From Diphasiastrum complanatum (lineage: Eukaryota > Streptophyta > Lycopodiopsida > Lycopodiales > Lycopodiaceae), in NCBI GenBank assembly GCA_029204225.1, contig CM055113.1:17522445-17586444 (forward strand): 64,000 nt of DNA, written 5' to 3'. The position numbers and the translations under genes were made by a program. Shown one piece after another: positions 1-64,000 of the stretch (position 1 is its first letter; each line of letters starts with the position of its first letter). The notes under the pieces were generated by a model. The model saw only the letters and a program-made list of their open reading frames with translations, was not told the origin of the DNA and did not search any database.

Positions 1-751
1 GGAAGATGCGATGGTGATGGATGGAGTAGTGGACACTGGAAGAGAAGTAGGAGTGGTATCAACAGAAGAAACGAGGATGGAGACAGAAACAAATGTGGAT
101 GGAACAAGAAGAGAGGTAGCGACAACATAAATCGGAGTGGGGGGTTGCATGGAAGAAGAAGTGGCAGTTGTTGATGGAGTGGTTAGTGCGGTAGTGGAGG
201 TGCATCTTTGGTAGCAGGTGGAGATGTGGATGTAGAGGCAGCGCTACGCATTCGTTTGCTGGCCGTTGTATTAATAACTACAGGCTGGGATGCTTGAGAT
301 GGTGGATAAAGGTTAGTATGTGGCACAAGGGTAGACAAAAGGAATGAGAATTGGAAACCGTGCACTTTCGCCTCGAGAAGTGCGTAGGCAAAGTTACACA
401 ATAGGGGACCTGCTGCGATACGGTCACGGTTGTTGGGTTTAATGGAAAGGGTTAGTTCACGAAGGAGGAAGCTATGCCAGTTGTATGGCACAACGGAGGG
501 GTTAGGGAATTTTAGAAAGTATTCCACTATCTGACTCAGCAGCTTAGACTAGATTCTGTCCTTGCGAAATGTTGAAATGACTAGAAAGTTATTCAACAAA
601 TGCACAGCTGCCTGTATGACGGGTTCCGTGATAGCTTCTATCAGGTAACCATTGTTAGTCTGTATGGGAATTTCGGGTGTAGTTTGGGTGACGAAAGGTT
701 CGATCAAACCTTTGACGTAGCGATGGGAGATGGGTTGACGATCACCAGACA
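1..751 (-). pseudogene. ORF-X fragment (Gypsy accessory ORF), copy A
   Basis: Reads from an ATG at 751 leftwards off the window edge. The first ~170 residues are a mixed, mostly helical-looking domain. The rest is Ser/Thr/Pro-rich low complexity. An in-frame TAG at 549-551 stands where the related copy at 6850-7946 has CAG, so it is broken. It matches ORFs at 13100-13771 (minus) and 35494-36235 (plus), which lie 3' of Gypsy integrase genes, so it should be the 3' accessory ORF of a lost Gypsy. I recognise no catalytic motif, signal peptide or membrane segment, and function is unknown. Copia-1 starts within a few bases of the ATG, so upstream sequence was lost at that junction. Confidence 0.65.
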
Positions 752-756
752 TAATG

Positions 757-2280
757 CCCCGCCAAAGAATGTACAATAGGCTCTCAATACCAAGGAGTGG
801 TATGATGCCATGAAGCAAGAGTATGATGCATTGATCACCAACAATACTTGGGAGTTTGTGGATCCACCATCCAACAAGCATGTGATTGGTTGCAAGTGGG
901 TATTTCGAATCAAACACAATTATGATGGCACAATCAACAAGTTCAAGGCAAGATTATGTGCCAAAGGATTTGCTCAAATCCATGGCCTTGACTATGAGGA
1001 GACCTTTGCACTTGTTGCAAAGATGGTGACAATAAGAATTCTTATTTTTCCTTGTTTTTTCAAATGGAAGGTGTTCCAATTAGATGTATCCAATGCTTTT
1101 TTAAATGGTTATCTTGAGGAGGAGATTTATATGGAACAACCTCAAGGATTCATCAAGAATGAGTCCAAAGTGTGCTTGCTCTTCAAAACTCTTTATGGAC
1201 TAAAGCAAGCACCAAGATCATGGTATTCAAGACTCAACACTTTTCTTATCTCACTAGGATTTGTTCTTAGTGACTATGATCCTTCCATGTATTTAAAGCT
1301 TGTTGATAATATTTTTGTCATTCTTCTAATCTATGTTGATGACATTATTCTTTGTGGAAGTTGTATCAAGCTAATTAAAGAAACTAAGCTAGCACATGGA
1401 AATGAGTTTATAATGCAAGATCTAGGAGAGATTCATTACATTCTAGGCCTAGAGATTGACTTTCATGAAGATTATGTTTCTATATGTCAATCTAGATATG
1501 CTCATTCTATGTTGAAAAAATTCCATATGGAAAATTCTAAGAGCATAGATACTCCAATGGAGCAAATTGTGAAAGATCCTAATAAAGGTGATGAAAGATC
1601 CTTCAAGGACATCACACTTTTTAGGAGCCTTATAGGCTCCTTAATTTGGCTTACGATTACTAGGCCCGATTTGAGTTTTTGTGTTCACAGATTGAGTCAA
1701 TATTTGCAAGATCCTAAGATCCATCATTGGAAGATGGCCAAGAGGATTCTTAGATACATATCTTCATCTTGTGATTATGGTCTACTTTATAAAAGTGAAG
1801 ATTTATCCATTGTTGGCTACTCGGATTTGGACATTGCAAGTGATAAGATGGATCGAAAGTCTATTAGTGCATACACTATATTTCTTGGAGGCAATCTAAT
1901 ATCTTGGCTTTCCAAAAAGCAAGATACTATATCTCTTTCTTCATGTGAGGCTGAGTACAAAGCACTCACCACAACTACCAAAGAGGTGCTTTGAATCAAG
2001 AGATTATTATTGGAGCTAAAGTGCATCAAGGAGGATGATCTACCAATGATCAAGTGTGACAATATCTCGGCCCAAGCTCTTGCCAATAATACTACATTTC
2101 ATGCAAGGAGCAAGCACATAGAAATGGCACACCACTTTGTGAGAGAAAAGTTTATTGGAGGATAAATCTATTTGGAGCATGTCAACACATCCTCTTGTAT
2201 TGCTGATCTACTCACCAAGCCTTTGAGCAAAAGTGCCTTCATCAAACATAGATCTAATCTTGGAGTTATATCAAGATCAA
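757..2280 (+). pseudogene. Copia-1 reverse transcriptase-RNase H
   Basis: Ty1/Copia polyprotein C-terminal part. The RT fingers start with the usual ALNTKEWYDAM-type stretch, followed by LDVSNAFLNG (first catalytic Asp) and YVDD at 1332-1343 (catalytic pair intact). RNase H follows, with SCEAEYKAL, then CDNISAQAL and the terminal LLTKPLS motif. Integrase, protease and gag are absent. Three in-frame stops break it: TAG 777-779, TGA 1992-1994 (a Trp codon in the sister copy at 19.8-21.4 kb) and TAA 2163-2165. There are no frameshifts. It would copy element RNA into DNA in cytoplasmic particles if intact. A purine tract (GAGGAG) and a likely LTR follow directly. Confidence 0.9.
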
Positions 2281-2296
2281 TGCGTGTTACGAGGAG

Positions 2297-3090
2297 TGTG
2301 AGAAATGCAAAAAGGTTATCTATGTTAGTTGTAGGGGTCCTATACTTTTTTGGAACACTTCCCACACGTGTGTATGTACTTTGGAAGTGAGTTAATGCAT
2401 GTAGTAGTGTGTTTTTGCCATTGATGTGAAGATAGATCTTGAATCTCAATCTAGTCTTGATCATTGTGCATCCACACACCTTAGGAGATCATAATCACAT
2501 GTGAAGGACACTCCACACGTGTGAATTCAACATAAAAAAACTACATGAAGAAACAAATAGAATCATAATGAATGGATTCGTCCATGCATAAACTTCTAGT
2601 ATCTCTATAAAACAACATCAGCCATGTGTCAAAACAATCAAATGGATAATTGTTGCGGTGTTGTGGTGTATTGATTTTTTTGTGTCTCCATCCACATGTT
2701 AGTAGTTGAGTAGGCCAATTTTGGCATTAGAGGCAACTCGAGCAAGTACACATGTAAAGTGATGATTAGGCCAAAAGTAGAGTTTGATGTGGCTGGAGCT
2801 AGCTTAGGCCTGTTACTTTTTTGGCTTTCTCTCTCTACCCGAGAGGTTGTACTTTGATTCTCTCTCTACCCGAGAGCAAGGTTTTTTTCTATTTATTTTT
2901 TTCATCCACAAGTCTCCACACATGTGAATGTACTTTGGTGAATGATATATGCATGTTTCATTGCGCGCTTGCCTTAGATTTGTGATAGATCTTGGAATTC
3001 AATCTATGCTTGATCTTTGTGCAATCACCCACATCTTCGTGTGAGCAACGATTCTCCTTGAATGGCCAACACCAAAAAAGCTTCTCTCAA
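2297..3090 (+). repeat. Likely 3' LTR of Copia-1 (K-related), end uncertain
   Basis: Begins TGTGAGAAATGC right after a purine tract ending GAGGAG, the same arrangement as GAGGAG|TGTTAAAAT at 53472. It holds CACACGTGTG at 2363-2372 and 2514-2523 and CACACATGTG at 2917-2926, the signature of the K-type LTRs in this window. A ~150-bp segment at 2340-2490 recurs imperfectly at 2890-3050, so two LTR pieces may be joined here. I could not fix the right border. Confidence 0.45.
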
Positions 3091-5160
3091 AACATCAACC
3101 TTCAATAGGAGGGAGTACATAGCAAATAAGTAGGCTATAATAGTGGCAGTCAGCCTGTACCTCAAACCATCTTAATTCATGCAAGGGAGATGTATACTAT
3201 CAACTATGCAGCGACTTAGTGGTGTTTGAACGGCCAACATTGATAATGTCAGTAGCTATTTAAGAAGCTCACAACCAACATGCAGTGTAACATATGGCAA
3301 GGTAGGTTATGGCCTTCATAAGCTAAGCATGAAAAATTTATACTCAGTAGGAGTCCAAAATCAGCCTAGAGGAGAGTTCACATATTGCCACTAAAAATTC
3401 ATAACAGCCTAGTTGTAAATCTTCTCCATGCTTAACAACAACCCAATGACTTCGACAACAATCACGTTCTTGCATCAAAGACTCAGGAACAAAACGACCC
3501 ACATTTTCAATCATACATGACAGTGGTTCGTTAGTGAGCATTCGTGTATGCCTATAGGTATACATTAATGGTCCACAACAATGCCCACAGTCGCAAAAAA
3601 TAGAACGACCTCCCTTGGCAATCTCTCCCAGCAATGATTTCAGAAACATATCCTATCCACCTAAAGCCATTCTTCTCTCCCATTCAGATTTTCATCTTAA
3701 CGACAACAATAACACCTTCTCCATATTCACGAAAAATAGCAACAACATAACTGTCTCAGCCGCAGGATGACAGTAGATGAAATGACCGAATGTCTTCTAA
3801 TATAATATCAGACCAACAGAGATAAGAGCAATGAGGAGAGAGAGGGTGAGATTAGATGGAGATAGAGTGAAAGCTTCCTTTGCATTTCAGGAAATCGGTT
3901 ATCAGTTGCAACCCAACGTCAATGAGCAGCCCTCAACAATAACTCACTCATAACAACTTCCAACATCCTATGATCAGAACCAGAGCAGCAAAATGACAGA
4001 AGAGTCACGTCCCACTAGCAACGAACACTAGCCTCACTTACAGGGCATAAGTGAGATTGTCGTTTATTTTTCCATCACGTCCTCCTATGGTGAATGCCCA
4101 TGCAAAAGTTAAAAGCTTCCCAGACTGCGGTCCTTTAAAAGTCTGCTGTCACCCAGTGAATGAGTAGGTGGCCCCAGAAGTATGCTTGGTGGCCCTATGG
4201 ATTTTAGGGGCTCCTTTGTTTATCTCATAGCTAGGGTGGTTAAAAAGTTTCAAGCTTTCTACTTGCCATGTGCATTATAATCTCACTTTTTGACTTTCAA
4301 AGCTCAAGTGGTCCAAGTTGCCAATTTGCCTTGTTAGGTTTATCCCCTCTTTTCATGTCCTCCCCTTTGGTCGTTAACAACAATGCCTTTTCTTTTGGGT
4401 ACATTAGTTTCCGAATAATATTTCCCTTATTGCGCATCATGTCGTTGTGGTCCAGTGCCCACTAAATTTTTAACATTTGTTTCAAATATTCTTTGCCTTG
4501 ACCTTGGGACCCATGATTTGGGACACCTTCTTAGCAAACTAGTTTCCTGAAAAGCAAAATTTGGCAAATTTTTATATTGGCTTAAAAAAGAGTACATTAT
4601 AAATGCGGCAAAGATGTTTTCCAAAAATGTCAATCTTTACAAATTATTGCTATGCCATTTTGAAATTCACTCTAGCTAGTTTTTGGGCAGGTTGGAACCC
4701 CTATGTATGTGACATTTTATGTCATTTGCATCATGATTGTTGATTTTTTACATGCTGATTTTGCAAATATCTCAAAAAAGAATGCCCAACATTAGCCCGA
4801 AGTTGTGTGTTGAGAAATTGGCCAACATTCATCAGGTATAAGAAGGAAATACTAATTTCCAACATAGATTATAAAAAACTAGGTAGATGCATGTGAAAAA
4901 TTGCCAGCTAGTTAAGTTGTCTAATTTAAAAATTTGGAGGCCAAAGTGAATTTTCAACTTAGAGATGAGTTTCTTTATGTCAATAAGGCCTAAGAATAGT
5001 GTCCTTACAATTTATACAAGTTGATAAAGTTGGTTTTAGACCCATTTATACTGAGTAGTCGAAAACCATTGCATTTAGTCATGAAAAACTAGGTTTTTGG
5101 AGAAGTTTCTAGAAACTACCATTTAGGGTCATTCTTGGCAAGTGGCCAAATGTCATATTG
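3091..5160. other. No recognisable gene
   Basis: AT-rich sequence with only short open frames lacking family similarity or codon regularity. It is probably old repeat debris. I see no RNA gene and no clear LTR border. Confidence 0.5.
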
Positions 5161-5330
5161 TCTACTATAAATACCTATACCAACATGTAGAATGTATTCA
5201 AGAGTTCTTTCGTTACTTAGAGAACATTCATCTTCAATGCTATTGTCTTCTTCTAGCTCTTCTCCTTAGCTTGATATCTTGATTTCTCTAATTTTCGTGT
5301 TGTTCTTGAGTTCACACGTGTGAAGGACAA
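5161..5330 (+). promoter_or_regulatory. LTR-type promoter remnant: TATA box plus CACACGTGTG
   Basis: TATAAATA at 5166-5173 is followed ~140 bp downstream by TTCACACGTGTGAA (palindrome core 5313-5322) and then GTACGAACAG. The K LTRs at 48831 and 53472 show the same order: TATATAT, then ~160 bp, then CACACGTGTG next to a GTTCGTAC stretch. This looks like the TATA-to-U5 part of a decayed K-like LTR. Confidence 0.4.
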
Positions 5331-5907
5331 TGTACTACTGCTTTTGTACGAACAGAGAAAATACTATATTGATTCATAGTCATTTTAATGATATTTGTAT
5401 GCATTTCCATGTTCTAGCATATTAGATGCATGATTTTCTACATTGTTGACGAACTAGATTCTATGGACCATAGCTTCCCATTTATATTTGAGATCACCAC
5501 TGACCACATCTTGGAAACTAACTCACCGCTCGAAAATTTGGGCTTGGAAAAAGGTAAACCCCTTACTTTTCCAATTCTCAACAAATTATCTTGATGTTTA
5601 ACAATTTTCTAAGGTGTATTCACCACTTTCTCCTTGTTTTTCAAAAGTGGTAAAAGCATGGTTGTAATAAAGGATCTCCTAAACATATTTTCGATAGATC
5701 GACATGTAATACAAGATGAATTTGAGCCATTGGTGGCAAATGAAGGTAATAAATCAAGTCAACAACATTCTTCATAAATTTCAAAGGTCCATAACACTTT
5801 GATTCTTCTTAAGTTTCATGTTCTTGTAAAGGTTGTTGCCTTAATTACGCAAAACAAACTTAAGAAAATTCACATTTAGTAATACCTTTTGATAGCAAAT
5901 TACTTCA
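5331..5907. other. No recognisable gene
   Basis: AT-rich spacer between the LTR remnant and the end of the Gypsy C accessory ORF. No coding or structural signal was seen. The 3' LTR expected for Gypsy C on the minus strand is not recognisable here. Confidence 0.4.
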
Positions 5908-6849
5908 TCATTTATTGCACGCCCTTTGTATATTTTTACTTAGGGGGTACTTTGATAGCAATTCGTTTATTTTCTCCTCCATGGACTTGGGTCTTCGGAA
6001 GGCCCGATTGGCAGATATTATGCGCGAACCTCTAGATGATGTGGCTTGGCTTTGGTTGGTACCTGCGCCTTGGCCCTGGTCTCGCGTCTCAACAGTCGTA
6101 TCTGTTTTCCCTTGATCTTGGCCTCCAGACCCTTGATCCTGGTTAAATCCCCCTGCTGCCTGCTGGCTTTGGTCTTGGATGGTACTAGCTTGTGCAGCGT
6201 CAAAAATCGGTGGCGGTGGAATTACCACGGGGGTGGGTTGGGCCTTCGTGTTCATGAAGTTTTGGCACGCCTTGAGGGTTGGCTTGGCCTGGGCGAGCTC
6301 GTGAGTTGCGCTTGTCCGATATTTGTTGAACTCTACCTGGTAGCCGTTTAAGGTTTGGCTATAAACTTGCACCTGATGCCGAAGAAAATTCATTTTTGAT
6401 TGAGAAAGTGGCCTTGAGTCTAGTGCAAGTTGAGCTAACCAGACGAGCTTTTCATCTTGTAGGGCTTTAACCTCCGTTCCCAGGCGCGTATTCTCTGCTT
6501 CCAAAAGGTTTAGTTGCACCTGGATGGGAGCAAGCCGTTGGGCGCTTCAGATTGAAGCTCCCGCACCTTTGTGGAGGCCTCTGTCAGCGCTTTGGAGAGG
6601 CTTTGGATATATTTGTTGAGGCCCTCCTCCTTCTGCTACAGCTTGGCAATCTCCTGGTGCCCTTCTTGTTTATGTTGGTGCGTTATCTATTCGTGCTGCA
6701 GCTTGGTGAGATATGCTCGCAGTTGTGTGTTACTCGTCGCCAGGTGTAGTACCCTACTTTCCAGAATGGCTTTGGCCGCTACCGCATCCAAGATGTATTT
6801 TCCCAGAGTCTGGTACGTCGTTGTTAGGTCTGTGGGAGCAGCCGGTACA
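5908..6849 (-). pseudogene. Gypsy C coiled-coil accessory ORF (3' of ORF-X)
   Basis: Minus-strand coding remnant directly downstream of ORF-X. The best open part (6519-5908, 203 aa) begins with a heptad-like coiled-coil (LNLLEAENTRLGTEVKALQD). A Gln/Gly-rich linker follows (repeated QDQG), then a basic stretch with SRGSRII and a C-terminal helix. The upstream part (6849-6520) also reads as coiled-coil but is broken by stops and shifts. The plus-strand relative is at 36900-37735 in Gypsy E, in the same place after ORF-X. It may be the C-terminal half of one ORF-X polyprotein. Function is unknown; a structural or oligomerising role is an inference. Confidence 0.6.
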
Positions 6850-7946
6850 CTAGCACTGATAGGGGCTTGTGTTGTATCGGCCCCGACGACTTGTGGAATA
6901 GGACCTCAAGTCATTATCTTCTATCAGGTTCTCATTGGACCTGATGCCATCAAGGGCGGTAGGATCAGCCCGATCTGGCGATGGTACAAAAACTGTTTGA
7001 ATAAATGCGTCATCAGGAAATGGTTGGTTGCCCTCGGTAACCTTTGGTGGCAAAGTAGGTGGGGTTTGAGAAGCAACTGTGGAAACAGGGGTGAGGACGG
7101 TTTGTCCGAACGAGAGGATTGGAGGAATAGAGGGGAACTGAAGGGTGGTGTGGAGTATGGAAGAAGACAAAGATGGAGCAAAAAAGGTCTGGCGTGGGGG
7201 TGAAAATTTGATAACTTGCATCCATGCCAGAGTGTCTGGAGACAATTGAAAATCAGAAGGATTGAACGGAATGGAAGCAACGGTGGCGGCAGGAGTGATG
7301 GAGGATGTGATGGTGATGGACGGAGTAGTGGATAACGGAACAGAGATAGGAATCGTATCAACAGAGGAAACGAGGGTGGACACAGAAACAGATGTGGATG
7401 GAACAAGACGAGAGGTAGCGACAATAGAGATCGGAGTGGGGGGTTGCACAGAAGAAGAAGTGACGATGGTTGATGGGGTGGTTAGTGCGGTAGTGGAGGT
7501 GTGTCTTCGGGTAGCAGGTGGAGATGTGGATGTAGAGGCAGCGCCACACATTCGTTTGCTGGTCGTTGTGTTAATATCTGCAGGTTGGGAGGAGGTGGAT
7601 GCTTGAGATGGTGGATAAATGTTAGTGTGTGGCACTAGGGTAGACAAAAGGGATGAGCGTTGAAAACCGCGCACTTTCACCTCGATAAGTGCGTAGGAAA
7701 AGTTACACAACAGGGGGCCTGCTGCAATACGCTCATAATTGTTGGGTTTGATGGAGTTGGCTAGTTCACAAATAAGGAAGCTATGCCAGTCGTATGGCAC
7801 AACGGAGGGGCCAAGAAATTCTAGAAAGGATTCCACTATGTGAATCAGAAGCTTAGACTGGATTCTATCCTTGCGAAATGCTGAAATAACTAGAAAGTTA
7901 TTCAACAGATGCGCAGCCGTCTAAATGACGGGTTCCGTGATAGCAT
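6850..7946 (-). pseudogene. ORF-X of Gypsy C, 5'-truncated
   Basis: Homologous to copy A at 1-751 over the whole shared length: RKDRIQSKLL, then a WHSFL segment, then AAGPLLCNF, then a long Ser/Thr/Pro-rich tail. An in-frame TAG sits near 7922 inside the ITEPVI segment, and homology ends abruptly near 7946, so ~50 N-terminal residues are missing. Downstream of the stop, ~350 codons stay open. It lies between the Gypsy C integrase (ending ~8756) and a coiled-coil ORF, in the same transcriptional sense as pol. No protein family is recognised. The tail is low complexity, and I see no transmembrane segment that would support an env-like label. Confidence 0.65.
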
Positions 7947-8755
7947 AGAGTGCGTATTAGGTGAAATCCACTTTCCCTTGTTCAATTCCACCCAAATTTT
8001 GGTAGGCACCTTTTGCACAAAATTCTAAGACCTCAGGGAGGTCTGCGAGAGTTCAAAAGGTGATTTGACTACTATGCGAAGGTTTTGCGAGGGTTCAACT
8101 CTCGTAGGAAGTGATCTCTCGCACAACTTGTTCCTGTGATTGGATTTTCAAGATCAAACCATGTAGACAGGCTAATTTCACTGCTCTGATTCCATTTAGG
8201 CACCTTAGAGAGGGTTGATAAGTCGATCTTGATGTTCAACGAGGGTTATGAAAATTTAGCTTCTGGGAACCCTCACACACACTAGAAAATGGTGATTCCT
8301 CCATCAGGAACTCTCACAAAGATTTTCATGGATGCATCTGGGTCAGATCTGGTGACTGTCCAACTTTCAAGAGCTATCTCTTAGGGGATCTCAAAAAATC
8401 ATGAAAAGTTGCTCTTTTAGAGTGTTTTTTGACGAAATCTCGAGATTTTCTGATTTTTAACTTTTGTAAATTGGTAATCAGCCTCATCCAAGCTTGATCT
8501 GACTATTGGTAGCTGGAAGTTCTGATGGATACTTGGTATAGATCCCTCAGTCAATCTGATGATCAGCTTCCTTCTTGATCCTATCTGGATCTGGATCCTT
8601 CTTGGATTCTGATGGATTTCTCCGATCTTGCCAGATCTGGCTGAATCTTGAAGGATTTAGCTTGATTTGGTTTGATCTTCTTAGATCTAGCGGTGATGGC
8701 TTAGCAGATTAGCTTTTCGTAACGTGCCCCCACAATCTAGATCTATCTCATTATG
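7947..8755 (-). other. Gypsy C spacer between integrase and ORF-X, with CTCTCGCA motifs
   Basis: Non-coding. It contains repeated short words: CTGCGAGAGTTC near 8043, TTGCGAGGGTTC near 8085, AACTCTCGTAGG near 8097, CTCTCGCACAAC near 8116, and weaker ACGAGGGTT and ACTCTCACA copies to ~8320. The same words fill the 5' leader of Gypsy D at 22500-23237. No gene is seen. Confidence 0.55.
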
Positions 8756-10253
8756 GTGGCTAGTACTTGTGCAACCGGCTACCGTTGATGGGTGTATCGA
8801 ATGGTGTCCCATCTAACGTTTCTAAATTCACGGCTCCATGATTAAGAATTTCCTTGATTCGATAGGCACGTGTGAATTTTAATTTTCCTTTGATCGCCTT
8901 GGTTTTATACATCAGGACCAGATCTCTGGAACGAAGATCCTTTTTTTGTAACCAACGATCATGTCATGCTTTGTGTCTTTCCTTTTCAGCTGCCACTGCA
9001 TGCACAACTAGTAAGCGTGTTTCACAAAGTTTATGCAGAGCTTCGTGGCATAGCTGTAGAGATTTGGACTCACTAAGACGTTGCATGGTGGCAATCCTTA
9101 ATGAAGGAACTAAAAACTCTACTGGCATCACATCATCCTAACCATATACCAATTGGAAGGGTGTTTGATTAGTGCTTCCTTTATATGTTGTCCTGAATGT
9201 CCATAGTGCAGCATGCAACTTATGTTCCCAATCTGATCTGCTAGCTTCATTTGTTTTCGTGAGAATGCTACACAGGATCTTATTGGATGATTCTGCTTGC
9301 CCATTACCACAAGGATAATAAGGCATATTGGTTCTGTGGATCACGAAGAATTCCTCCAACAGGACCTTGATGGTCGCATTGATGAAGTGGCTTTCGTGAT
9401 CACTGACTAACTCTACCGGGCATCTGAAGCGTACAATCATATCTTCATAAAAGAACTTGGCAGTGGTCCTAGCATCAGCTACTCTTACTGCCTTGGTTTC
9501 GACCCATTTGGTAAGGTAGTCTGTGGCTACGATTATGTATCTAGTCTGAGAACTCCTGGCCGTAGGGTGAATTGGACCGATGTAATCCAATCCCCACTTT
9601 TCGAATGGTGCTTGGGCTAAGACTGGGTGTAGTAGGTCATAATTCAATCTCGTTGGCCTTCTTGCCCTTTGGCACACATCGCACTTTTTTAAGTATTCCT
9701 CCGTATCCTTATGAATCATTGGCCACCAACATCCTGATTGCAGGATCTTGAGAACTATAATGTCGGATGCAAAATGGCCCCCACCCATGCCTTCATGTGA
9801 AATCCAAATGATCTGGGTGGCCTCATGAGGAAGAATACACCACCGAAGAATTCTGTCTAGTCCTCTTCGGTATAACTGGCTGGCAATCAGCTGATAAGGT
9901 CTAGCCTTCAAGATCAATTTTTGTTGTTCCGCCTTTGGTAGTGATTTGTCTGGTTGGGCCCGCATTAGATATTCAACAATGTTGGCAGCCCATTCTGGTA
10001 CTATCTCCACGTAAATTAAGACAGCATCTTCCAGCTCATCATCGGGTTGGGTTGCAATCTCTTTCTCCTTGATTCGTGATACATGATCTGCCATGTAATG
10101 TTGTTTTCCCTTGCGATCTACTGTCCGAAAATCAAATTCCAACAATAGAAGTAGCCATCTGGTGATTCTCCCGGTGTTGCAAGTTTTATTAACGAGATAA
10201 AGCAAGGGTTGATGGTCCGTATAAAAAGCAAAATGTGTGGCCATCAGGTAATG
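8756..10253 (-). pseudogene. Gypsy C RNase H end plus integrase
   Basis: Ty3/Gypsy pol C-terminal half. The RNase H end (YTDHQPLLYL ... HYMADHVSRI) is followed by the integrase zinc finger (HEGMGGGH then CDVCQRA). The integrase core shows LDYIGPIHP (Asp), VSDHESHF (Asp) and NGQAESSNK (Glu), so the DDE triad is present. A TAG at 9138-9140 interrupts the conserved LVYG-Q-D motif. The reading continues in the same frame through the C-terminal domain (LVLMYKTKAIKGKLKF) to about 8756. Gypsy D carries the identical TAG. Integrase inserts the cDNA into chromosomes; this copy is dead as read. Confidence 0.9.
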
Positions 10254-11750
10254 TCAAAATTTCTTAACCGCATAAATCATTGCCAGTGCTTCTCGCTCTG
10301 TGGTTGAATAAATCATTTCGGTATTACTAAGCTGTCGGCTTGCAAATCGGATTGGAGAATTATTTTTGTGTTCACCTAGCTGGGTTAAGACTGCTCCAAC
10401 TGCATACTTCGATGCGTCCGTATGCACGTGAAACTCAATGGACCAATTGAGTGGGTGTAAGATTGGTGCTGAAACCAATGCATCCTTAAGCTTCTGGAAA
10501 GCCTTTAGGGCTTCCTCGTTCCAATGTGGATCCGTTGTGAGTTTGTAGATTGGTTGGGCTAACTCCGCAAAATCAAGAATGAAGATCCTATAATAGTTAT
10601 CATGACCCATGAAGATATAGACTTCACAGATCATCCCCGGTGGTGGTAGATCAATAATGATCTTGATCTTTGATAGATCTGTGGCAATCCCGTGTCTTGA
10701 CACTATATGGCCGAGAATCAAGTGTTACCCAGAATTGACATTTTTCTGGATTTAGGGGGATCTTGTAGTCGCAGCATTTTTGTAACACCTTCTCCAGGTT
10801 GGATAAGTGTTTTGAGTCTGGTCCATGCACACACAGATTGTCCAAGAAAATTTCTAGAAATTTTTGCAGATAATCTTTGAATGTCGTCTGCATGACTCGC
10901 TAGAAGGTGCTTGGGGCATTGCAAAATCCGAATGGCATCACTTTATAGGGTAGGTTCCCCATTCCGTGGCAAATGCTGTTTTGTGTTGGTCTTGGGGGGC
11001 TATCTTCAGCTGGTTGTAACCGCTAAAGCTGTCTAGAAAACTGTAGGCCTTGGCATTGGCTACTCTGTCGAGGACACCTTTTGTAAAAGGTAAAGAAAAA
11101 TGATCTTTTTTGGTGACTGCATTTAGCGCCTTCAGATTCACACAAATCCTCATTTTGTCGTTCTTCTTGGGCACTATAACTATCGGTGATACCCATTCTG
11201 TGTGCTCGATTTCATAGATGAAATCTGCATCCATCAACTTCTGCAACTCCTGCTTGATCAGCTCAGTATAATTCGGGTTGCAGCGGTAATAACGGCTTAC
11301 CTTGGGGACTGCTCTGTCCACCAAGGGTATGGTGTGTTGGACTACTGTTGGTGGAATGCCCTTCAAGTCACTATAACTCCAGGCAAAACAGTCTTTATAT
11401 TCCACCAACAACAATCGTAGTCTCTTGAATTGTGTGGGTGTTAACTGCTCTCCCACATGCACCATCTTTTCTTCTTCACCTGGCTCGGCAAGATTCGTTG
11501 GCTGTGTTCGTGCAGGTCCCTCAAAGACTTGTTTCGCTGGTGCCTTACTTTGATCAGATTCTCTCTGGGCTTGCAGCATTATGATTACCACGTCGTCCAA
11601 GGTATAATTCTTGAAACTCTCAGGCATCTCGTGAACTGGCGCGCGTCCTTTTCTTGCTTGTTGTTGTCTTTGTGTTGCTTACTGCTTTTGCTTTTTGCTT
11701 TCTGTTTTTTTTTGCAAGCATCCTTCCTTTCTTGTTTTTCCTTCAAGAAA
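10254..11750 (-). pseudogene. Gypsy C reverse transcriptase-RNase H
   Basis: The RT starts after the linker MPESFKNYTLDDV. It shows YKDCFAWSYSDLKGIP, VPKKNDKMRICVNLKALN and FLDSFSGYNQLKIAPQD. The catalytic motif reads FLDNLCVHG instead of FLDD, a loss of one catalytic Asp. RNase H follows (HVHTDASKYAVGAVLTQ, TTEREALAMIYAVKKF) and is cut by a TGA at 10254-10256, where the family normally has Arg (KKF-R-HYL). Frames also break near 10720 and 10930. Upstream, a Lys-rich linker fades out by ~11750, against the LTR of Gypsy B, so gag and protease are missing. Confidence 0.88.
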
Positions 11751-11813
11751 TCTCATAAGGTTTATGCTCATAGAGGGTTTCAGGATTTATGTTCCTAGAG
11801 GGTTGTGGTGTCG

Positions 11814-12442
11814 TCGATGTAGCATAGGGGTCCACCACTGGGAGTGGCAACCTCGCCTTCACCTGCATAGCAAGAAGAGAGAGCGAGAAGAGAGAGAGGA
11901 GAAAGAGGAGAAAGAGAGTGGAGAGAGGGAGAGAGAGAGAACGCCTAGGTTGAGAAAGACTTTGGGGGCTCAAACGCCTACCCAAAGCTATTCTATCCCA
12001 ACATAGGGAGAGAGGGAGAAGAGAGAGAGAGAGGAGAGAGAGAGATGGAGATGGAAAAACCAAGAGAGTCTTAGAATGAGAATGGAAGATGATACAATAC
12101 AAAGGAAATGGCTCCCTCTTATAGATTTTAGAGGTGAGCCTCCTTCACTCTCATTGGCCACTTCATTGGGGCAAGGATTCTAATCCAAGCCTTTAAAACA
12201 AACACAGCTTAAATTTATTGGTGCTAAGAAAGCACAAGGGCACTCACATGATTCATGTGAGTTTTAAGTTGGGCCCTTTTAGCTTTTTTATTTGCAACTT
12301 GACTTAGGGCCTCTAATGTCATTTTAGAGTTTTAAGCCCCTAGTCTCTTATTCCTAGGAATTACAACTTGCTACTTGTGCTCATTGGGTTGGGGTTACAC
12401 GTGCAGGATGTCAATGCCCTCGTACTTATTACCGTACTTACA
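11814..12442 (-). repeat. 3' LTR of Gypsy B
   Basis: Read on the minus strand, it begins TGTAAGTACGG (12442) and ends GACACCACA (11814), the same ending as the Gypsy D LTR at 22148. Internal words shared with the D LTR include GAGGGCAT.GACATCCTG, CCCAATGAGCA and CTCACATGAATC.TGTG. On the plus strand it contains GA-rich microsatellite tracts at 11876-12060, a CT-rich leader when read in the element's direction. It follows the Gypsy B accessory ORFs and abuts Gypsy C. Confidence 0.7.
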
Positions 12443-13099
12443 ATGTACTATGGTGGGGCCCACTAGGTAAGGCTGGCCAAATCCTTCTTCTTCAAAGAGA
12501 TCTTTCTCTTCATAGCCCTCAAGCACTGTGGCGTCAAACTGCTTTGGTGATTTGATAGCTTGCTTGACCCGAAGTGTGGCTAGTGCAGCTTCAGTATGAG
12601 ATTGTTGGGAAATTTGAAATGAATCTTCAACACCAGTAGTAGTATCATGGAGGGCACAGGGCTCTGTGGCATTTCAAAAACTTCGGAGGCCCCAAGGGGG
12701 TCGGAATCATCGAACATATCCATGAAATACTGAGTGTTTGAGAAAATAGCTTCTCTGTGTGGGGGTGAGGTGGCCTAGGCAGCTGTGATGGGAATGGTAG
12801 CCCCAATGGTCACAGACTGTCTGTGAGAGGAAGCAGAGGTGAGGGAAGCATCAGAGGCGGGGGGAATAGCTAGTTCAGTGCGAATAGTAGTAGGGGGTGG
12901 AAGCACAACTAACGATGTCTGCCTAGTACGACGTCGTGATGCGGAAGGTGAGTTAGAAAAATAAAGATCTCGCTGCGTGGACAATGTTGACTATGTGAGC
13001 TAGAGGCCTGTTGAGATGATTCGGCTGGTGCTTCTTCATAAATAGAAAGCACAAAATCCAGACGAAACCCATGGATTTAATTTTCAAGGTGGGAGGCTG
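12443..13099 (-). pseudogene. Gypsy B accessory ORF remnant, C-terminal to ORF-X, with polypurine region
   Basis: Minus-strand pieces such as SNSPSASRRRTRQTS and PPPTTIRTELAIPP match frame-broken stretches of Gypsy E at 36270-36400, so this is the Pro/Ser/Thr-rich continuation of ORF-X. Several stops occur. The coiled-coil portion present in C and E has been lost. Just before the LTR (12443-12475) the minus strand reads AGTGGGGCCCACCATAGTACAT, the probable remnant of the polypurine primer of second-strand synthesis. Confidence 0.5.
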
Positions 13100-13771
13100 C
13101 TAGGAGAGATAACAAGGGGCCAACAACAAACTGCTACTTGGGATTTCTCTTAATGGCTCGTTCGAGTTCTCCAAAAATGATTTTAAACTAGTTATATGTT
13201 CCAGAGGGGGCTTGGCTATCTTGACATATGACTCAACTATCCTATGCAATATCTGAAAAGTAATGTGATCTTTCCTGAGGTTGCCAACCATCAGAAAATT
13301 GGTAAGGAGCTGAGCACTTGCGTGTATGGCAGGCTCAGTAATGGCATCTACGAGGTAGTCGTCTAGGAGGTAGCCGTAATTGGTCCAATGCAAATCATTT
13401 ATAATGTCAATATAAGGCTTAATAGCCTGTTTGGCTTGCTTATGGTTTGGTGAGGCTTGGGTACCAGATGATATTCCTATGGCAGCAAGGGTAGCCTCAA
13501 TCATGCGCACCTTGTGTGTGTCTCCCTGGAAAGTAATATAAAACTTGGATTTCTCCTCCTTCCAAGTACTTAAGGCAAGAGTGATAAAATCCATGTTTAT
13601 TCTCCCTGAGAAGGCTCTCTCATGAATACCCATTGCAGTAAGCAGAGGCTCTACAAGGGTCATCCACTGAGTGACCATGCTTGTGCTAGGAAGGATCATG
13701 ATATCTGTTGTAGATGGGACATCACGATGGATAGTATAACGAGGTGACTGAGATGTATCTGTGGAAGACAT
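13100..13771 (-). CDS. ORF-X of Gypsy B, best-preserved copy
   Basis: An open frame of ~223 codons starts at the ATG at 13771 (MSSTDTSQS), the start also preserved in Gypsy E at 35494. An in-frame extension back to 13906 lacks that conservation. Visible landmarks are TQWMTLVEPLLTAMGIHERA, MDFITLALSTWKEEKS, AITEPAIHASAQLLTNFL and FQILHRIVESYVKIA. Amphipathic helices seem likely. There are no signal peptide, zinc-finger or catalytic motifs. It lies ~0.8 kb downstream of the B integrase and in the same sense, so it may be made as a separate product or by readthrough. I do not recognise the family. Four copies in one window suggest selection within these elements. Confidence 0.6.
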   Translation of the reverse strand: MSSTDTSQSPRYTIHRDVPSTTDIMILPSTSMVTQWMTLVEPLLTAMGIHERAFSGRINMDFITLALSTWKEEKSKFYITFQGDTHKVRMIEATLAAIGISSGTQASPNHKQAKQAIKPYIDIINDLHWTNYGYLLDDYLVDAITEPAIHASAQLLTNFLMVGNLRKDHITFQILHRIVESYVKIAKPPLEHITSLKSFLENSNEPLREIPSSSLLLAPCYLS

Positions 13772-14603
13772 GATGAACAGAAATGGAAAGCAATACGTGC
13801 GAGTGTATATCAAAAAATAGTTTAGAAAGTTTTGAAGGCTTTGGTTGCTGGAAAATTTGGCAAGAGCTTCGCTAGCACAAGTGAGGAATGAATCAAATTC
13901 AGCCAACTGATAGGTGAATTTGGAGGATCCATAACACTGAATACTAGTTTGGCTAATAAGTTCTGAACAGAAATTTGCAAGCTTATATAGTATTGTGGAA
14001 ATAGGCTATAAAACTATCGACGAAGGTTTTTGAGGCTCTGAAGCCATCCAACGAACGTTTTCTAGGGTTGGCGAAGGATGAACCTTCGCCCAAGTCCTAT
14101 CATAAATGCAAATTGTCAAGATCTGAACCTATGGCCAACCTGTTTTTGACATTTTAAGACCATCTAGCATGTCAGCTAAGGTTTCTAAGGAGGGTAAGGT
14201 GCTCGACAAAGGTTTCCAAAATGGCATATTGCTGATCATTCGCCTAACTCAAAAAAGGGACTTTTTTTTGGAAAAGAACCTTCGCCCACCTCAATATAGA
14301 TATATCTGAAGTGGATGTACAATCTGAAAGCTCAGCAAAGGTTTCCAATACTGTATAGGCAACTTACGACCGATGGCAATGATTGTATAAGTCATTTTCC
14401 ATCAAAAAATATCTTTTGAAAATACTTTCCTTCCTCTTTTTTCATTCTGATGACTTTTCTGACATTTGCTCATCAGTCTTTCTTCATTTTTTTTTCTTTT
14501 CTTTAGCAAACAAAACTTAACAATTAAATATTGAAAACAAACAATTGAAAAACAATTAAAAATAAAAAATCATTTAGATCATGCTTGCTGAATTGGTGGA
14601 GCA
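13772..14603 (-). other. Gypsy B spacer with CCTTCGCC/GGCGAAGG words
   Basis: Non-coding segment between integrase and ORF-X. It holds repeated short words around TTCGCC/GGCGAA, for example GGCGAAGGATGAACCTTCGCC (near 14070-14090), ATTCGCCTAACTC (~14238) and AACCTTCGCCCACC (~14278). The orthologous spacer in Gypsy E (34900-35250) has the same words. A different word family occupies the equivalent place in Gypsy C. Confidence 0.55.
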
Positions 14604-16069
14604 GGCTATCAAAACTTGCATAATTTGCTGCCATTCACAGAAGTATCAAATCGTTTTCTGTAAAAGTGCTCTAGAATCACTGTTCCATAGTTTAGGATTT
14701 CCTTCACTTTATGCAGGCCTTCACCGGTAAACTTCAATTTTTCCTTGATCAGCTTGGTTTTGTACATCAGTGTGAGATCTCTTGCTTTTAGATCCTTTTT
14801 GTGCAATCGACGATTATGCCATGCCTTATGGCGGGCTTTATCTGCTGCTAATGCATGAACTGCCATCAATTGTATTTCACATAATTTGTGCAATGCTTCA
14901 TGACGTAGTTGTAAAGACTTATCATCATGTCGCTATGCGTAAAGATGGAATTAAAAATTCAATCGTCATGACAACATCTTGACCATAAATTAGTTGAAAG
15001 GGTGTTTGATTTGTACTACTTTTGTAAGCGATTTTGAATGCCCATAATGCTGCATACAGTTTATGTTCCCAATCAGACCGACTTGTTTCAACTATTTTTG
15101 TCATAATAGTGCAAAGAATCTTATTGGACAATTCGGCTTGGCCATTCTCTCTGGGATAGTAAGGAGTACTAAATTTGTGTATAACAAAAAAGTCTTCTAG
15201 TATACACTTTATCATTTGATTAACAAAGTGTGTACCCCGATCATTGACAATCTCGATCGGACATCCAAATCTGATAATGATATTTTCGTAGAGAAACTTG
15301 GCCATAGATTCCGCATCAGCAACTTTGACAACTTTGGCTTCAACCCACTTGGTCATATAATTAGTTGCTATGATAATGTTTCGGGCTTGAGATCCTTGCA
15401 CAACAGGATGAATAGGACGAACATAATCCAGTCCCCATTTTTCAAATGGCACTTGCGATAAAACCGGATGCAAGGGTTCATAGTTCTGTCTAGTAGGCCG
15501 TCGTGCTCGCTGGCAAACATCACACGTCTTAATGTAATTTTTTGTGTCCTTATGAAGCGTAGGCCACCAACAACCTGATTGCAAAAGTTTACGAACCGTA
15601 ATATTGGTAGAAAAGTGTCCTCCGCCCATGCCATCATGTGAAAACATGATTAAATCTGGTATTTCATGCGGTAAAACACATCTACGTAGAATATTTTCTG
15701 ATCCACGATGATATAATTGTCCTGCAATCAATTGATAAGGTTGAGCCTTATGAATCAACTGTCTCTTTTGTACTTTTGTCAAAGAGTCATTCGGTTATCC
15801 TAACATCAGGTAGTCAACAATATCCGCTGCCCACTCAGGTACTACTTCTACATAAAAACAATGCAGCATCTGGTAATGCATCATCCACTTTAGTATTAAC
15901 TGGTGCGGATTCAATTCGCGAAATGTGGTCAGCTAGATAATGTTGCTTCCTCTTTCGAACCACAATTCGAAAGTCAAATTCAGTCAATAACAGTAACCAT
16001 CTTGCAATACGTCTAGTATTGCACGTCTTGTTTACCAAGTAAAGTAACGGTTGGTGATCCGTATATAGT
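14604..16069 (-). pseudogene. Gypsy B RNase H end plus integrase
   Basis: RNase H tail (LVNKTCNTRRIARWLLLLTEFDF, then HYLADHISRIE), then a frame break around 15790-15840. Integrase spans 15782-14604: zinc finger HDGMGGGH and CDVCQRA, core LDYVRPIHP (Asp), VNDRGTHF (Asp) and NGQAELSNK (Glu). A second frame break occurs near 14925. The C-terminal domain then reads LTLMYKTKLIKEKLKF and ends about 14604. The LVYG-Q-D Gln is intact here, unlike copies C and D. The upstream part stops abruptly at ~16069, where Gypsy F begins on the other strand. Confidence 0.88.
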
Positions 16070-17245
16070 GGTAGGTCCTTTGCAGGGAGTAGATGTAATC
16101 TTAGGCATGTCTTGGCACAAAATGCACAATCCTCTGCTGGACTACAATAAGCATTTGATTTAATGGAAGCACAAAGGTAAAGACGTTAGTGTGCATGCAA
16201 GATAGAGTGGCGAAACAATTCCTTTGGTAAGCCATATTCAAGTATCAAAGGTACTAAAGAAAGCGATATTTTCTTATTTGTTGTTTGTTCAAAGTATGGA
16301 TGATGATGTTGATGGAAATGTACATTCTTTGGACAATAATAGAAAAGACTTTCTATTAAAGTATTCTTCTTGTTTTTCTGATGAGCTACCAAAGTTGTTA
16401 CCCCCTGAAAGACCTGAAGATCATATGATAGACATTATTCTTGGAAGTTCCATACCCAATAGACCTCCCTATAGGGTAAGCCATTCTCAACAAAAAAAAA
16501 TTTCTAAGCAAATTAATGATTTGTTAGAGAAAGGCCTTATAAAACCCAGTAACTCCCCCTATTGCTCTCTTGTACTTTTGGTACAAAAGAAAAATGGGAG
16601 TTTTAGAATGTGTGTGGACTATCGTGCTTTAAACAAGATTACAATTAAGAACCGCTTTCTTATTCCAAGAATAGATGACATTATGGATAGGATAAATGGA
16701 TCTTGTACCTTTAGTAGAATTGACTTGACAAGTGGATACCACCAGATCAGAGTAGCACTCGAAGATGTCCATAAAACTGCTTTTAGGACTAACTTTGGCC
16801 TTTATAAATTTTTAGTGGTACCATTTGGTCTTAGTAATACTCCTGCAACATTCACTAGAATGATGGAACGCATCTTTCGACCTCATAGACAATTTGTAGG
16901 AACATTCTTTGATGATATCTTAGTCTTCAGTGCAAATGAAGAAGAACATAAAAGACATCTAGATATCGTCTTTAGAACCCTACAAGAAAACTCACTTCTT
17001 ATAAAAGGCAAGAAAAGTGAATTCTTTCTAGAAAAGATACACTTTCTAGGACATATGATTTCTAAGGAAGGAATCCAAATGGACCCTGCAAAGATTAAAG
17101 CCATACAAGACTGGCCTAAACCAAGAAATATTCATGAAGTTCGGTTTTTCCTAGGCTTATGTTCCTATTATAGAGAGTTTATTTGCCATTTTGCTCATAT
17201 AGCCTCACCACTACATGAATTCACTAAGAAAGAGCACAGAATTGT
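16070..17245 (+). pseudogene. Gypsy F protease tail and reverse transcriptase
   Basis: A different Ty3/Gypsy lineage from B-E. It starts inside the retropepsin C-terminus (VDVILGMSWHKMHNPLLDY) with a stop (TAA) soon after. The RT from ~16290 shows DYRALNKITIKNRF, FSRIDLTSGYHQIRV and a catalytic motif reading FFDDILVFS, followed by FLGHMISKEGIQMDP. The block wording (EHMIDIILG..PNRPPYRVS, LPRIDDIMDRINGS) resembles the chromovirus-type RT. Coding breaks off at ~17245 after SPLHEFTKKEH, where a Copia fragment intervenes. The remainder resumes at 18571. Confidence 0.88.
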
Positions 17246-17465
17246 CTTCGCACGCAGGCAACCAAGTATTCTGTATTTTTCGTCTTGATTGCCTACTAGC
17301 ATCAGACTATTACATTACACTGTATGTGTATTCTGTTGATCTATATGTCAAGTATCATCGAGTAAGTATGGTCGCTCTATGTAAATCTAAGATTAGAGTG
17401 ATTAAACATCTACAACTAATCAGGGAATTACAAGAGTGGCAAATTAGCCACGACCTAAAATGTAT

Positions 17466-17590
17466 CTACTGACATCATACCATCAGATCAGATATCTGTA
17501 CTTTTGGGTACTTGTGTGATCTTAGCTGGTACTCTTTGGAGCGTGAGGGCAAAATGGGTTTCATTTTGCTCGTATGCCTTTCTCTCGTAC
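17466..17590 (+). repeat. Direct repeat flanking the Copia insert, left copy
   Basis: CTGACATCATACCATCAGAT, then GATCTTAGCTGGTACTCTTTG and GCGTGAGGGCAAAA, recur at 18397-18500 with about 10% mismatches. The right copy jumps from TTTGCTCATA straight to AGGTTGAGGGCTGAAAGC, which here lies ~180 bp further on (17763), so it carries an internal deletion. Confidence 0.7.
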
Positions 17591-18372
17591 TGGACCGCAA
17601 ACGAATCTCGTTCGTGGATCTTTCGTGTTCGTGAACCAATCGTCTTTGTCTCCTTTGACTTTGGTGTTCGCAAGTTGTTTGTCTTCGTCTCCTTTGACTT
17701 TCCTGTTCGCAAAACTCTTCATGTTTCGTGTCTCTAGATTTTTGAGTTCGCGAACATCTTCGTCAGGTTGAGGGCTGAAAGCTAACAAGGCTTTGTAGTT
17801 GGAAACATTTCGTTTCTTTAGCTCCCTCTCAAAGCATGATAGCTTTATGATCCCAAGACTGCTCCTTTGTCTCTCAAAGAGTCCTTTGTCCATGGTTTTG
17901 GTGAAGATGTCAGAAACCATATCTTTTGTTCCTATGAAGGCGGTCTGCATTATCTTCTTTTCAATTAGATCCCTGATCAAGTGGTACTTAATTGCAATGT
18001 GCTTCATTCTGGAATGGAACACGAGATCTTTTGTCAGGTGTATTGCAGAGGTGTTGTCCATCTGCAAGACCAGAGGCTCGTTTCTTGTTTCATCCAATTC
18101 GTCCAAGAATTGTCTTAGCCAAATTATTTCGTTGACCATCTTTGTTGCTACTACATACTCTGCTTCGCAGGATGATTGGGTCACAACGGTCTGCTTCTTG
18201 CTGACCTAGAGAATTGCTGCTCCTGATGCAATGGTGCATCCTCTTGAGATGCTTTTACAGTCATCCTTGAGAGATGCCCAACAAGCATCGCTGTAGGAAA
18301 GTATCCTGAAACCTGCACCACCACAATAACACAAGCTATAATCCCTTGTTAATTGAAGATATTGCAAAATTC
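17561..18372 (-). pseudogene. Copia RNase H fragment
   Basis: Minus-strand Ty1/Copia RNase H. YSDACWASLKDD is the first acidic cluster, then SSCEAEYVVATK, LQMDNTSAIHL, SRMKHIAIKYHLIRD and DIFTKTMDKGLF at the C-terminus. A stop interrupts near 18209. The frame continues past the normal end into a run of repeated KVKGDED/KDDW units (17760-17600). This insert separates the two halves of Gypsy F. The RT part is lost. Confidence 0.85.
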
Positions 18373-18396
18373 ATTTTGCAATCTTCCAGTGCATCG

Positions 18397-18570
18397 AACT
18401 GACGTCATACCATCAGATCAAATATCTGTAATTCTGGATACTTGCGTGATCTTAGCTGGTACTCTTTGGAGCGTGAGGGCAAAACAAGTTTCATTTTGCT
18501 CATAGGTTGAGGGCTGAAAGCTAACAAGGCTTTGTAGTTGGAAATGTTTCGTTTTTTCATTTCCATTTTC
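18397..18570 (+). repeat. Direct repeat flanking the Copia insert, right copy
   Basis: Matches 17466-17590 and then 17763-17818, with the ~180 bp between them deleted. It probably marks ends generated by recombination of the Copia element. Gypsy F coding resumes just after it. Confidence 0.65.
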
Positions 18571-18990
18571 AACTACTTCATCACCCAAGAAAGGACAATA
18601 AGGTCACTGATGCATTATCAAGAATCCCCAAGGTCAACCATATTTCCCTAGCATATCATGGAGAGTATAAAAAGTATGTATGCTAGTGATTCCGACTTCC
18701 AGCATATCTTTGAAATACTTGAAAGAAATCAAAGTCATAAAGACTATGTTTTGAAAGAAGGATATTTATTCAAAGAAGATAAGCTATCTATTCTCATAGC
18801 ATTTAGAACCAGGATCCTTCAAGAAACCCATAGTCCACCGTATGCAGGAAATCCCTTCAACTCTGGAAGCTTCAACTCTGGAAGCTCTGAAAAGATTCTT
18901 TTATTGCCTCTTGCTTTTGCTTCTATGTGTGTAGGTGCTTGGAAGAAAGCTTGGAGCTATGGCCCGAGGAAGATCTGTCAAGCTTAGATT
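18571..18990 (+). pseudogene. Gypsy F RNase H end and integrase zinc-binding start
   Basis: The sequence HPRKDNKVTDALSR at ~18577 is the classic end of Ty3/Gypsy RNase H. The frame then continues with MYASDSDFQHIFEILE and ILQETHSPPYAG, the start of the integrase H2C2 zinc finger. Similarity stops near 18860 at a tandem 16-bp duplication (TTCAACTCTGGAAGC twice), so the catalytic core is missing. It completes Gypsy F, interrupted since 17245, although most of RNase H was lost with the insertion. Confidence 0.75.
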
Positions 18991-19041
18991 GGAATCAGTT
19001 TTGGAACCACTCACACACACTCACTTTCTCCTACCTCTTTC

Positions 19042-19042
19042 A

Positions 19043-19074
<32 letters not shown>

Positions 19075-19085
19075 CATCTCTTTTC
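19042..19085 (+). repeat. (CT)n microsatellite
   Basis: A run of CT/CTT dinucleotides, preceded by TC-rich sequence from 19020. Such CT-rich tracts also occur in the Gypsy B and D LTR leaders. Confidence 0.8.
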
Positions 19086-19117
19086 TCTAAAACTTTTACA
19101 CCATCCATAAGAGTGAT

Positions 19118-19470
19118 GGCCATGCATGTCACACCACCCATGACTTGATGGTCATGCATGTCACCACATCCATAATTTGATGGCTTTGCATGTCACACCA
19201 CCCATGACTTGATGGTTTTGCATGTCACATCATCCATAACTTAATGGTCATGCATGTTTGATCTGGGAGTTACATGTCTGATTGGAATTTGCATGTCTGA
19301 TTTGAGAGCTTGCATGTCAAAACTAGAGCTTGTATGTCATACCATCCCTAGCCTAATGACTTTGCATGTTGGAATCGAAGCTTGCATGTCAGATTGGATT
19401 CATGCATGTCATGCCTCCTAATGTAAAATGCCTATGCATGCTCATTTCTTAATCAATAAGTCTTTGCATG
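19118..19470 (+). repeat. Degenerate tandem repeat, GCATGTC family
   Basis: A unit of ~33-34 bp, of the form TGCATGTCACACCACCCATG followed by ACTTGATGGT, runs about four times from 19118 to 19255. It then degenerates into shorter spacings that keep only GCATGTC (to ~19470). Unit-to-unit differences are substitutions and small indels, so it is old. Non-coding. Confidence 0.75.
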
Positions 19471-19800
19471 TCATTAGAAACCACTTTTCTTGGTATAAGA
19501 TTCTTTAATATCCAGAATCTGTAAACTTCTGGTTGATGTAAAGATCTAAGAATCCATCTTCCCAAAACCTCTGTATATGTAATTGGCCTTGGGCCAATTG
19601 ATCTTGCATAATTTGAAAGAAAATCCTTCAGGGGGGGTCCCCATCTTGACCCTCAGCAAGTTTCTTGAATGAATAAGTTTGTGATTGAATGTTAAATTTC
19701 CTCACTAAGTTTGAGTTCTTTTTAAAGTTCTATTCAACAGTGTTTTGTTGATTTGTTCTTTTTAAGTCACAACTTCTAAAGTCAAGACTTTAGAATTAGT
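19471..19800 (+). other. No gene; possibly Copia-related leader
   Basis: AT-rich with a G-run (CAGGGGGGGTCCCC, ~19630). No coding similarity until the Copia-2 integrase tail at ~19800. Confidence 0.4.
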
Positions 19801-21356
19801 AGACCTTCACTTCAAGTTCATAGACTACCTCACAATACTCTTGCAAGAAGATCACCATATGAAGTCTTATTCAAGAAGAAGCCTAAGGTTGATCACCTTA
19901 GAGTTTTTGGATGTACTTGCTTTGTACATATTCCCTTGGAAACAAGGAGAAAAGATGATCCAAATTCAAGCAAAGGGATCATGGTTGGGTATTCATCCAA
20001 CAAGAAGGCATATAGAATTTATGTTCCCTCTACCTCAATCACAATTGAGAGTAGAGATGTTATATTCCATGAGAACTAGAAATACATCTTTGATGAGGCC
20101 AAGATCAAAGAGTCTCAAAAAGGTTCTCCTATTATCTCTCTTGAAGATTATCATGGAGGGATGGGGCCGAGAACTGAGGAGGAGTCACCTCAAGTCTTCT
20201 CACCTAGAAGATTACTAAGAGAAAGATCTGAGCCTAAGAGGCTCTCATATGGTGAAAAAGGAAAACAAATGGATCTTGGTTCCACTAGTTATGCATATTT
20301 TATCTCACATGAAGAGCCAAAGAATATCCAAGAGGCACTCAACTCAAAAGAATGGTTTTTAGTCATGAAGCACCAATATGATGCATTGATCACCAACAAG
20401 ACATGGGAGTTGTGGGTCTTCCATCCAACAAGCACACTATTGGTTGCAAATGGGTTTTTTGAGGAAAATATAATCAAGATGGCAGAATCAACAAATATAA
20501 GACAAGACTTTGTGCAAAGGGCTTTGTCCAAATTCATGGACTTGATTATGAAGAAACTTTTGCACCTATTGCAAAGATGGTGTCAATAAGAATTATCATA
20601 TCCATGGCTTGTTTTTTCAAATGGAAGGTGTTCCAATTAGATGTCTCAAATGCTTTTTTAAATGGATATCTAGAAGAAGAAATCTATATGGAACAACCTC
20701 AAGGATTCATCAAAGATGAGTCCAAAGTCAAAAGTCTTTATGTTTTAGTGCTCATAAGATAAGCCAAGCTATGCAAAATCCTACAATTCATCATTAGAAG
20801 ATGGCAAAAAGGGTACTTAGGTAATATCTTCAACCTATGATTATGGATTGTTGTACAAGAGTGAAGACCTTTCTATGATTGGATATTTTGACTCGGATTT
20901 TGCTAGTGATAAAGCAGATCGGAAATCTACAAGTGCATATGTAATATACCTTGGAGGGAATTTAAAATCTTGGCTTTCTAAAAAGAAAGATACCATATCT
21001 CTCTCAACTTGTGAAGCTGAACATAAAGCACTTACTACTACAACAACGGAAGTACTTTTTTGGATCAAGAGGTTGATTTTAAAGCTAAAGACTATCAAGG
21101 AAGACGATATACCATTGATCATGTGCGACAATATTTCAGCACAAGCCCTTGCCAACAACCCAATATTTCATGCAAGGAGCAAACACATCAAAGTTGCACA
21201 TCATTTTGTGAGAGAAAAACTCATTGGAGGGGAAATCTATTTGGAGCACATCGACACATCATCTTGTATTGCCGATTTGCTCACCAAACCTTTGAGCAAA
21301 AATTCCTTCATCAAGCATAGAGCCAATGTTGGGGGTATTCCCAACAAAGTGTAAAT
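19801..21356 (+). pseudogene. Copia-2 integrase tail, RT remnant and RNase H
   Basis: Sister of Copia-1. It begins in the integrase C-terminus (RRSPYEVLFKKKPKVDHLRV, FGCTCFVH, GIMVGYSSNKKAYRI). A stop precedes KYIFDEAKI. A linker and the RT N-terminus follow (ALNSKEWFLVMKHQYDALIT). A frame break lies near 20405. RT resumes at LDVSNAFLNGYLEEEIYMEQ and is deleted from ~20730 to ~20790, removing the YVDD palm. RNase H is fairly intact (FDSDFASDKADRKSTSAY, STCEAEHKAL, MCDNISAQAL, LLTKPLS) and ends in TAA at 21352-21354. The Gypsy D LTR begins 25 bp later, so its own 3' LTR is lost. Confidence 0.88.
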
Positions 21357-21379
21357 AAATAAAATTCTCCAATAAAATG

Positions 21380-22148
21380 TGTTGCGAGGGCATGGCATCC
21401 TGTGTGTATAAGCCCATGGCCCAATGAGCATGCAATTGAAGTTGTAAATAAAATAAACTTGACTTGGGCCTCGTAATTAAAATAAATCTAGAGGCCCAAT
21501 GTCATTTTTAAACTTAGATATTACTTTTTAGATTTGGGTCCAAATTGGGACTCACATGAATCTTGTGATTTCTAATGTACTTTTTGTGGACCCTTGGATC
21601 AAGTTGGGTCCAAGATGAATGGTTAGGATCATTGTGAATATTAGCCAAGAAGATTGAGGGGCAAGGGCCTTCCCCATTTTATAAAAATGCACCATTTGTA
21701 CACTATTTCCATGCTTAATGAGAAGGAGGAAACTCTACCATTTTTGGAAGAGAAGCATTCTCATTTGTTATTCACTACTTGCTATTGCTCTTGGTTGTGT
21801 TTTCTATTGCTTTCTATTTCCATGTTTTATTGTTTGCCATAGTGAATGTTTTTCCATTATCAAGCATAAGGAGCATTTGAGCTAACCTCCACCCTCACTC
21901 TCTTTCTCTCTCTTTCTCTTCTCTTCTCAATCTCTTCTTCTCCATCTGTTCCCTTCAACCAAAACTATGATGAATGTTAGTGTAGAGGAGTAGAGTTAAA
22001 GAGGAGTAGTATAGTGGTGAGTAGAGTTAAGGGAGAAAGTAGGAAATTAACTAAAAGTAGCATCTATGCATAGTTAGGCACCTATCTAGTGATCTAACCT
22101 TTGTTGACAGGCGGAAGGGCTAAACTACGAAAGATCCTCGACACCACA
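21380..22148 (+). repeat. 5' LTR of Gypsy D
   Basis: Starts TGTTGCGAGGG and ends GACACCACA, one base before the primer binding site. The last ~130 bp recur at 31880-32009 with few changes (for example, GCGGAAGGGCTAAACTACG vs GCGGAAGGGCTATACTACG). It contains a TATA box and a downstream CT-rich tract (21896-21950). Confidence 0.8.
21680..21687 (+). promoter_or_regulatory. LTR TATA box of Gypsy D
   Basis: TATAAAAA within CCCCATTTTATAAAAATGC, about 300 bp into the LTR and ~215 bp before the CT-rich leader. It is suitably placed to start the genomic RNA. Confidence 0.6.
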
Positions 22149-22149
22149 G

Positions 22150-22167
22150 TGGCGGCGTTGCCGGGGA
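22150..22167 (+). other. Primer binding site of Gypsy D
   Basis: TGGCGGCGTTGCCGGGGA lies one base after the LTR end. It differs by one base from TGGCGCCGTTGCCGGGGA, the primer site typical of plant Tat/Athila-type Gypsy elements. A tRNA 3' end would prime minus-strand cDNA here. Confidence 0.85.
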
Positions 22168-23237
22168 TAGGTTTCCACTAACTAGTTTAGTTGCATTTTA
22201 GCTATCTTCTTGTTTTTTAGAGTAGTTTAGGTAGTTTTTTGGGAGTTTAGAGTTAGTTTTCTCTATTTTTTTGTGTTTGGACTATTCACAGCTAGCGGAG
22301 GAGGTGTGAGAGGGTAGAGGAGGCCCTGAACAACCTCTAAGGGCTTGAAACCCAAACCAATCATCCAAAAAACTCAAAAAAAACACACCAATCTGCATTT
22401 TGGAGGGAAAAAGAGCCAAAAAAACTCATTCGGTTTTTATATCTCTAGAATCAGTGGGAATTAACCCTTGCATGACTGGCAGCAGCTCCAGGCTACTGTC
22501 CCAAACTTGCATAGAAGTCTGCGAGAGTTAGTTCCAAGCAGATTGTAAAAATCAGAGAAAAATCATAAAAAATTCAAAAAACCCTTGAAAATATCCAAAA
22601 AAATTCAAATCTTCATAAGAAATCTCGCAAAGCCCTCTGAAGTTTTATCTCAGTGAGACCAGGACACAGAGAAGCTTGCAAGAGTTAGTTTGATGATTAA
22701 GTGCTTGTGCGAGAGCTCCCAGTGAAAAAAAGATGAGAAAATACCAATGAACCGTCGCAGGCAGTGAAATTTCCAGTGGTCAAGAACTCTCGCAGAGGAT
22801 TCTGAAGTTCCATCTCAGTGAGACTAGGACACAGAAGAGCTTGCGAGAATTAGTTTGATTCCAGTGAGCAGAAAATTGGATTTAAGTGCAAAAAAGTCAC
22901 TAAAAAGTGAAGATCCAGCAAATCCTTCTAGTAAGAACTCTCGCAGACCCTCTCAATAGATTCAGAATGTCAATCTACATCAGTGATGAAGCCTACGAGA
23001 GTTAGTATGAAGATCTGGTGAAGATCAAGCACAAAACGTTATTTTGAACCCTCGCAGACAGTGAAGTTTTCACTTCTTGTGAGAGTTAACTCTCGTAGAG
23101 AATTCAATAGTGAGATCTGACCTAGATTCAGCTACTGTGAAGCTTGCGAGAGTTACTTCTAGAGATCTGAAAGATATCAAGTTTTTTACCTGCAAAACAG
23201 CTAAAGAACCCTCGCACAGCCAACCCTCGCACAAGAT
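22168..23237 (+). repeat. Gypsy D leader with dispersed CTCTCGCA / TGCGAGAG words
   Basis: No coding. From ~22500 to 23237 at least ten copies of short related words alternate in both orientations: TGCGAGAGTTAG, GCTTGCGAGAATTAG, GAACTCTCGCAGA, GAACCCTCGCAGA and GTGAGAGTTAACTCTC. They are embedded in longer degenerate units carrying TCTGAAGTTCCATCTCAGTG. The same words sit 3' of pol in Gypsy C. Complementary copies could fold the RNA leader. Confidence 0.65.
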
Positions 23238-24089
23238 ATGTCAAAGTACAGCAAAAATGGACCAAGAATAGCTCTAAATCAGATCCACAAGTGTGATTGG
23301 ATGTTAGATTAGATCAACCTATCAATCTACACAAGATTAGATAGCGTTTAGATCAAATCTAGATGAATAAATCTAACAAGAACAATCATTATTGATCAAA
23401 ATTTGTACTTGCTGGATTCACACATGTGAAAACCTATTAGAGTACGAACAGTAGGCTGAGAATAAAGTATACTAAGCTTAGAACCCAATCAATGCATAAA
23501 AACATAAGACAAATAGAGAGAAAACACTAGAATTGCTCCAAAACCAAGATTTAGCTTCCATGTCAATTATGGCCAAATGAGCCACCATATATACACAAGA
23601 GCTGTTGCTTACTCAGCTGATTTGGCATGTGTGAGAGTGCCTACTCATCAAAGGATCCACCAATAACCATCAATATGGCACATGGACCAAGTTTCCTAAC
23701 TTATAGCCACCTCCCTTGATTTTAGGCAATTTTCTTAATTTATAGGGACTTGCACAAATATCTACTACAAGTTGGATCTCACCTACTACTGATGTTTTCA
23801 CACATGTGAGCAGTCCTTGGCACATGTGATATCACTCCTATCCATGTGCAATAGCTTTTCCTACCAATAAAATGATGCCAAGTGGCATATAGCTAGAAAA
23901 CTAGATTTTTTCCATTTTAGCCACTAGATCTCAAATGAAATGGTATGTACAACCTATATGACTCATCTAAATGATAAATGCATTTATTTCACACGTGGGA
24001 ACAGTCTTCACACATTTCTAATGATGATATGTACTACTCATAATGGTATTTACAAGATTTGATCAAGTTAGCTTTTGCCAATTTTAACA
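23238..24089 (-). repeat. 3' LTR of K1
   Basis: Minus strand: TGTTAAAATTGGCAAAAGC at 24089 down to TTTGACA at 23238. It aligns with the K2 LTRs throughout and keeps the CACATGTG/CACGTG-type palindromes (23417-23430, ~23800, ~23825, ~23990). Confidence 0.8.
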
Positions 24090-24225
24090 CTCCTCCTCAA
24101 AACTAACTTGATAAAAATATGATGATATTGAGATTGACTCCATGGGCTGAATTGGTCTTCAAATAGGGATCCTTGCTGGTTCAAAGGTGTGAAGATCAGC
24201 CAATGAGCTTGATGTCGATCTGAAA

Positions 24226-26199
24226 TCACCATATCCATGATAATGCCTCTTTAATGTTGACTTTTTTGATGAACTTGAGAGCTTTACACCATCCTAGCAC
24301 CTCTTTCATTGACTTGTTCCATCCTTGAAGCATATGGTTGATCCAAAAGCTCTCCTCCTTGAAAATAGCTGCAATTCCATGATAAAATAAAGAGTTCTTC
24401 TTGCGCATGAGGATCACAAAGATCCAACATCATGTTACCAAGATCTCGAGGATTAGGCTCATCAACATTGGCAAGACTATGCATGTTATAATTACAAAGA
24501 GTTTGTATCATATCTTCATGCTTGGTTACCATGCTAATCTCAGATCTAATGAGGCTAGATACTTCATTATGGAGATAAGTTTCCTTAGAGGATGATTCAC
24601 TTTCTCTCATAAAGAGTTTACAATTTGCCTCAATACATGAAAAAAGACAATTATTCACACTATGAGTGGACAACTCACTCATGCTCTTGCAAGACTCAAG
24701 AGCATACATTTGATGAAATAACCATTCGCTTTCTAATTGATCTAAAATCAATTTCATATCATTAAGAAAATCAACTATGTTCTTAAGAGAGACACCATAC
24801 TCAACTAATATTGCTTTACTCCAACTTCGAAATGCAAAAGTCTGACTAAAGCAAATTGATTCACCAAATGACATAAGAGAAGCAACATGATATGTATACT
24901 ACTTGAAATGTGCTCCTCTTTTCCTTGAAATGTGAGCCATATGAGCTCAACCATGTCTCTTGATATTCTTCTTGGAATCATAACTTGAGAAGGACTCTCT
25001 TCCTCAATCCTTGGCACACTTGAACCTCGAGATGACTCCTCAAGATCAGCTTCTTGGTGCTCCTCCTTGATGGAAATCCGAGACCTCCATGTCTCAAAAT
25101 GATCACAACAAACATGATCATATAATGTCTACTTCATGTGATCATCAACATTACTTATGCTAGAAACATAAGTCCAAAAATCACCACAACTTGGCATGAT
25201 TTTCCTAATATTGAAATCAAGAAGTATTTCCATCTCAATAAGGCTAACTACTTGCTTATGGATATAAGTGTCCACTTTGGATGCCTCACTTATTCTCATA
25301 AGAAGTTTACAACTCACGTTTAAGATTGAAAATTTACAATCTTCAACATTATGAATGAACACATCATTCATGATCTTATTGAAACCAACAAAAAATACAT
25401 TATGAAGACATTTCCATTTCCTTGACTTCATATTCAAAGTAATTTTACAAGGAAAACATGCTTTGCTATCTATTAAGGCATCACACTCAACTAGTATTGC
25501 CTTAATCCACCTTTGAGATACAAAAATCTCTTCAAAGCAAAATAGTTCTTCATAAGATGTCATGAGAGCATAAATGGAACTATTTTCATTTTGTGATTGC
25601 TCCTCCTTAATCTTTCTTGGTTTCTCTTGGATCATAACAATAAATTTGAACTTTTCTAAAGTTCTAAGCAAAATGCTTTCCAAGGACATGAAATAAATCC
25701 AAGTGACATTAATGAAAGTGACATTTATCTTTGCATCTTGAACCAAACAATGCACTTCCAAATGAAAAACTTGTAAATGTTTGAAATGTGTGATGATGGA
25801 ATTTTGAAGACAAACCTTGTAAGTCCTTGTGAGACTCCAAGCCTCGTGCATCTTTCCACAAAGGAAACACCTTTCCTTGGATTTGTCCTTCTTTCCTTTT
25901 CACTTTGAAATTGAAGCTCCATCCTTCACCTCGGCCCCCTTGATTTGGTTTTCCTTGGATGGATTGGTCTTCATTTTGTAGCATCTTGAGACAAAATGAT
26001 CTCTCTTGCCACAAAGGTTGCATTTAGGATCCTTACTTGCCTCCAATAGGTTGCCACCTATTGATGCCATGATGAGGAAGTAAAGCCTAGTGATATGACT
26101 TTTCAAAATGTAATTTGTGACTCTCAAGAAACTAGATTTGAACACATTCAACAATCTAGACGGATCTACACAAGATCTAGACCACAAATTTTGAATCAT
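24226..26199 (-). pseudogene. K1 gag-like ORF, frame-broken
   Basis: Counterpart of the 650-codon K2 ORF. The N-terminus MASIGGNLLEASKDPKCNLC leads into a canonical CCHC zinc knuckle (CNLCGKRDHFVSRC), which K2 has lost by a His to Cys change. A second Cys pair follows (FLCGK). The rest contains repeated Cys/His-poor segments such as SKACFPCKITLNMKSRKWKC and STHSVNNCLFSCIEANCK. Breaks occur near 25900, 25130 and 24880. No protease, integrase or RT motif is present. Nucleic-acid binding by the knuckle is family knowledge; the remainder is unknown. Confidence 0.7.
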
Positions 26200-27518
26200 A
26201 TCTCTTTCAACCTAGTCAATTGGAAACAAATCTTTGTTTTGATCACTAAGACAAAAGCACTCTATCAAATCACAAAAATCAGATCCAAACACCCCTATTG
26301 GACTCAACAAATACCAATGAATCTTCCTCTTGAGAGTTGGAATGGATTTGAAAAGATTTGACACCTAGAATTTCCTTTTCTCTTGACTAATTCTCTCAAC
26401 TTTTGAGATTCTTGAACAAAGTATGGGTTTTGTTTCAAATACTTGAAAATCAAACTTAGTCACTCCTTTTGGATTTACTCTTGACCCAAATAATATCACT
26501 CTTGAGATTTGGATTGAATTTGATTTGATTTGACAACAAATTAAACCACTAATTTTCACAAAAAAAGGATCTACACTAGATCACAAAAATTTGACATGTA
26601 TACTTGATTCAAACACACAAAGATCAGATCCAATCACCCATTTTGGAATCCCTCGTGATCCAAAGAATATCACTCTTGAGATTTGGAATGGACATGAAAT
26701 TGTTTGATAACAATCTATGTCAATAATTTTTCACCAAGCTTGAAATTTAGACATCTGGAGATTCACAAAGATCCCAACCATGCATGAACACTCAAATATG
26801 GACTCCTCCATGTTCTAGACTCCCAATGGGATCACAACTTGACCCTCACACTCTCACAAAGAAAGTTGAATAGAACTTATTTGAGTTTCATACATATAAT
26901 ATCAAAATTTTGCTCAAAAAATTGAATTCATTCACCCCCTATTGGACTCCACCAAGTACCAATGACTCTACCTCTTTAGAGTTGGAATGAAATTCAAATT
27001 TCCAGACATGTGATACTTCTCTCTCACTAAGATATGTGCTTACAAAGAGCTAATTCCACTTAGCAAGATTTGATCACAATGAAGAAGACAAATTTTCCAC
27101 CAAAGTCAAGAATTGAGTTACTAGTTCTTGCCCTCTACAAAGGAAGGATCTCTTGAAATTCTGGATCAACCACAACACATATGACTCACTCACCTTTATG
27201 ACTTTAATTCAAGACAAAAAACACATTCACACACTTGAGTAGGGGTGAACAATGTGATTTGGATCTCAAATTTTTCTCCTAGTACTTGCCAACAATTCTT
27301 ATCACATAGGTAGATTTTGCCTTTATGAGTGTTTGTGCTTTAGAAATTCACTAAGATTTCACTTGGAGGACTGATCCAAGAGTATCTTCTAGCATTTAGA
27401 TGCTTCTAGACTCGTCCCTTTCAATCTTGAACAAATCTAGAATGAAGGTATAATGGATTTCAATCACTCCCCTTGCAAATCACTCCTTAATCTTTGGTTT
27501 ATAGCACTCTTTCTCTCT
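26200..27518 (-). repeat. K1 leader with repeated ~75-bp units
   Basis: Non-coding leader between the lost 5' LTR and the ORF. A unit beginning CATTCCAACTCTCAAGAGG (minus) and carrying GAGTCCAATAGGGGTG recurs at about 26290-26360, 26460-26530, 26635-26705 and 26920-27000, matching four units in the K2 leader. Confidence 0.65.
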
Positions 27519-28346
27519 CAACTGGCTCCCTCACCACCACCATCGGTCACTGACGACCAAACCTCAACTTCAGCGCCATATTCAAATGTGAGGGAAGAGA
27601 GAAGACAGTACCAGAAAATAAGACACTGGGTACAAAAAGCACAAGAGGAGGAAAAAGAGCAAGAACAAAACAATCCCACAGAACCTCCAGTCGGCGTCAA
27701 ACGAGATCCGCAAACGAGCTCACCACTGCGCACTGATCAGAATGATCGGTTGCACCAACATGAACCACCTTTTCACATGGTGAATCTTGAGGAATGATGC
27801 ATTGAAAGGCTCACACTCTTGCTGTCAAGCCACGTTAGTTTACCCCTCGGAGAACTACTACGAATTGCACCACAAGCGAAAAGCCTTTTAGCTGAATGGG
27901 CCAAGGCGGATGAGGAGCCAGTAGTGCTTGAGCCCATATATTGTGCTGGCTATGATGAAACAAGTAATGTCCTCCACATCGGAACAACATGGGAAAGTGA
28001 GGAACACAACATCAATTTGCCGATCAAACACAAGAGATATGAGGATGAGGCGGTAGTGGTAAATAGAGGATGCAATCTGATCTCCACTACTTTGTACAAA
28101 AAATGGGAATTACAAGGATTGAAGCCAGCCATATTCGCCATCAAGCTAGCAGATCAATCCTGTGTGAAACCAAAAGGTGTAGTTCCTAATATTCTCATAA
28201 AGATAGCAGGCATGCAGTATGTGATTACTTTTATGGTCATGAATATACCTGAATCTCCATCTGCATATCGTGTTTTACTGGAAAGACCATGGTTGAGAGG
28301 TTGCGCAAGTAGTACACAATTGGGGAACATGGAAACTCACCTTTGA
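27519..28346 (+). pseudogene. Gypsy D gag tail and retropepsin
   Basis: The first part (REERRQYQKIRHWVQKAQEE, Glu/Gln-rich) is the gag end. A stop at ~27797 and a shift follow. The retropepsin-like domain spans ~28020-28310. In place of the catalytic DSG it reads VNRGCNLIS, so the active-site Asp is lost. The flap and end are conserved (KLADQSCVKPKGVV, ITFMVMNIPESPSAYRVLL, ERPWLRG). The enzyme would cleave the element polyprotein. The left edge is the junction with K1. Confidence 0.75.
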
Positions 28347-29285
28347 GAACAGAGAACAGGCGATAAAGGTAGATCTAACCACATGGGTGGTAAAACCTAT
28401 TGCACCCAAAGCTGATGACGGATCATCCACGATAGATCATACGATTGACCGCCCAAGGCGAGCCAAGGGAGGTCACTATCATTCAAAGACAAATGTCATG
28501 AAATGGACGGATGCATTAGCAACTATTGACTGCCAGGCATGTCAATATGAATCAGATCTAGAACCGAGCACATCTTTACCCAAATGTTACACTATGGATG
28601 CACCAATCACATTTGGAGTGAATATGATAAACGTAGCATGGCTGTCAGTGGAGCCGATTGAAAACCCAGTGGACGATGATCTAGTCCCTTGGCAACATGC
28701 TCTAACTTATAATAAGGAGATTGAGCTGACTGATGAACAAGTCCTACACCACATGGACCCAGATCATTATGGAACCAAAAAGGTACCAGCTCAACCACCA
28801 TAAAGGTCTGCTATGGCGAAAGTCTCAAGGATCGAACCACCCAAGGCACCTACGAATAAGAAGAATCAGTTGAAGCAATGCTACAACCAGGTGATCCGAT
28901 GGAGTGACCTACCCGAAGAGGCAATAGCTACAGTAGACGTTGATATTCGCAACAGTCCCAAAGAATGACAACAAGGATGACCCCATCAAAATGACAAAAA
29001 AGAGCAAGAAAAAGGGTGTTGGATTCCTTGAAGTCAATCAAGTTGGACTCAGATACAACGTCATCTTCTACATAGGTGACAGAAAATAAAAAAATGACCA
29101 GTCGGGCCAAGATCAATATGCTAAAGGAGGAATCTCGACGAGCTCCAGTTCATGAGATGCCTGATACTTTCAAGAATTATACATTGGACGACATGGAAAT
29201 CATGATGCCACAAGCCCAACAAGAACTTGATCAAAGTTAGGCACTAGCGGAACAAGTCTTCGAGGGACCTGCGCAAACATAGCCG
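28347..29285 (+). pseudogene. Gypsy D protease-RT linker
   Basis: Variable linker of the polyprotein. An open stretch at 28387-28803 is followed by frame breaks. The segment APVHEMPDTFKNYTLDD near 29140 corresponds to MPESFKNYTLDDV of Gypsy C. Stops occur at about 28801, 29090, 29239 and 29281. No enzymatic motif is expected or seen. Confidence 0.6.
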
Positions 29286-30766
29286 ATGAATCTTGCGGAA
29301 CCAGGAGAAGAAGAAAGGATAGTGCATGTGGGAGAGCAGTTAACACCCACGCAGTTCAAAAGACTACGATCCTTGTTGGTGGAATATAAAGACTGTTTTT
29401 CCTGGAGCTATAGTGATCTAAAGGGCATTTTGCCAACAGTAGTCCAACACACCATATCTTTGGTGGACGGAGCAGTCCCCAAGGTAAGCCGTTACTACTG
29501 CTGCAAGTCAAATTATACAGAACTGATCAAGCAAGAGTTGCAGAAACTTATGGATGCAGATTTCATTTACAAAATTAAGCACATGGAATGGGTATCGCCG
29601 ATAGTTATAGTACCCAAGAAGAATGGTAAAATGCAAATCTGTGTGAATCTGAAGGCGCTTAATGCAGTCACCAAGAAGGACCATTTATGGAAAGTGTCCT
29701 CGATAGATTAGCTGGTAACAAAGCCTACAGTTTTTTGGACGGCTTCAGCAGCTACAACCAGGTGAAAATAGCCCCCCAGGACCAGCACAAGACAACATTT
29801 GCCACAGAATGGGAAACTTATGCTTATAAAGTAATGCCATTCGGACTTTGCAATGCCCCAAGCACTTTCCAGCGAGTCATGCAGACATCATTCAAAGATT
29901 ATTTGCAAAAAATTTTGGAAATTTTCTTGGACGATCTGTGCGTGCATGGACCAAATTCAGGACACTTATCCAATTTGGAGAAGGTGCTACAAAAATGTCG
30001 CAAATACCAGATCTCCCTGAATCCAAAAAAATGTCAATTCTGGGTGACACATGGCTTGATACTCGGCCATATAGTGTCAAGACACGGGATCACCACAAAT
30101 CTATCAAGGATCTGGATCATTGTTGATTTACCACCACCGGGGACGATCCGTGAGGTCTATATTTTCATGGGTCATGCTAACTATTATAGGATCTTCATTC
30201 TTGATTTTGCGGAGTTAGCCAGACCAATTTACAAGCTCACAACGGATTCACATTTGAATGAGGAAGCTCTAAAGGCTTTCCAGAAGATTAAAGATGCATT
30301 GGTCTCAGCACCAGTCCTATGACCACCCAATTGGTCCATTGAGTTCCATGTGCATACGGACGCATCGAAGTATGCAGTTGGAGCAGTCTTAACCCAGCCA
30401 GGTGAACACAAAAAGGATTTTCCAATCTGATTTGCAAGCCGACAGCTCAGTGATACCGAAATGAATTATTCAACCACAGAACGAGAAGCATTGGCAATGG
30501 TCTATGCGGTTAAGAAGTTTTGACACTATTTGATGGCCACACATTTTGCTTTTTATACGGACCATCAACCCTTGCTATATCTCGTTAATAAAACTTGCAA
30601 CATCGGGAGAATCACCAGATGGCTCCTGTTGTTGTTGGAATTTGATTTTCGGATAGTAGTTCGCAAGGAAAAACAACACTACATGGTAGATCATGTGTCA
30701 TGAATCAAGGGAAAGGAGATTGCAATCCAACCCGACGATGAGCTGGCAGATGCTACCTTATTTTAT
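29286..30766 (+). pseudogene. Gypsy D reverse transcriptase-RNase H
   Basis: Close relative of Gypsy C. RT shows YKDCFSWSYSDLKG, VPKKNGKMQICVNLKALN, then a short deletion/frame break at ~29700, then FLDGFSSYNQVKIAPQD and an intact catalytic motif FLDDLCVHG (~29935). RNase H contains HVHTDASKYAVGAV and TTEREALAMVYAVKKF. Stops: TGA ~30320, TGA ~30429, TGA 30521-30523 and one near 30701 (HVS-stop-IKGKE). The 30521 stop replaces the Arg of KKF-R-HYL and is shared with Gypsy C. Confidence 0.88.
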
Positions 30767-31879
30767 GTGGATATAGTACCAAAAGGGGCTGTCGACATTG
30801 TTGAATATCTAATGCGGGGCCAACCAGACAAATCACTACCAAAGGCGGAACAACGAATATTGATCTTGAAGGCTAGACCTTATCAGCTGATTACCGGCCA
30901 GTTGTACCGAAGAGGTCCAGACGGAATTCTTTGGCGGTGTATTCTTCATCATGAGACCACCCAGATCATTTTGCTTTCACATGAAGGCATGGGTGGAGGC
31001 CATTTTGCATCTGACATAACAGTTCACAAGATCTTGCAATCAGGATGTTGGTGGCCAACGATTCATAAAGACACGGAGGAATACTTGAAAAAGTGCGATG
31101 TGTGTCAAAGGGCAAGGAGACCAATGAGATTGAACTATGATCTACTGCACCGAATGTTAGCCCAAGCATTGTTCGAAAAATGGGGATTGGAATATATTGG
31201 TCCAATTCACCCTGCAACAAGGAGTTCCCAGGCTCGATACATAATCGTAGCCACAGACTACCTCACCAAATGGGTCAAAGCCAAGGCAGTACGAGTAGCT
31301 GACGCTAGGACCACTGCCAAGTTCCTTTATGAAAATATCATTGTGCGCTTCGGGTGCCCGGTGGAACTAGTCAGTGATCGCGGAAGCCATTTCATCAACG
31401 AGACCATCAAGGTCCTGTTGGAGGAATTCTTCGTGATCCACAGAACCAGTACGCCTTATTATCCTCGTGGTAATGGGCAAGCAGAATCATCTAATAAGAT
31501 CCTGTGTAGCGTGCTCACAAAAACAGTTGAAGCTAGCAGATCAGATTGGGAACACAAGTTGCATGCTGCACTGTGGGCATTCAGGATAGCATATAAAGGG
31601 AGCACTGATAAAACACCCTTCCAATTGGTATATGGTTAGGATGCTGTGATGTCAGTAGAGTTTTTAGTTCCTTCATTAAGGATTGTCACCGCGCAACGTC
31701 TTAATGAGTCCAAATATCTATAGCTACACCACGAAGCTTTGCATAAACTCTGTGAAACACGCTTACTAGTTGTGCAAGCACTGGCAACTGAAAAGGAAAG
31801 ACGCAAAGCTTGGCATGATCGCAGATTACAAAAGAAGGATCTTTGTTCAGGAGATCTGGTCCTGATGTATAAAACCAAG
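30767..31879 (+). pseudogene. Gypsy D integrase
   Basis: Zinc finger HEGMGGGH and CDVCQRA, core LEYIGPIHP, VSDRGSHF and NGQAESSNK: the DDE triad is present, but the first motif reads LEYIG where C has LDYIG, so the first Asp is Glu here. TAG at 31637-31639 replaces Gln in LVYG-Q-D, as in Gypsy C. A second stop (TAG, ~31721) follows. The C-terminal domain is cut at LVLMYKTK by the junction with the LTR piece at 31880. Confidence 0.88.
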
Positions 31880-32009
31880 GAATAGAGTTAAGGGAGAAAG
31901 TGGGAAATTAACTAAAAGTAGCATCTATGCATAGTTAGGCACCTATCTAGTGATCTAACCTTTGTTGACAGGCGGAAGGGCTATACTACGAAAGATCCTT
32001 GACACCACA
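31880..32009 (+). repeat. 3' LTR fragment of Gypsy D
   Basis: Matches the final 130 bp of the 5' LTR (about 22018-22148), ending GACACCACA. The first ~640 bp are missing because a deletion fused it to the integrase gene. Confidence 0.85.
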
Positions 32010-32819
32010 GCCAGTCTTGGATTAATTCCAAGATCCATGTTCAAGTCAACATAGATTAATTCTTAGGAGTGTTGAAAATGAAAAATCATCTATCTTGACT
32101 TTTGGTTTTGATAAGGTTTTTTTCTACATGTATGTAATGTTTCATATTGAAAATGCCAAATTTGGCCTAGAGAAAACTTGAGCTATATGGGTTATATGAA
32201 GTCTAGTTGGTCAAGTACAACATGCATATAGATTTAAGGCATAACCATTCTTTGATTACTAGTATGCTAGATTGTGTTTTAGTCATAAATTCTTGTACTA
32301 GATCTTGATATACAATCTAGAATCAGTTTATGTGCTAAACAGAAAGCTTAATAAGATCATTCACACTTGGAATTGGTTTTCCCACAAGTGTGAACCTGCT
32401 AGATTTCAACATAGAGGAGAAGATTTACAATGCACAATAAATCGACCTTAGAATTTTAAAACTAGCACTGTAGACTACCATTTCCATATAAAATACAATT
32501 CATAAAAGCCCATACAAAGCAACCAACTCATCAAACAAAGAATGAAACCCTTGTCAATGATGATAAGGAATTTGAAATACACAATAGAAACTTTGCACCT
32601 AGTAGTCTCAAATTTAGAACATGACAAGAACCAAGAATCAAGAACATGGACATGGATTAGAAAGAACCAAAAAAAGATATGTGAAACTTTCTTAGAAATA
32701 ATGTCTATGAGGTGATGTAAAAACTATAGCATCTAGTAATCAACCTCTCACTCTTGCGAAATCTCAACTCTCTCTCTTGTTGGGTCTTGAGATAGAGAAC
32801 CTATGGCTCTTATACCACT
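32010..32819. other. Element debris: K-like LTR start and Copia leader
   Basis: TCTTAGGAG|TGTTGAAAATG at 32068 resembles the GAGGAG|TGTTAAAAT border of K LTRs. A CACAC..CACAAGTGTGAACC pair near 32360-32400 resembles their palindromes. From 32819 downwards, the minus strand reads as a Copia leader after a primer site (see next entry). No gene. Confidence 0.4.
32806..32817 (-). other. Copia primer binding site
   Basis: Minus strand TGGTATAAGAGC, continuing CATAGG: one mismatch to the initiator-Met site TGGTATCAGAGC. It starts two bases after the CCAACA end of the LTR. Confidence 0.6.
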
Positions 32820-33825
32820 TGTTGGCGGTGGTACATGTATTTGAAAAAAAATAATTTATCAGCTCTGATACCACTCTTGCTGAATATGAGATCTAGACAA
32901 GAGAAACACAACGTTAAACTATAACAGGGTCTTGACAATCTGTTGATTCAGACCATTTTTTAGAACGATCAAAGGAATATCTTTGTAGGTGTCTAAGACA
33001 ACCATGAAGACAACGATACAATTAGGCATCTATGACAGCCATGCTTTTTTCAAGTTAGATATTCCGCATGAGTCGTGAAAACGAGTATTAGAGATAATCT
33101 AGGAAGAATTTATTAGAAAGCATTCATCAGTGCAAATACATGTAAAGAAAATAGAGAATCTATGTATTAGCTATTTTGTGCCCGAAAATAGTTTATAATA
33201 GTAATGCACTATGTGTTGTGATCCTACTATGTTGATTACATATTGAGTAATATCTCTACTTCTTGAACTACTTTCAATCTCTCTAATAATCTTTGATTCT
33301 ATAGAATTAGATAATCTGATACAATGGAGTTCACGAAGGAACCTTGATTCAAAATTTCACTGATTGATTGACTCTCCAGTTCATTTGTATGATGTTTTTG
33401 TTGTTCTATCTACTTCTGTTATTGTGTATATAAATACATCAGTTGCGGCGCAATTGTAAGAGTAAGGTCGTGAAGTGGTGTAGTTACTACAATGTGAACG
33501 ATGACATAGTCTGTGTTGGATAGAGCAGATTGAGAGCTTCCTATTGAGTGTTAACAGTCGACGGTGGATGTCGAGGGAGTTGAATGAGTCGAGTTGACTA
33601 TTTGCCCTTGAGTCAATGAGGTTGATGTTGAATATGTCAAACTCGGGCATGTCGAAGTCAATGTTGCTCTGCTTAGAAGTCGGGTATGTCAAAGCCGATG
33701 TATAAATAGACTATTTGACTTATGCGAGTAAGGTTGCATGCTGCTGTTGAGAGAGAAGATTTACATAGTATGGTAGTACTCAGAAAATGAATTCAGTTGA
33801 GTAGGAGTGAAGATTAACTCCAACA
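32820..33825 (-). repeat. Copia LTR with TGTTGG...CCAACA ends
   Basis: On the minus strand it starts TGTTGGAGTTAATC (33825), just after a Copia RNase H gene and a purine-rich tract. It ends CCAACA (32820), followed two bases later by a primer site. The ends are 6-bp inverted repeats as expected of an LTR. An extra initiator-Met-like word (TGGTATCAGAGC, minus, 32871-32860) lies inside it. Confidence 0.65.
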
Positions 33826-33838
33826 CTCCCCCGTAAGC

Positions 33839-34268
33839 TTAACTCCTAGGATCTTGAATGAAACTTAATAAGCAGCATAAAGTAACATGCTTTTCCCTCG
33901 ACATAGGTTTAGTCAAATTATCAGCCAACATATTGTTAGTGTGACAATAATTTAATTCGACAACCTTGTTGAGAACTTTCTCTCTAAGAAAATGAAATTC
34001 AATGTCAACGTGTTTAGTTCTAGAGTGAGTTTGTGGGTTCAGAGATAGAGCAATGTAGCTCTTATTGTCAGAATGGAGTATAGTTGGTCTGAGTTGAGGG
34101 AATTTCAGATCTTGGAACAATATTCTGAGCCAAATGATTTTGTTTACTGCAAAGGTCGCTGCGACAGCAAGTAGTGATTGAATTGATTGAATGTCTCAGC
34201 GTAGTCAGTCCCATAAGTTTGTTTGTATCCTTTGATGACTAGTCGAGCTTTCCATCTGGTTGTTTTTT
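33839..34268 (-). pseudogene. Copia RT start fused by deletion to RNase H end
   Basis: Minus strand. The RT beginning (RWKARLVIKGYKQTYGTDY, AETFN) is joined within a few codons to the RNase H end (VAATFAVNKIIWLR, ILHSDNKSYIALSLN, SRTKHVDIEFHFLREKV and MLADNLTKPMS). About 1 kb of RT and RNase H is deleted. It ends with TAG at 33839-33841, about 14 bp before the LTR. It belongs to a different Copia lineage from Copia-1/2. Confidence 0.8.
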
Positions 34269-34270
34269 CA

Positions 34271-34690
34271 ACTAGTTTATGGTCAAGATGTTGTCATGCC
34301 GATTGAATTTTGAATACCATCTTTACGCATAGCAGCAACAGAATGGTTAAATGATGATAAGTCTTTACAACTATGTCATGAACCGTTGCACAAATTGTGT
34401 GAAACAAGATTGATGGCAGTTCATGCGTTAGCAACAAAGAAAGCCCATCGTAAGCATGGCACGATCGTCATTTGCACAAAAAGGATATGAAAGAAGGAGA
34501 TCTAGCACTGATGTACAAAACCAAATTGATCAAGGGAAAATTGAAATTTACCAGTGAAGGACCATATAAAGTAAAGGAAATCTTGAGCTATGGAACAATG
34601 ATTCTTAAACACTTGGACGAAAAATGTTTTGATACTCCCGTGAATGACAACCGATTTACGCAAGTTTTGACAGCCTGCTCCGCCAGTTCA
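34271..34690 (+). pseudogene. Gypsy E integrase C-terminus
   Basis: Begins abruptly at LVYGQDVVMPIEF, the end of the integrase core. It continues through LHKLCETRLMAVHALA, then a one-base frame break near 34455, then LALMYKTKLIKGKLKFTSEG and FDTPVNDNRFTQ. Very similar to Gypsy B (14.6-15 kb), with which it forms a family. The core and RT are absent. The upstream neighbour is the minus Copia fragment. Confidence 0.85.
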
Positions 34691-35493
34691 GCAAGCCTGA
34701 TCCAAATGATTTTTTATTTTTCTTTGTTTTTAATTTATTGTTTTCACTACTTATTTGTTAACTTCTTTTGGAAAAGACAGTATGAAACAAAAAAAATGAG
34801 AAAAGACTGATGAGCAAAAGTCAGAATGTCATCAGCTCAGAAAGTAGTCAGATCTTTATGGGAAAATGACTTGAGAAATTACTTTTTTGGTCATTTTTTG
34901 CACAGACTATGTTAGAATTGTTCGCCGAGTTCTCAGAAGTAAGATCCACCTCAGATATATCCATACTGAGTTGGGCGAACGTTCTTTTCACCAATTACTA
35001 CCTCTTTTTGAGTTAGGCGAATGATCAGCAATATGCCATTTTGGGAACCTTCGCCAAGCATCTTACTCTCCTCAGAAACCTTCGCTGACATGCCAGATGG
35101 ACTTAAATTTCCAAAATTAGATTGGCTATAGGTTCAAATCTTGCAAATTTGCATTTATGACAGTACTTGGGCGAAGATTCATCCTTCGCCAGACTTGAAA
35201 AACGTTTGGCGGATAGGTTCAGAGCTTCAAAAACTTTCGTTGAAATTTTTATGGCCTATTTTCACAGTATTGAGCAAGTCTGCAAATTTTTGTTCAGAAC
35301 TGATCAGCCAAACTAGTATTCTGTATAATGGACCCTCCAAATCCACCTATAAGTTGGCTGAATTCGATTCATTCCTCACTTGTGCTAGCAAAGCTCTTGC
35401 CACTTTTTCCAACAACCAAAGCCTTCAAAACTTTCTATACTGTTTTCTGATATACACTCGTGCTCATTATTCTCAATTTCTGTTCTTTCCATC
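34691..35493 (+). other. Gypsy E spacer with TTCGCC/GGCGAA words
   Basis: Equivalent to the Gypsy B spacer. Examples: TTCGCCGAGTTC (~34921), GGGCGAACG (~34974), TAGGCGAATGATC (~35017), ACCTTCGCCAAGC (~35048), GGGCGAAG...CCTTCGCCAG (~35169-35190). Non-coding. Confidence 0.55.
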
Positions 35494-36235
35494 ATGTCTT
35501 CTACAGATACGTCTCAGTCACCTCGTTACACTATCCATCGTGATGTCCCATCTACAACGAATATCATGATCCTTCCTAGCACAAGCATGGTCACTCAGTG
35601 GATGACCCTTGCAGAGCCTCTGCTTATTACAATGGGTATTCATGAGAGAGCCTTCTCTCAACATGGATTTTATCACTCTTGCCTTTAGTATGTGGAAGGA
35701 GGAGAAATCCAAATTTTACATTACCTTCCAAGGAGCCACACACAAGGTGCGTATGACTGAGGCTGCCCTTGTTGCTATAGGGATAGCATCTGGTACCCAA
35801 GCCTCACCAAATGATAAGCAAGCCAAATAGGCTATTAAGCCTTATATTGACATTATCAATGATCTGCACTGGACTAATGACGACTATCTTCTAGAGGCCA
35901 TTACTGATCCTGCCATTCAGGCTGCTGCTCAGCTCCTCAACAATTTCCTAATGGTTGACAACCTCAAGAAAGACCGTATTACTTTCCAGATTTTGCATAG
36001 GATAGTTGAGTCTCGGGCCAAGATAGCCAAGGATCTTTTGGAACCATATAACTGGTTCAAGACTATCTTTGGAGAGCTCAAACGAGCCATCAAGATCAAT
36101 ACGAAGCAGCAATTTGCTGTTGGTCTGATGTTGTCACTCCTAGGAGCCTCCCACCTTGAAAATAAAATCCATGGTTTTAATATGGACGCCATGATTTCTA
36201 TCTATGAAGAGGCAGTTGCAGAGTCATCTCAATAG
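35494..36235 (+). pseudogene. ORF-X of Gypsy E
   Basis: Starts at the same MSSTDTSQS as Gypsy B. A short deletion after HERAFS shifts the frame near 35655. A TAG occurs at ~35828 after DKQAK. The frame then runs on through AITDPAIQAAAQLLNNFLMV, FQILHRIVESRAKIA and FAVGLMLSLLGASHLENKIHG, with a stop at 36233. Residue identity with the Gypsy B copy looks high (most positions). Function is unknown. Its position directly after integrase, in sense, is the same in all copies. Confidence 0.7.
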
Positions 36236-37735
36236 GCATCGAGCTCACATAGTCATCGTCGTCCATGCAGCAAGATCGTCATTCCTAACTCACCTTCCGC
36301 GTCACGATGTCGTACTAGGTAGACATCTTCAGCTGCGCTTCCACCCCCTGATGCGATTCGTACCGAACTACCTATTCCCCCTGTCTCTAATACTTCCTTC
36401 GCCTCTGCTTCCTCACAAGGTTAGTCTATGACAATTGGATCTTCCATTCTAGTCACAGCTGCCCCGCCCATCTCTTTTCCACAGATCCAAGTCATTTCTC
36501 CAACCACACAATCATTCAAGGACATGATCAATGATTCCAACCCACTGGGCCTAGCTAGATGAAACTTTTGTAATGCCCACCAACATGGGACCCTTTCAAC
36601 TCCAATTCCCTGGAAGAGAATTCAAACAGTTCCATGATACTGCTACTGGTTGTGATGATTATTTTTAGATCAACCAACAAGATCAAGTTGCAGTCGCACC
36701 AAACACCCTTAGAGTCGATCGTGCTATTATATCTCCAAAGTAGTTCGACGCCACAATACTAGAGGGTTTTGAAGTCGAAAATATATTTGAAGAAGAAGAA
36801 CCAGCCACACAATAGAGGCCAATTAGCACGATTCCTACCGAACCTCCTTTTGTTGCTCCTGCTACTACTATGCCTACTACCGTGGATTCTAGTGACGCAA
36901 TGGGTCTTGTTTCTAACCTTGCGCGCATGATCCAGACCATGATTGATGAAAAGAAAGATATGTCCAAGCGCATCGCCGATCTTGGGACAGAGAATACCCT
37001 GATTAGCTAGAAGGTTATTCAGATCAATTGCGAGCTGACGATTGCCAAACAACGTAAGGCAAAGTATGAAGCTGATTTGAAGAAGGCCAATGAGTCTGCT
37101 CAACAACTAGAAGACTATGTGGCAACCCTTCAGAATGCACTCACCACGGCGCAGGACAAGGTTGACAAGGCAGTCCAAGAATCCAAACAACAGGTCTTGT
37201 TGCTAGCCGGACAATTGGACTTAGCAGCATTGAAATGCGAACGACTTCAAGGTGAATTGGACGCGACAACCCTTGAACATGATTCCTACTTACAGACCCA
37301 AGTGCTTGATTGTCTAGTCACACCGGATGAGATCAAATATTTGTTTTGCAAAGTGGAAACCTACCATACTGCACTAGAGGGGTTTCAAGAAAAATTCAAT
37401 GAACTCAAAAGGACAACAACCACCGAGCTAGGCAAGGACAAAGCCATTATCAAGGATTATGAGAAAGTCGCCGCTCAGGTGTTGGAATCCGGGCCTCAAA
37501 TTCTAGTTCCATTAATGCCACAGTTCTCGCCTCAGCACAGGATCAGGACATAATGGATACATAGTTGGGTTCAAGCATGGAATAGGGTGGAGACCCCGAA
37601 GTCCAAGAAGAATAGCTAGTTCCACAGGAAACACAAGCAGGTCCATCTTCATCAATGACCACACCATTGTTCAAACGACCAATCAGCATCGAGGACCAGA
37701 TCTAGAGCTTTTTAGCGCAACATCCTCATGAGTCT
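36236..37735 (+). pseudogene. Gypsy E ORF-X continuation: Ser/Pro-rich linker and coiled-coil
   Basis: 36236-36890 is a frame-broken Ser/Pro/Thr-rich linker matching Gypsy B at 12.8-13.0 kb. From ~36900 a long coiled-coil appears (RIADLGTENTL, stop, then KKANESAQQLEDYVATLQNA). It has continuous hydrophobic heptads to ~37290, then a helical domain and a linker ending in TAA at ~37551, with a few more stops after it. The counterpart in Gypsy C is 5908-6849. Confidence 0.6.
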
Positions 37736-38425
37736 TAGAGTGGTGGTTGGGTCCTCAGGTTTAAGACCTCTAAAATTGAAGTCGACAAAGAATTGGATAA
37801 GATACCCACATTGGAAGAGCAGCTGGCTTGGAGAGTTACAGTTTTTGCAAAAACTTTGGAATCTATTAGGAGTTATGTGGCCAGCCCTTGCCAATTGCAC
37901 GTAGATCCATATTACGTACCAATGTCGTGTAGGAATAAGTGGAAGGATTTGGGATTGGCCATGGACATCCATACGCCGAACTGGCCAATCATCCACCAAC
38001 CATATAGTTGGGAGATATCAGTGGACTTCCATCGAGTCCTACAAGCTTACCAGCGGGAGTAATAGTCAGGCAATCGACGTTGTTCGCAAAAGATCTCACT
38101 CTCTTGGCATCCGTGGCAACGTGATGGGATGATTTCCTTCCTACTTTGGCATTCGATCCGAATAAGCCAATGGCATCAGAGAGTATTAAGGATCAGCTGT
38201 CGGTGGCCAGATTGTATTTTCGTGCAGCAATGATGGGAGGCTTTTGGGAATCTCGATTCACATCATCGGAGCCCACCGTTGTTTTTTGCTGCACAATTTA
38301 TATTTCAACACTCCCCGACTCGATTTCATGGAGAAGGTGCAGTATCATTTGATAAAGATTCGACATGATGCAAATAAACGCCCACAGTAACTACATCTCG
38401 CAGGTGTTCTGGGACCGCCACCAGT
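37736..38425 (+). pseudogene. Gypsy E ORF-X C-terminal domain
   Basis: An open stretch of ~90 codons (KIPTLEEQLAWRVTVFAKTL ... HQPYSWEISVDFHRVLQAYQ) ends in TAA at ~38060. Further pieces (SIKDQLSVARLYFRAAMMGG, then HSNYISQVFWDRHQFWW) continue in shifting frames up to the polypurine tract. Trp-rich. No family recognised. It is not visible in Gypsy C or B, where the 3' parts are lost. Confidence 0.5.
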
Positions 38426-38715
38426 TTTGGTGGGGGATACTGTTGAAGGGTTTGCGGACCCGAGGCAACCCTAACCCTAGTTAATAAGTGAAAGGGATTT
38501 GGCACCCTGCGTGCATAAGTCCAACCCAATGATCACATAGTTATTTGATTAGTTCAAAGTCAATAAAAGGACTTTAGGCCTTTTTGCGAGACTTTTAATG
38601 TCGCAGGGCCTAAATGTCAAGTTAGTGAATAAAGTTGGGTTTCCCTTCAATTTTGGATGGTTTTCGCTCTTTTTTAAGTTTGAATAATTAGGGAGGCAGA
38701 AAAGGACCAATAGGA
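38426..38715 (+). repeat. Polypurine tract and truncated 3' LTR of Gypsy E
   Basis: TTTGGTGGGGGATAC (38426-38440) is the primer tract. The LTR starts TGTTGAAGGG at 38441 and shares words with the B and D LTRs (CCCAATGA, GGCCTAAATGTCA). It is cut at ~38715, where minus-strand RNase H of Gypsy G begins. Confidence 0.7.
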
Positions 38716-40320
38716 TTCAACTAAATGTTTCAATGCATAGTGATCTACATGAAAAACAAAAGGATATCCTAAAAGTTAATGTCTAAATTTCTTTACTAAA
38801 TAAATCATTCCTAGTGCTTCATGCTCTATAGCAGAATAGTTCTTTTCTGATGCTGCAAGTTGTCTACCCGCATAATAAATTGGGTAATCTATATTTTGGT
38901 CATCTTTTTGACTAAGCACTACACCTATTGCAAATGATGATATGTCTACATATACATGGAACTTTTTAGCCCAATCTGGAAATCTAACTCCAGTTGCTTC
39001 TGCTAATGACTATTTTAACTTATCAAAATCTTGCTGATGGTCTTGTGACCAATGATACTCAACAAACTTTTCTAATAAGCTTGTTAAAGGAGTCACTACT
39101 ATGGCATAATCCTTAGTTATCCTACGATAATATCCTACGTGTCCTAGAAATCCTCTAAGCTCTCATAGATTAGTTGGTTCTAATAACTCTAAAATCATTT
39201 TTACTTTTTCAATGTCGGCTTAAATACCGTCCTTTGAAATTTTATGTCCTAACAAAATGCCTTCCCTCATCCCAAAATAACACTTGGCCAGATGCAATTT
39301 AAGAGATGTCTCTTGACATCTTCTCAATGTCTTCTCTAATGCGTCTAAATTTTCTTTAGTTGATGAATAGACACTTAAGTCGTCCACGAAAATTTCTAAA
39401 AACTTTCGTAAATTAAATGTTCGTCATCATACGTTGGAATGTGGCAAGTGCATTACAGACACCAAAGGGCATTCGCGTATACACTTATGTCCCCCAATCA
39501 GTGGTAAAAGTGGTCTTGGACCTATCTTCCTCCTTAATCAAAACTTGATTATAACCTGAGAATCCGTCTAAAAAGCTATAACGCTCATGACCAGCTACCT
39601 GGTCAAGAATAGTATTTGTATAAGGCAGAGGATGATAATCCTTTGCTGTAGCAGCATTTAGTTTTCTAAAATCTTGGCAAACTCTAATCTTGTCCGTCTT
39701 CTTCTTAGGTACTATAACTATTGGTGACACTCACTCACTGCTTAGAACATGATATATAATACCTGCTTTAGACATCTATCTAATTCATTTTTAACTAACA
39801 AAAAATACTTCGGATTTAATCTATATTGGCGCTGCCTAACAAGTATTGTTCCATGAATAAGATCTATTCTATGTTCTTCCCATTTAACTGGTATTCCTAT
39901 TAAATCATTCATCGACCAAGCAAATACGTTTTGATATTTCTGAAGAAGTAATATATACTCTTCACATTCCTGGTCTGATTGATGTTTATATAAATTCAAA
40001 ATTTTACCTTAATTAATTTCTATTTCTATATAATTTGTCTTACCTATCATTCTTTCGGTCAGGCTTGCTCGGGTTCCATCCAGAACTTCCCTCGACTCGG
40101 ATGTTGTTGGTAGTTCCATGTCCTCTTCCTCGTCAATCTCAAAACATTCTATGAAATTGATCCATGATTCAATAGGTCTGGCTAACACCTCCCCCCATCT
40201 CAAAAGGTGACCCCCTATTGGACTGGCTGTGAGAATGTCTTGAAAAAATATTTGTTTAGTAGACAAATTTCTAATAGCATATGCTTGATATAAAGGAAAT
40301 AACACAAAATTTCATTGTGT
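38716..40320 (-). pseudogene. Gypsy G reverse transcriptase-RNase H
   Basis: Minus strand. RT from ~40000: YQNVFAWSMNDLIGIP, then VPKKKTDKIRVCQDFRKLN, FLDGFSGYNQVLIKEED. The catalytic motif FVDDLSVYS is intact (~39385), followed by LGHKISKDGI. RNase H carries HVYVDISSFAIGVVLSQ, EHEALGMIYLVKKFRH and FVFHVDHYALKHL, ending abruptly at ~38716. Breaks are visible near 39740 and 39470, with stops near 39220, 39165, 39010 and 38790. The Arg of KKFRH is intact here. Upstream (40305-40010) is a linker (LTASPIGGHLLRWGEVLARP) to the protease. Confidence 0.88.
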
Positions 40321-40648
40321 ACTACTGCTGTATTCCAATCTACAGCTTTCCCTCAATTTCTTCATAGTTTATAGGGACACTTTCCATTCTACGTTCTTCG
40401 ATTATTCATGTTAAGCAAAGTCCTTATGTATTGTAAAAACTGATCCTAATAATCAGAGATAATTGAATATTTTTGTAAGCAAGTAGAGTTTTTCTTGTTG
40501 AAATCTGTCAAATGAATAAGAATACATATTTTGAATGATTTTATTATTGAATATGGTGGCATATCTACTGGGTTTATGACAAAGAAATTCATAACGAACG
40601 TCTCTGTCTCTACAACTACACTAATACCCTTTAGCTCACCTATTGGTG
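40321..40648 (-). pseudogene. Gypsy G retropepsin domain 2, C-terminal half
   Basis: Minus strand from 40648: PIGELKGISVVVETETFVMN, then FFVINPVDMPPYSII, the flap and last strands of a retropepsin (the family then has LGRPW). It is followed by a decayed linker. Its N-terminal half is at 54676-54932, on the far side of the DNA transposon; joined at a single TGCA the codons run on without a shift (AFKC|TPIGEL). Confidence 0.85.
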
Positions 40649-40652
40649 TGCA
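40649..40652. repeat. Left target site duplication TGCA
   Basis: TGCA directly outside the left terminal inverted repeat. It matches 54672-54675. The uninterrupted Gypsy codon series needs exactly one copy, which shows the 4-bp duplication is real. Confidence 0.85.
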
Positions 40653-40685
40653 TTAGAGGAGTTCTCAATATCAAAAAGACCCTTT
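40653..40685 (+). repeat. Left terminal inverted repeat, 33 bp
   Basis: Starts TTAGAGGAGTTCTCAATATC and ends GACCCTTT. It is identical to the reverse complement of 54639-54671; similarity stops at the next base. 40686-41170 inside it is AT-rich subterminal sequence without a gene. Confidence 0.9.
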
Positions 40686-41173
40686 AAGGAATGCCATGTA
40701 GGATATACAAAAATATCAAAATAAATAAAACAATATTGTTTATTTGCTTGCCCACACCACTCCCAAGGCCTCCCCAACTTCCAATGATCTAACCACAGTG
40801 TCTATAGTCACAGTTAAGAACTGTAAACAGTTCACAGTATAACTTGACTAAATTCAAAAATATTCCCTCCATTGGTTACAAAAAGGGCAATATTTTCACT
40901 GGATCTAGAATATGACCGCCATCCCCAAATTCGAATTAGGAAAAATTGCAAAATGTCTACATATGCATTCCTTCCACGAGAATGGAAATATGAGCGCCAA
41001 CTACCTATTGGAATGAAAAAATGAGTGGCATTTCCAAATTTGAATCAAGCATACAAGCATGGAGATTGGATTGATCGTACATAGTATATAATATAATTAA
41101 AGATGAGTATTTTGTTTTGCTTCATAGAATCTGGTCATAGTACTTTGATGCAACTGATTACTCTATTATTTTT

Positions 41174-43824
41174 TTGATGATGACATTGTATCTTCTACAT
41201 GTGGATATCCCTGTTGATTTGGCACCTTTGCAGAGAAGAGGAGGCAAAGGAGTTCAAATATCTGCTGAAGATCGTTCTCGTTACAGGGCAAAAGGAAAGG
41301 AAAACGTGGATTTGTGGACAAATGGAACATTATATCCACAAGATCCAAGCACTTTGACACATCCCACATTCTCTTCAATAACTCATTTAGTTACATGGAT
41401 ATGCAATGGGCATAGTGGATTACTAGGATATTGTGAAAGATTGCAAAACCATGGAAAACAACTTTATATGAATAAAGTTCACTTTTTAGAAGGTGAGTTA
41501 ATTCGGATATCCTCTTATTGTCAGAATAGAGATTGTCATCTCCAAAAGACGTTAGAAGAAAATGAACAACTTAAAAAAAATACTGAATCATTATAGAAGA
41601 TAGCAATCAATATCAAATCAGAACTAGAGCAAATGCAATCAGTCTTACAGTCTATTCGTATTGAAAACTTACAATTACTAAAGAATGTGGATTTGGTAAA
41701 GAAGAAGGCTGAAAGTAAGAAGCGAAAGCGACAAAGTTGCAAGGATATTCAAACGCTTTCAAAAGGAGGTTATCGAAATAGAAAGATCCGTGCATTCAAG
41801 TAAGCATATTCTAAATTTTGTAAGTTTTTCAATGACATTTGGATTTAATTTTGGCTATGGTGATATTCTGTTAACTAACTGTTTTTTTTGCAGATCTGCA
41901 TTAGTAGCTCCTCGGAATATTAAAGACAATGCTTCACTAGGAATGTCATTGGGCACAATATTGACTTGCAAATCCACTGAGCGTATCATGATGAACAATA
42001 GGATTTCAAATGTAAAGTATAAAATAGCAGAGTCTTTGATAGTGGACATTCAAAATATTTTAGATAAGACTATAGTTCAAGGTGCTTATGATTTTGCAGG
42101 TATTAGTAGGGAAGCATATGCAACAATATTTAAACTAATTAGAGAAGCTTTTAAGCAAGTTCAAATTAGAAAAGTCCCAATCCCTAGGACATACCACTTG
42201 AAGAAAGAGAGGGATACATTAAACATAGGTATGCGTAAGATCACTGGAACTCCATTTCATATTGAGGAGGTGTATGAAACTGATGGAAGATCGATATTCT
42301 ATAATTCATCAAAAATTTATTTGTTGATCTAAATTACTTGCTGAGATACATCGTCACATTCTATGATATAATCTATGAAAAGGTGAATGACAAAATAATC
42401 ATAGTACTTAAGTTAAATGAGTCAGAAATTGTGAAAGGGAAGAAGATGGAAAGGGTTAGTATAACTCTCATGAATGGTGCTCTATCCCCAACAGAGAACC
42501 AAGAAGATTTCAAATTTAGTGTCCAATCAGAAAATGATATATGGTGGTTGGCAGCGTTTCAAGTAACTAGCCTCATTATTACATTACATTCATTGAATAG
42601 TATTAATACATTGTAAACGTAGTATGATTAATTCTTTGGATAGGTGCTGAAAGAGGATCATGATATATTATTATGGATATTCTCAAGGACATCTTATCCT
42701 AGGATCATCAAGGACCATATGGATGGAGGATTTCTCAATGTTCCAGGAGTTGGAGACTTCAATGTTGAATGGCACTTAGCAGGTGATTTGAAAACATTGA
42801 AATGTATGTATAACGTCTCTCACAGTGCTACATCAAAACACCCTTGTTTATACTACATGAAAATGGCAAAAGATGTAGCTAGGCGTACAGGAATTACTAG
42901 AGAATATGCAGATCCAAACTGGAATCCTGTGCTGCCTATCCCCTTAAAAAATGTGCATGTTTGTGCTCTTCATGCAGAAGTTAGATTAATAGAAAAGATC
43001 ATTTATCTTCATATAGTTTTTGCTTGGAATACTAAGCCGGCATCATTAGCAAAGGAAGCTATCTCTCGATTAGAAGATGTTTTATCAAAAGCAGGACTCC
43101 ATAAAGGACATGTCAAAATTCAAAAAGATGAAAAGCTTTTAGGAAAGAATGGAAACATGCCAACTAAGCCAAGCATAGGAGGAGCAAAAGCACCGCGTTT
43201 CCTATCAAATCATACTGGTAAGGCTTCTAATATTCAACACTCAGTCTGGCCAGATATTATTGCTGCCACTCAAAACTTCAAGAAAGATGGCAAAACTAGA
43301 GTACTAAAAGTTGATGTATGGAAAAAGATTGATAGTATGATTGTTATTTTAAGAAAAGTAAAATACTCTGATATCGATAAGAAAGCTGTCCAAAGGACTT
43401 GTGTCGAGTTTGTTAATGCAATATCAAAAGCATGGGGAGAAGATCACATCACTCATTACATGGTTAGTATAAAATTTTCAAAATGCTTTCAAATTTTCAT
43501 ATATATATAGATCTAAACATAAGACTAACATTATGATTTTGACATATGCAGCACATACTAAGAGATCATACATCATTTTTTGCAAATACATATGGAATCT
43601 TGAGTGTATGGTCATCACAAGGGATGGAGAAGTCACATTGGCAAGCACGAGCAGCATTTCATTGAAATACACAACAAGGAGGAACCAATGAAAAACGAAA
43701 CTACATTTGTCAATTGTTTCAGTGGTTTTACCGTAGAGTTCAGATTCGACATATAACAAAGTCCACACAATACAACAAGTTTAGAAAAGCATGCAAGTTC
43801 ATACAGGAAGAGAAAATTAGATGA
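41174..43824 (+). pseudogene. Transposase-like gene, four exons, decayed
   Basis: Exons 41174-41799, 41894-42562, 42644-43462 and 43552-43824 have GT..AG borders and matching phases. The start is uncertain; an AG at ~41230 could be an earlier splice site. Exon 1 holds a coiled-coil and a basic KKRKR stretch. The later exons look like an RNase H-fold transposase: a strand reading VLKLNESEIV, then a conserved WHLAGDLKTLKCMY with an HPC motif, then ALHAEVRLIEKI, then SVWSSQGMEKSHWQAR. The last recalls the Glu motif of RAG1/Transib-type enzymes, but this is weak. Lesions: TAG 41594-41596, a one-base shift near 42320, TGA 43663-43665. The first putative acid reads Asn. Confidence 0.6.
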
Positions 43825-43965
43825 TTGTTGAGTAGAAGATCATCATGATATGTTCAGAATTGCTTTGCAAATTCATTGAACAAGAGAGGAGCAATACCCA
43901 ATGTAAATGTATTGATTGTATTATACAAAGTGTCAACTATTCATCATCAGATCTTGTATCAGATT

Positions 43966-45002
43966 CTATGGTAGTATTGTCATGAAGAAATCTCTGCTAG
44001 GGTATGCATCTAATAGATGTGCATTATCCTTATTTCCACTAAGCTCAATATAAGTGGAATACAATGAATAATGGGAGCTCCTTAAAGGAACATTCCCATC
44101 AGTAAAGCCTAAAATGTTCAAAACATAAGATCTTTTGACAAAAATGATTTTATTTGTCTTAATAAAATTTTGTCCTCCTAATTTAACTGCCATTATAAGA
44201 CTCTCCCCGACTGGGCTCAGCTTGGAATGAGCAATACAGATCTCACTCTTCAAGAAATGCCGAAGATAATGGCCCAGTCCACTGTCCCTCTGGAATGAGG
44301 ATGCGTGTTGTCTAAAACCACCTCGTCTCGCATCAAAATCATCAATTATGAGAGCATTCTGCAATAGGAAATATGTTAGCAAAAACACATTCAGTGATTG
44401 AAAACATTCAAATGCAAGGAAGATTAAACATTTACACATTCTTCATCATCAGCAGCAACCAAATCAGGATGATCAATATAATGACCACGTACTGAAGTGG
44501 AATCATCAGTGAAATGCATTAATGATGGACGAGGGAAGCCCATCTGGGATTGAAATGCCGTGAATTCTTCATCATATGGTTTGCCTCGCCCATCCTCATC
44601 TATATTTGATAAAGTCTTATTCAGACATTCTTCACCGGTCCTAAGACCCTCCTCATCATCAAAATCAATACCAGCAACAAGGTCATCTGTCTCAAAATCT
44701 ACAAAGTCGGAGAATTCGGAAGTTGTGTCGGATAGTAAGCATAGAACCTCGTCCTCATGATAGTCAAAAAATTTACATAAATCAGCAGTAGTAAAATATA
44801 CATCATCATTAATATAATATACAGACAAATTGAAAAGACATTTCAAATCCTCCATAGATTTGGATTCATCATCAGATGTATTTTGGCCAATGAAAGAATC
44901 CCGGAGAACATCAGTATTTAAATCAATGAAGTCACTTTCTTTATCAGGAGTGTCATGTCTCGTGTTCATTTGAGTGCTTATAAACACATGTCGCTCTCGC
45001 AT
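43966..45002 (-). CDS. Acidic protein of unknown function (gene A), two exons
   Basis: Exon 1 45002-44436 and exon 2 44358-43966, joined in phase over a 77-bp intron (GTAAAT...TTGCAG). ATG at 45002 is chosen because the in-frame sequence before it starts with no ATG; a second Met lies 16 codons later. About 320 residues. The first ~190 are strongly acidic (DDEEGLRTGEE, VDFETDDLVAGIDFDDEE). The C-terminal part is a compact-looking domain with FDARRGGFRQHASSFQRDSG, LGHYLRHFLKSE and KTNKIIFVKRSYVLNILGF. No family recognised. No stop or shift was seen, so it is the best-kept gene of the element. It converges on the transposase gene (142-bp gap) and diverges from the H3-Ulp1 gene. Confidence 0.6.
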
Positions 45003-45430
45003 TCGGTCGTACAAATCCCACACGTGTAGTGTGACAGAGTGAAACGTGTCACACTCGCATTTGTCTGTACAACCCCCACACGTGTGACAGGACGTTCTTT
45101 CGCATGTGCAAACCCCGATATAAAATCACAAATTTCAATGATTTTTTTTCACTTTTTTTTCGCTCCGCATATCGCATTTGTGCGCGCCCTTCACGATCAA
45201 AATTCCTCCTACTACCTTCCATGCGCACAGGTCCGATACATCTTCCTACATGTCACCTCATATCGCACTTGCACGTCTTTCCTCAAATCTAATCGTTCTC
45301 TCTGATAATCGGCTCGCATAGGTCCGATATACGGTACATTCTGTCTGTACATAGCGGTCCTCTGCGAGTTCTTTATCATCCCTTCCTTCTCATCCTAACC
45401 TTCACGCACAAGTCTGCTATCACATAGTTC
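45003..45430. promoter_or_regulatory. Divergent promoter between gene A and the H3-Ulp1 gene
   Basis: A 428-bp gap between two divergent start codons. Near the gene A side, a ~58-bp unit is duplicated: CTCGCATTCGGTCGTACAA + CCCACACGTGT (44997-45027) and CTCGCATTTGTCTGTACAA + CCCACACGTGTG (45055-45086). The palindromic CACACGTGTG contains a G-box (CACGTG) core bound by plant bZIP/bHLH factors. Further on, GGTCCGATA occurs twice (45231, 45321). No clear TATA box. Confidence 0.55.
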
Positions 45431-47164
45431 ATGCCCATGGATAGGAGAAAGCAGACAAGGAGAGACTTCTTCTCTCCTGGCTCATCCTCATCTCCTGCGG
45501 TTGCCATCACACCCCCTGCTAGACCTAGAACGCACAACCGCAGCAGGGGCTCTCTGAGATACGCAAGTATCAGAGGTCAATAGTTCTGTTGATCCCAAGA
45601 GCTCCATTCTACCGTGCTGTCCGAAACATAACAAGAAATGATCTCGAACAGCACGTTAGATTCACACCGAATGCTCTTCAGTGCCTTCAGGAGGCTGTTG
45701 AAGATTATATTAGTCTTTTTTTTGAGGATTCTTTTTTGCTTGCCATCCATACCAAGAGGGTTACCATAATGCCAAAGGATTTTCAGCTTCTGATCAGAAT
45801 GAGGGATAGGTACTATAGGTTACATGTATCTCAGCCTGCTACTCCTAGACCAACTCCTGTAGATAGGACTCATCTTCCTACGAAGCGTCCTAGTAAGCAG
45901 ACAGCCCTCAAGCGTGCTCCTAAGAAAGTGAAGCCTATCCCAGAATCCATTGTAGATAATGCTACTGTTGATAATGCTGTAAATACAGCTACCTCTATTT
46001 TGGATACTCCTAATATTGCTGTAAATACTACACTTCCACCTCCTCCTCCTCCTCCCAATTTCTATACATATATAGATTCGGATGATTATCTTAAATTTGA
46101 GAAAGACATATCGGATGGTATAGATACAATTGGTATTCCTTTTTGTTTTAGAGTAGAAGAACTTGATTTTAGTATTAATTTTAGAGTTCTAGATTGTCTG
46201 GATCTCAAAGACAGACGGGCTTCTATCAGTGATCCTGTGATAGAGTCCGGGCTGACACTCTTGCAATTTGACATTACAAGAGATTCATCAAACGAGTTGC
46301 TGGTGCTGAGTAACTTTCTGCTCCAGGCCTTCAAGGAGAATAATGACACATTGTCACAGTGTTTGAGAAGTGGATTCACACCAACAACAAAGTATCTGGT
46401 CATTCCTTATCATACCAAGTAAGATATATTAAGTGCTTCTTCATGTTTTATGCATTAACATTGACATTTTCAATTTAAATAGTTCTCAGAATTGTCGCTA
46501 AAGTACTTTCAATCTTATTTTGCAGTGAGCACTGGAGTTTAAACCGGATCTCTATTAAGGGATCTGTGAATAATATTATTAATGTTCTTGTGTCAAGATG
46601 AATTAGGTGAGAAATACACATAATGATGTAGATATATTCATTCCATATCTAAGTAAATATATTCCTACAGACATTCCCCATTCCGTGGACTGGCAGATCG
46701 TCAGCTTGGAGGTAAACTTTGTCTTTCTTAATAGCATTTTGAAATCAGTATTCAATGAAATATTTTCAATCTAATTCATTCTGTTTCATAATTGATTTCT
46801 TTTGTGCTGAATTATTTTTCAGTCACCCCAGCAAAATGATTCATTCAGCTGTGGGTGGTACACATTGTACAATGCCGAGTTGTTTTTTGAGTGGTTCACC
46901 CTTTAACAAGATGTTGATATTTCTAAGGTAATAAATTTTGTTTATTCTTATTTTGGAATCATGACTAGTTTTCTATTCTGGTGATGTTATTGGCCATTAC
47001 TAATACATGAATGTTCTATTTTGTAGTTTACACTTCCTGAGTACACATCAAGCCAGGTGTACAGATTTAGACAATAAATTATCCTGAGTATACTGGCTCG
47101 AGCAAGGCTTCAGCCTCCCGTTATTGATAATGGTGCAAAGGATGATGTAGTTGTACTAAATTAA
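45431..47164 (+). pseudogene. Histone H3-like fold fused to Ulp1-type cysteine protease
   Basis: Five exons: 45431-46418, 46526-46606, 46671-46711, 46823-46927, 47027-47164. The N-terminus is basic, H3-tail-like (MPMDRRKQTRRDF). After a shift near 45570 comes EIRKYQRSIVLLIPRAPFYR and RFTPNALQCLQEAVEDYI, then KRVTIMPKDFQL: helix aN to a3 of histone H3/CENP-A. Next are a basic stretch (SKQTALKRAPKKVK) and a poly-Pro linker. The C48 (Ulp1/SENP) domain follows: LVIPYHT-N-EHWSL (His codon 46530), DWQIVSLE-SPQQND (Gln) and FSCGWYTLYNAELFFEW (Cys codon 46850). The catalytic Asp position reads NVLVSR. Lesions: the 45570 shift, a phase mismatch at exon 2/3, TAA 46904-46906, TAA 47075-47077. Such proteases cut SUMO/ubiquitin-like conjugates. 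Confidence 0.82.
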
Positions 47165-47359
47165 GATCAGAAAAAATATAGATAGCATAGAATAAAAATA
47201 CATCTATAGACTTCATAGAAAAATATACATTGATATATCAAATGTTGCTCCAATTTATGAATTTGGGAGCACAAAATACATGTATAGATGCCCAACTTGG
47301 GCTTTCATTTATTGAATGAAAGGGTGTATACACAAATTTTTACTAAAGTTTATTTGAAA

Positions 47360-48732
47360 CTATTGTTCTCCCACAATGGTGATTGTTGTAGGTAGATCTT
47401 TGCAGCACGTTATCAGCTCCTGTCTTTTTTGAATCTGTGACATGGCAAATATTAGTGAATGTGCAATTGTAAATGATGACATTTTCTATTATTTTGTTCT
47501 ATTTTGAAATGGCAATAAACATAAAGTACTTACGAGTCTTCCGTTGATGATAAATCTGAAATATGTTGGTAGATTGGTTTGTAATAGCATGAGCTCTGTT
47601 ATGATAAAATCAAGCTTCCAGTGCTCTTCCACCTCAACCATAGTCAAATATTCCTCATTGTAGATAATGCTTATCTCCATTTGGTTTGTGTGACCATTTA
47701 GTTCAAAGTCTTGATCCTGTGGTAGCCATGTACCTTCAATTTTCTTGTATCTCTGGTAGCTAAATATGAGACTGAGCATTTGCTTTTCGATATGATAACG
47801 AAAGATCATTGAGGACTTTTTAATCCTTCATTCTATGTCATTATTTGTTTTACTATCCCAGCCTTGATCCATGAGATCTGACAAAGTCTCATCTGATAAA
47901 TCCTTGCAAACAAATAAAGTTGGTGTCCTACGAACACTAGCACTCGAGAAAAAATCAACAAATGTATGCAATGAGATAAACCAACTTAGGTGAACAATTT
48001 TGGATCCTGTGCTTATCTTCATAGCATTTTTAATATCAATGAGTAGCTTGCATCTCAAGAATTTAGAAACAATGCTGTCAAGAGTAGGCCACTCATCACT
48101 TTGAAAACTTGGCAATGGAATTGCTTCGAGCTTGCCAAAACCTCCATCTATTTGTGGCGTATATAAAGATTCATAAAAATAGATACCACAATCTGCAAGT
48201 TCCTTTGGACTTCTTCCTTTGTACTGTAGCTTTCCAACATCAGAGTGAATCACGTCTAATATTCTTGCAAGTGATTGTGCGGGCTCCCATTCACTTATGC
48301 ATGATGGATATAAATCTGAAAGCAAAAAACAATGTTGAGGCATTCAAATCATAATCTGAAGAGCATCAATAAAGGAAATCACCTATGATTGCTGTTGAGT
48401 GCATATGTTTTGATATACTTACAATTACATTTTTGATGATCATGAGGATTGATATCATGTACTTTGATTTCTGAATGCATATATACATGTTGCACTAAGA
48501 CATCTGATATCGATTGACCTCCCGGGGTAGTCTTAAAATCCATAATTTTTGCTTTCCAATAAGATTTGTAGGACATTTTTGCTCTTTTCTTTTGTCAAAA
48601 ATTGTCCTTTGATGATGGATGCAACAATACCCATGAGTTCTTCGTATATTTTGTTGGCTTCCAGTTATCAGCTTCATCTTTTTCATTGTAAAGAATCACA
48701 GAATCGATTGTAGATCCGGGTCTCCTCGCCAT
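47360..48732 (-). pseudogene. Unknown protein gene B, three exons
   Basis: Exons 48732-48423, 48315-47534 and 47434-47360 join in phase (donors GTAAGTAT and GTAAGTAC; acceptors TTTCAG and TCACAG). About 385 residues from ATG 48732 (MARRPGSTIDSV) to TAG at 47360. Exon 1 contains NSWVLLHPSSKDNF and ISDVLVQHVYMHSEIKVHDI. Exon 2 contains YPSCISEWEPAQSLARILDV and LPSFQSDEWPTLDSIVSKFL. The last part is Glu-rich. Two in-frame TGA codons (one in exon 1 near 48597, one at 47828-47830) inactivate it. No family recognised. It converges on the H3-Ulp1 gene with a 195-bp gap in which I see no gene. Element K2 inserted ~95 bp upstream of its ATG. Confidence 0.55.
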
Positions 48733-48825
48733 TGCTATTTTCAAATCTCTCTGATATGTTACTTGATTTTAATTTTTCGTATCACATTTAATCTAATGTG
48801 AATGCCAACATAGTCATAGTTACTG

Positions 48826-48830
48826 CATGT
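48826..48830. repeat. Left target duplication of K2 (CATGT)
   Basis: CATGT abuts the 5' LTR; CACGT (54315-54319) abuts the 3' LTR. The single difference is a C/T transition inside a CpG, as expected from deamination. Confidence 0.65.
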
Positions 48831-49677
48831 TGTTAAAATTGGCAAAAGCTAACTTGATCAAATCTTGTAAATACCATTATGAGTAGTACATATCATCATT
48901 AGACATGTGTGGATCCTGTTCCCACGTGTGAAATAAATGCATTTATCATTTAGATGAGTCATATAGGTTGTACATACCATTTCATTTAAGATCTAGTGGC
49001 TAAAATGGCCAAAATCTAGTTTTCTAGCTATATGCCACTTGGCATCATTTTATTGGTATGAAAAGCTATTTCACATGGATAGGAGTGATCTCACACGTGC
49101 CAAGGACTGCTCACATGTGTGAAAACATCAGTAGTAGGTGAGATCCAACTTGTAGTAGATATTTGTGCAAGTCCCTATAAATTAGGAAAATTGCCTAAAA
49201 TCAAGGGAGGTGGCTATAAGTTAGGAAACTTGGTCCATGTGCCATATTGATGATTATTGGTGGATCCTTTGATGAGTAGGAACTCTCACACGTGCCAAAT
49301 CAGCTGAGTAAGCATCAGCTCTTGTGTATATATGGTGGCTCATTTGGCCATAATTGACAAGAAAGCTAAATCTTGGTTTTGGTGCATTTCTTGAGTAATC
49401 TCTCCATTTGTCTTGTGATTTTATGCTTCTAATGGTTTCTAAGCTTAGTGTACTTCATTATTTGCTGGTAGTTCGTACTCTGACAGGTATTCACACGTGT
49501 GAAACCAGCAAGTACAAGTTTTGATCATATTTGATTGTTCTTGTTAGATTTGTTGATGTAGATTTGATCTAGTGCTATCTAATCTTGTGTAGATTGGTAG
49601 ATCAATCTAATCTAACACCCAATCACACTTGTGGATCTGATTTGGATCCATTCTTGGTCCTTTTTGCTGTACTTTCA
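48831..49677 (+). repeat. 5' LTR of K2
   Basis: TGTTAAAATTGGC...TACTTTCA. It differs from the 3' LTR by about eight substitutions and one 4-5 bp indel by eye. TATATAT at 49327-49333. CACGTG/CACATGTG-type palindromes at 48903, 48923, 49092, 49112, 49287 and 49492 (full CACACGTGTG). Confidence 0.9.
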
Positions 49678-49679
49678 CA

Positions 49680-49691
49680 TGGTATCAGAGC
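49680..49691 (+). other. K2 primer binding site
   Basis: TGGTATCAGAGC, the standard initiator-Met tRNA complement of plant Copia elements, two bases after the LTR end. Confidence 0.9.
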
Positions 49692-51393
49692 CAAGTACAA
49701 GTGCATTTAAGGCATTGATCTAAACTATACCCAAATTGGCAGGTTTTTGGAAACAAGCTAATATTGAGGTAGTGAAGCTGAATGGATTGCTAGAACCATC
49801 ATATTTGTACCAAATCTTGCTGTGGGCTGCAGGTGTACTTTCCACACGTGTGGGGCCGTACAGGACCTATTTTTGACAGTAAAATTCAGTTTGATGCATT
49901 TTGAGCTTCATACACCCAATTTTGAGTCAATTTAGTGCATTTTTCAAGCTTTCACTTGCATTGTTTCTATTCCATTGATTTGTTCTTGGTTTAGATCAAT
50001 CATATAGATGGATTAAAGCTTTTTTACAGGACATTGAAGTTGATTCTCTGATTTTTTGAGTGTACATTGAAGTTGAGAGAGAAAGAGTGCTATAAACTAA
50101 AGATTAAGGAGTGATTTGCAAGGGGGGAGATTGAAATCCATTATACCTTCATTCTAGATTTGTTCAAGAGTGAAAGGGCTGAGTCTAAAAGCATATAAAT
50201 GCTAGAAGAAACTCTTGGATCAGTCCTCCAAGGGAAATCTTAGTGAATTTCTAAAGCACAAACACTCATAAAGTCAAAATCTACCTATACAAGGTGATAA
50301 GAATTGTTGGCAAGTACTAGGAGAAAAAATTGAGGTCACATTGTTCACCCCTACTCAAGTGTGTGAGTGTGGTTTTTGGCTTGGATTAAAGTCATAAAGG
50401 TGAGTGAGGCATATGTGTTGTGGTTGATCCAAAATTTTCAAGAGATCCTTCCTTTGTAGAGGGCAAGAACTAGTAACTCAATTCTTGACTTTGGTGGAAA
50501 AATTGTCTTCTTCATTGTGATCAAATCTTGCTAAGTGGCATTAGCTCTTTGTAAGCAAATACCTTAGTGAGAGATAAGTATTACATTTCTGAAAATTTGA
50601 ATTTCATTCCAACTCTAAAGAGGTAGAGTCATTGGTACTTGGTGGAGTCCAATAGGGGTGAATGAATTCAATTTTTTGAGCAAAATTTTGACATTATATG
50701 TATGAAACTCAAATAAGTTCTATTCAACTTTCTTTGTGAGAGTGTGAGGGTCAAGTTGTGATCCCATTGGGAGTCTAGAACAGGGAGGAGTCCATATTTG
50801 AGTGTTCATACATGATTGGGATCTTTGTGAATCTCTAGATGTCTAATTTTAAAGCTTGGTGAAAAATTATTGACATAGATTGTTATCAAACCATTTCATG
50901 TCCATTCCAAATCTCAAGAGTGATATTCTTTGGGTCAAGAGGGATTCCAAAAGGGGTGATTGGATCTGATCTTTGTGTGTTTGAATCAAGTATACATGTC
51001 AAGTTTTTGTGATCTAGTGTAGATCCTTTTTTTGTGAAAATTAGTGGTTTAATTTGTTGCCAAATCAAATCAAATTCAATCCAAATCTCAAGAGTGAGAT
51101 TATTTGGGTCAAGAGTGATTTTAAAAGAAGTGACTAAGTTTGATTTTCAGATATTTGAAACAAAACCCATACTTTGTTCAAGAATCTCAAAAGCTGAGAG
51201 AACTAGTCAAGAGAAAAGGAAAATCTAGGTGTCAAGTCTTTTCAAATCCATTCCAACTCTCAAGAGGAAGATTCATTGGTATTTGTTGAGTCCAATAGGG
51301 GTGTTTGGATCTGATTTTTGTGATTTGATAGAGTGCTTTTGTCTTAGAGATCAAAGAAAAGATTAGTTTCCAATTGACTAGGTTGACAGAGAT
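49692..51393 (+). repeat. K2 leader with four ~75-bp repeated units
   Basis: Non-coding. Another CACACGTGTG lies at 49843-49852. Units beginning CATTCCAACTCT(C/A)AAGAGG or a variant, and holding GAGTCCAATAGGGGTG or a variant, lie at about 50604, 50895, 51074 and 51245. The homologous K1 leader has the same four. This may be an RNA packaging or structural region. Confidence 0.65.
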
Positions 51394-53346
51394 ATGATTC
51401 AAAATTTGTGGTCTAGATCTTGTGTAGATCCTTCTAGATTGTTGAATGTGTTCAAATCTAGTTTCTTGAGAGTCACAAATTACATTTTGAAAAGTCATAT
51501 CACTAGGTTTTACTTCCTCATCATGGCATCAATAGGTGGCAACCTATTGGAGGCAAGCAAGGATCCTAAATGCAACCTTTGTGGCAAGAGAGATTGTTTT
51601 GTCTCAAGATGCTACAAAATGAAGATCAATCCATCCAAGGAGAACCAAAGCAAGGGGTCCGAGGTGAAGGATGGAGCTTCAAGTTCAAAGTTCAAAGGCA
51701 AGAAGGACAAATCCAAGGAAAGGTGTTTCCTTTGTGGAAAGATGCATGAGGCTTGGAGTCTCACAAGGATTTACAAGATTTGTCTTCAAAAGTCCATCAT
51801 CACACATTTCAAACATTTTGAAGTTTTGCATTTGAAAGTGAATTTTTTGGTTCAAGATGCAAAGATAAATGTCACTTTCATTAATGTCACTTGGATTTAT
51901 TTCATGTCCTTGGAAAGCATTTTGCTTAGAACTTTAGAAAAGTTCAAATTTATTGTTATGATCCAAGAGAAACCAAGAAAGATTAAGGAGAAATCACAAA
52001 ATAAAAATAGTTTCATTTATGCTCTCATGAAATCTTATGAAGAACTATTTTGCTTTGAAGAGATTTTTGTATCTCAAAGGTGGATTAAGGCAATACTAGT
52101 TGAGTGTGATGCCTTAATAGATAGCAAAGCATGTTTTCCTTGTAAACTTACATTGAATATGAAGTCAAGGAAATGGAAATGTCTTCATAATGTATTTTTT
52201 GTTGGTTTCAATAAGGTCATGAATGATGTGTTCATTCATAATGTTGAAGATTGTAAATTTTCAATTTTAAAGGCAAGTTGTAAACTTCTTATGAGAATAA
52301 GTGAGGCATCCAAAGTGGACACTTATATCCATAAGCAAGTAGTTAGCCTTATTGAGATGGAAATACTTCTTGATTTCAATATTAGAAAAATCATGCCAAG
52401 TTGTGGTGATTTTTGGACTTATGGTTCTAGCATAAGTAATGTTGATAATCATATGAAGTGCACATTATACGATCATGTTTGTTGTGATCATTTTAAGACA
52501 TGGAGGTCTCGGATTTCCATCAAGGAGGAGCACCAAGGAGTTGATCTTGAGGAGTCATCTCGAGGTTCAAGTGTGCCAAGGATTGAGGAGGAGAGTCCTT
52601 CTCAAGTTGTGATTACAAGAAGAATATCAAGAGACATGGTTGAGCTCATATGGCTCACATTTCAAGGGAAAGAGGAGCACATTTCAAGTGGTATACATCT
52701 CATGCTTGCTTCTCTTATGTCATTTGGTGAATCAATTTGCTTTAGTGAGACTTTTGCATCTCAAAGTTGGAGTAAAGCAATACTAGTTGAGTATGGTGTC
52801 TTTCTTGAGAACATAGTTGATGTTCTTAATGATATGAAATTGATTTTAGATCAATTAGAAAGCAAATGGTTATTTCATCAAATGTATGTTCTTGAGTCTT
52901 GCAAGAGCAAGAGTGAGTTGTCCACTCATAGTATGAAAAATTGTCTTTTTTCATGTATTGAGGCAAATTGTGAATCATCCTCTAAGGAAACTTATCTCCA
53001 TAATGAAGTATCTAGCCTCATTAGATATGAGATTAGCATGGTAACCAAGCATGAAGATATGATACAAACTCTTTGTTATTATAGCATGCATAGTCTTGCC
53101 AATGTTGATGAGCCTAATCCTCGAGATCTTGGTAACATGATGTTGGATCTTTGTGATCCTCATGAGTCAAGAAGGACTCTTTATTTTATTATGGAGTTTC
53201 AGCTATTTCCAAGGAGGAGGAGCTTTTGGATCAACCATATGCTTCAAGGATGGAACAAATCAATGAAAGAGGTGCTAGGATGGTGCAAAGCTCTCAAGTT
53301 CATCAAAAAAGTCAACATCAAAGAGGCATTATCATGGATATGGTGA
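51394..53346 (+). CDS. K2 gag-like ORF with altered zinc knuckle
   Basis: A single open frame of 650 codons. The first ATG may be a leader codon; MASIGGNLLEASKDPKCNLC at ~51523 is the likelier start, because it follows the K1 match and precedes the knuckle. The knuckle reads CNLCGKRDCFVSRC, so the His of CCHC (present in K1) is Cys. A second Cys pair is FLCGKMHEAW. After it come ~500 residues of unknown type with repeated short blocks (SQRWIKAILVECDALIDSKA and ASQSWSKAILVEYGVFLENI look like diverged copies of one unit). The whole region lacks pol motifs. The intact length next to ~1% LTR divergence indicates recent insertion or selection for the ORF. Confidence 0.7.
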   Translation: MIQNLWSRSCVDPSRLLNVFKSSFLRVTNYILKSHITRFYFLIMASIGGNLLEASKDPKCNLCGKRDCFVSRCYKMKINPSKENQSKGSEVKDGASSSKFKGKKDKSKERCFLCGKMHEAWSLTRIYKICLQKSIITHFKHFEVLHLKVNFLVQDAKINVTFINVTWIYFMSLESILLRTLEKFKFIVMIQEKPRKIKEKSQNKNSFIYALMKSYEELFCFEEIFVSQRWIKAILVECDALIDSKACFPCKLTLNMKSRKWKCLHNVFFVGFNKVMNDVFIHNVEDCKFSILKASCKLLMRISEASKVDTYIHKQVVSLIEMEILLDFNIRKIMPSCGDFWTYGSSISNVDNHMKCTLYDHVCCDHFKTWRSRISIKEEHQGVDLEESSRGSSVPRIEEESPSQVVITRRISRDMVELIWLTFQGKEEHISSGIHLMLASLMSFGESICFSETFASQSWSKAILVEYGVFLENIVDVLNDMKLILDQLESKWLFHQMYVLESCKSKSELSTHSMKNCLFSCIEANCESSSKETYLHNEVSSLIRYEISMVTKHEDMIQTLCYYSMHSLANVDEPNPRDLGNMMLDLCDPHESRRTLYFIMEFQLFPRRRSFWINHMLQGWNKSMKEVLGWCKALKFIKKVNIKEALSWIW

Positions 53347-53471
53347 TTTCGGATCGACATCAAGCTCATTGGCTGATCTTCATACCTTTGAACTAGCAAG
53401 GATCCATATTTGAAGACCAATTCAGCCCATGGAGTCAATCTCAATATCATCAAGTTAGTTTTGAGGAGGAG

Positions 53472-54314
53472 TGTTAAAATTGGCAAAAGCTAACTTGATC
53501 AAAATAAATACCATTATGAGTAGTACATATCATCATTAGACATGTGTGGAGCCTGTTCCCACGTGTGAAATAAATGCATTTATCATTTAGATGAGTCATA
53601 TAGGTTGTACATACCATTTCATTTAAGATCTAGTGGCTAAAATGGCCAAAATCTAGTTTTCTAGCTATATGCCACTTGGCATCAATTTATTGGTAGGAAA
53701 AGCTATTTCACATGGATAGGAGTGATCTCACACGTGCCAAGGACTGCTCACATGTGTGGAAACATCAGTAGTAGGTGAGATCCAACTTGTAGTAGATATT
53801 TGTGCAAGTCCCTATAAATTAGGAAAATTGCCTAAAATCAAGGGAGGTGGCTATAAGTTAGGAAACTTGGTCCATGTGCCATATTGATGATCATTGGTGG
53901 ATCCTTTGATGAGTAGGCACTCTCACACGTGCCAAATCAGCTGAGTAAGCATCAGCTCTTGTGTATATATGGTGGCTCATTTGGCCATAATTGACAAGAA
54001 AGCTAAATCTTGGTTTTGGTGCATTTCTTGAGTAATCTCTCCATTTGTCTTGTGATTTTATGCTTCTAATGGTTTCTAAGCTTAGTGTACTTCATTATTT
54101 GCTGGTAGTTCGTACTCTGACAGGTCTTCACACGTGTGAAACCAGCAAGTACAAGTTTTGATCATATTTGATTGTTCTTGTTAGATTTGTTGATGTAGAT
54201 TTGATCTAGTGCTATCTAATCTTGTGTAGATTGGTAGATCAATCTAATCTAACACCCAATCACACTTGTGGATCTGATTTGGATCCATTATTGGTCCTTT
54301 TTGCTGTACTTTCA
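53472..54314 (+). repeat. 3' LTR of K2
   Basis: TGTTAAAATTGGC...TACTTTCA, preceded by the purine tract at 53457-53471. TATATAT at 53964-53970 and CACACGTGTG near 54128. Confidence 0.9.
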
Positions 54315-54319
54315 CACGT

Positions 54320-54638
54320 ATACCATATTTTATGTAACTGTACATACTATATTTCTATAACTATAACTAGTATAGTTAGAAAATTTCATTATACTAACCA
54401 TCATAGTAAAGTAAACTTAACTTTAGATATTGACGTCGGGCAAATTAGCACGTGTCGGGCAGGAAAAAGAAACCAATGGGATACATCCATGCTGTCGGAC
54501 ACAAATTTCAAAGTTTTCTATATTGTATTTTTATTTTTTAGTTAATTTGAACTACGTTACGTAGATTTCAAATCTGTGCATTTTGATTGGGCCTAGTTAC
54601 GGTTGAAACGAAAGAAAAATAAATAAAAGAATCTTTAC
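54320..54638. other. Right subterminal region of the DNA transposon
   Basis: AT-rich, with short runs of TATAACTATAACTAG type. It was the upstream region of gene B before K2 inserted. No gene. Confidence 0.5.
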
Positions 54639-54671
54639 AAAGGGTCTTTTTGATATTGAGAACTCCTCTAA
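54639..54671 (-). repeat. Right terminal inverted repeat, 33 bp
   Basis: Exact reverse complement of 40653-40685. TGCA follows at 54672-54675. Confidence 0.9.
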
Positions 54672-54675
54672 TGCA

Positions 54676-54932
54676 TTTGAATGCGTCTGCTAAATGAATT
54701 TCATGGTAGGTAATAGGCTGTATCTGTTTTTTTGGTCCTAATTCCTTAACCATTGTTTCAGTTATTAAGTTGATACTGGATCCTGAGTCTATTAGTATTC
54801 TATCTATAGTATGATCTCCTATAATAGCATTAATCTCTGGAACTCCACAATCTCCTCTATCTACATATTCTACTTTATTGTTGTATGCAGGTATACTTAA
54901 TGTATACTTAATCTCTCCCCTTCCTCAGTCCT
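54676..54932 (-). pseudogene. Gypsy G retropepsin domain 2, N-terminal half
   Basis: Minus strand: VDRGDCGVPEINAIIGDHTI, then LIDSGSSINLITETMVKELG with the catalytic DSG at 54781-54789, then HEIHLADAFK, ending at the transposon. It is a second retropepsin-type domain after the one at 55089-55487. The C-terminal half is at 40321-40648. The linker before it (54940-55080) is acidic and Ser-rich with stops. Confidence 0.8.
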
Positions 54933-55088
54933 TAAGGACTGAAGTCCTTCATCCTCCGAAGTATAACTCGTGGATGATGTAGGTATCTCACCTTCATACT
55001 TATCCTTTTCCCAAGATATCGTAATTCTTTTATGACTTTTTCCCGTCGGTGTTTCCATCTGATCTCTGAAGGTAATCTCCTTCTTCTT

Positions 55089-55490
55089 CTAGTGGGTTAT
55101 GACATTGACTTGGTAGAGCCATGGTCGTCCTAATAATACTTTATATGATGATTCTCTTGTAGTCCTTAAAATAATAAAATCCATTAGGGACTTATGGTCT
55201 CCAATATAGACTGTAACTTGGGACAATTCTCCTATCAGTGATTTTCTAGTTGCATCAGCTAACTTCGAATGTCTTAATGTGGGTGCTATTCTATGGTGAA
55301 TGCCTAACTCGTATGTTGTTTCTTCAGTCATTATATTTACACTAGATCCAGAATCTATGGGCACACTATCTAAGATACAGCCATTGATTACTACCTGAAT
55401 CTCGGGTTGACCTTCATCACCGTAGTTAACTAGTCCTACATTGACTAATGGTAACTTCGCTTTTTTTTTTTTTTTTTTCCTTTGCAAAAA
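55089..55490 (-). CDS. Gypsy G retropepsin domain 1
   Basis: A full retropepsin fold of ~130 residues after a poly-Lys start encoded by a T-run on the plus strand (55460-55480). It shows IQVVINGCILDSVPIDSGSS with DSG at 55347-55355, a flap region (SKLADATRKSLIGELSQVTV) and the terminal LLGRPW. It would cut the polyprotein. The stop at 55089 separates it from the next domain. The poly-A codon run is prone to slippage, so the upstream frame is uncertain. Confidence 0.8.
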   Translation of the reverse strand, partial: FLQRKKKKKKAKLPLVNVGLVNYGDEGQPEIQVVINGCILDSVPIDSGSSVNIMTEETTYELGIHHRIAPTLRHSKLADATRKSLIGELSQVTVYIGDHKSLMDFIILRTTRESSYKVLLGRPWLYQVNVITH

Positions 55491-55532
55491 TTGCTTAATT
55501 TCTTTTTTATAATATGGAGTATCCTCTAATAA

Positions 55533-56440
55533 CTATTTGAGAGTTATATTGGTCATTCTGGAGACAAGGTCTTTCACTATATCATATGAACAAGTTCTAA
55601 GTGGCGATAGATCTCTAGGTATCTCGTTACTTATAACTGGATCTAAGAATGTTACTTTTTTAACTTTTCTGGTTTCTTCGTCTAAAAGCTTTTTAGCTTC
55701 CGAACTAATATCAACATCATAATATTTTTTAGTAGGCCTATCAGGGTCTAATTCTTTACTATTATAAATTTCTACTGGTTGTTCTGCGACTTTCACTTTT
55801 TCTGTTGCATTTTTCGCAGATTTCGTCTTCTTAATTTTCTTCTTATATTTAAGAGTTGAAGAATCTTTACTACTTCTAGTAGTTACTTTATTTATCTCTA
55901 CATCTAAATCAGGCCATTGATGGTCTTGATCTTGTGATTCGGACTCTACTTCTATCCTTTGAACTACCAAGTGAGTGTTAGTTTTAGATGGCCGAAGGTC
56001 ATCTTCTCTACGCGAGTTTACAAACCTCGGTTTAGACCGCGACTGTTGTGACTGAGGACATTCAGCAGTGACATGCCCTTTGCCTTTACAGTTAGCATAG
56101 AGCGGCACACATCCTACTGACATCTTGGGTTCAGGGCAATCAGGCGAATAATGACTCAAGGCTCCGCAATTGTAGCATGAACCCCTTGCTTTGGGTGGAG
56201 GAGTGAAATCTCTTGTCCCTCCTCTACGCAAAATAGTATACTGTTGACCAGTACACTGTTTTGGTATAATGTTCTTTTGGTTAGTAGGAGTTGCGATATA
56301 AGCTACCTCCTCATGATTATTAATCGGATAGAGAAATAATTTCTCTTCTAAATAGTTAGCCTGTAAACTGGGACAATTAGTCTTAGAATGACCTTCCTTC
56401 TCACAAGCGGTACACCAAACATTGGCGTTAAGCTTTGTTT
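55533..56440 (-). pseudogene. Gypsy G gag C-terminus with three zinc knuckles
   Basis: Minus strand: CTACEKEGHSKTNC (~56400) and, in another frame, CYNCGALSHYSPDC (~56170), then a degenerate third, YANCKGKGHVTAEC (first Cys replaced by Tyr). A Lys/Ser-rich linker with KYKKKIKKTKS follows, then a segment ending at 55533. CCHC knuckles bind the packaged RNA. One frame break lies between 56428 and 56231. Confidence 0.82.
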
Positions 56441-57602
56441 TTTTTCCATTTGGCTTTAACGTCGGACATCTGAACTTCTAAATCACTCATTTCTTTTGCT
56501 AATATCTCAATACTTTTTCTTAATAGATCCATCTTTTTGGATTTCTCCATTTTTTTCTTTCTATTTAAATTCCTACTCTTTGATTTTCTATAAGAAGATT
56601 CTTCCTTTGATGAAGAAAAATAAGATGAATACTCTGAAGACTCTTCCTCATCTGCTGAATCAGATTTTGATTCAGACTCAGTAGATGATTCAGATTCTTC
56701 TGTATGTTTCGATTTATGCTTTTTGCTACTTTTTCTCTCATTTCTCCGTCTACGAGAAATTCGAGAAGTTTCGTAATTTTCGGCAGAGGCAATGACATTT
56801 TCCAAAGAGGTCATCAATCCACGTCGACAATAACAATCCATTTTCTTACGCAAAGCCACCCAAGAACCATCCGTTTTGCATAGGAACCAGATACTGGGCT
56901 CCTAATTTTTCTATTAAATTCTTAACTCTATGTGTATACTTTCTAAGGGAGTCCTTTGAATTTTTCTCAACAGAATTAAGCCGAGCCAACAATCTAGTGG
57001 AGTATCTTATCTCCCTAAACTGCTTAAGGAATGCTGCTTTTAAAACATTCCAAGTATTAACCATTTTCAGTACTAATTGACTATACCAAATCCTAGCCTG
57101 CTTCCGCAGAAGACCTGGCAAAATTCTAACTTGCTATAGTAATAGATTCAAACTAAGACAAATAACTGTCCGCATCTTCAGACAATGATCCCTTAAAAAA
57201 ATCGTATCTGATTTTGGTAGATGTCGGTGGCACTGGGTTTGGCATATTATCAAGTGGTGAACTTGGAGGACTAGGAGGATCTGGATCTAGACTACGCTCA
57301 GATGATGGTTCTGATGAAGAAGATTTTAATTCTGAACTTGGTTGGGAAGTGGAATCAGACGAATCTGATTCTGATGAGTCTGTAAAACTTGGTGTTTTGA
57401 CAGACCTTTTCTCAAATGAATCTACAAATGCTGTAGCAGCGTTTAAAAGATCGTTAAATGCTTCAGGTGTTAATCTTGCTCTAACTGGCGAATTTTGCAA
57501 ATTCTGCAAATACAAATCTCTAGATTTTTAATATGTTTCTAATCGATGTGCACGCTCTAAACGTTTCTGTTCAATAGTTGCTTGAGAGTATGTTCTTGGC
57601 AT
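56428..57602 (-). pseudogene. Gypsy G gag
   Basis: ATG at 57602 (MPRTYSQATIEQKRLERAHR), stop TAA ~57531, then a Ser/Pro-rich segment. The capsid-like core follows: KGSLSEDADSYL, and after a shift LLRKQARIWYSQLVLKMVNT and FREIRYSTRLLARLNSVEKN. After another shift comes a charged Ser/Glu/Lys tail (KHKSKHTEESESSTESESKS). Three frame changes make it dead. Capsid proteins form the particle shell. Confidence 0.8.
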
Positions 57603-57666
57603 GCATTACATGAGAAAGATTTGTAGACTTAATACACTTAAAAATATTACAAAAGATGAAATTCAT

Positions 57667-57686
57667 CTCCCCAGCAACGGCGCCAA
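57667..57686 (-). other. Gypsy G primer binding site
   Basis: Minus strand TTTGGCGCCGTTGCTGGGGA: two mismatch-level differences at most from the plant Tat/Athila-type site. It lies ~4 bp after the LTR end (TAACCACTAGGCCACCACA). Confidence 0.88.
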
Positions 57687-57690
57687 ATTA

Positions 57691-58300
57691 TGTGGTGGCC
57701 TAGTGGTTATAGATTTTCACAAAATTAAGAAATTAAGTAGTATAAAAAGTTTGATCGTTCTCCAAGAGAGAGAATAATCTCTTCTTTTGTATGTGTGTAA
57801 CACTTTGGCGTGTCTAAAATATCTAGACAATACATAAAAGAAAATTTGTGTTTTTTTTTTTGCATTTTAAGGTTATCAATATAAACCATACACTTCTTTC
57901 ACTTTCTATATTTCTCAAGATAAGCCATTTTCATTATTTGTACTGACTTTGAACTTGAAGGTTTTTCAACTTTCTTGTTGAGTTCAGGACAATGCATTAA
58001 GAAAACATAGGTGGCCTAGCACTTAATTGAATGGAGCTTCTTTTATATAGGAGGCACATCACAAAATTTACCCGTGTATTTTTTTTCATTCAAAACCTCA
58101 TGGAAGCAATAGTCGTAACATAGCTAATTGACATCTAAATGAATGCTTGTAACTCAAGTAAGAAACAATAAATAGTATTACTACAAAAAAAAGTAATGAT
58201 ATTCCTCAAAATAAACAAACTAGAAACTATTATTTTATTGGTAGAACTATGCTAACTTTTTTTAGTTTGTATTGGTCCACAATGACTATTTTAAATGAAG
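57691..58300 (-). repeat. Gypsy G 5' LTR (outer border uncertain)
   Basis: The minus-strand end is ACCACA at 57691. A promoter-like TATATAAAA (minus) is at 58041-58049. No second LTR copy is present to define the start, and 58300 is an estimate. Confidence 0.5.
58041..58049 (-). promoter_or_regulatory. LTR TATA box of Gypsy G
   Basis: Minus strand TATATAAAA within CTCCTATATAAAAGAAGCTC, about 350 bp before the LTR end: a usual place for the genomic RNA promoter. Confidence 0.6.
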
Positions 58301-59290
58301 CATGTCAACAATCTTTTTCAATGTGAGTAGATATAGGTTACATCATTCAAAGAGCAAGCATCTACATAGCTTTTCTCAAAAGATCACACCATGAATTTAC
58401 AATCAATAATATGTTCTCGAACGTAGGAACCTTCATATTAGTGCAATTCCAAAAGATTTTGGAAGTTTTAAACACAAAAAGAGTCCTTGATTTTGAATAT
58501 GTAATTGTGTTTCATGTGACATATATCATGTGAATGCAAACATCGTATCCAACAATGATAAGATTTCAAGGGAAGAATTGACTTCATAGAAAATTTTGTA
58601 GGCATAATTGTTATTAGAAAAATAATCAAACTACAAAAGGTTGTTTTATAATGTGTATTGACACCAAAAGAGGTTTATTTGGGCAAATGAATTTATGTAT
58701 CATGTGCACCGTAAATCCTAAATACATATTTATTCTGCAAATATCATACTCCAATGAAAAAGAATTGATTGAAATACAATATAGGCACCGATCTATATTG
58801 CAATCACTTCAATGTGTTGAATTGACTTGTTTTGTAATAGCTTTGTTCAAAATTTTCAAGATGTGACATTTGCAATCATAATTGCTTTGAATGTCGCACA
58901 TTCTGTTAAAGCAACTTCAACTCTAAGCTTATTGAAATGTTGAAGTAGTGTTAGGTACATATGCACGTTAATAGAGTTGCATCATTTAGATATTCACAAC
59001 TACATTAAAGTATAAGACATATGCTTGATTTCATTATTCTCTAGTTTTTTTCTCTTCTCTGTCCTTATTTGTGGAATGCATTGGAGTCGAACTCTTGACC
59101 TCAAGGGGGAAAATATCGAAGTTGTAATCAACTTACTACTAATGGATAGCTCAATTTTCTTGGTTTTATTTCTCCCTTTTATGTCCTCATTTTTGTGATG
59201 GGGACTGAAGTCAACCCCAAAGCCCATGGAAAGAATACATAGTCTAAACCAGCTCCCTTCTTGTTGGAGGACTGTATTCTCAATAGTATT
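58301..59290. other. No recognisable gene
   Basis: AT-rich sequence; short open frames only. It could contain the remainder of the Gypsy G LTR. No RNA gene or coding similarity. Confidence 0.4.
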
Positions 59291-59299
59291 TCTTCATTT

Positions 59300-59672
59300 C
59301 TACAAAATTTGCTATTGTCAATCATATTAATGTGTCAAGGATCTTACTAGCAATATAGTTAGCTAATTTGCAAGCAATCTATCATCAAATAGATAAGCAG
59401 TAAAGAGAGATCACACACCAACCCAAGAGAACACTTCTGAACTGTATTTACAAAAGAGACTGAAAGATATATATACACAGTCTAATTTTTGTGGGGTACC
59501 GCTGCATGACAGTTCGGTCCCCGTTACGGGATGCGTGTCCCAACTTACACTACGTGTACCGTCAAACTGGCACACATGCATACTATCACAAAGACAGTAA
59601 AAAACTCGAAATCACTGCTGAACATGGAAAGTCATGAACTGTGAGAGAAACTCGGGCTTACTTATTCTAACA
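59300..59672 (-). repeat. 3' LTR of Copia L (left border approximate)
   Basis: Minus strand starts TGTTAGAATAAGTAAGCCCG at 59672 after GGGCTTAAGGGAGAG (purine tract). It contains GGGACACGCATCCC, a word shared with the Copia J LTR at ~61580, and a TATATATAT stretch near 59470. The end near 59300 (GATCCTTGACA) is inferred. Confidence 0.55.
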
Positions 59673-59766
59673 CTCTCCCTTAAGCCCTAGTTTATCTTTC
59701 TTACAAAGAGTTTTTCTCTAAAAAACTCAAACTTATCAGTACTTAAAGGTTTAGTGAATATATCAA

Positions 59767-61480
59767 CTAACTGATTCTCTGTCTTATGTCTATTTCATTA
59801 GATAACAACTTCTCTCTAATGAAATGATACTTAATTTCCATATGCTTTGTGCATGCATGAAATACAAGATTTTTAGCTAGATGTATGGCACTCTGATTGT
59901 CACATCTGATCACAGTAGGCTTATTCTGCGGAATTCCAATGTCTTCTAACATTCTTCTTAGCCAAACTGCTTCCTGCGTAGCTGAACATAGTGCTTTGTA
60001 TTCTGCTTCTGTAGTAGGAAGAGCAACTGTGTCTTGTTTCTTACTTGACCAAGAAAATACACCATTACCAACATGAAATATATAACCTGTGGTAGATCTC
60101 CTGTCATCAATACAGCCTGCCCAATCTGAATCAACAAAGCCCTGTAAAACTTTTAAAGTATGCTGCTTCTCATATAACAATCCATGGGTTATCGTGCCCT
60201 TCACATAACGAAGAATTCTCTTCGCTGCTGTCCAATGAATCTCTCTAGGGGTAGCCATGAATTGACTTACAACGCTTACAACATAACTTATGTCAGGATG
60301 AGTAGTTGTGAGATAAATCAGCGAACCAACTAATTGACGAAATAAAGTGGCATCAACTAGTACACTCTCATCCTGATTAGATAGTTTCTTACCAACCTCC
60401 ACAGGTGTGGATACTGGCTTGCTGTCACACATTTTGAAACACTTCAAAATCTCATTCACGTACTTTGTCTGTGTTAGTGTGATGCTATTGCAACCTTGCC
60501 ATACTTCCACTCCTAAACAATAGTGCATCAAGCCAAGATCAGTCATATCAAAACTAGAGGATAAGTCTTTCTTGATTGCACCAATCAACTCATCATCATT
60601 TCCTGTGATTATGAGGTCCTCTACGTACAGCACAATCAGTGTGATACTAGAGTCACGAGCAAAGTAGTAAAGATTGAATTATGAAGAAGTGCATATCAAA
60701 CCTCTAGAAAGGAGATGCTCATCAAAGTGGCTATACCAAGCACATGGTGCTTGTTTCAATCCGTACAAGGCTTTCTTCAGCTTGCACACTTTGTCTTCCA
60801 TGCCATGTGTCACAAAGCCACTAGGTTGCTCCATGTACACTTCTTCTTCAAGTTTACCATTAAAAAATGCAGACTTTATGTCCATCTGATGTAGATTCCA
60901 TCCAAATAGTGCCGCCAAAGCAATCACCATGCAAAGTGTATTCCACTTGGCCACAGGAGCAAAGGTCTCTTCGTAGTCAATGCCCTTACTTTGTGCATAG
61001 CCTTTCACTACAAGCCTTGCTTTGTGTTTTGCAATAGTTCCATCGGCATTGTACTTTGTCCTGTATACCCATTTGTTGCCAATGGGTCTTTTGCCCTTTG
61101 GAAGATCCACTATCTCCCATGTGTCATGGTGTTGATGGAATCAATATCCTCCTGCATTGCTTTTTGCCATATCTCCTGATTTTTGGCCTCCTCAAGGCAA
61201 GAGGGTTCAGTAGATGAAATAATATCACTCATAACTGCAAGATTTACCTAAAACTTGTCAGGTTCCTTCCTCTCTCGTGTGGAATGCTAGCCTTAGCAAT
61301 TTCCCTTCCTTGTCACTCATGAGTTTAGTATACCATTTGGGTAACTTACATTGAGGTGATCTGCTACGAGGTGAATAGGAATCCCACGGTGCATCTTGCT
61401 CCTTCTTTTTATCACCTGCTACCTTAGTCTTTTTCGATCCAATAGATTTGTTTCTCACTCTCCATCTCATCTCTATGGTG
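59767..61480 (-). pseudogene. Copia L linker, reverse transcriptase and RNase H
   Basis: Minus strand: a basic linker (61470-61258), then AMQEDIDSIN, a one-base break near 61130 and the RT (VDLPKGKRPIGNKWVY, YAQSKGIDYEETFAPVA, MDIKSAFFNGKLEEEVYMEQ). TAA/TGA sits at ~60680 after GLICTSS. The palm motif reads YVED instead of YVDD. RNase H is well kept: FVDSDWAGCIDDRRSTTGY, TTEAEYKALC, RCDNQSAIHLAKN, HMEIKYHFIREKL. The frame ends at 59767, short of the usual DIFTK-type end. Copia J inserted at its upstream side. Confidence 0.88.
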
Positions 61481-61487
61481 GAAGGAG

Positions 61488-61757
61488 AGTTAGAATTAAA
61501 GTAGAATCATTGTGCTACTGTACTGTGGTTCCTATCAGTGGATAAGGATCAGTTGGCCTCGCCACAAGACAAGTCGACGGGACACGCATCCCGCCAACGG
61601 CAACCTAGGTCATGCATGGGTTGCCTGAGTGAACAACTATACGTACAATGTAATTTCATTTTGAATACAGTTGCTATGTGAGCTTGTAGTGGAGAATGTT
61701 TTCTGTCTGTGTTACTGTGTAGCATGATCTGTGTTCCTGTGCAAAGCAAATTCTAAG
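61488..61757 (+). repeat. 5' LTR of Copia J (borders approximate)
   Basis: From TTAGAATTAAAG (compare TGTTAGAATAAG of Copia L) to just before the primer site. It holds the word GGGACACGCATCCC shared with the Copia L LTR, so the two are relatives in opposite orientation. Confidence 0.5.
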
Positions 61758-61758
61758 T

Positions 61759-61770
61759 TGGTATCAAAGC
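61759..61770 (+). other. Copia J primer binding site
   Basis: TGGTATCAAAGC followed by CATACAG: one base from the initiator-Met site TGGTATCAGAGC. Confidence 0.75.
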
Positions 61771-62900
61771 CATACAGAGAGTGTACACTAAAACAACATC
61801 GCCTTTGAAGAGAGCTTCGGGAGGACTGTCTTCTGAGAGTTCGGGGTTTACGACGGGTTGAAGAAGAAAAAAGGGAAGCACTGGTGCAGAGAGTTTGGCA
61901 CACAGAAGCTTGGTGAGCTTGAGACTGTGTGAGGATTCAGAGACAAGCGTTGTCGGCTGAATCAGAACTTCAGCAAACGGATTTTGAAATTCCGAGGCAG
62001 GCTATTTGGTGTTTGCAGTGAGTGTGCATTCAATCGGATACCGTTTGACGAACAGATTGAAGCATCAGCTTTCCAACAGTAGGGCAACCTCAGAGGAAGA
62101 GGATAAGCCTGTCAGAAGACTATTTATAGGAAGCCAAGTGTAGTTTTTTTGAGAAAAACCCTAGCCTAGGGTTTGAAAGCTCAAGAAAGCGGTTTTCTCT
62201 GCATTTTGAACCTTTTTAGAAGTTGTGAAAATCTAGAGGAGGGCACCCTAGCAATGCGAATCAAACCTGAGAAGTTTGTGGCTAGCCGTGGAAGTGTGAG
62301 GGTGCAGGATTAATTCTCTATTGGCAGCCATAGCTGGTAAGGAGAGAAGAAGGAGAAGAGAAGATAGGAGGAAGCTGTGAGAGAGCGGGCAGCTCGCGCG
62401 CACCCAACGCGACGGACAGTGTAGCGCTCCGGAGGGATTCCGTGTTTACAAGTGTGAAGCTCGATGCTCAAAATGGTTCATAGCCATTAGATCTTCTCCA
62501 CATAAAATCAATGGTAGGGATTTCACAGATCAAGAGAGATGTGGATCGTCCGATCATGAAAAACCATTGGATTTAATATGAAATGGCCTGAAAGGCAAGA
62601 TGGCCTTCAATTGCATTAAAAATCTTCACTCTGAAAGCTTGTGAAGGGGCCCAACGAGTTAAATTCAAATTGAAGGGCATGATTTCTTCAAAAGGAAGAA
62701 ACAGTTTAAAAACAAGGAAAATCCCTATTTTTGGGTCCTTTGCCCGTTTTGACCCAAATGAAAGCCTATAACCTCCAAACGAAGGGCACCTGGACTGTAC
62801 CTGCAAGTACGGTACAACAAAACAGAGTGATTACAATGGAGAAAGTGTTCGGAGTGCGCCAGAAGTGATTTCACCATTTCACTGGGCACGAAGTTAGGAG
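61771..62900 (+). other. Copia J leader, no gene
   Basis: About 1.1 kb between the primer site and gag without convincing coding. Short open frames only. Unusually long for a Copia leader. Confidence 0.45.
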
Positions 62901-63446
62901 TTGACGACTGAGTGCATTTTGGTTTTGAGTGAAAGTAGCAAATTGGACGGGATTTCCAACTATGCAGTGTGAAAATTCAAAATGAAAAGCAAACTGATGG
63001 AGAAAGACGTGTGGGAAGTCATCACAGGTGATGAGAGAAGGACGCCAAATGAAGCGGATATCAAAGTGTTCGACAAAAAGATGAGGAAAGCTTTGACCTT
63101 CATTAACTTGTCAGTGAAGGATCACATCATTACCCACATTTGTAATGCTGTTACACCCAGACAAACATGGGATGTGCTAAAGGAGCAGTTCGAGACGTCA
63201 AATTCGTCAAGAATCATGTTTCTGAAGTCAAAGCTGAATAGTGCCCAAATGGAACAAGGAGAGCACATTCAGACGTACATGACCAGAATCAAGACAATGA
63301 GGGATGAACTGCATTCTATTGGTGAGCGCATACATGATGTGGAGCTGGTGCACAATGCATTGTGTGGCATTGCAGAACCCTATCAGATGTTTGTGAGCGA
63401 AATAGCATCAAGAGAAAGATTGCCAACCTTTGACGAGCTCACATGA
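62901..63446 (+). pseudogene. Copia J gag (UBN2-type)
   Basis: Starts around KLDGISNYAV; a TGA at 62970-62972 replaces the usual Trp before KFKMKSKLMEKDVWEVI. The helical capsid domain follows (AVTPRQTWDVLKEQFETSNS, LKSKLNSAQMEQGEHIQTYM, PYQMFVSEIASRERLPTFDE). A TGA at 63444-63446 interrupts, and the frame continues unshifted into the knuckle region. Particle shell protein of a Ty1/Copia element. Confidence 0.85.
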
Positions 63447-64000
63447 ATCTTAATGTAGGAAGAGCAATGACAAGAAATGGTGAAAGCTAGATGTCAAAAT
63501 ACTGACGATCAGGCACTTGTGACATGCCAAAAACAAGGCAAGGGCAAGGGCAAGAAGAAGTCTAAGCAGCAATTTGTCAAGTCTCAGGAGGATGAGGGAT
63601 CTTCCAGTAAGACCAAGAAGAAAGGCAAGTGCTTCCATTGTGGTAAAAAGGGCCATTGGAAGAGTGAATGTTGCAAATAATTTCTGGCGGAACAAGGCAA
63701 GGGGAAACCAAAACAAGCAGGTAACCTTGTCGATGAGGGTGAGATTGAAGACTCTAGCATCTTCACATCTGCGTTGTCATCTAATCAAGACGATCAAGCA
63801 TGGTATATTGACTCGGGAGCCACAAGCCACATGATAGGTAACAAGAATTGGTTCAGTAGCATGAAAGTGTTGGATAATGGAACGTCTGTTCAACAAGCAA
63901 ATGGCGAGGTGTGCAAGATCAAGGAAATAGGCACCATTTCAATCCAACTACCTGATGGAAAAAGCAGGATGATCAGGGAGGTTCTTTACGTACCAGTTTT
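63447..64000 (+). pseudogene. Copia J zinc knuckle and protease start, runs off the window
   Basis: Same frame as gag. Two more stops (TAG ~63456, TGA ~63468), a Lys-rich stretch, the CCHC knuckle CFHCGKKGHWKSEC (~63630), TAA 63678-63680, then the retropepsin with WYIDSGATSHMIGN (DSG at 63810-63818) and LPDGKSRMIREVLYVP at the window edge. Only nonsense changes, no frameshift. Confidence 0.85.

Follow-up and report, generated by a model that had tools for sequence, protein, structure and literature searches.

A lycophyte DNA transposon carries a histone H3-like gene fused to a C48-type protease domain and kept by purifying selection

What could a DNA transposon do with a histone gene of its own, and why should that histone be joined to a protease-like domain? 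The locus that raises this question lies in Diphasiastrum complanatum, in a stretch of 64,000 nucleotides of contig CM055113.1 that was analyzed as a whole and is here called the window; coordinates are window positions unless another sequence is named. The initial annotation, made from the letters alone, read positions 45431..47164 as a transposon-encoded fusion of a histone H3/CENP-A-like fold with a Ulp1-type (C48) protease. Its histone half is borne out. The open reading frame at 45529-46422 (+), of 297 codons, holds an H3 histone fold in its first 93 or so residues. It matches PF00125 above the Pfam cut-off (E 7.8e-26) and H3 chains in the PDB (E about 3e-21), and its alignment to H3 runs from alpha2 through the C-terminus. 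The fold is followed by a basic, proline-rich linker and then by a C48-type domain, which three more exons complete in the same frame.

All four exons lie on the plus strand. Exon 1 (45431..46418) encodes a lysine-poor tail, the H3 core (about 45546-45810), the poly-Pro linker and the N-terminal half of C48. Exon 2 (46526..46711) carries the histidine of C48, exon 3 (46823..46927) its Gln and Cys landmarks, and exon 4 (47027..47164) runs to the stop codon. The window copy is broken by frameshifts in the N-tail and in exon 2, one stop in exon 3 and an early stop in exon 4; its C48 part, translated as a read-through with X at stops and with provisional bounds for exon 2, matches PF02902 at E 7.7e-7. 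An additional intron within exon 2 was ruled out, the stretch being open in most copies. The junctions predicted at 46418/46526, 46711/46823 and 46927/47027 all hold in a set of 35 copies read with splices at these points. This set was obtained from 45 loci by dropping five near-identical duplicates and five longer versions of loci that it already contained; near twins such as L037/L038 were retained. Six of the 35 are complete genes from ATG to stop with GT-AG at all three introns, and they encode proteins of 470 aa (five copies) or 479 aa (one copy). The remaining 29 are interrupted or cut, except L064, which reaches no stop in the sequence read. Two of the six complete copies were scanned against Pfam, and all of their matches exceed the cut-off (PF00125 at 1.2e-25 and 4.9e-25; PF02902 at 5.1e-10 and 5.3e-6), which substantiates the Ulp1/C48 half of the annotated fusion.

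The poly-Pro linker and the EHW, PQQND and SCGW landmarks of C48 are present as described. The histidine is kept in all 35 copies, and the Gln and Cys are kept in 30 and 25, respectively, of the 32 copies that have letters there; the Cys is replaced in two of the six complete genes. Near the place expected for the catalytic Asp, the location of which is itself uncertain, a D occurs in 2 of the 35 copies and mostly K-C in the others. Since this Asp is not evident, the C48 domain may be inactive, and the deSUMOylation proposed for it is unproven.

The fusion recurs across the genome (1.74 Gb in 5176 contigs). With the exon-1 protein as query, 132 places were scored out of 9500 first-look candidates. 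All 132 match it over at least residues 23-281 of 297 with 81-100% identity, and all hold both the H3 and the C48 parts within one exon; we refer to these elements as family A. The scored list favors full-length matches, and a universal fusion cannot be concluded from it alone. The two parts are likewise present in L079, where C48 has an internal gap, and in L080, two elements picked by their paired terminal inverted repeats (TIRs). The H3 and protease parts are therefore not always separate genes in this genome: they are fused at every scored family A place, but in the related families B, C and D, described below, the reading frame closes after the histone. A chance reading frame is ruled out by the 132 matching places together with the selection result.

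Decay is widespread among the copies and includes a recurrent stop. At the LFF(E)DSF codon of the histone core, the 35 family A copies read TAG (17), GAG (8), GAA (7), AAG (2) or a gap (1). The codon follows a T-run, and TAG changes five times on the tree, which may reflect either a hot spot or a defective lineage of long standing. Because this histone-core stop is common to 17 of the 35 copies, many copies do not depend on a protein that they encode themselves. Among the stops in the exon-1 matches generally, TAG appears far more frequent than TAA or TGA, an excess to which the shared TAG codon contributes. Decay of CAG to TAG where CHG is methylated may be a further source.

Is such a gene only a captured fragment? 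Selection was measured on the 35 copies against a neutral spectrum drawn from the three introns (278 sites), under which 75.6% of changes are expected to be non-silent. Variants shared by at least three copies comprise 124 non-silent, 113 silent and 3 stop changes over the whole gene (omega 0.38, p 2e-14). Singletons comprise 335 non-silent, 115 silent and 15 stop changes and are neutral (omega 1.00), and variants in exactly two copies are intermediate (omega 0.53, p 0.0015). Among variants in at least three copies, constraint extends over the histone core (omega 0.27, p 9.5e-7), the linker (0.42, p 0.0013), the C48 part of exon 1 (0.34, p 5e-4), C48 exons 2 and 3 (0.47, p 0.003) and exon 4 (0.27, p 0.007); in the tail it is not significant (0.48, p 0.086). 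The copies are not independent, so these p-values serve only as a guide. In the nine family B copies, variants present in at least two copies divide into 5 non-silent and 6 silent (p 0.034 against an assumed 0.75), and singletons into 38 and 14. As the elements multiplied, the H3 core and the C48 parts were both preserved by selection. It is almost certain that this is a transposon-borne H3-C48 gene under purifying selection.

These results bear on the reading that the gene is a passive passenger, made of host H3 and Ulp1 fragments that were captured and have no function. Capture of gene pieces is described as frequent in plant transposons in a portion of PMC13317346, and the 29 incomplete copies would fit a passenger. 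The purifying selection on shared variants speaks against it, with the neutral singletons as an internal control, as do the existence of complete genes and the presence of H3-like genes in four families; we consider the passenger reading very improbable. Purifying selection is evidence of function, not of which function, and the element that carries the gene has to be considered next.

The claim that the gene is borne by a transposon is upheld by the limits of the element. The family A transposon occupies 40651..54673 (+), and at both of these limits the similarity among copies breaks off sharply. The left TIR (40651..40685, +) begins CATTAGAGGAG... and the right TIR (54639..54673, -) ends ...CTCCTCTAATG, giving termini of the form CATTAG...CTAATG. 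An LTR element at 48831..54316, with LTRs 98.5% identical, is nested within the transposon and separate from it, and the similarity of other copies skips it; without it the window element measures about 8.5 kb. A 94% identical relative of this LTR element lies in inverse orientation at 23239-27523. Also outside the transposon, the window holds long inverted duplications of 2.3-2.8 kb with 80-88% identity (8897-15000 and 29137-36552). The first 32 TIR bases, with up to 3 mismatches, occur 1177 times forward and 1240 times reverse genome-wide, compared with 0 for a reversed-pattern control. This amounts to about 1,200 pairs' worth of ends, some of which are local duplicates. Among the first TIR places listed, dense family A ends with shared flanks occupy C1 at 65.1-66.7 and 95-100.6 Mb (L069-L078), where an element-containing segment seems to have been amplified locally.

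Upstream of the histone gene, the element encodes a transposase (ORFs at 41141..43510, +), recognized as RAG1/Transib-like and of DDE type through its homologues, the predicted fold of one of them (P0029) and the family B transposase. Its first-Asp region (42305-42616, +) reads N in the window copy, and the second Asp and C(2)C region spans 42644-43507 (+). A further exon (43552..43671, +), with a stop near its end, supplies the H(4)H motif and the last catalytic Glu (HILRDH...GMEKSHW), the Glu lying 20 residues on from HILRDH. In a 24-row transposase alignment C267 is invariant and C270 stands at 90% or more. The transposase gave no Pfam match over the cut-off. The window piece folded alone gave no fold match, and the longer relative P0029, 43% identical, gave a predicted fold nearest to RAG1/Transib. 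The family A transposase is accordingly predicted to be of the RAG1/Transib-type RNase H fold. P0058, a calmodulin-like gene model of D. complanatum, is 84% identical to the transposase over 13% of its length; its C-terminal transposase piece is probably a mis-annotation across an insertion.

Two further gene-like regions complete the element. A partner gene of two ORFs (43966..45125, -) is divergent from the histone gene; its ORF at 43966-44442 matches the family B partner at E 4e-8, and the ORF at 44424-45125 only at E 0.22. The stretch at 47489..48720 (-) is conserved as DNA in L079 and L080, and its two longer ORFs gave no Pfam match over the cut-off. Histone and transposase travel together. 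Between the 132 histone places and a list of 135 transposase places there are 19 pairs within 8 kb, where chance would give 0.16, and all 19 are on the same strand and 2.9-3.8 kb apart. In six 10-kb stretches around histone matches, the transposase lies upstream in four and is absent in L040 and L043.

The pairing of histone and transposase raises the possibility that the protein is an integration or transpososome factor, in which the H3 fold would bring the transposase complex to chromatin through H4 or nucleosomes and C48 would act there. In support, histone and transposase occur together in the 19 family A pairs and in the family B element L068, and RAG1-type recombinases work with a chromatin-reading partner, the PHD of RAG2. 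Two examined insertions also lie in apparent retroelement genes: the flanks of the window element and of L044 look, by their motifs, like gypsy and copia proteins. At these two sites the joined flanks read on in frame with no base gained or lost; the joins of five other elements are less telling. The reading fits poorly with the dispersal of the placed copies. It also fits poorly with the distribution of relatives, which were found for the transposase in other sequence samples, but for the linker and C48 part of the read-through not outside the source genome, in a search that needs shared 5-letter words and can miss relatives. On balance, a transpososome factor seems unlikely. The insertion sites carry no target-site duplication in any of the seven elements with both ends (six of family A, one of family B), and a section of PMC12730594 gives a duplication of 2-5 bp for the CMCT (CACTA/Transib/RAG1) clade.

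Is the protease part of what these elements need, or an addition? The relatives of the element give an answer. Thirteen places (L048-L060) were taken from the upper part of the genome-wide PF00125 list. Nine belong to a second family, B, two to family A, and L052 and L060 each stand alone, as families C and D. The complete family B element L068 is 7.9 kb long, with a TIR that begins CATTAGGGCCC... and the same CATTAG...CTAATG termini. Its transposase is 40% identical to that of family A (E 1.6e-75), and one exon of its partner gene is related to the family A partner, at the E of 4e-8 given above. The family B H3-like protein is 48% identical to that of family A and matches PF00125 at E 2.1e-29, but it ends without C48, and no C48 was found in nine L068 ORFs scanned against Pfam. 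Family B ends number 979 and 971 genome-wide (control 0), about 975 pairs' worth. The family B partner gene also adjoins the histone in families C and D (E 4e-48 and 4e-68). As the reading frame stops after the histone in family B, and does so too in the one copy each of C and D, a histone is what these elements carry in general and the protease is an addition. L068 has an extra ORF at 527-1198 whose resemblance to PB1 is faint (E 0.15, below the cut-off).

If the histone is the common cargo, its kind matters. The family A tail, MDRRKQTRRDFF..., contains one Lys in 24 of 30 in-frame tails, two in four and none in two. It has one K4-like motif (RKQT) and no K9/K27-type ARKS site, and no ARK motif occurs in the tail in any of the 35 copies. 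The H3 positions that face H4 or that contact DNA and the tetramer partner look kept in the alignment. Family A is 53-55% identical to host H3 and 44-53% identical to CENH3/CENP-A cores. The family C copy is about level, at 50% to rice CENH3 and 48% to host H3. A histone tree built on 94 columns and without host CENH3, in which 21 of the 33 inner branches stay open, does not place family A with CENH3. The CENP-A identity entertained in the initial annotation is not supported by these comparisons.

The same annotation suggested a centromere-directed module, in which a CENP-A-like part would target the element or the protease to centromeres. In the alignment, family A shows an extra loop 1 residue and a 'LIP.APF' word of CENH3 type, which point that way, as does the slight lead of rice CENH3 in family C. 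The tree, with its many open forks, lends this no support, and the identities of families A and B, which lie no closer to CENH3 than to H3, point the other way. The positions of the copies do so as well: the 94 of 132 copies placed on chromosomes (38 on other contigs were left out) do not depart significantly from a uniform spread (KS p 0.096). The dense patches of TIRs on C1 were considered as centromere clustering and rejected, because all ten fetched ends fall into two flank groups; with shared flanks these are duplicated segments, not separate insertions. Of all the readings, direction to centromeres is the hardest to credit.

Constraint on the core of an H3 without K9/K27-type sites suggests another role. 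The H3-C48 protein, given its fold and core constraint, would likely pair with host H4, and it may enter or replace nucleosomes on element DNA. Chromatin built with a tail that lacks the K9/K27-type ARKS site could not take repressive H3K9/K27 methylation, and nucleosomes of this kind on the element would refuse that mark. In family A, the attached C48 might strip, or merely bind, SUMO-type modifiers on silencing factors there. As 29 of 35 copies are not complete, any such protection does not last. An anti-silencing role is favored because the Ulp1-bearing VANC genes of Vandal elements and the TET genes of transposons are taken as models: part of PMC13317346 reports a Ulp1 domain in some anti-silencing VANC genes of Arabidopsis Vandal elements, and part of PMC12730594 reports TET dioxygenases/JBP on fungal DNA transposons of several families, probably directed against silencing. 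By this analogy, we put an anti-silencing role of the protein at a little under an even chance. The explanation that best covers the whole, a selected, transposon-carried H3-C48 working as an anti-silencing and chromatin-access factor, we regard as evenly poised.

The kept core would equally suit a chaperone or H4 decoy, a surplus H3-like protein that competes with host H3 and loosens chromatin generally. The H3-core constraint and the seemingly kept H4-facing positions agree with a decoy, which nevertheless leaves unexplained why, in family A, the histone is joined to a C48 domain that is itself under selection. Many such genes, if expressed, would presumably be costly to the host as well. 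We judge a decoy improbable, somewhat more so than a transpososome factor. The anti-silencing reading can also be extended to the whole group of elements. They may form a RAG1/Transib-related lycophyte lineage with a dedicated H3 variant, whose own nucleosomes could not be methylated at K9/K27 and of which one family added a Ulp1-type SUMO eraser; this broader picture is tentative and less likely than not.

A selected histone on a transposon would allow a direct test of whether a parasite escapes silencing by supplying its own nucleosome part. If the proposal is true, an element-encoded chromatin state would stand in place of an element-encoded enzyme. The family A gene would also offer an instance in nature of a histone joined to a SUMO-protease fold. 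The RAG1/Transib-like predicted fold is extended to a group of elements without target-site duplication and with relatives in other samples. Outside the source genome, 19 proteins match the histone part only, over at most 31% of the query. Two of the sequences found in ENA contigs, P0012 and P0014, are proteins of 477 aa in which a long N-terminal region precedes a C-terminal H3 core; they belong to clusters of 10 and 8 members and are possibly histone carriers of another repeat family. A search of viral contigs, made with the transposase only, found none that encodes a transposase relative.

How do these elements compare with known systems? DNA transposons that carry a chromatin gene as cargo are already known. 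For a histone in that role, present here in several families and in one of them joined to C48, no precedent was met among titles and the beginnings of abstracts in a literature mostly outside subscription journals, bioRxiv and Repbase. The statement that no H3-Ulp1 fusion had been described stands at the same level. The word 'histone' is absent from the searchable text of a 2026 review on plant transposon gene capture (PMC13317346). Compared with H3 variants, including CENP-A/CENH3, the family A protein has a complete H3 core and an RKQT tail start like the ARTKQT of H3, but it differs in its tail without K9/K27-type sites, its identity of only 53-55% to host H3 and its C-terminal C48 domain. 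With the CMCT, RAG1 and Transib group, the elements share the predicted fold, the C(2)C past the second Asp, the H(4)H ahead of the Glu and the 5'-CA...TG-3' ends of families A and B. They differ in having no target-site duplication and no Pfam match over the cut-off, and in carrying H3. The KIU/Vandal MULEs with Ulp1 in VANC (Kaonashi), as presented in part of PMC13317346, are likewise plant transposons with an accessory Ulp1-domain protein and a plausible anti-silencing role. In family A, however, Ulp1 is joined to an H3 histone and not to VANC, and the transposase is RAG1-like by predicted fold. The fungal TET/JBP transposons outlined in PMC12730594 similarly place chromatin- or DNA-modification cargo in several transposon families, whereas the cargo of families A and B is a histone and not a 5mC enzyme. 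Finally, large DNA virus histones and the bracovirus H4, as summarized in PMC9145170, are also histone genes on a genetic parasite; those reside on viruses, whereas here an H3-like gene is carried by TIR transposons.
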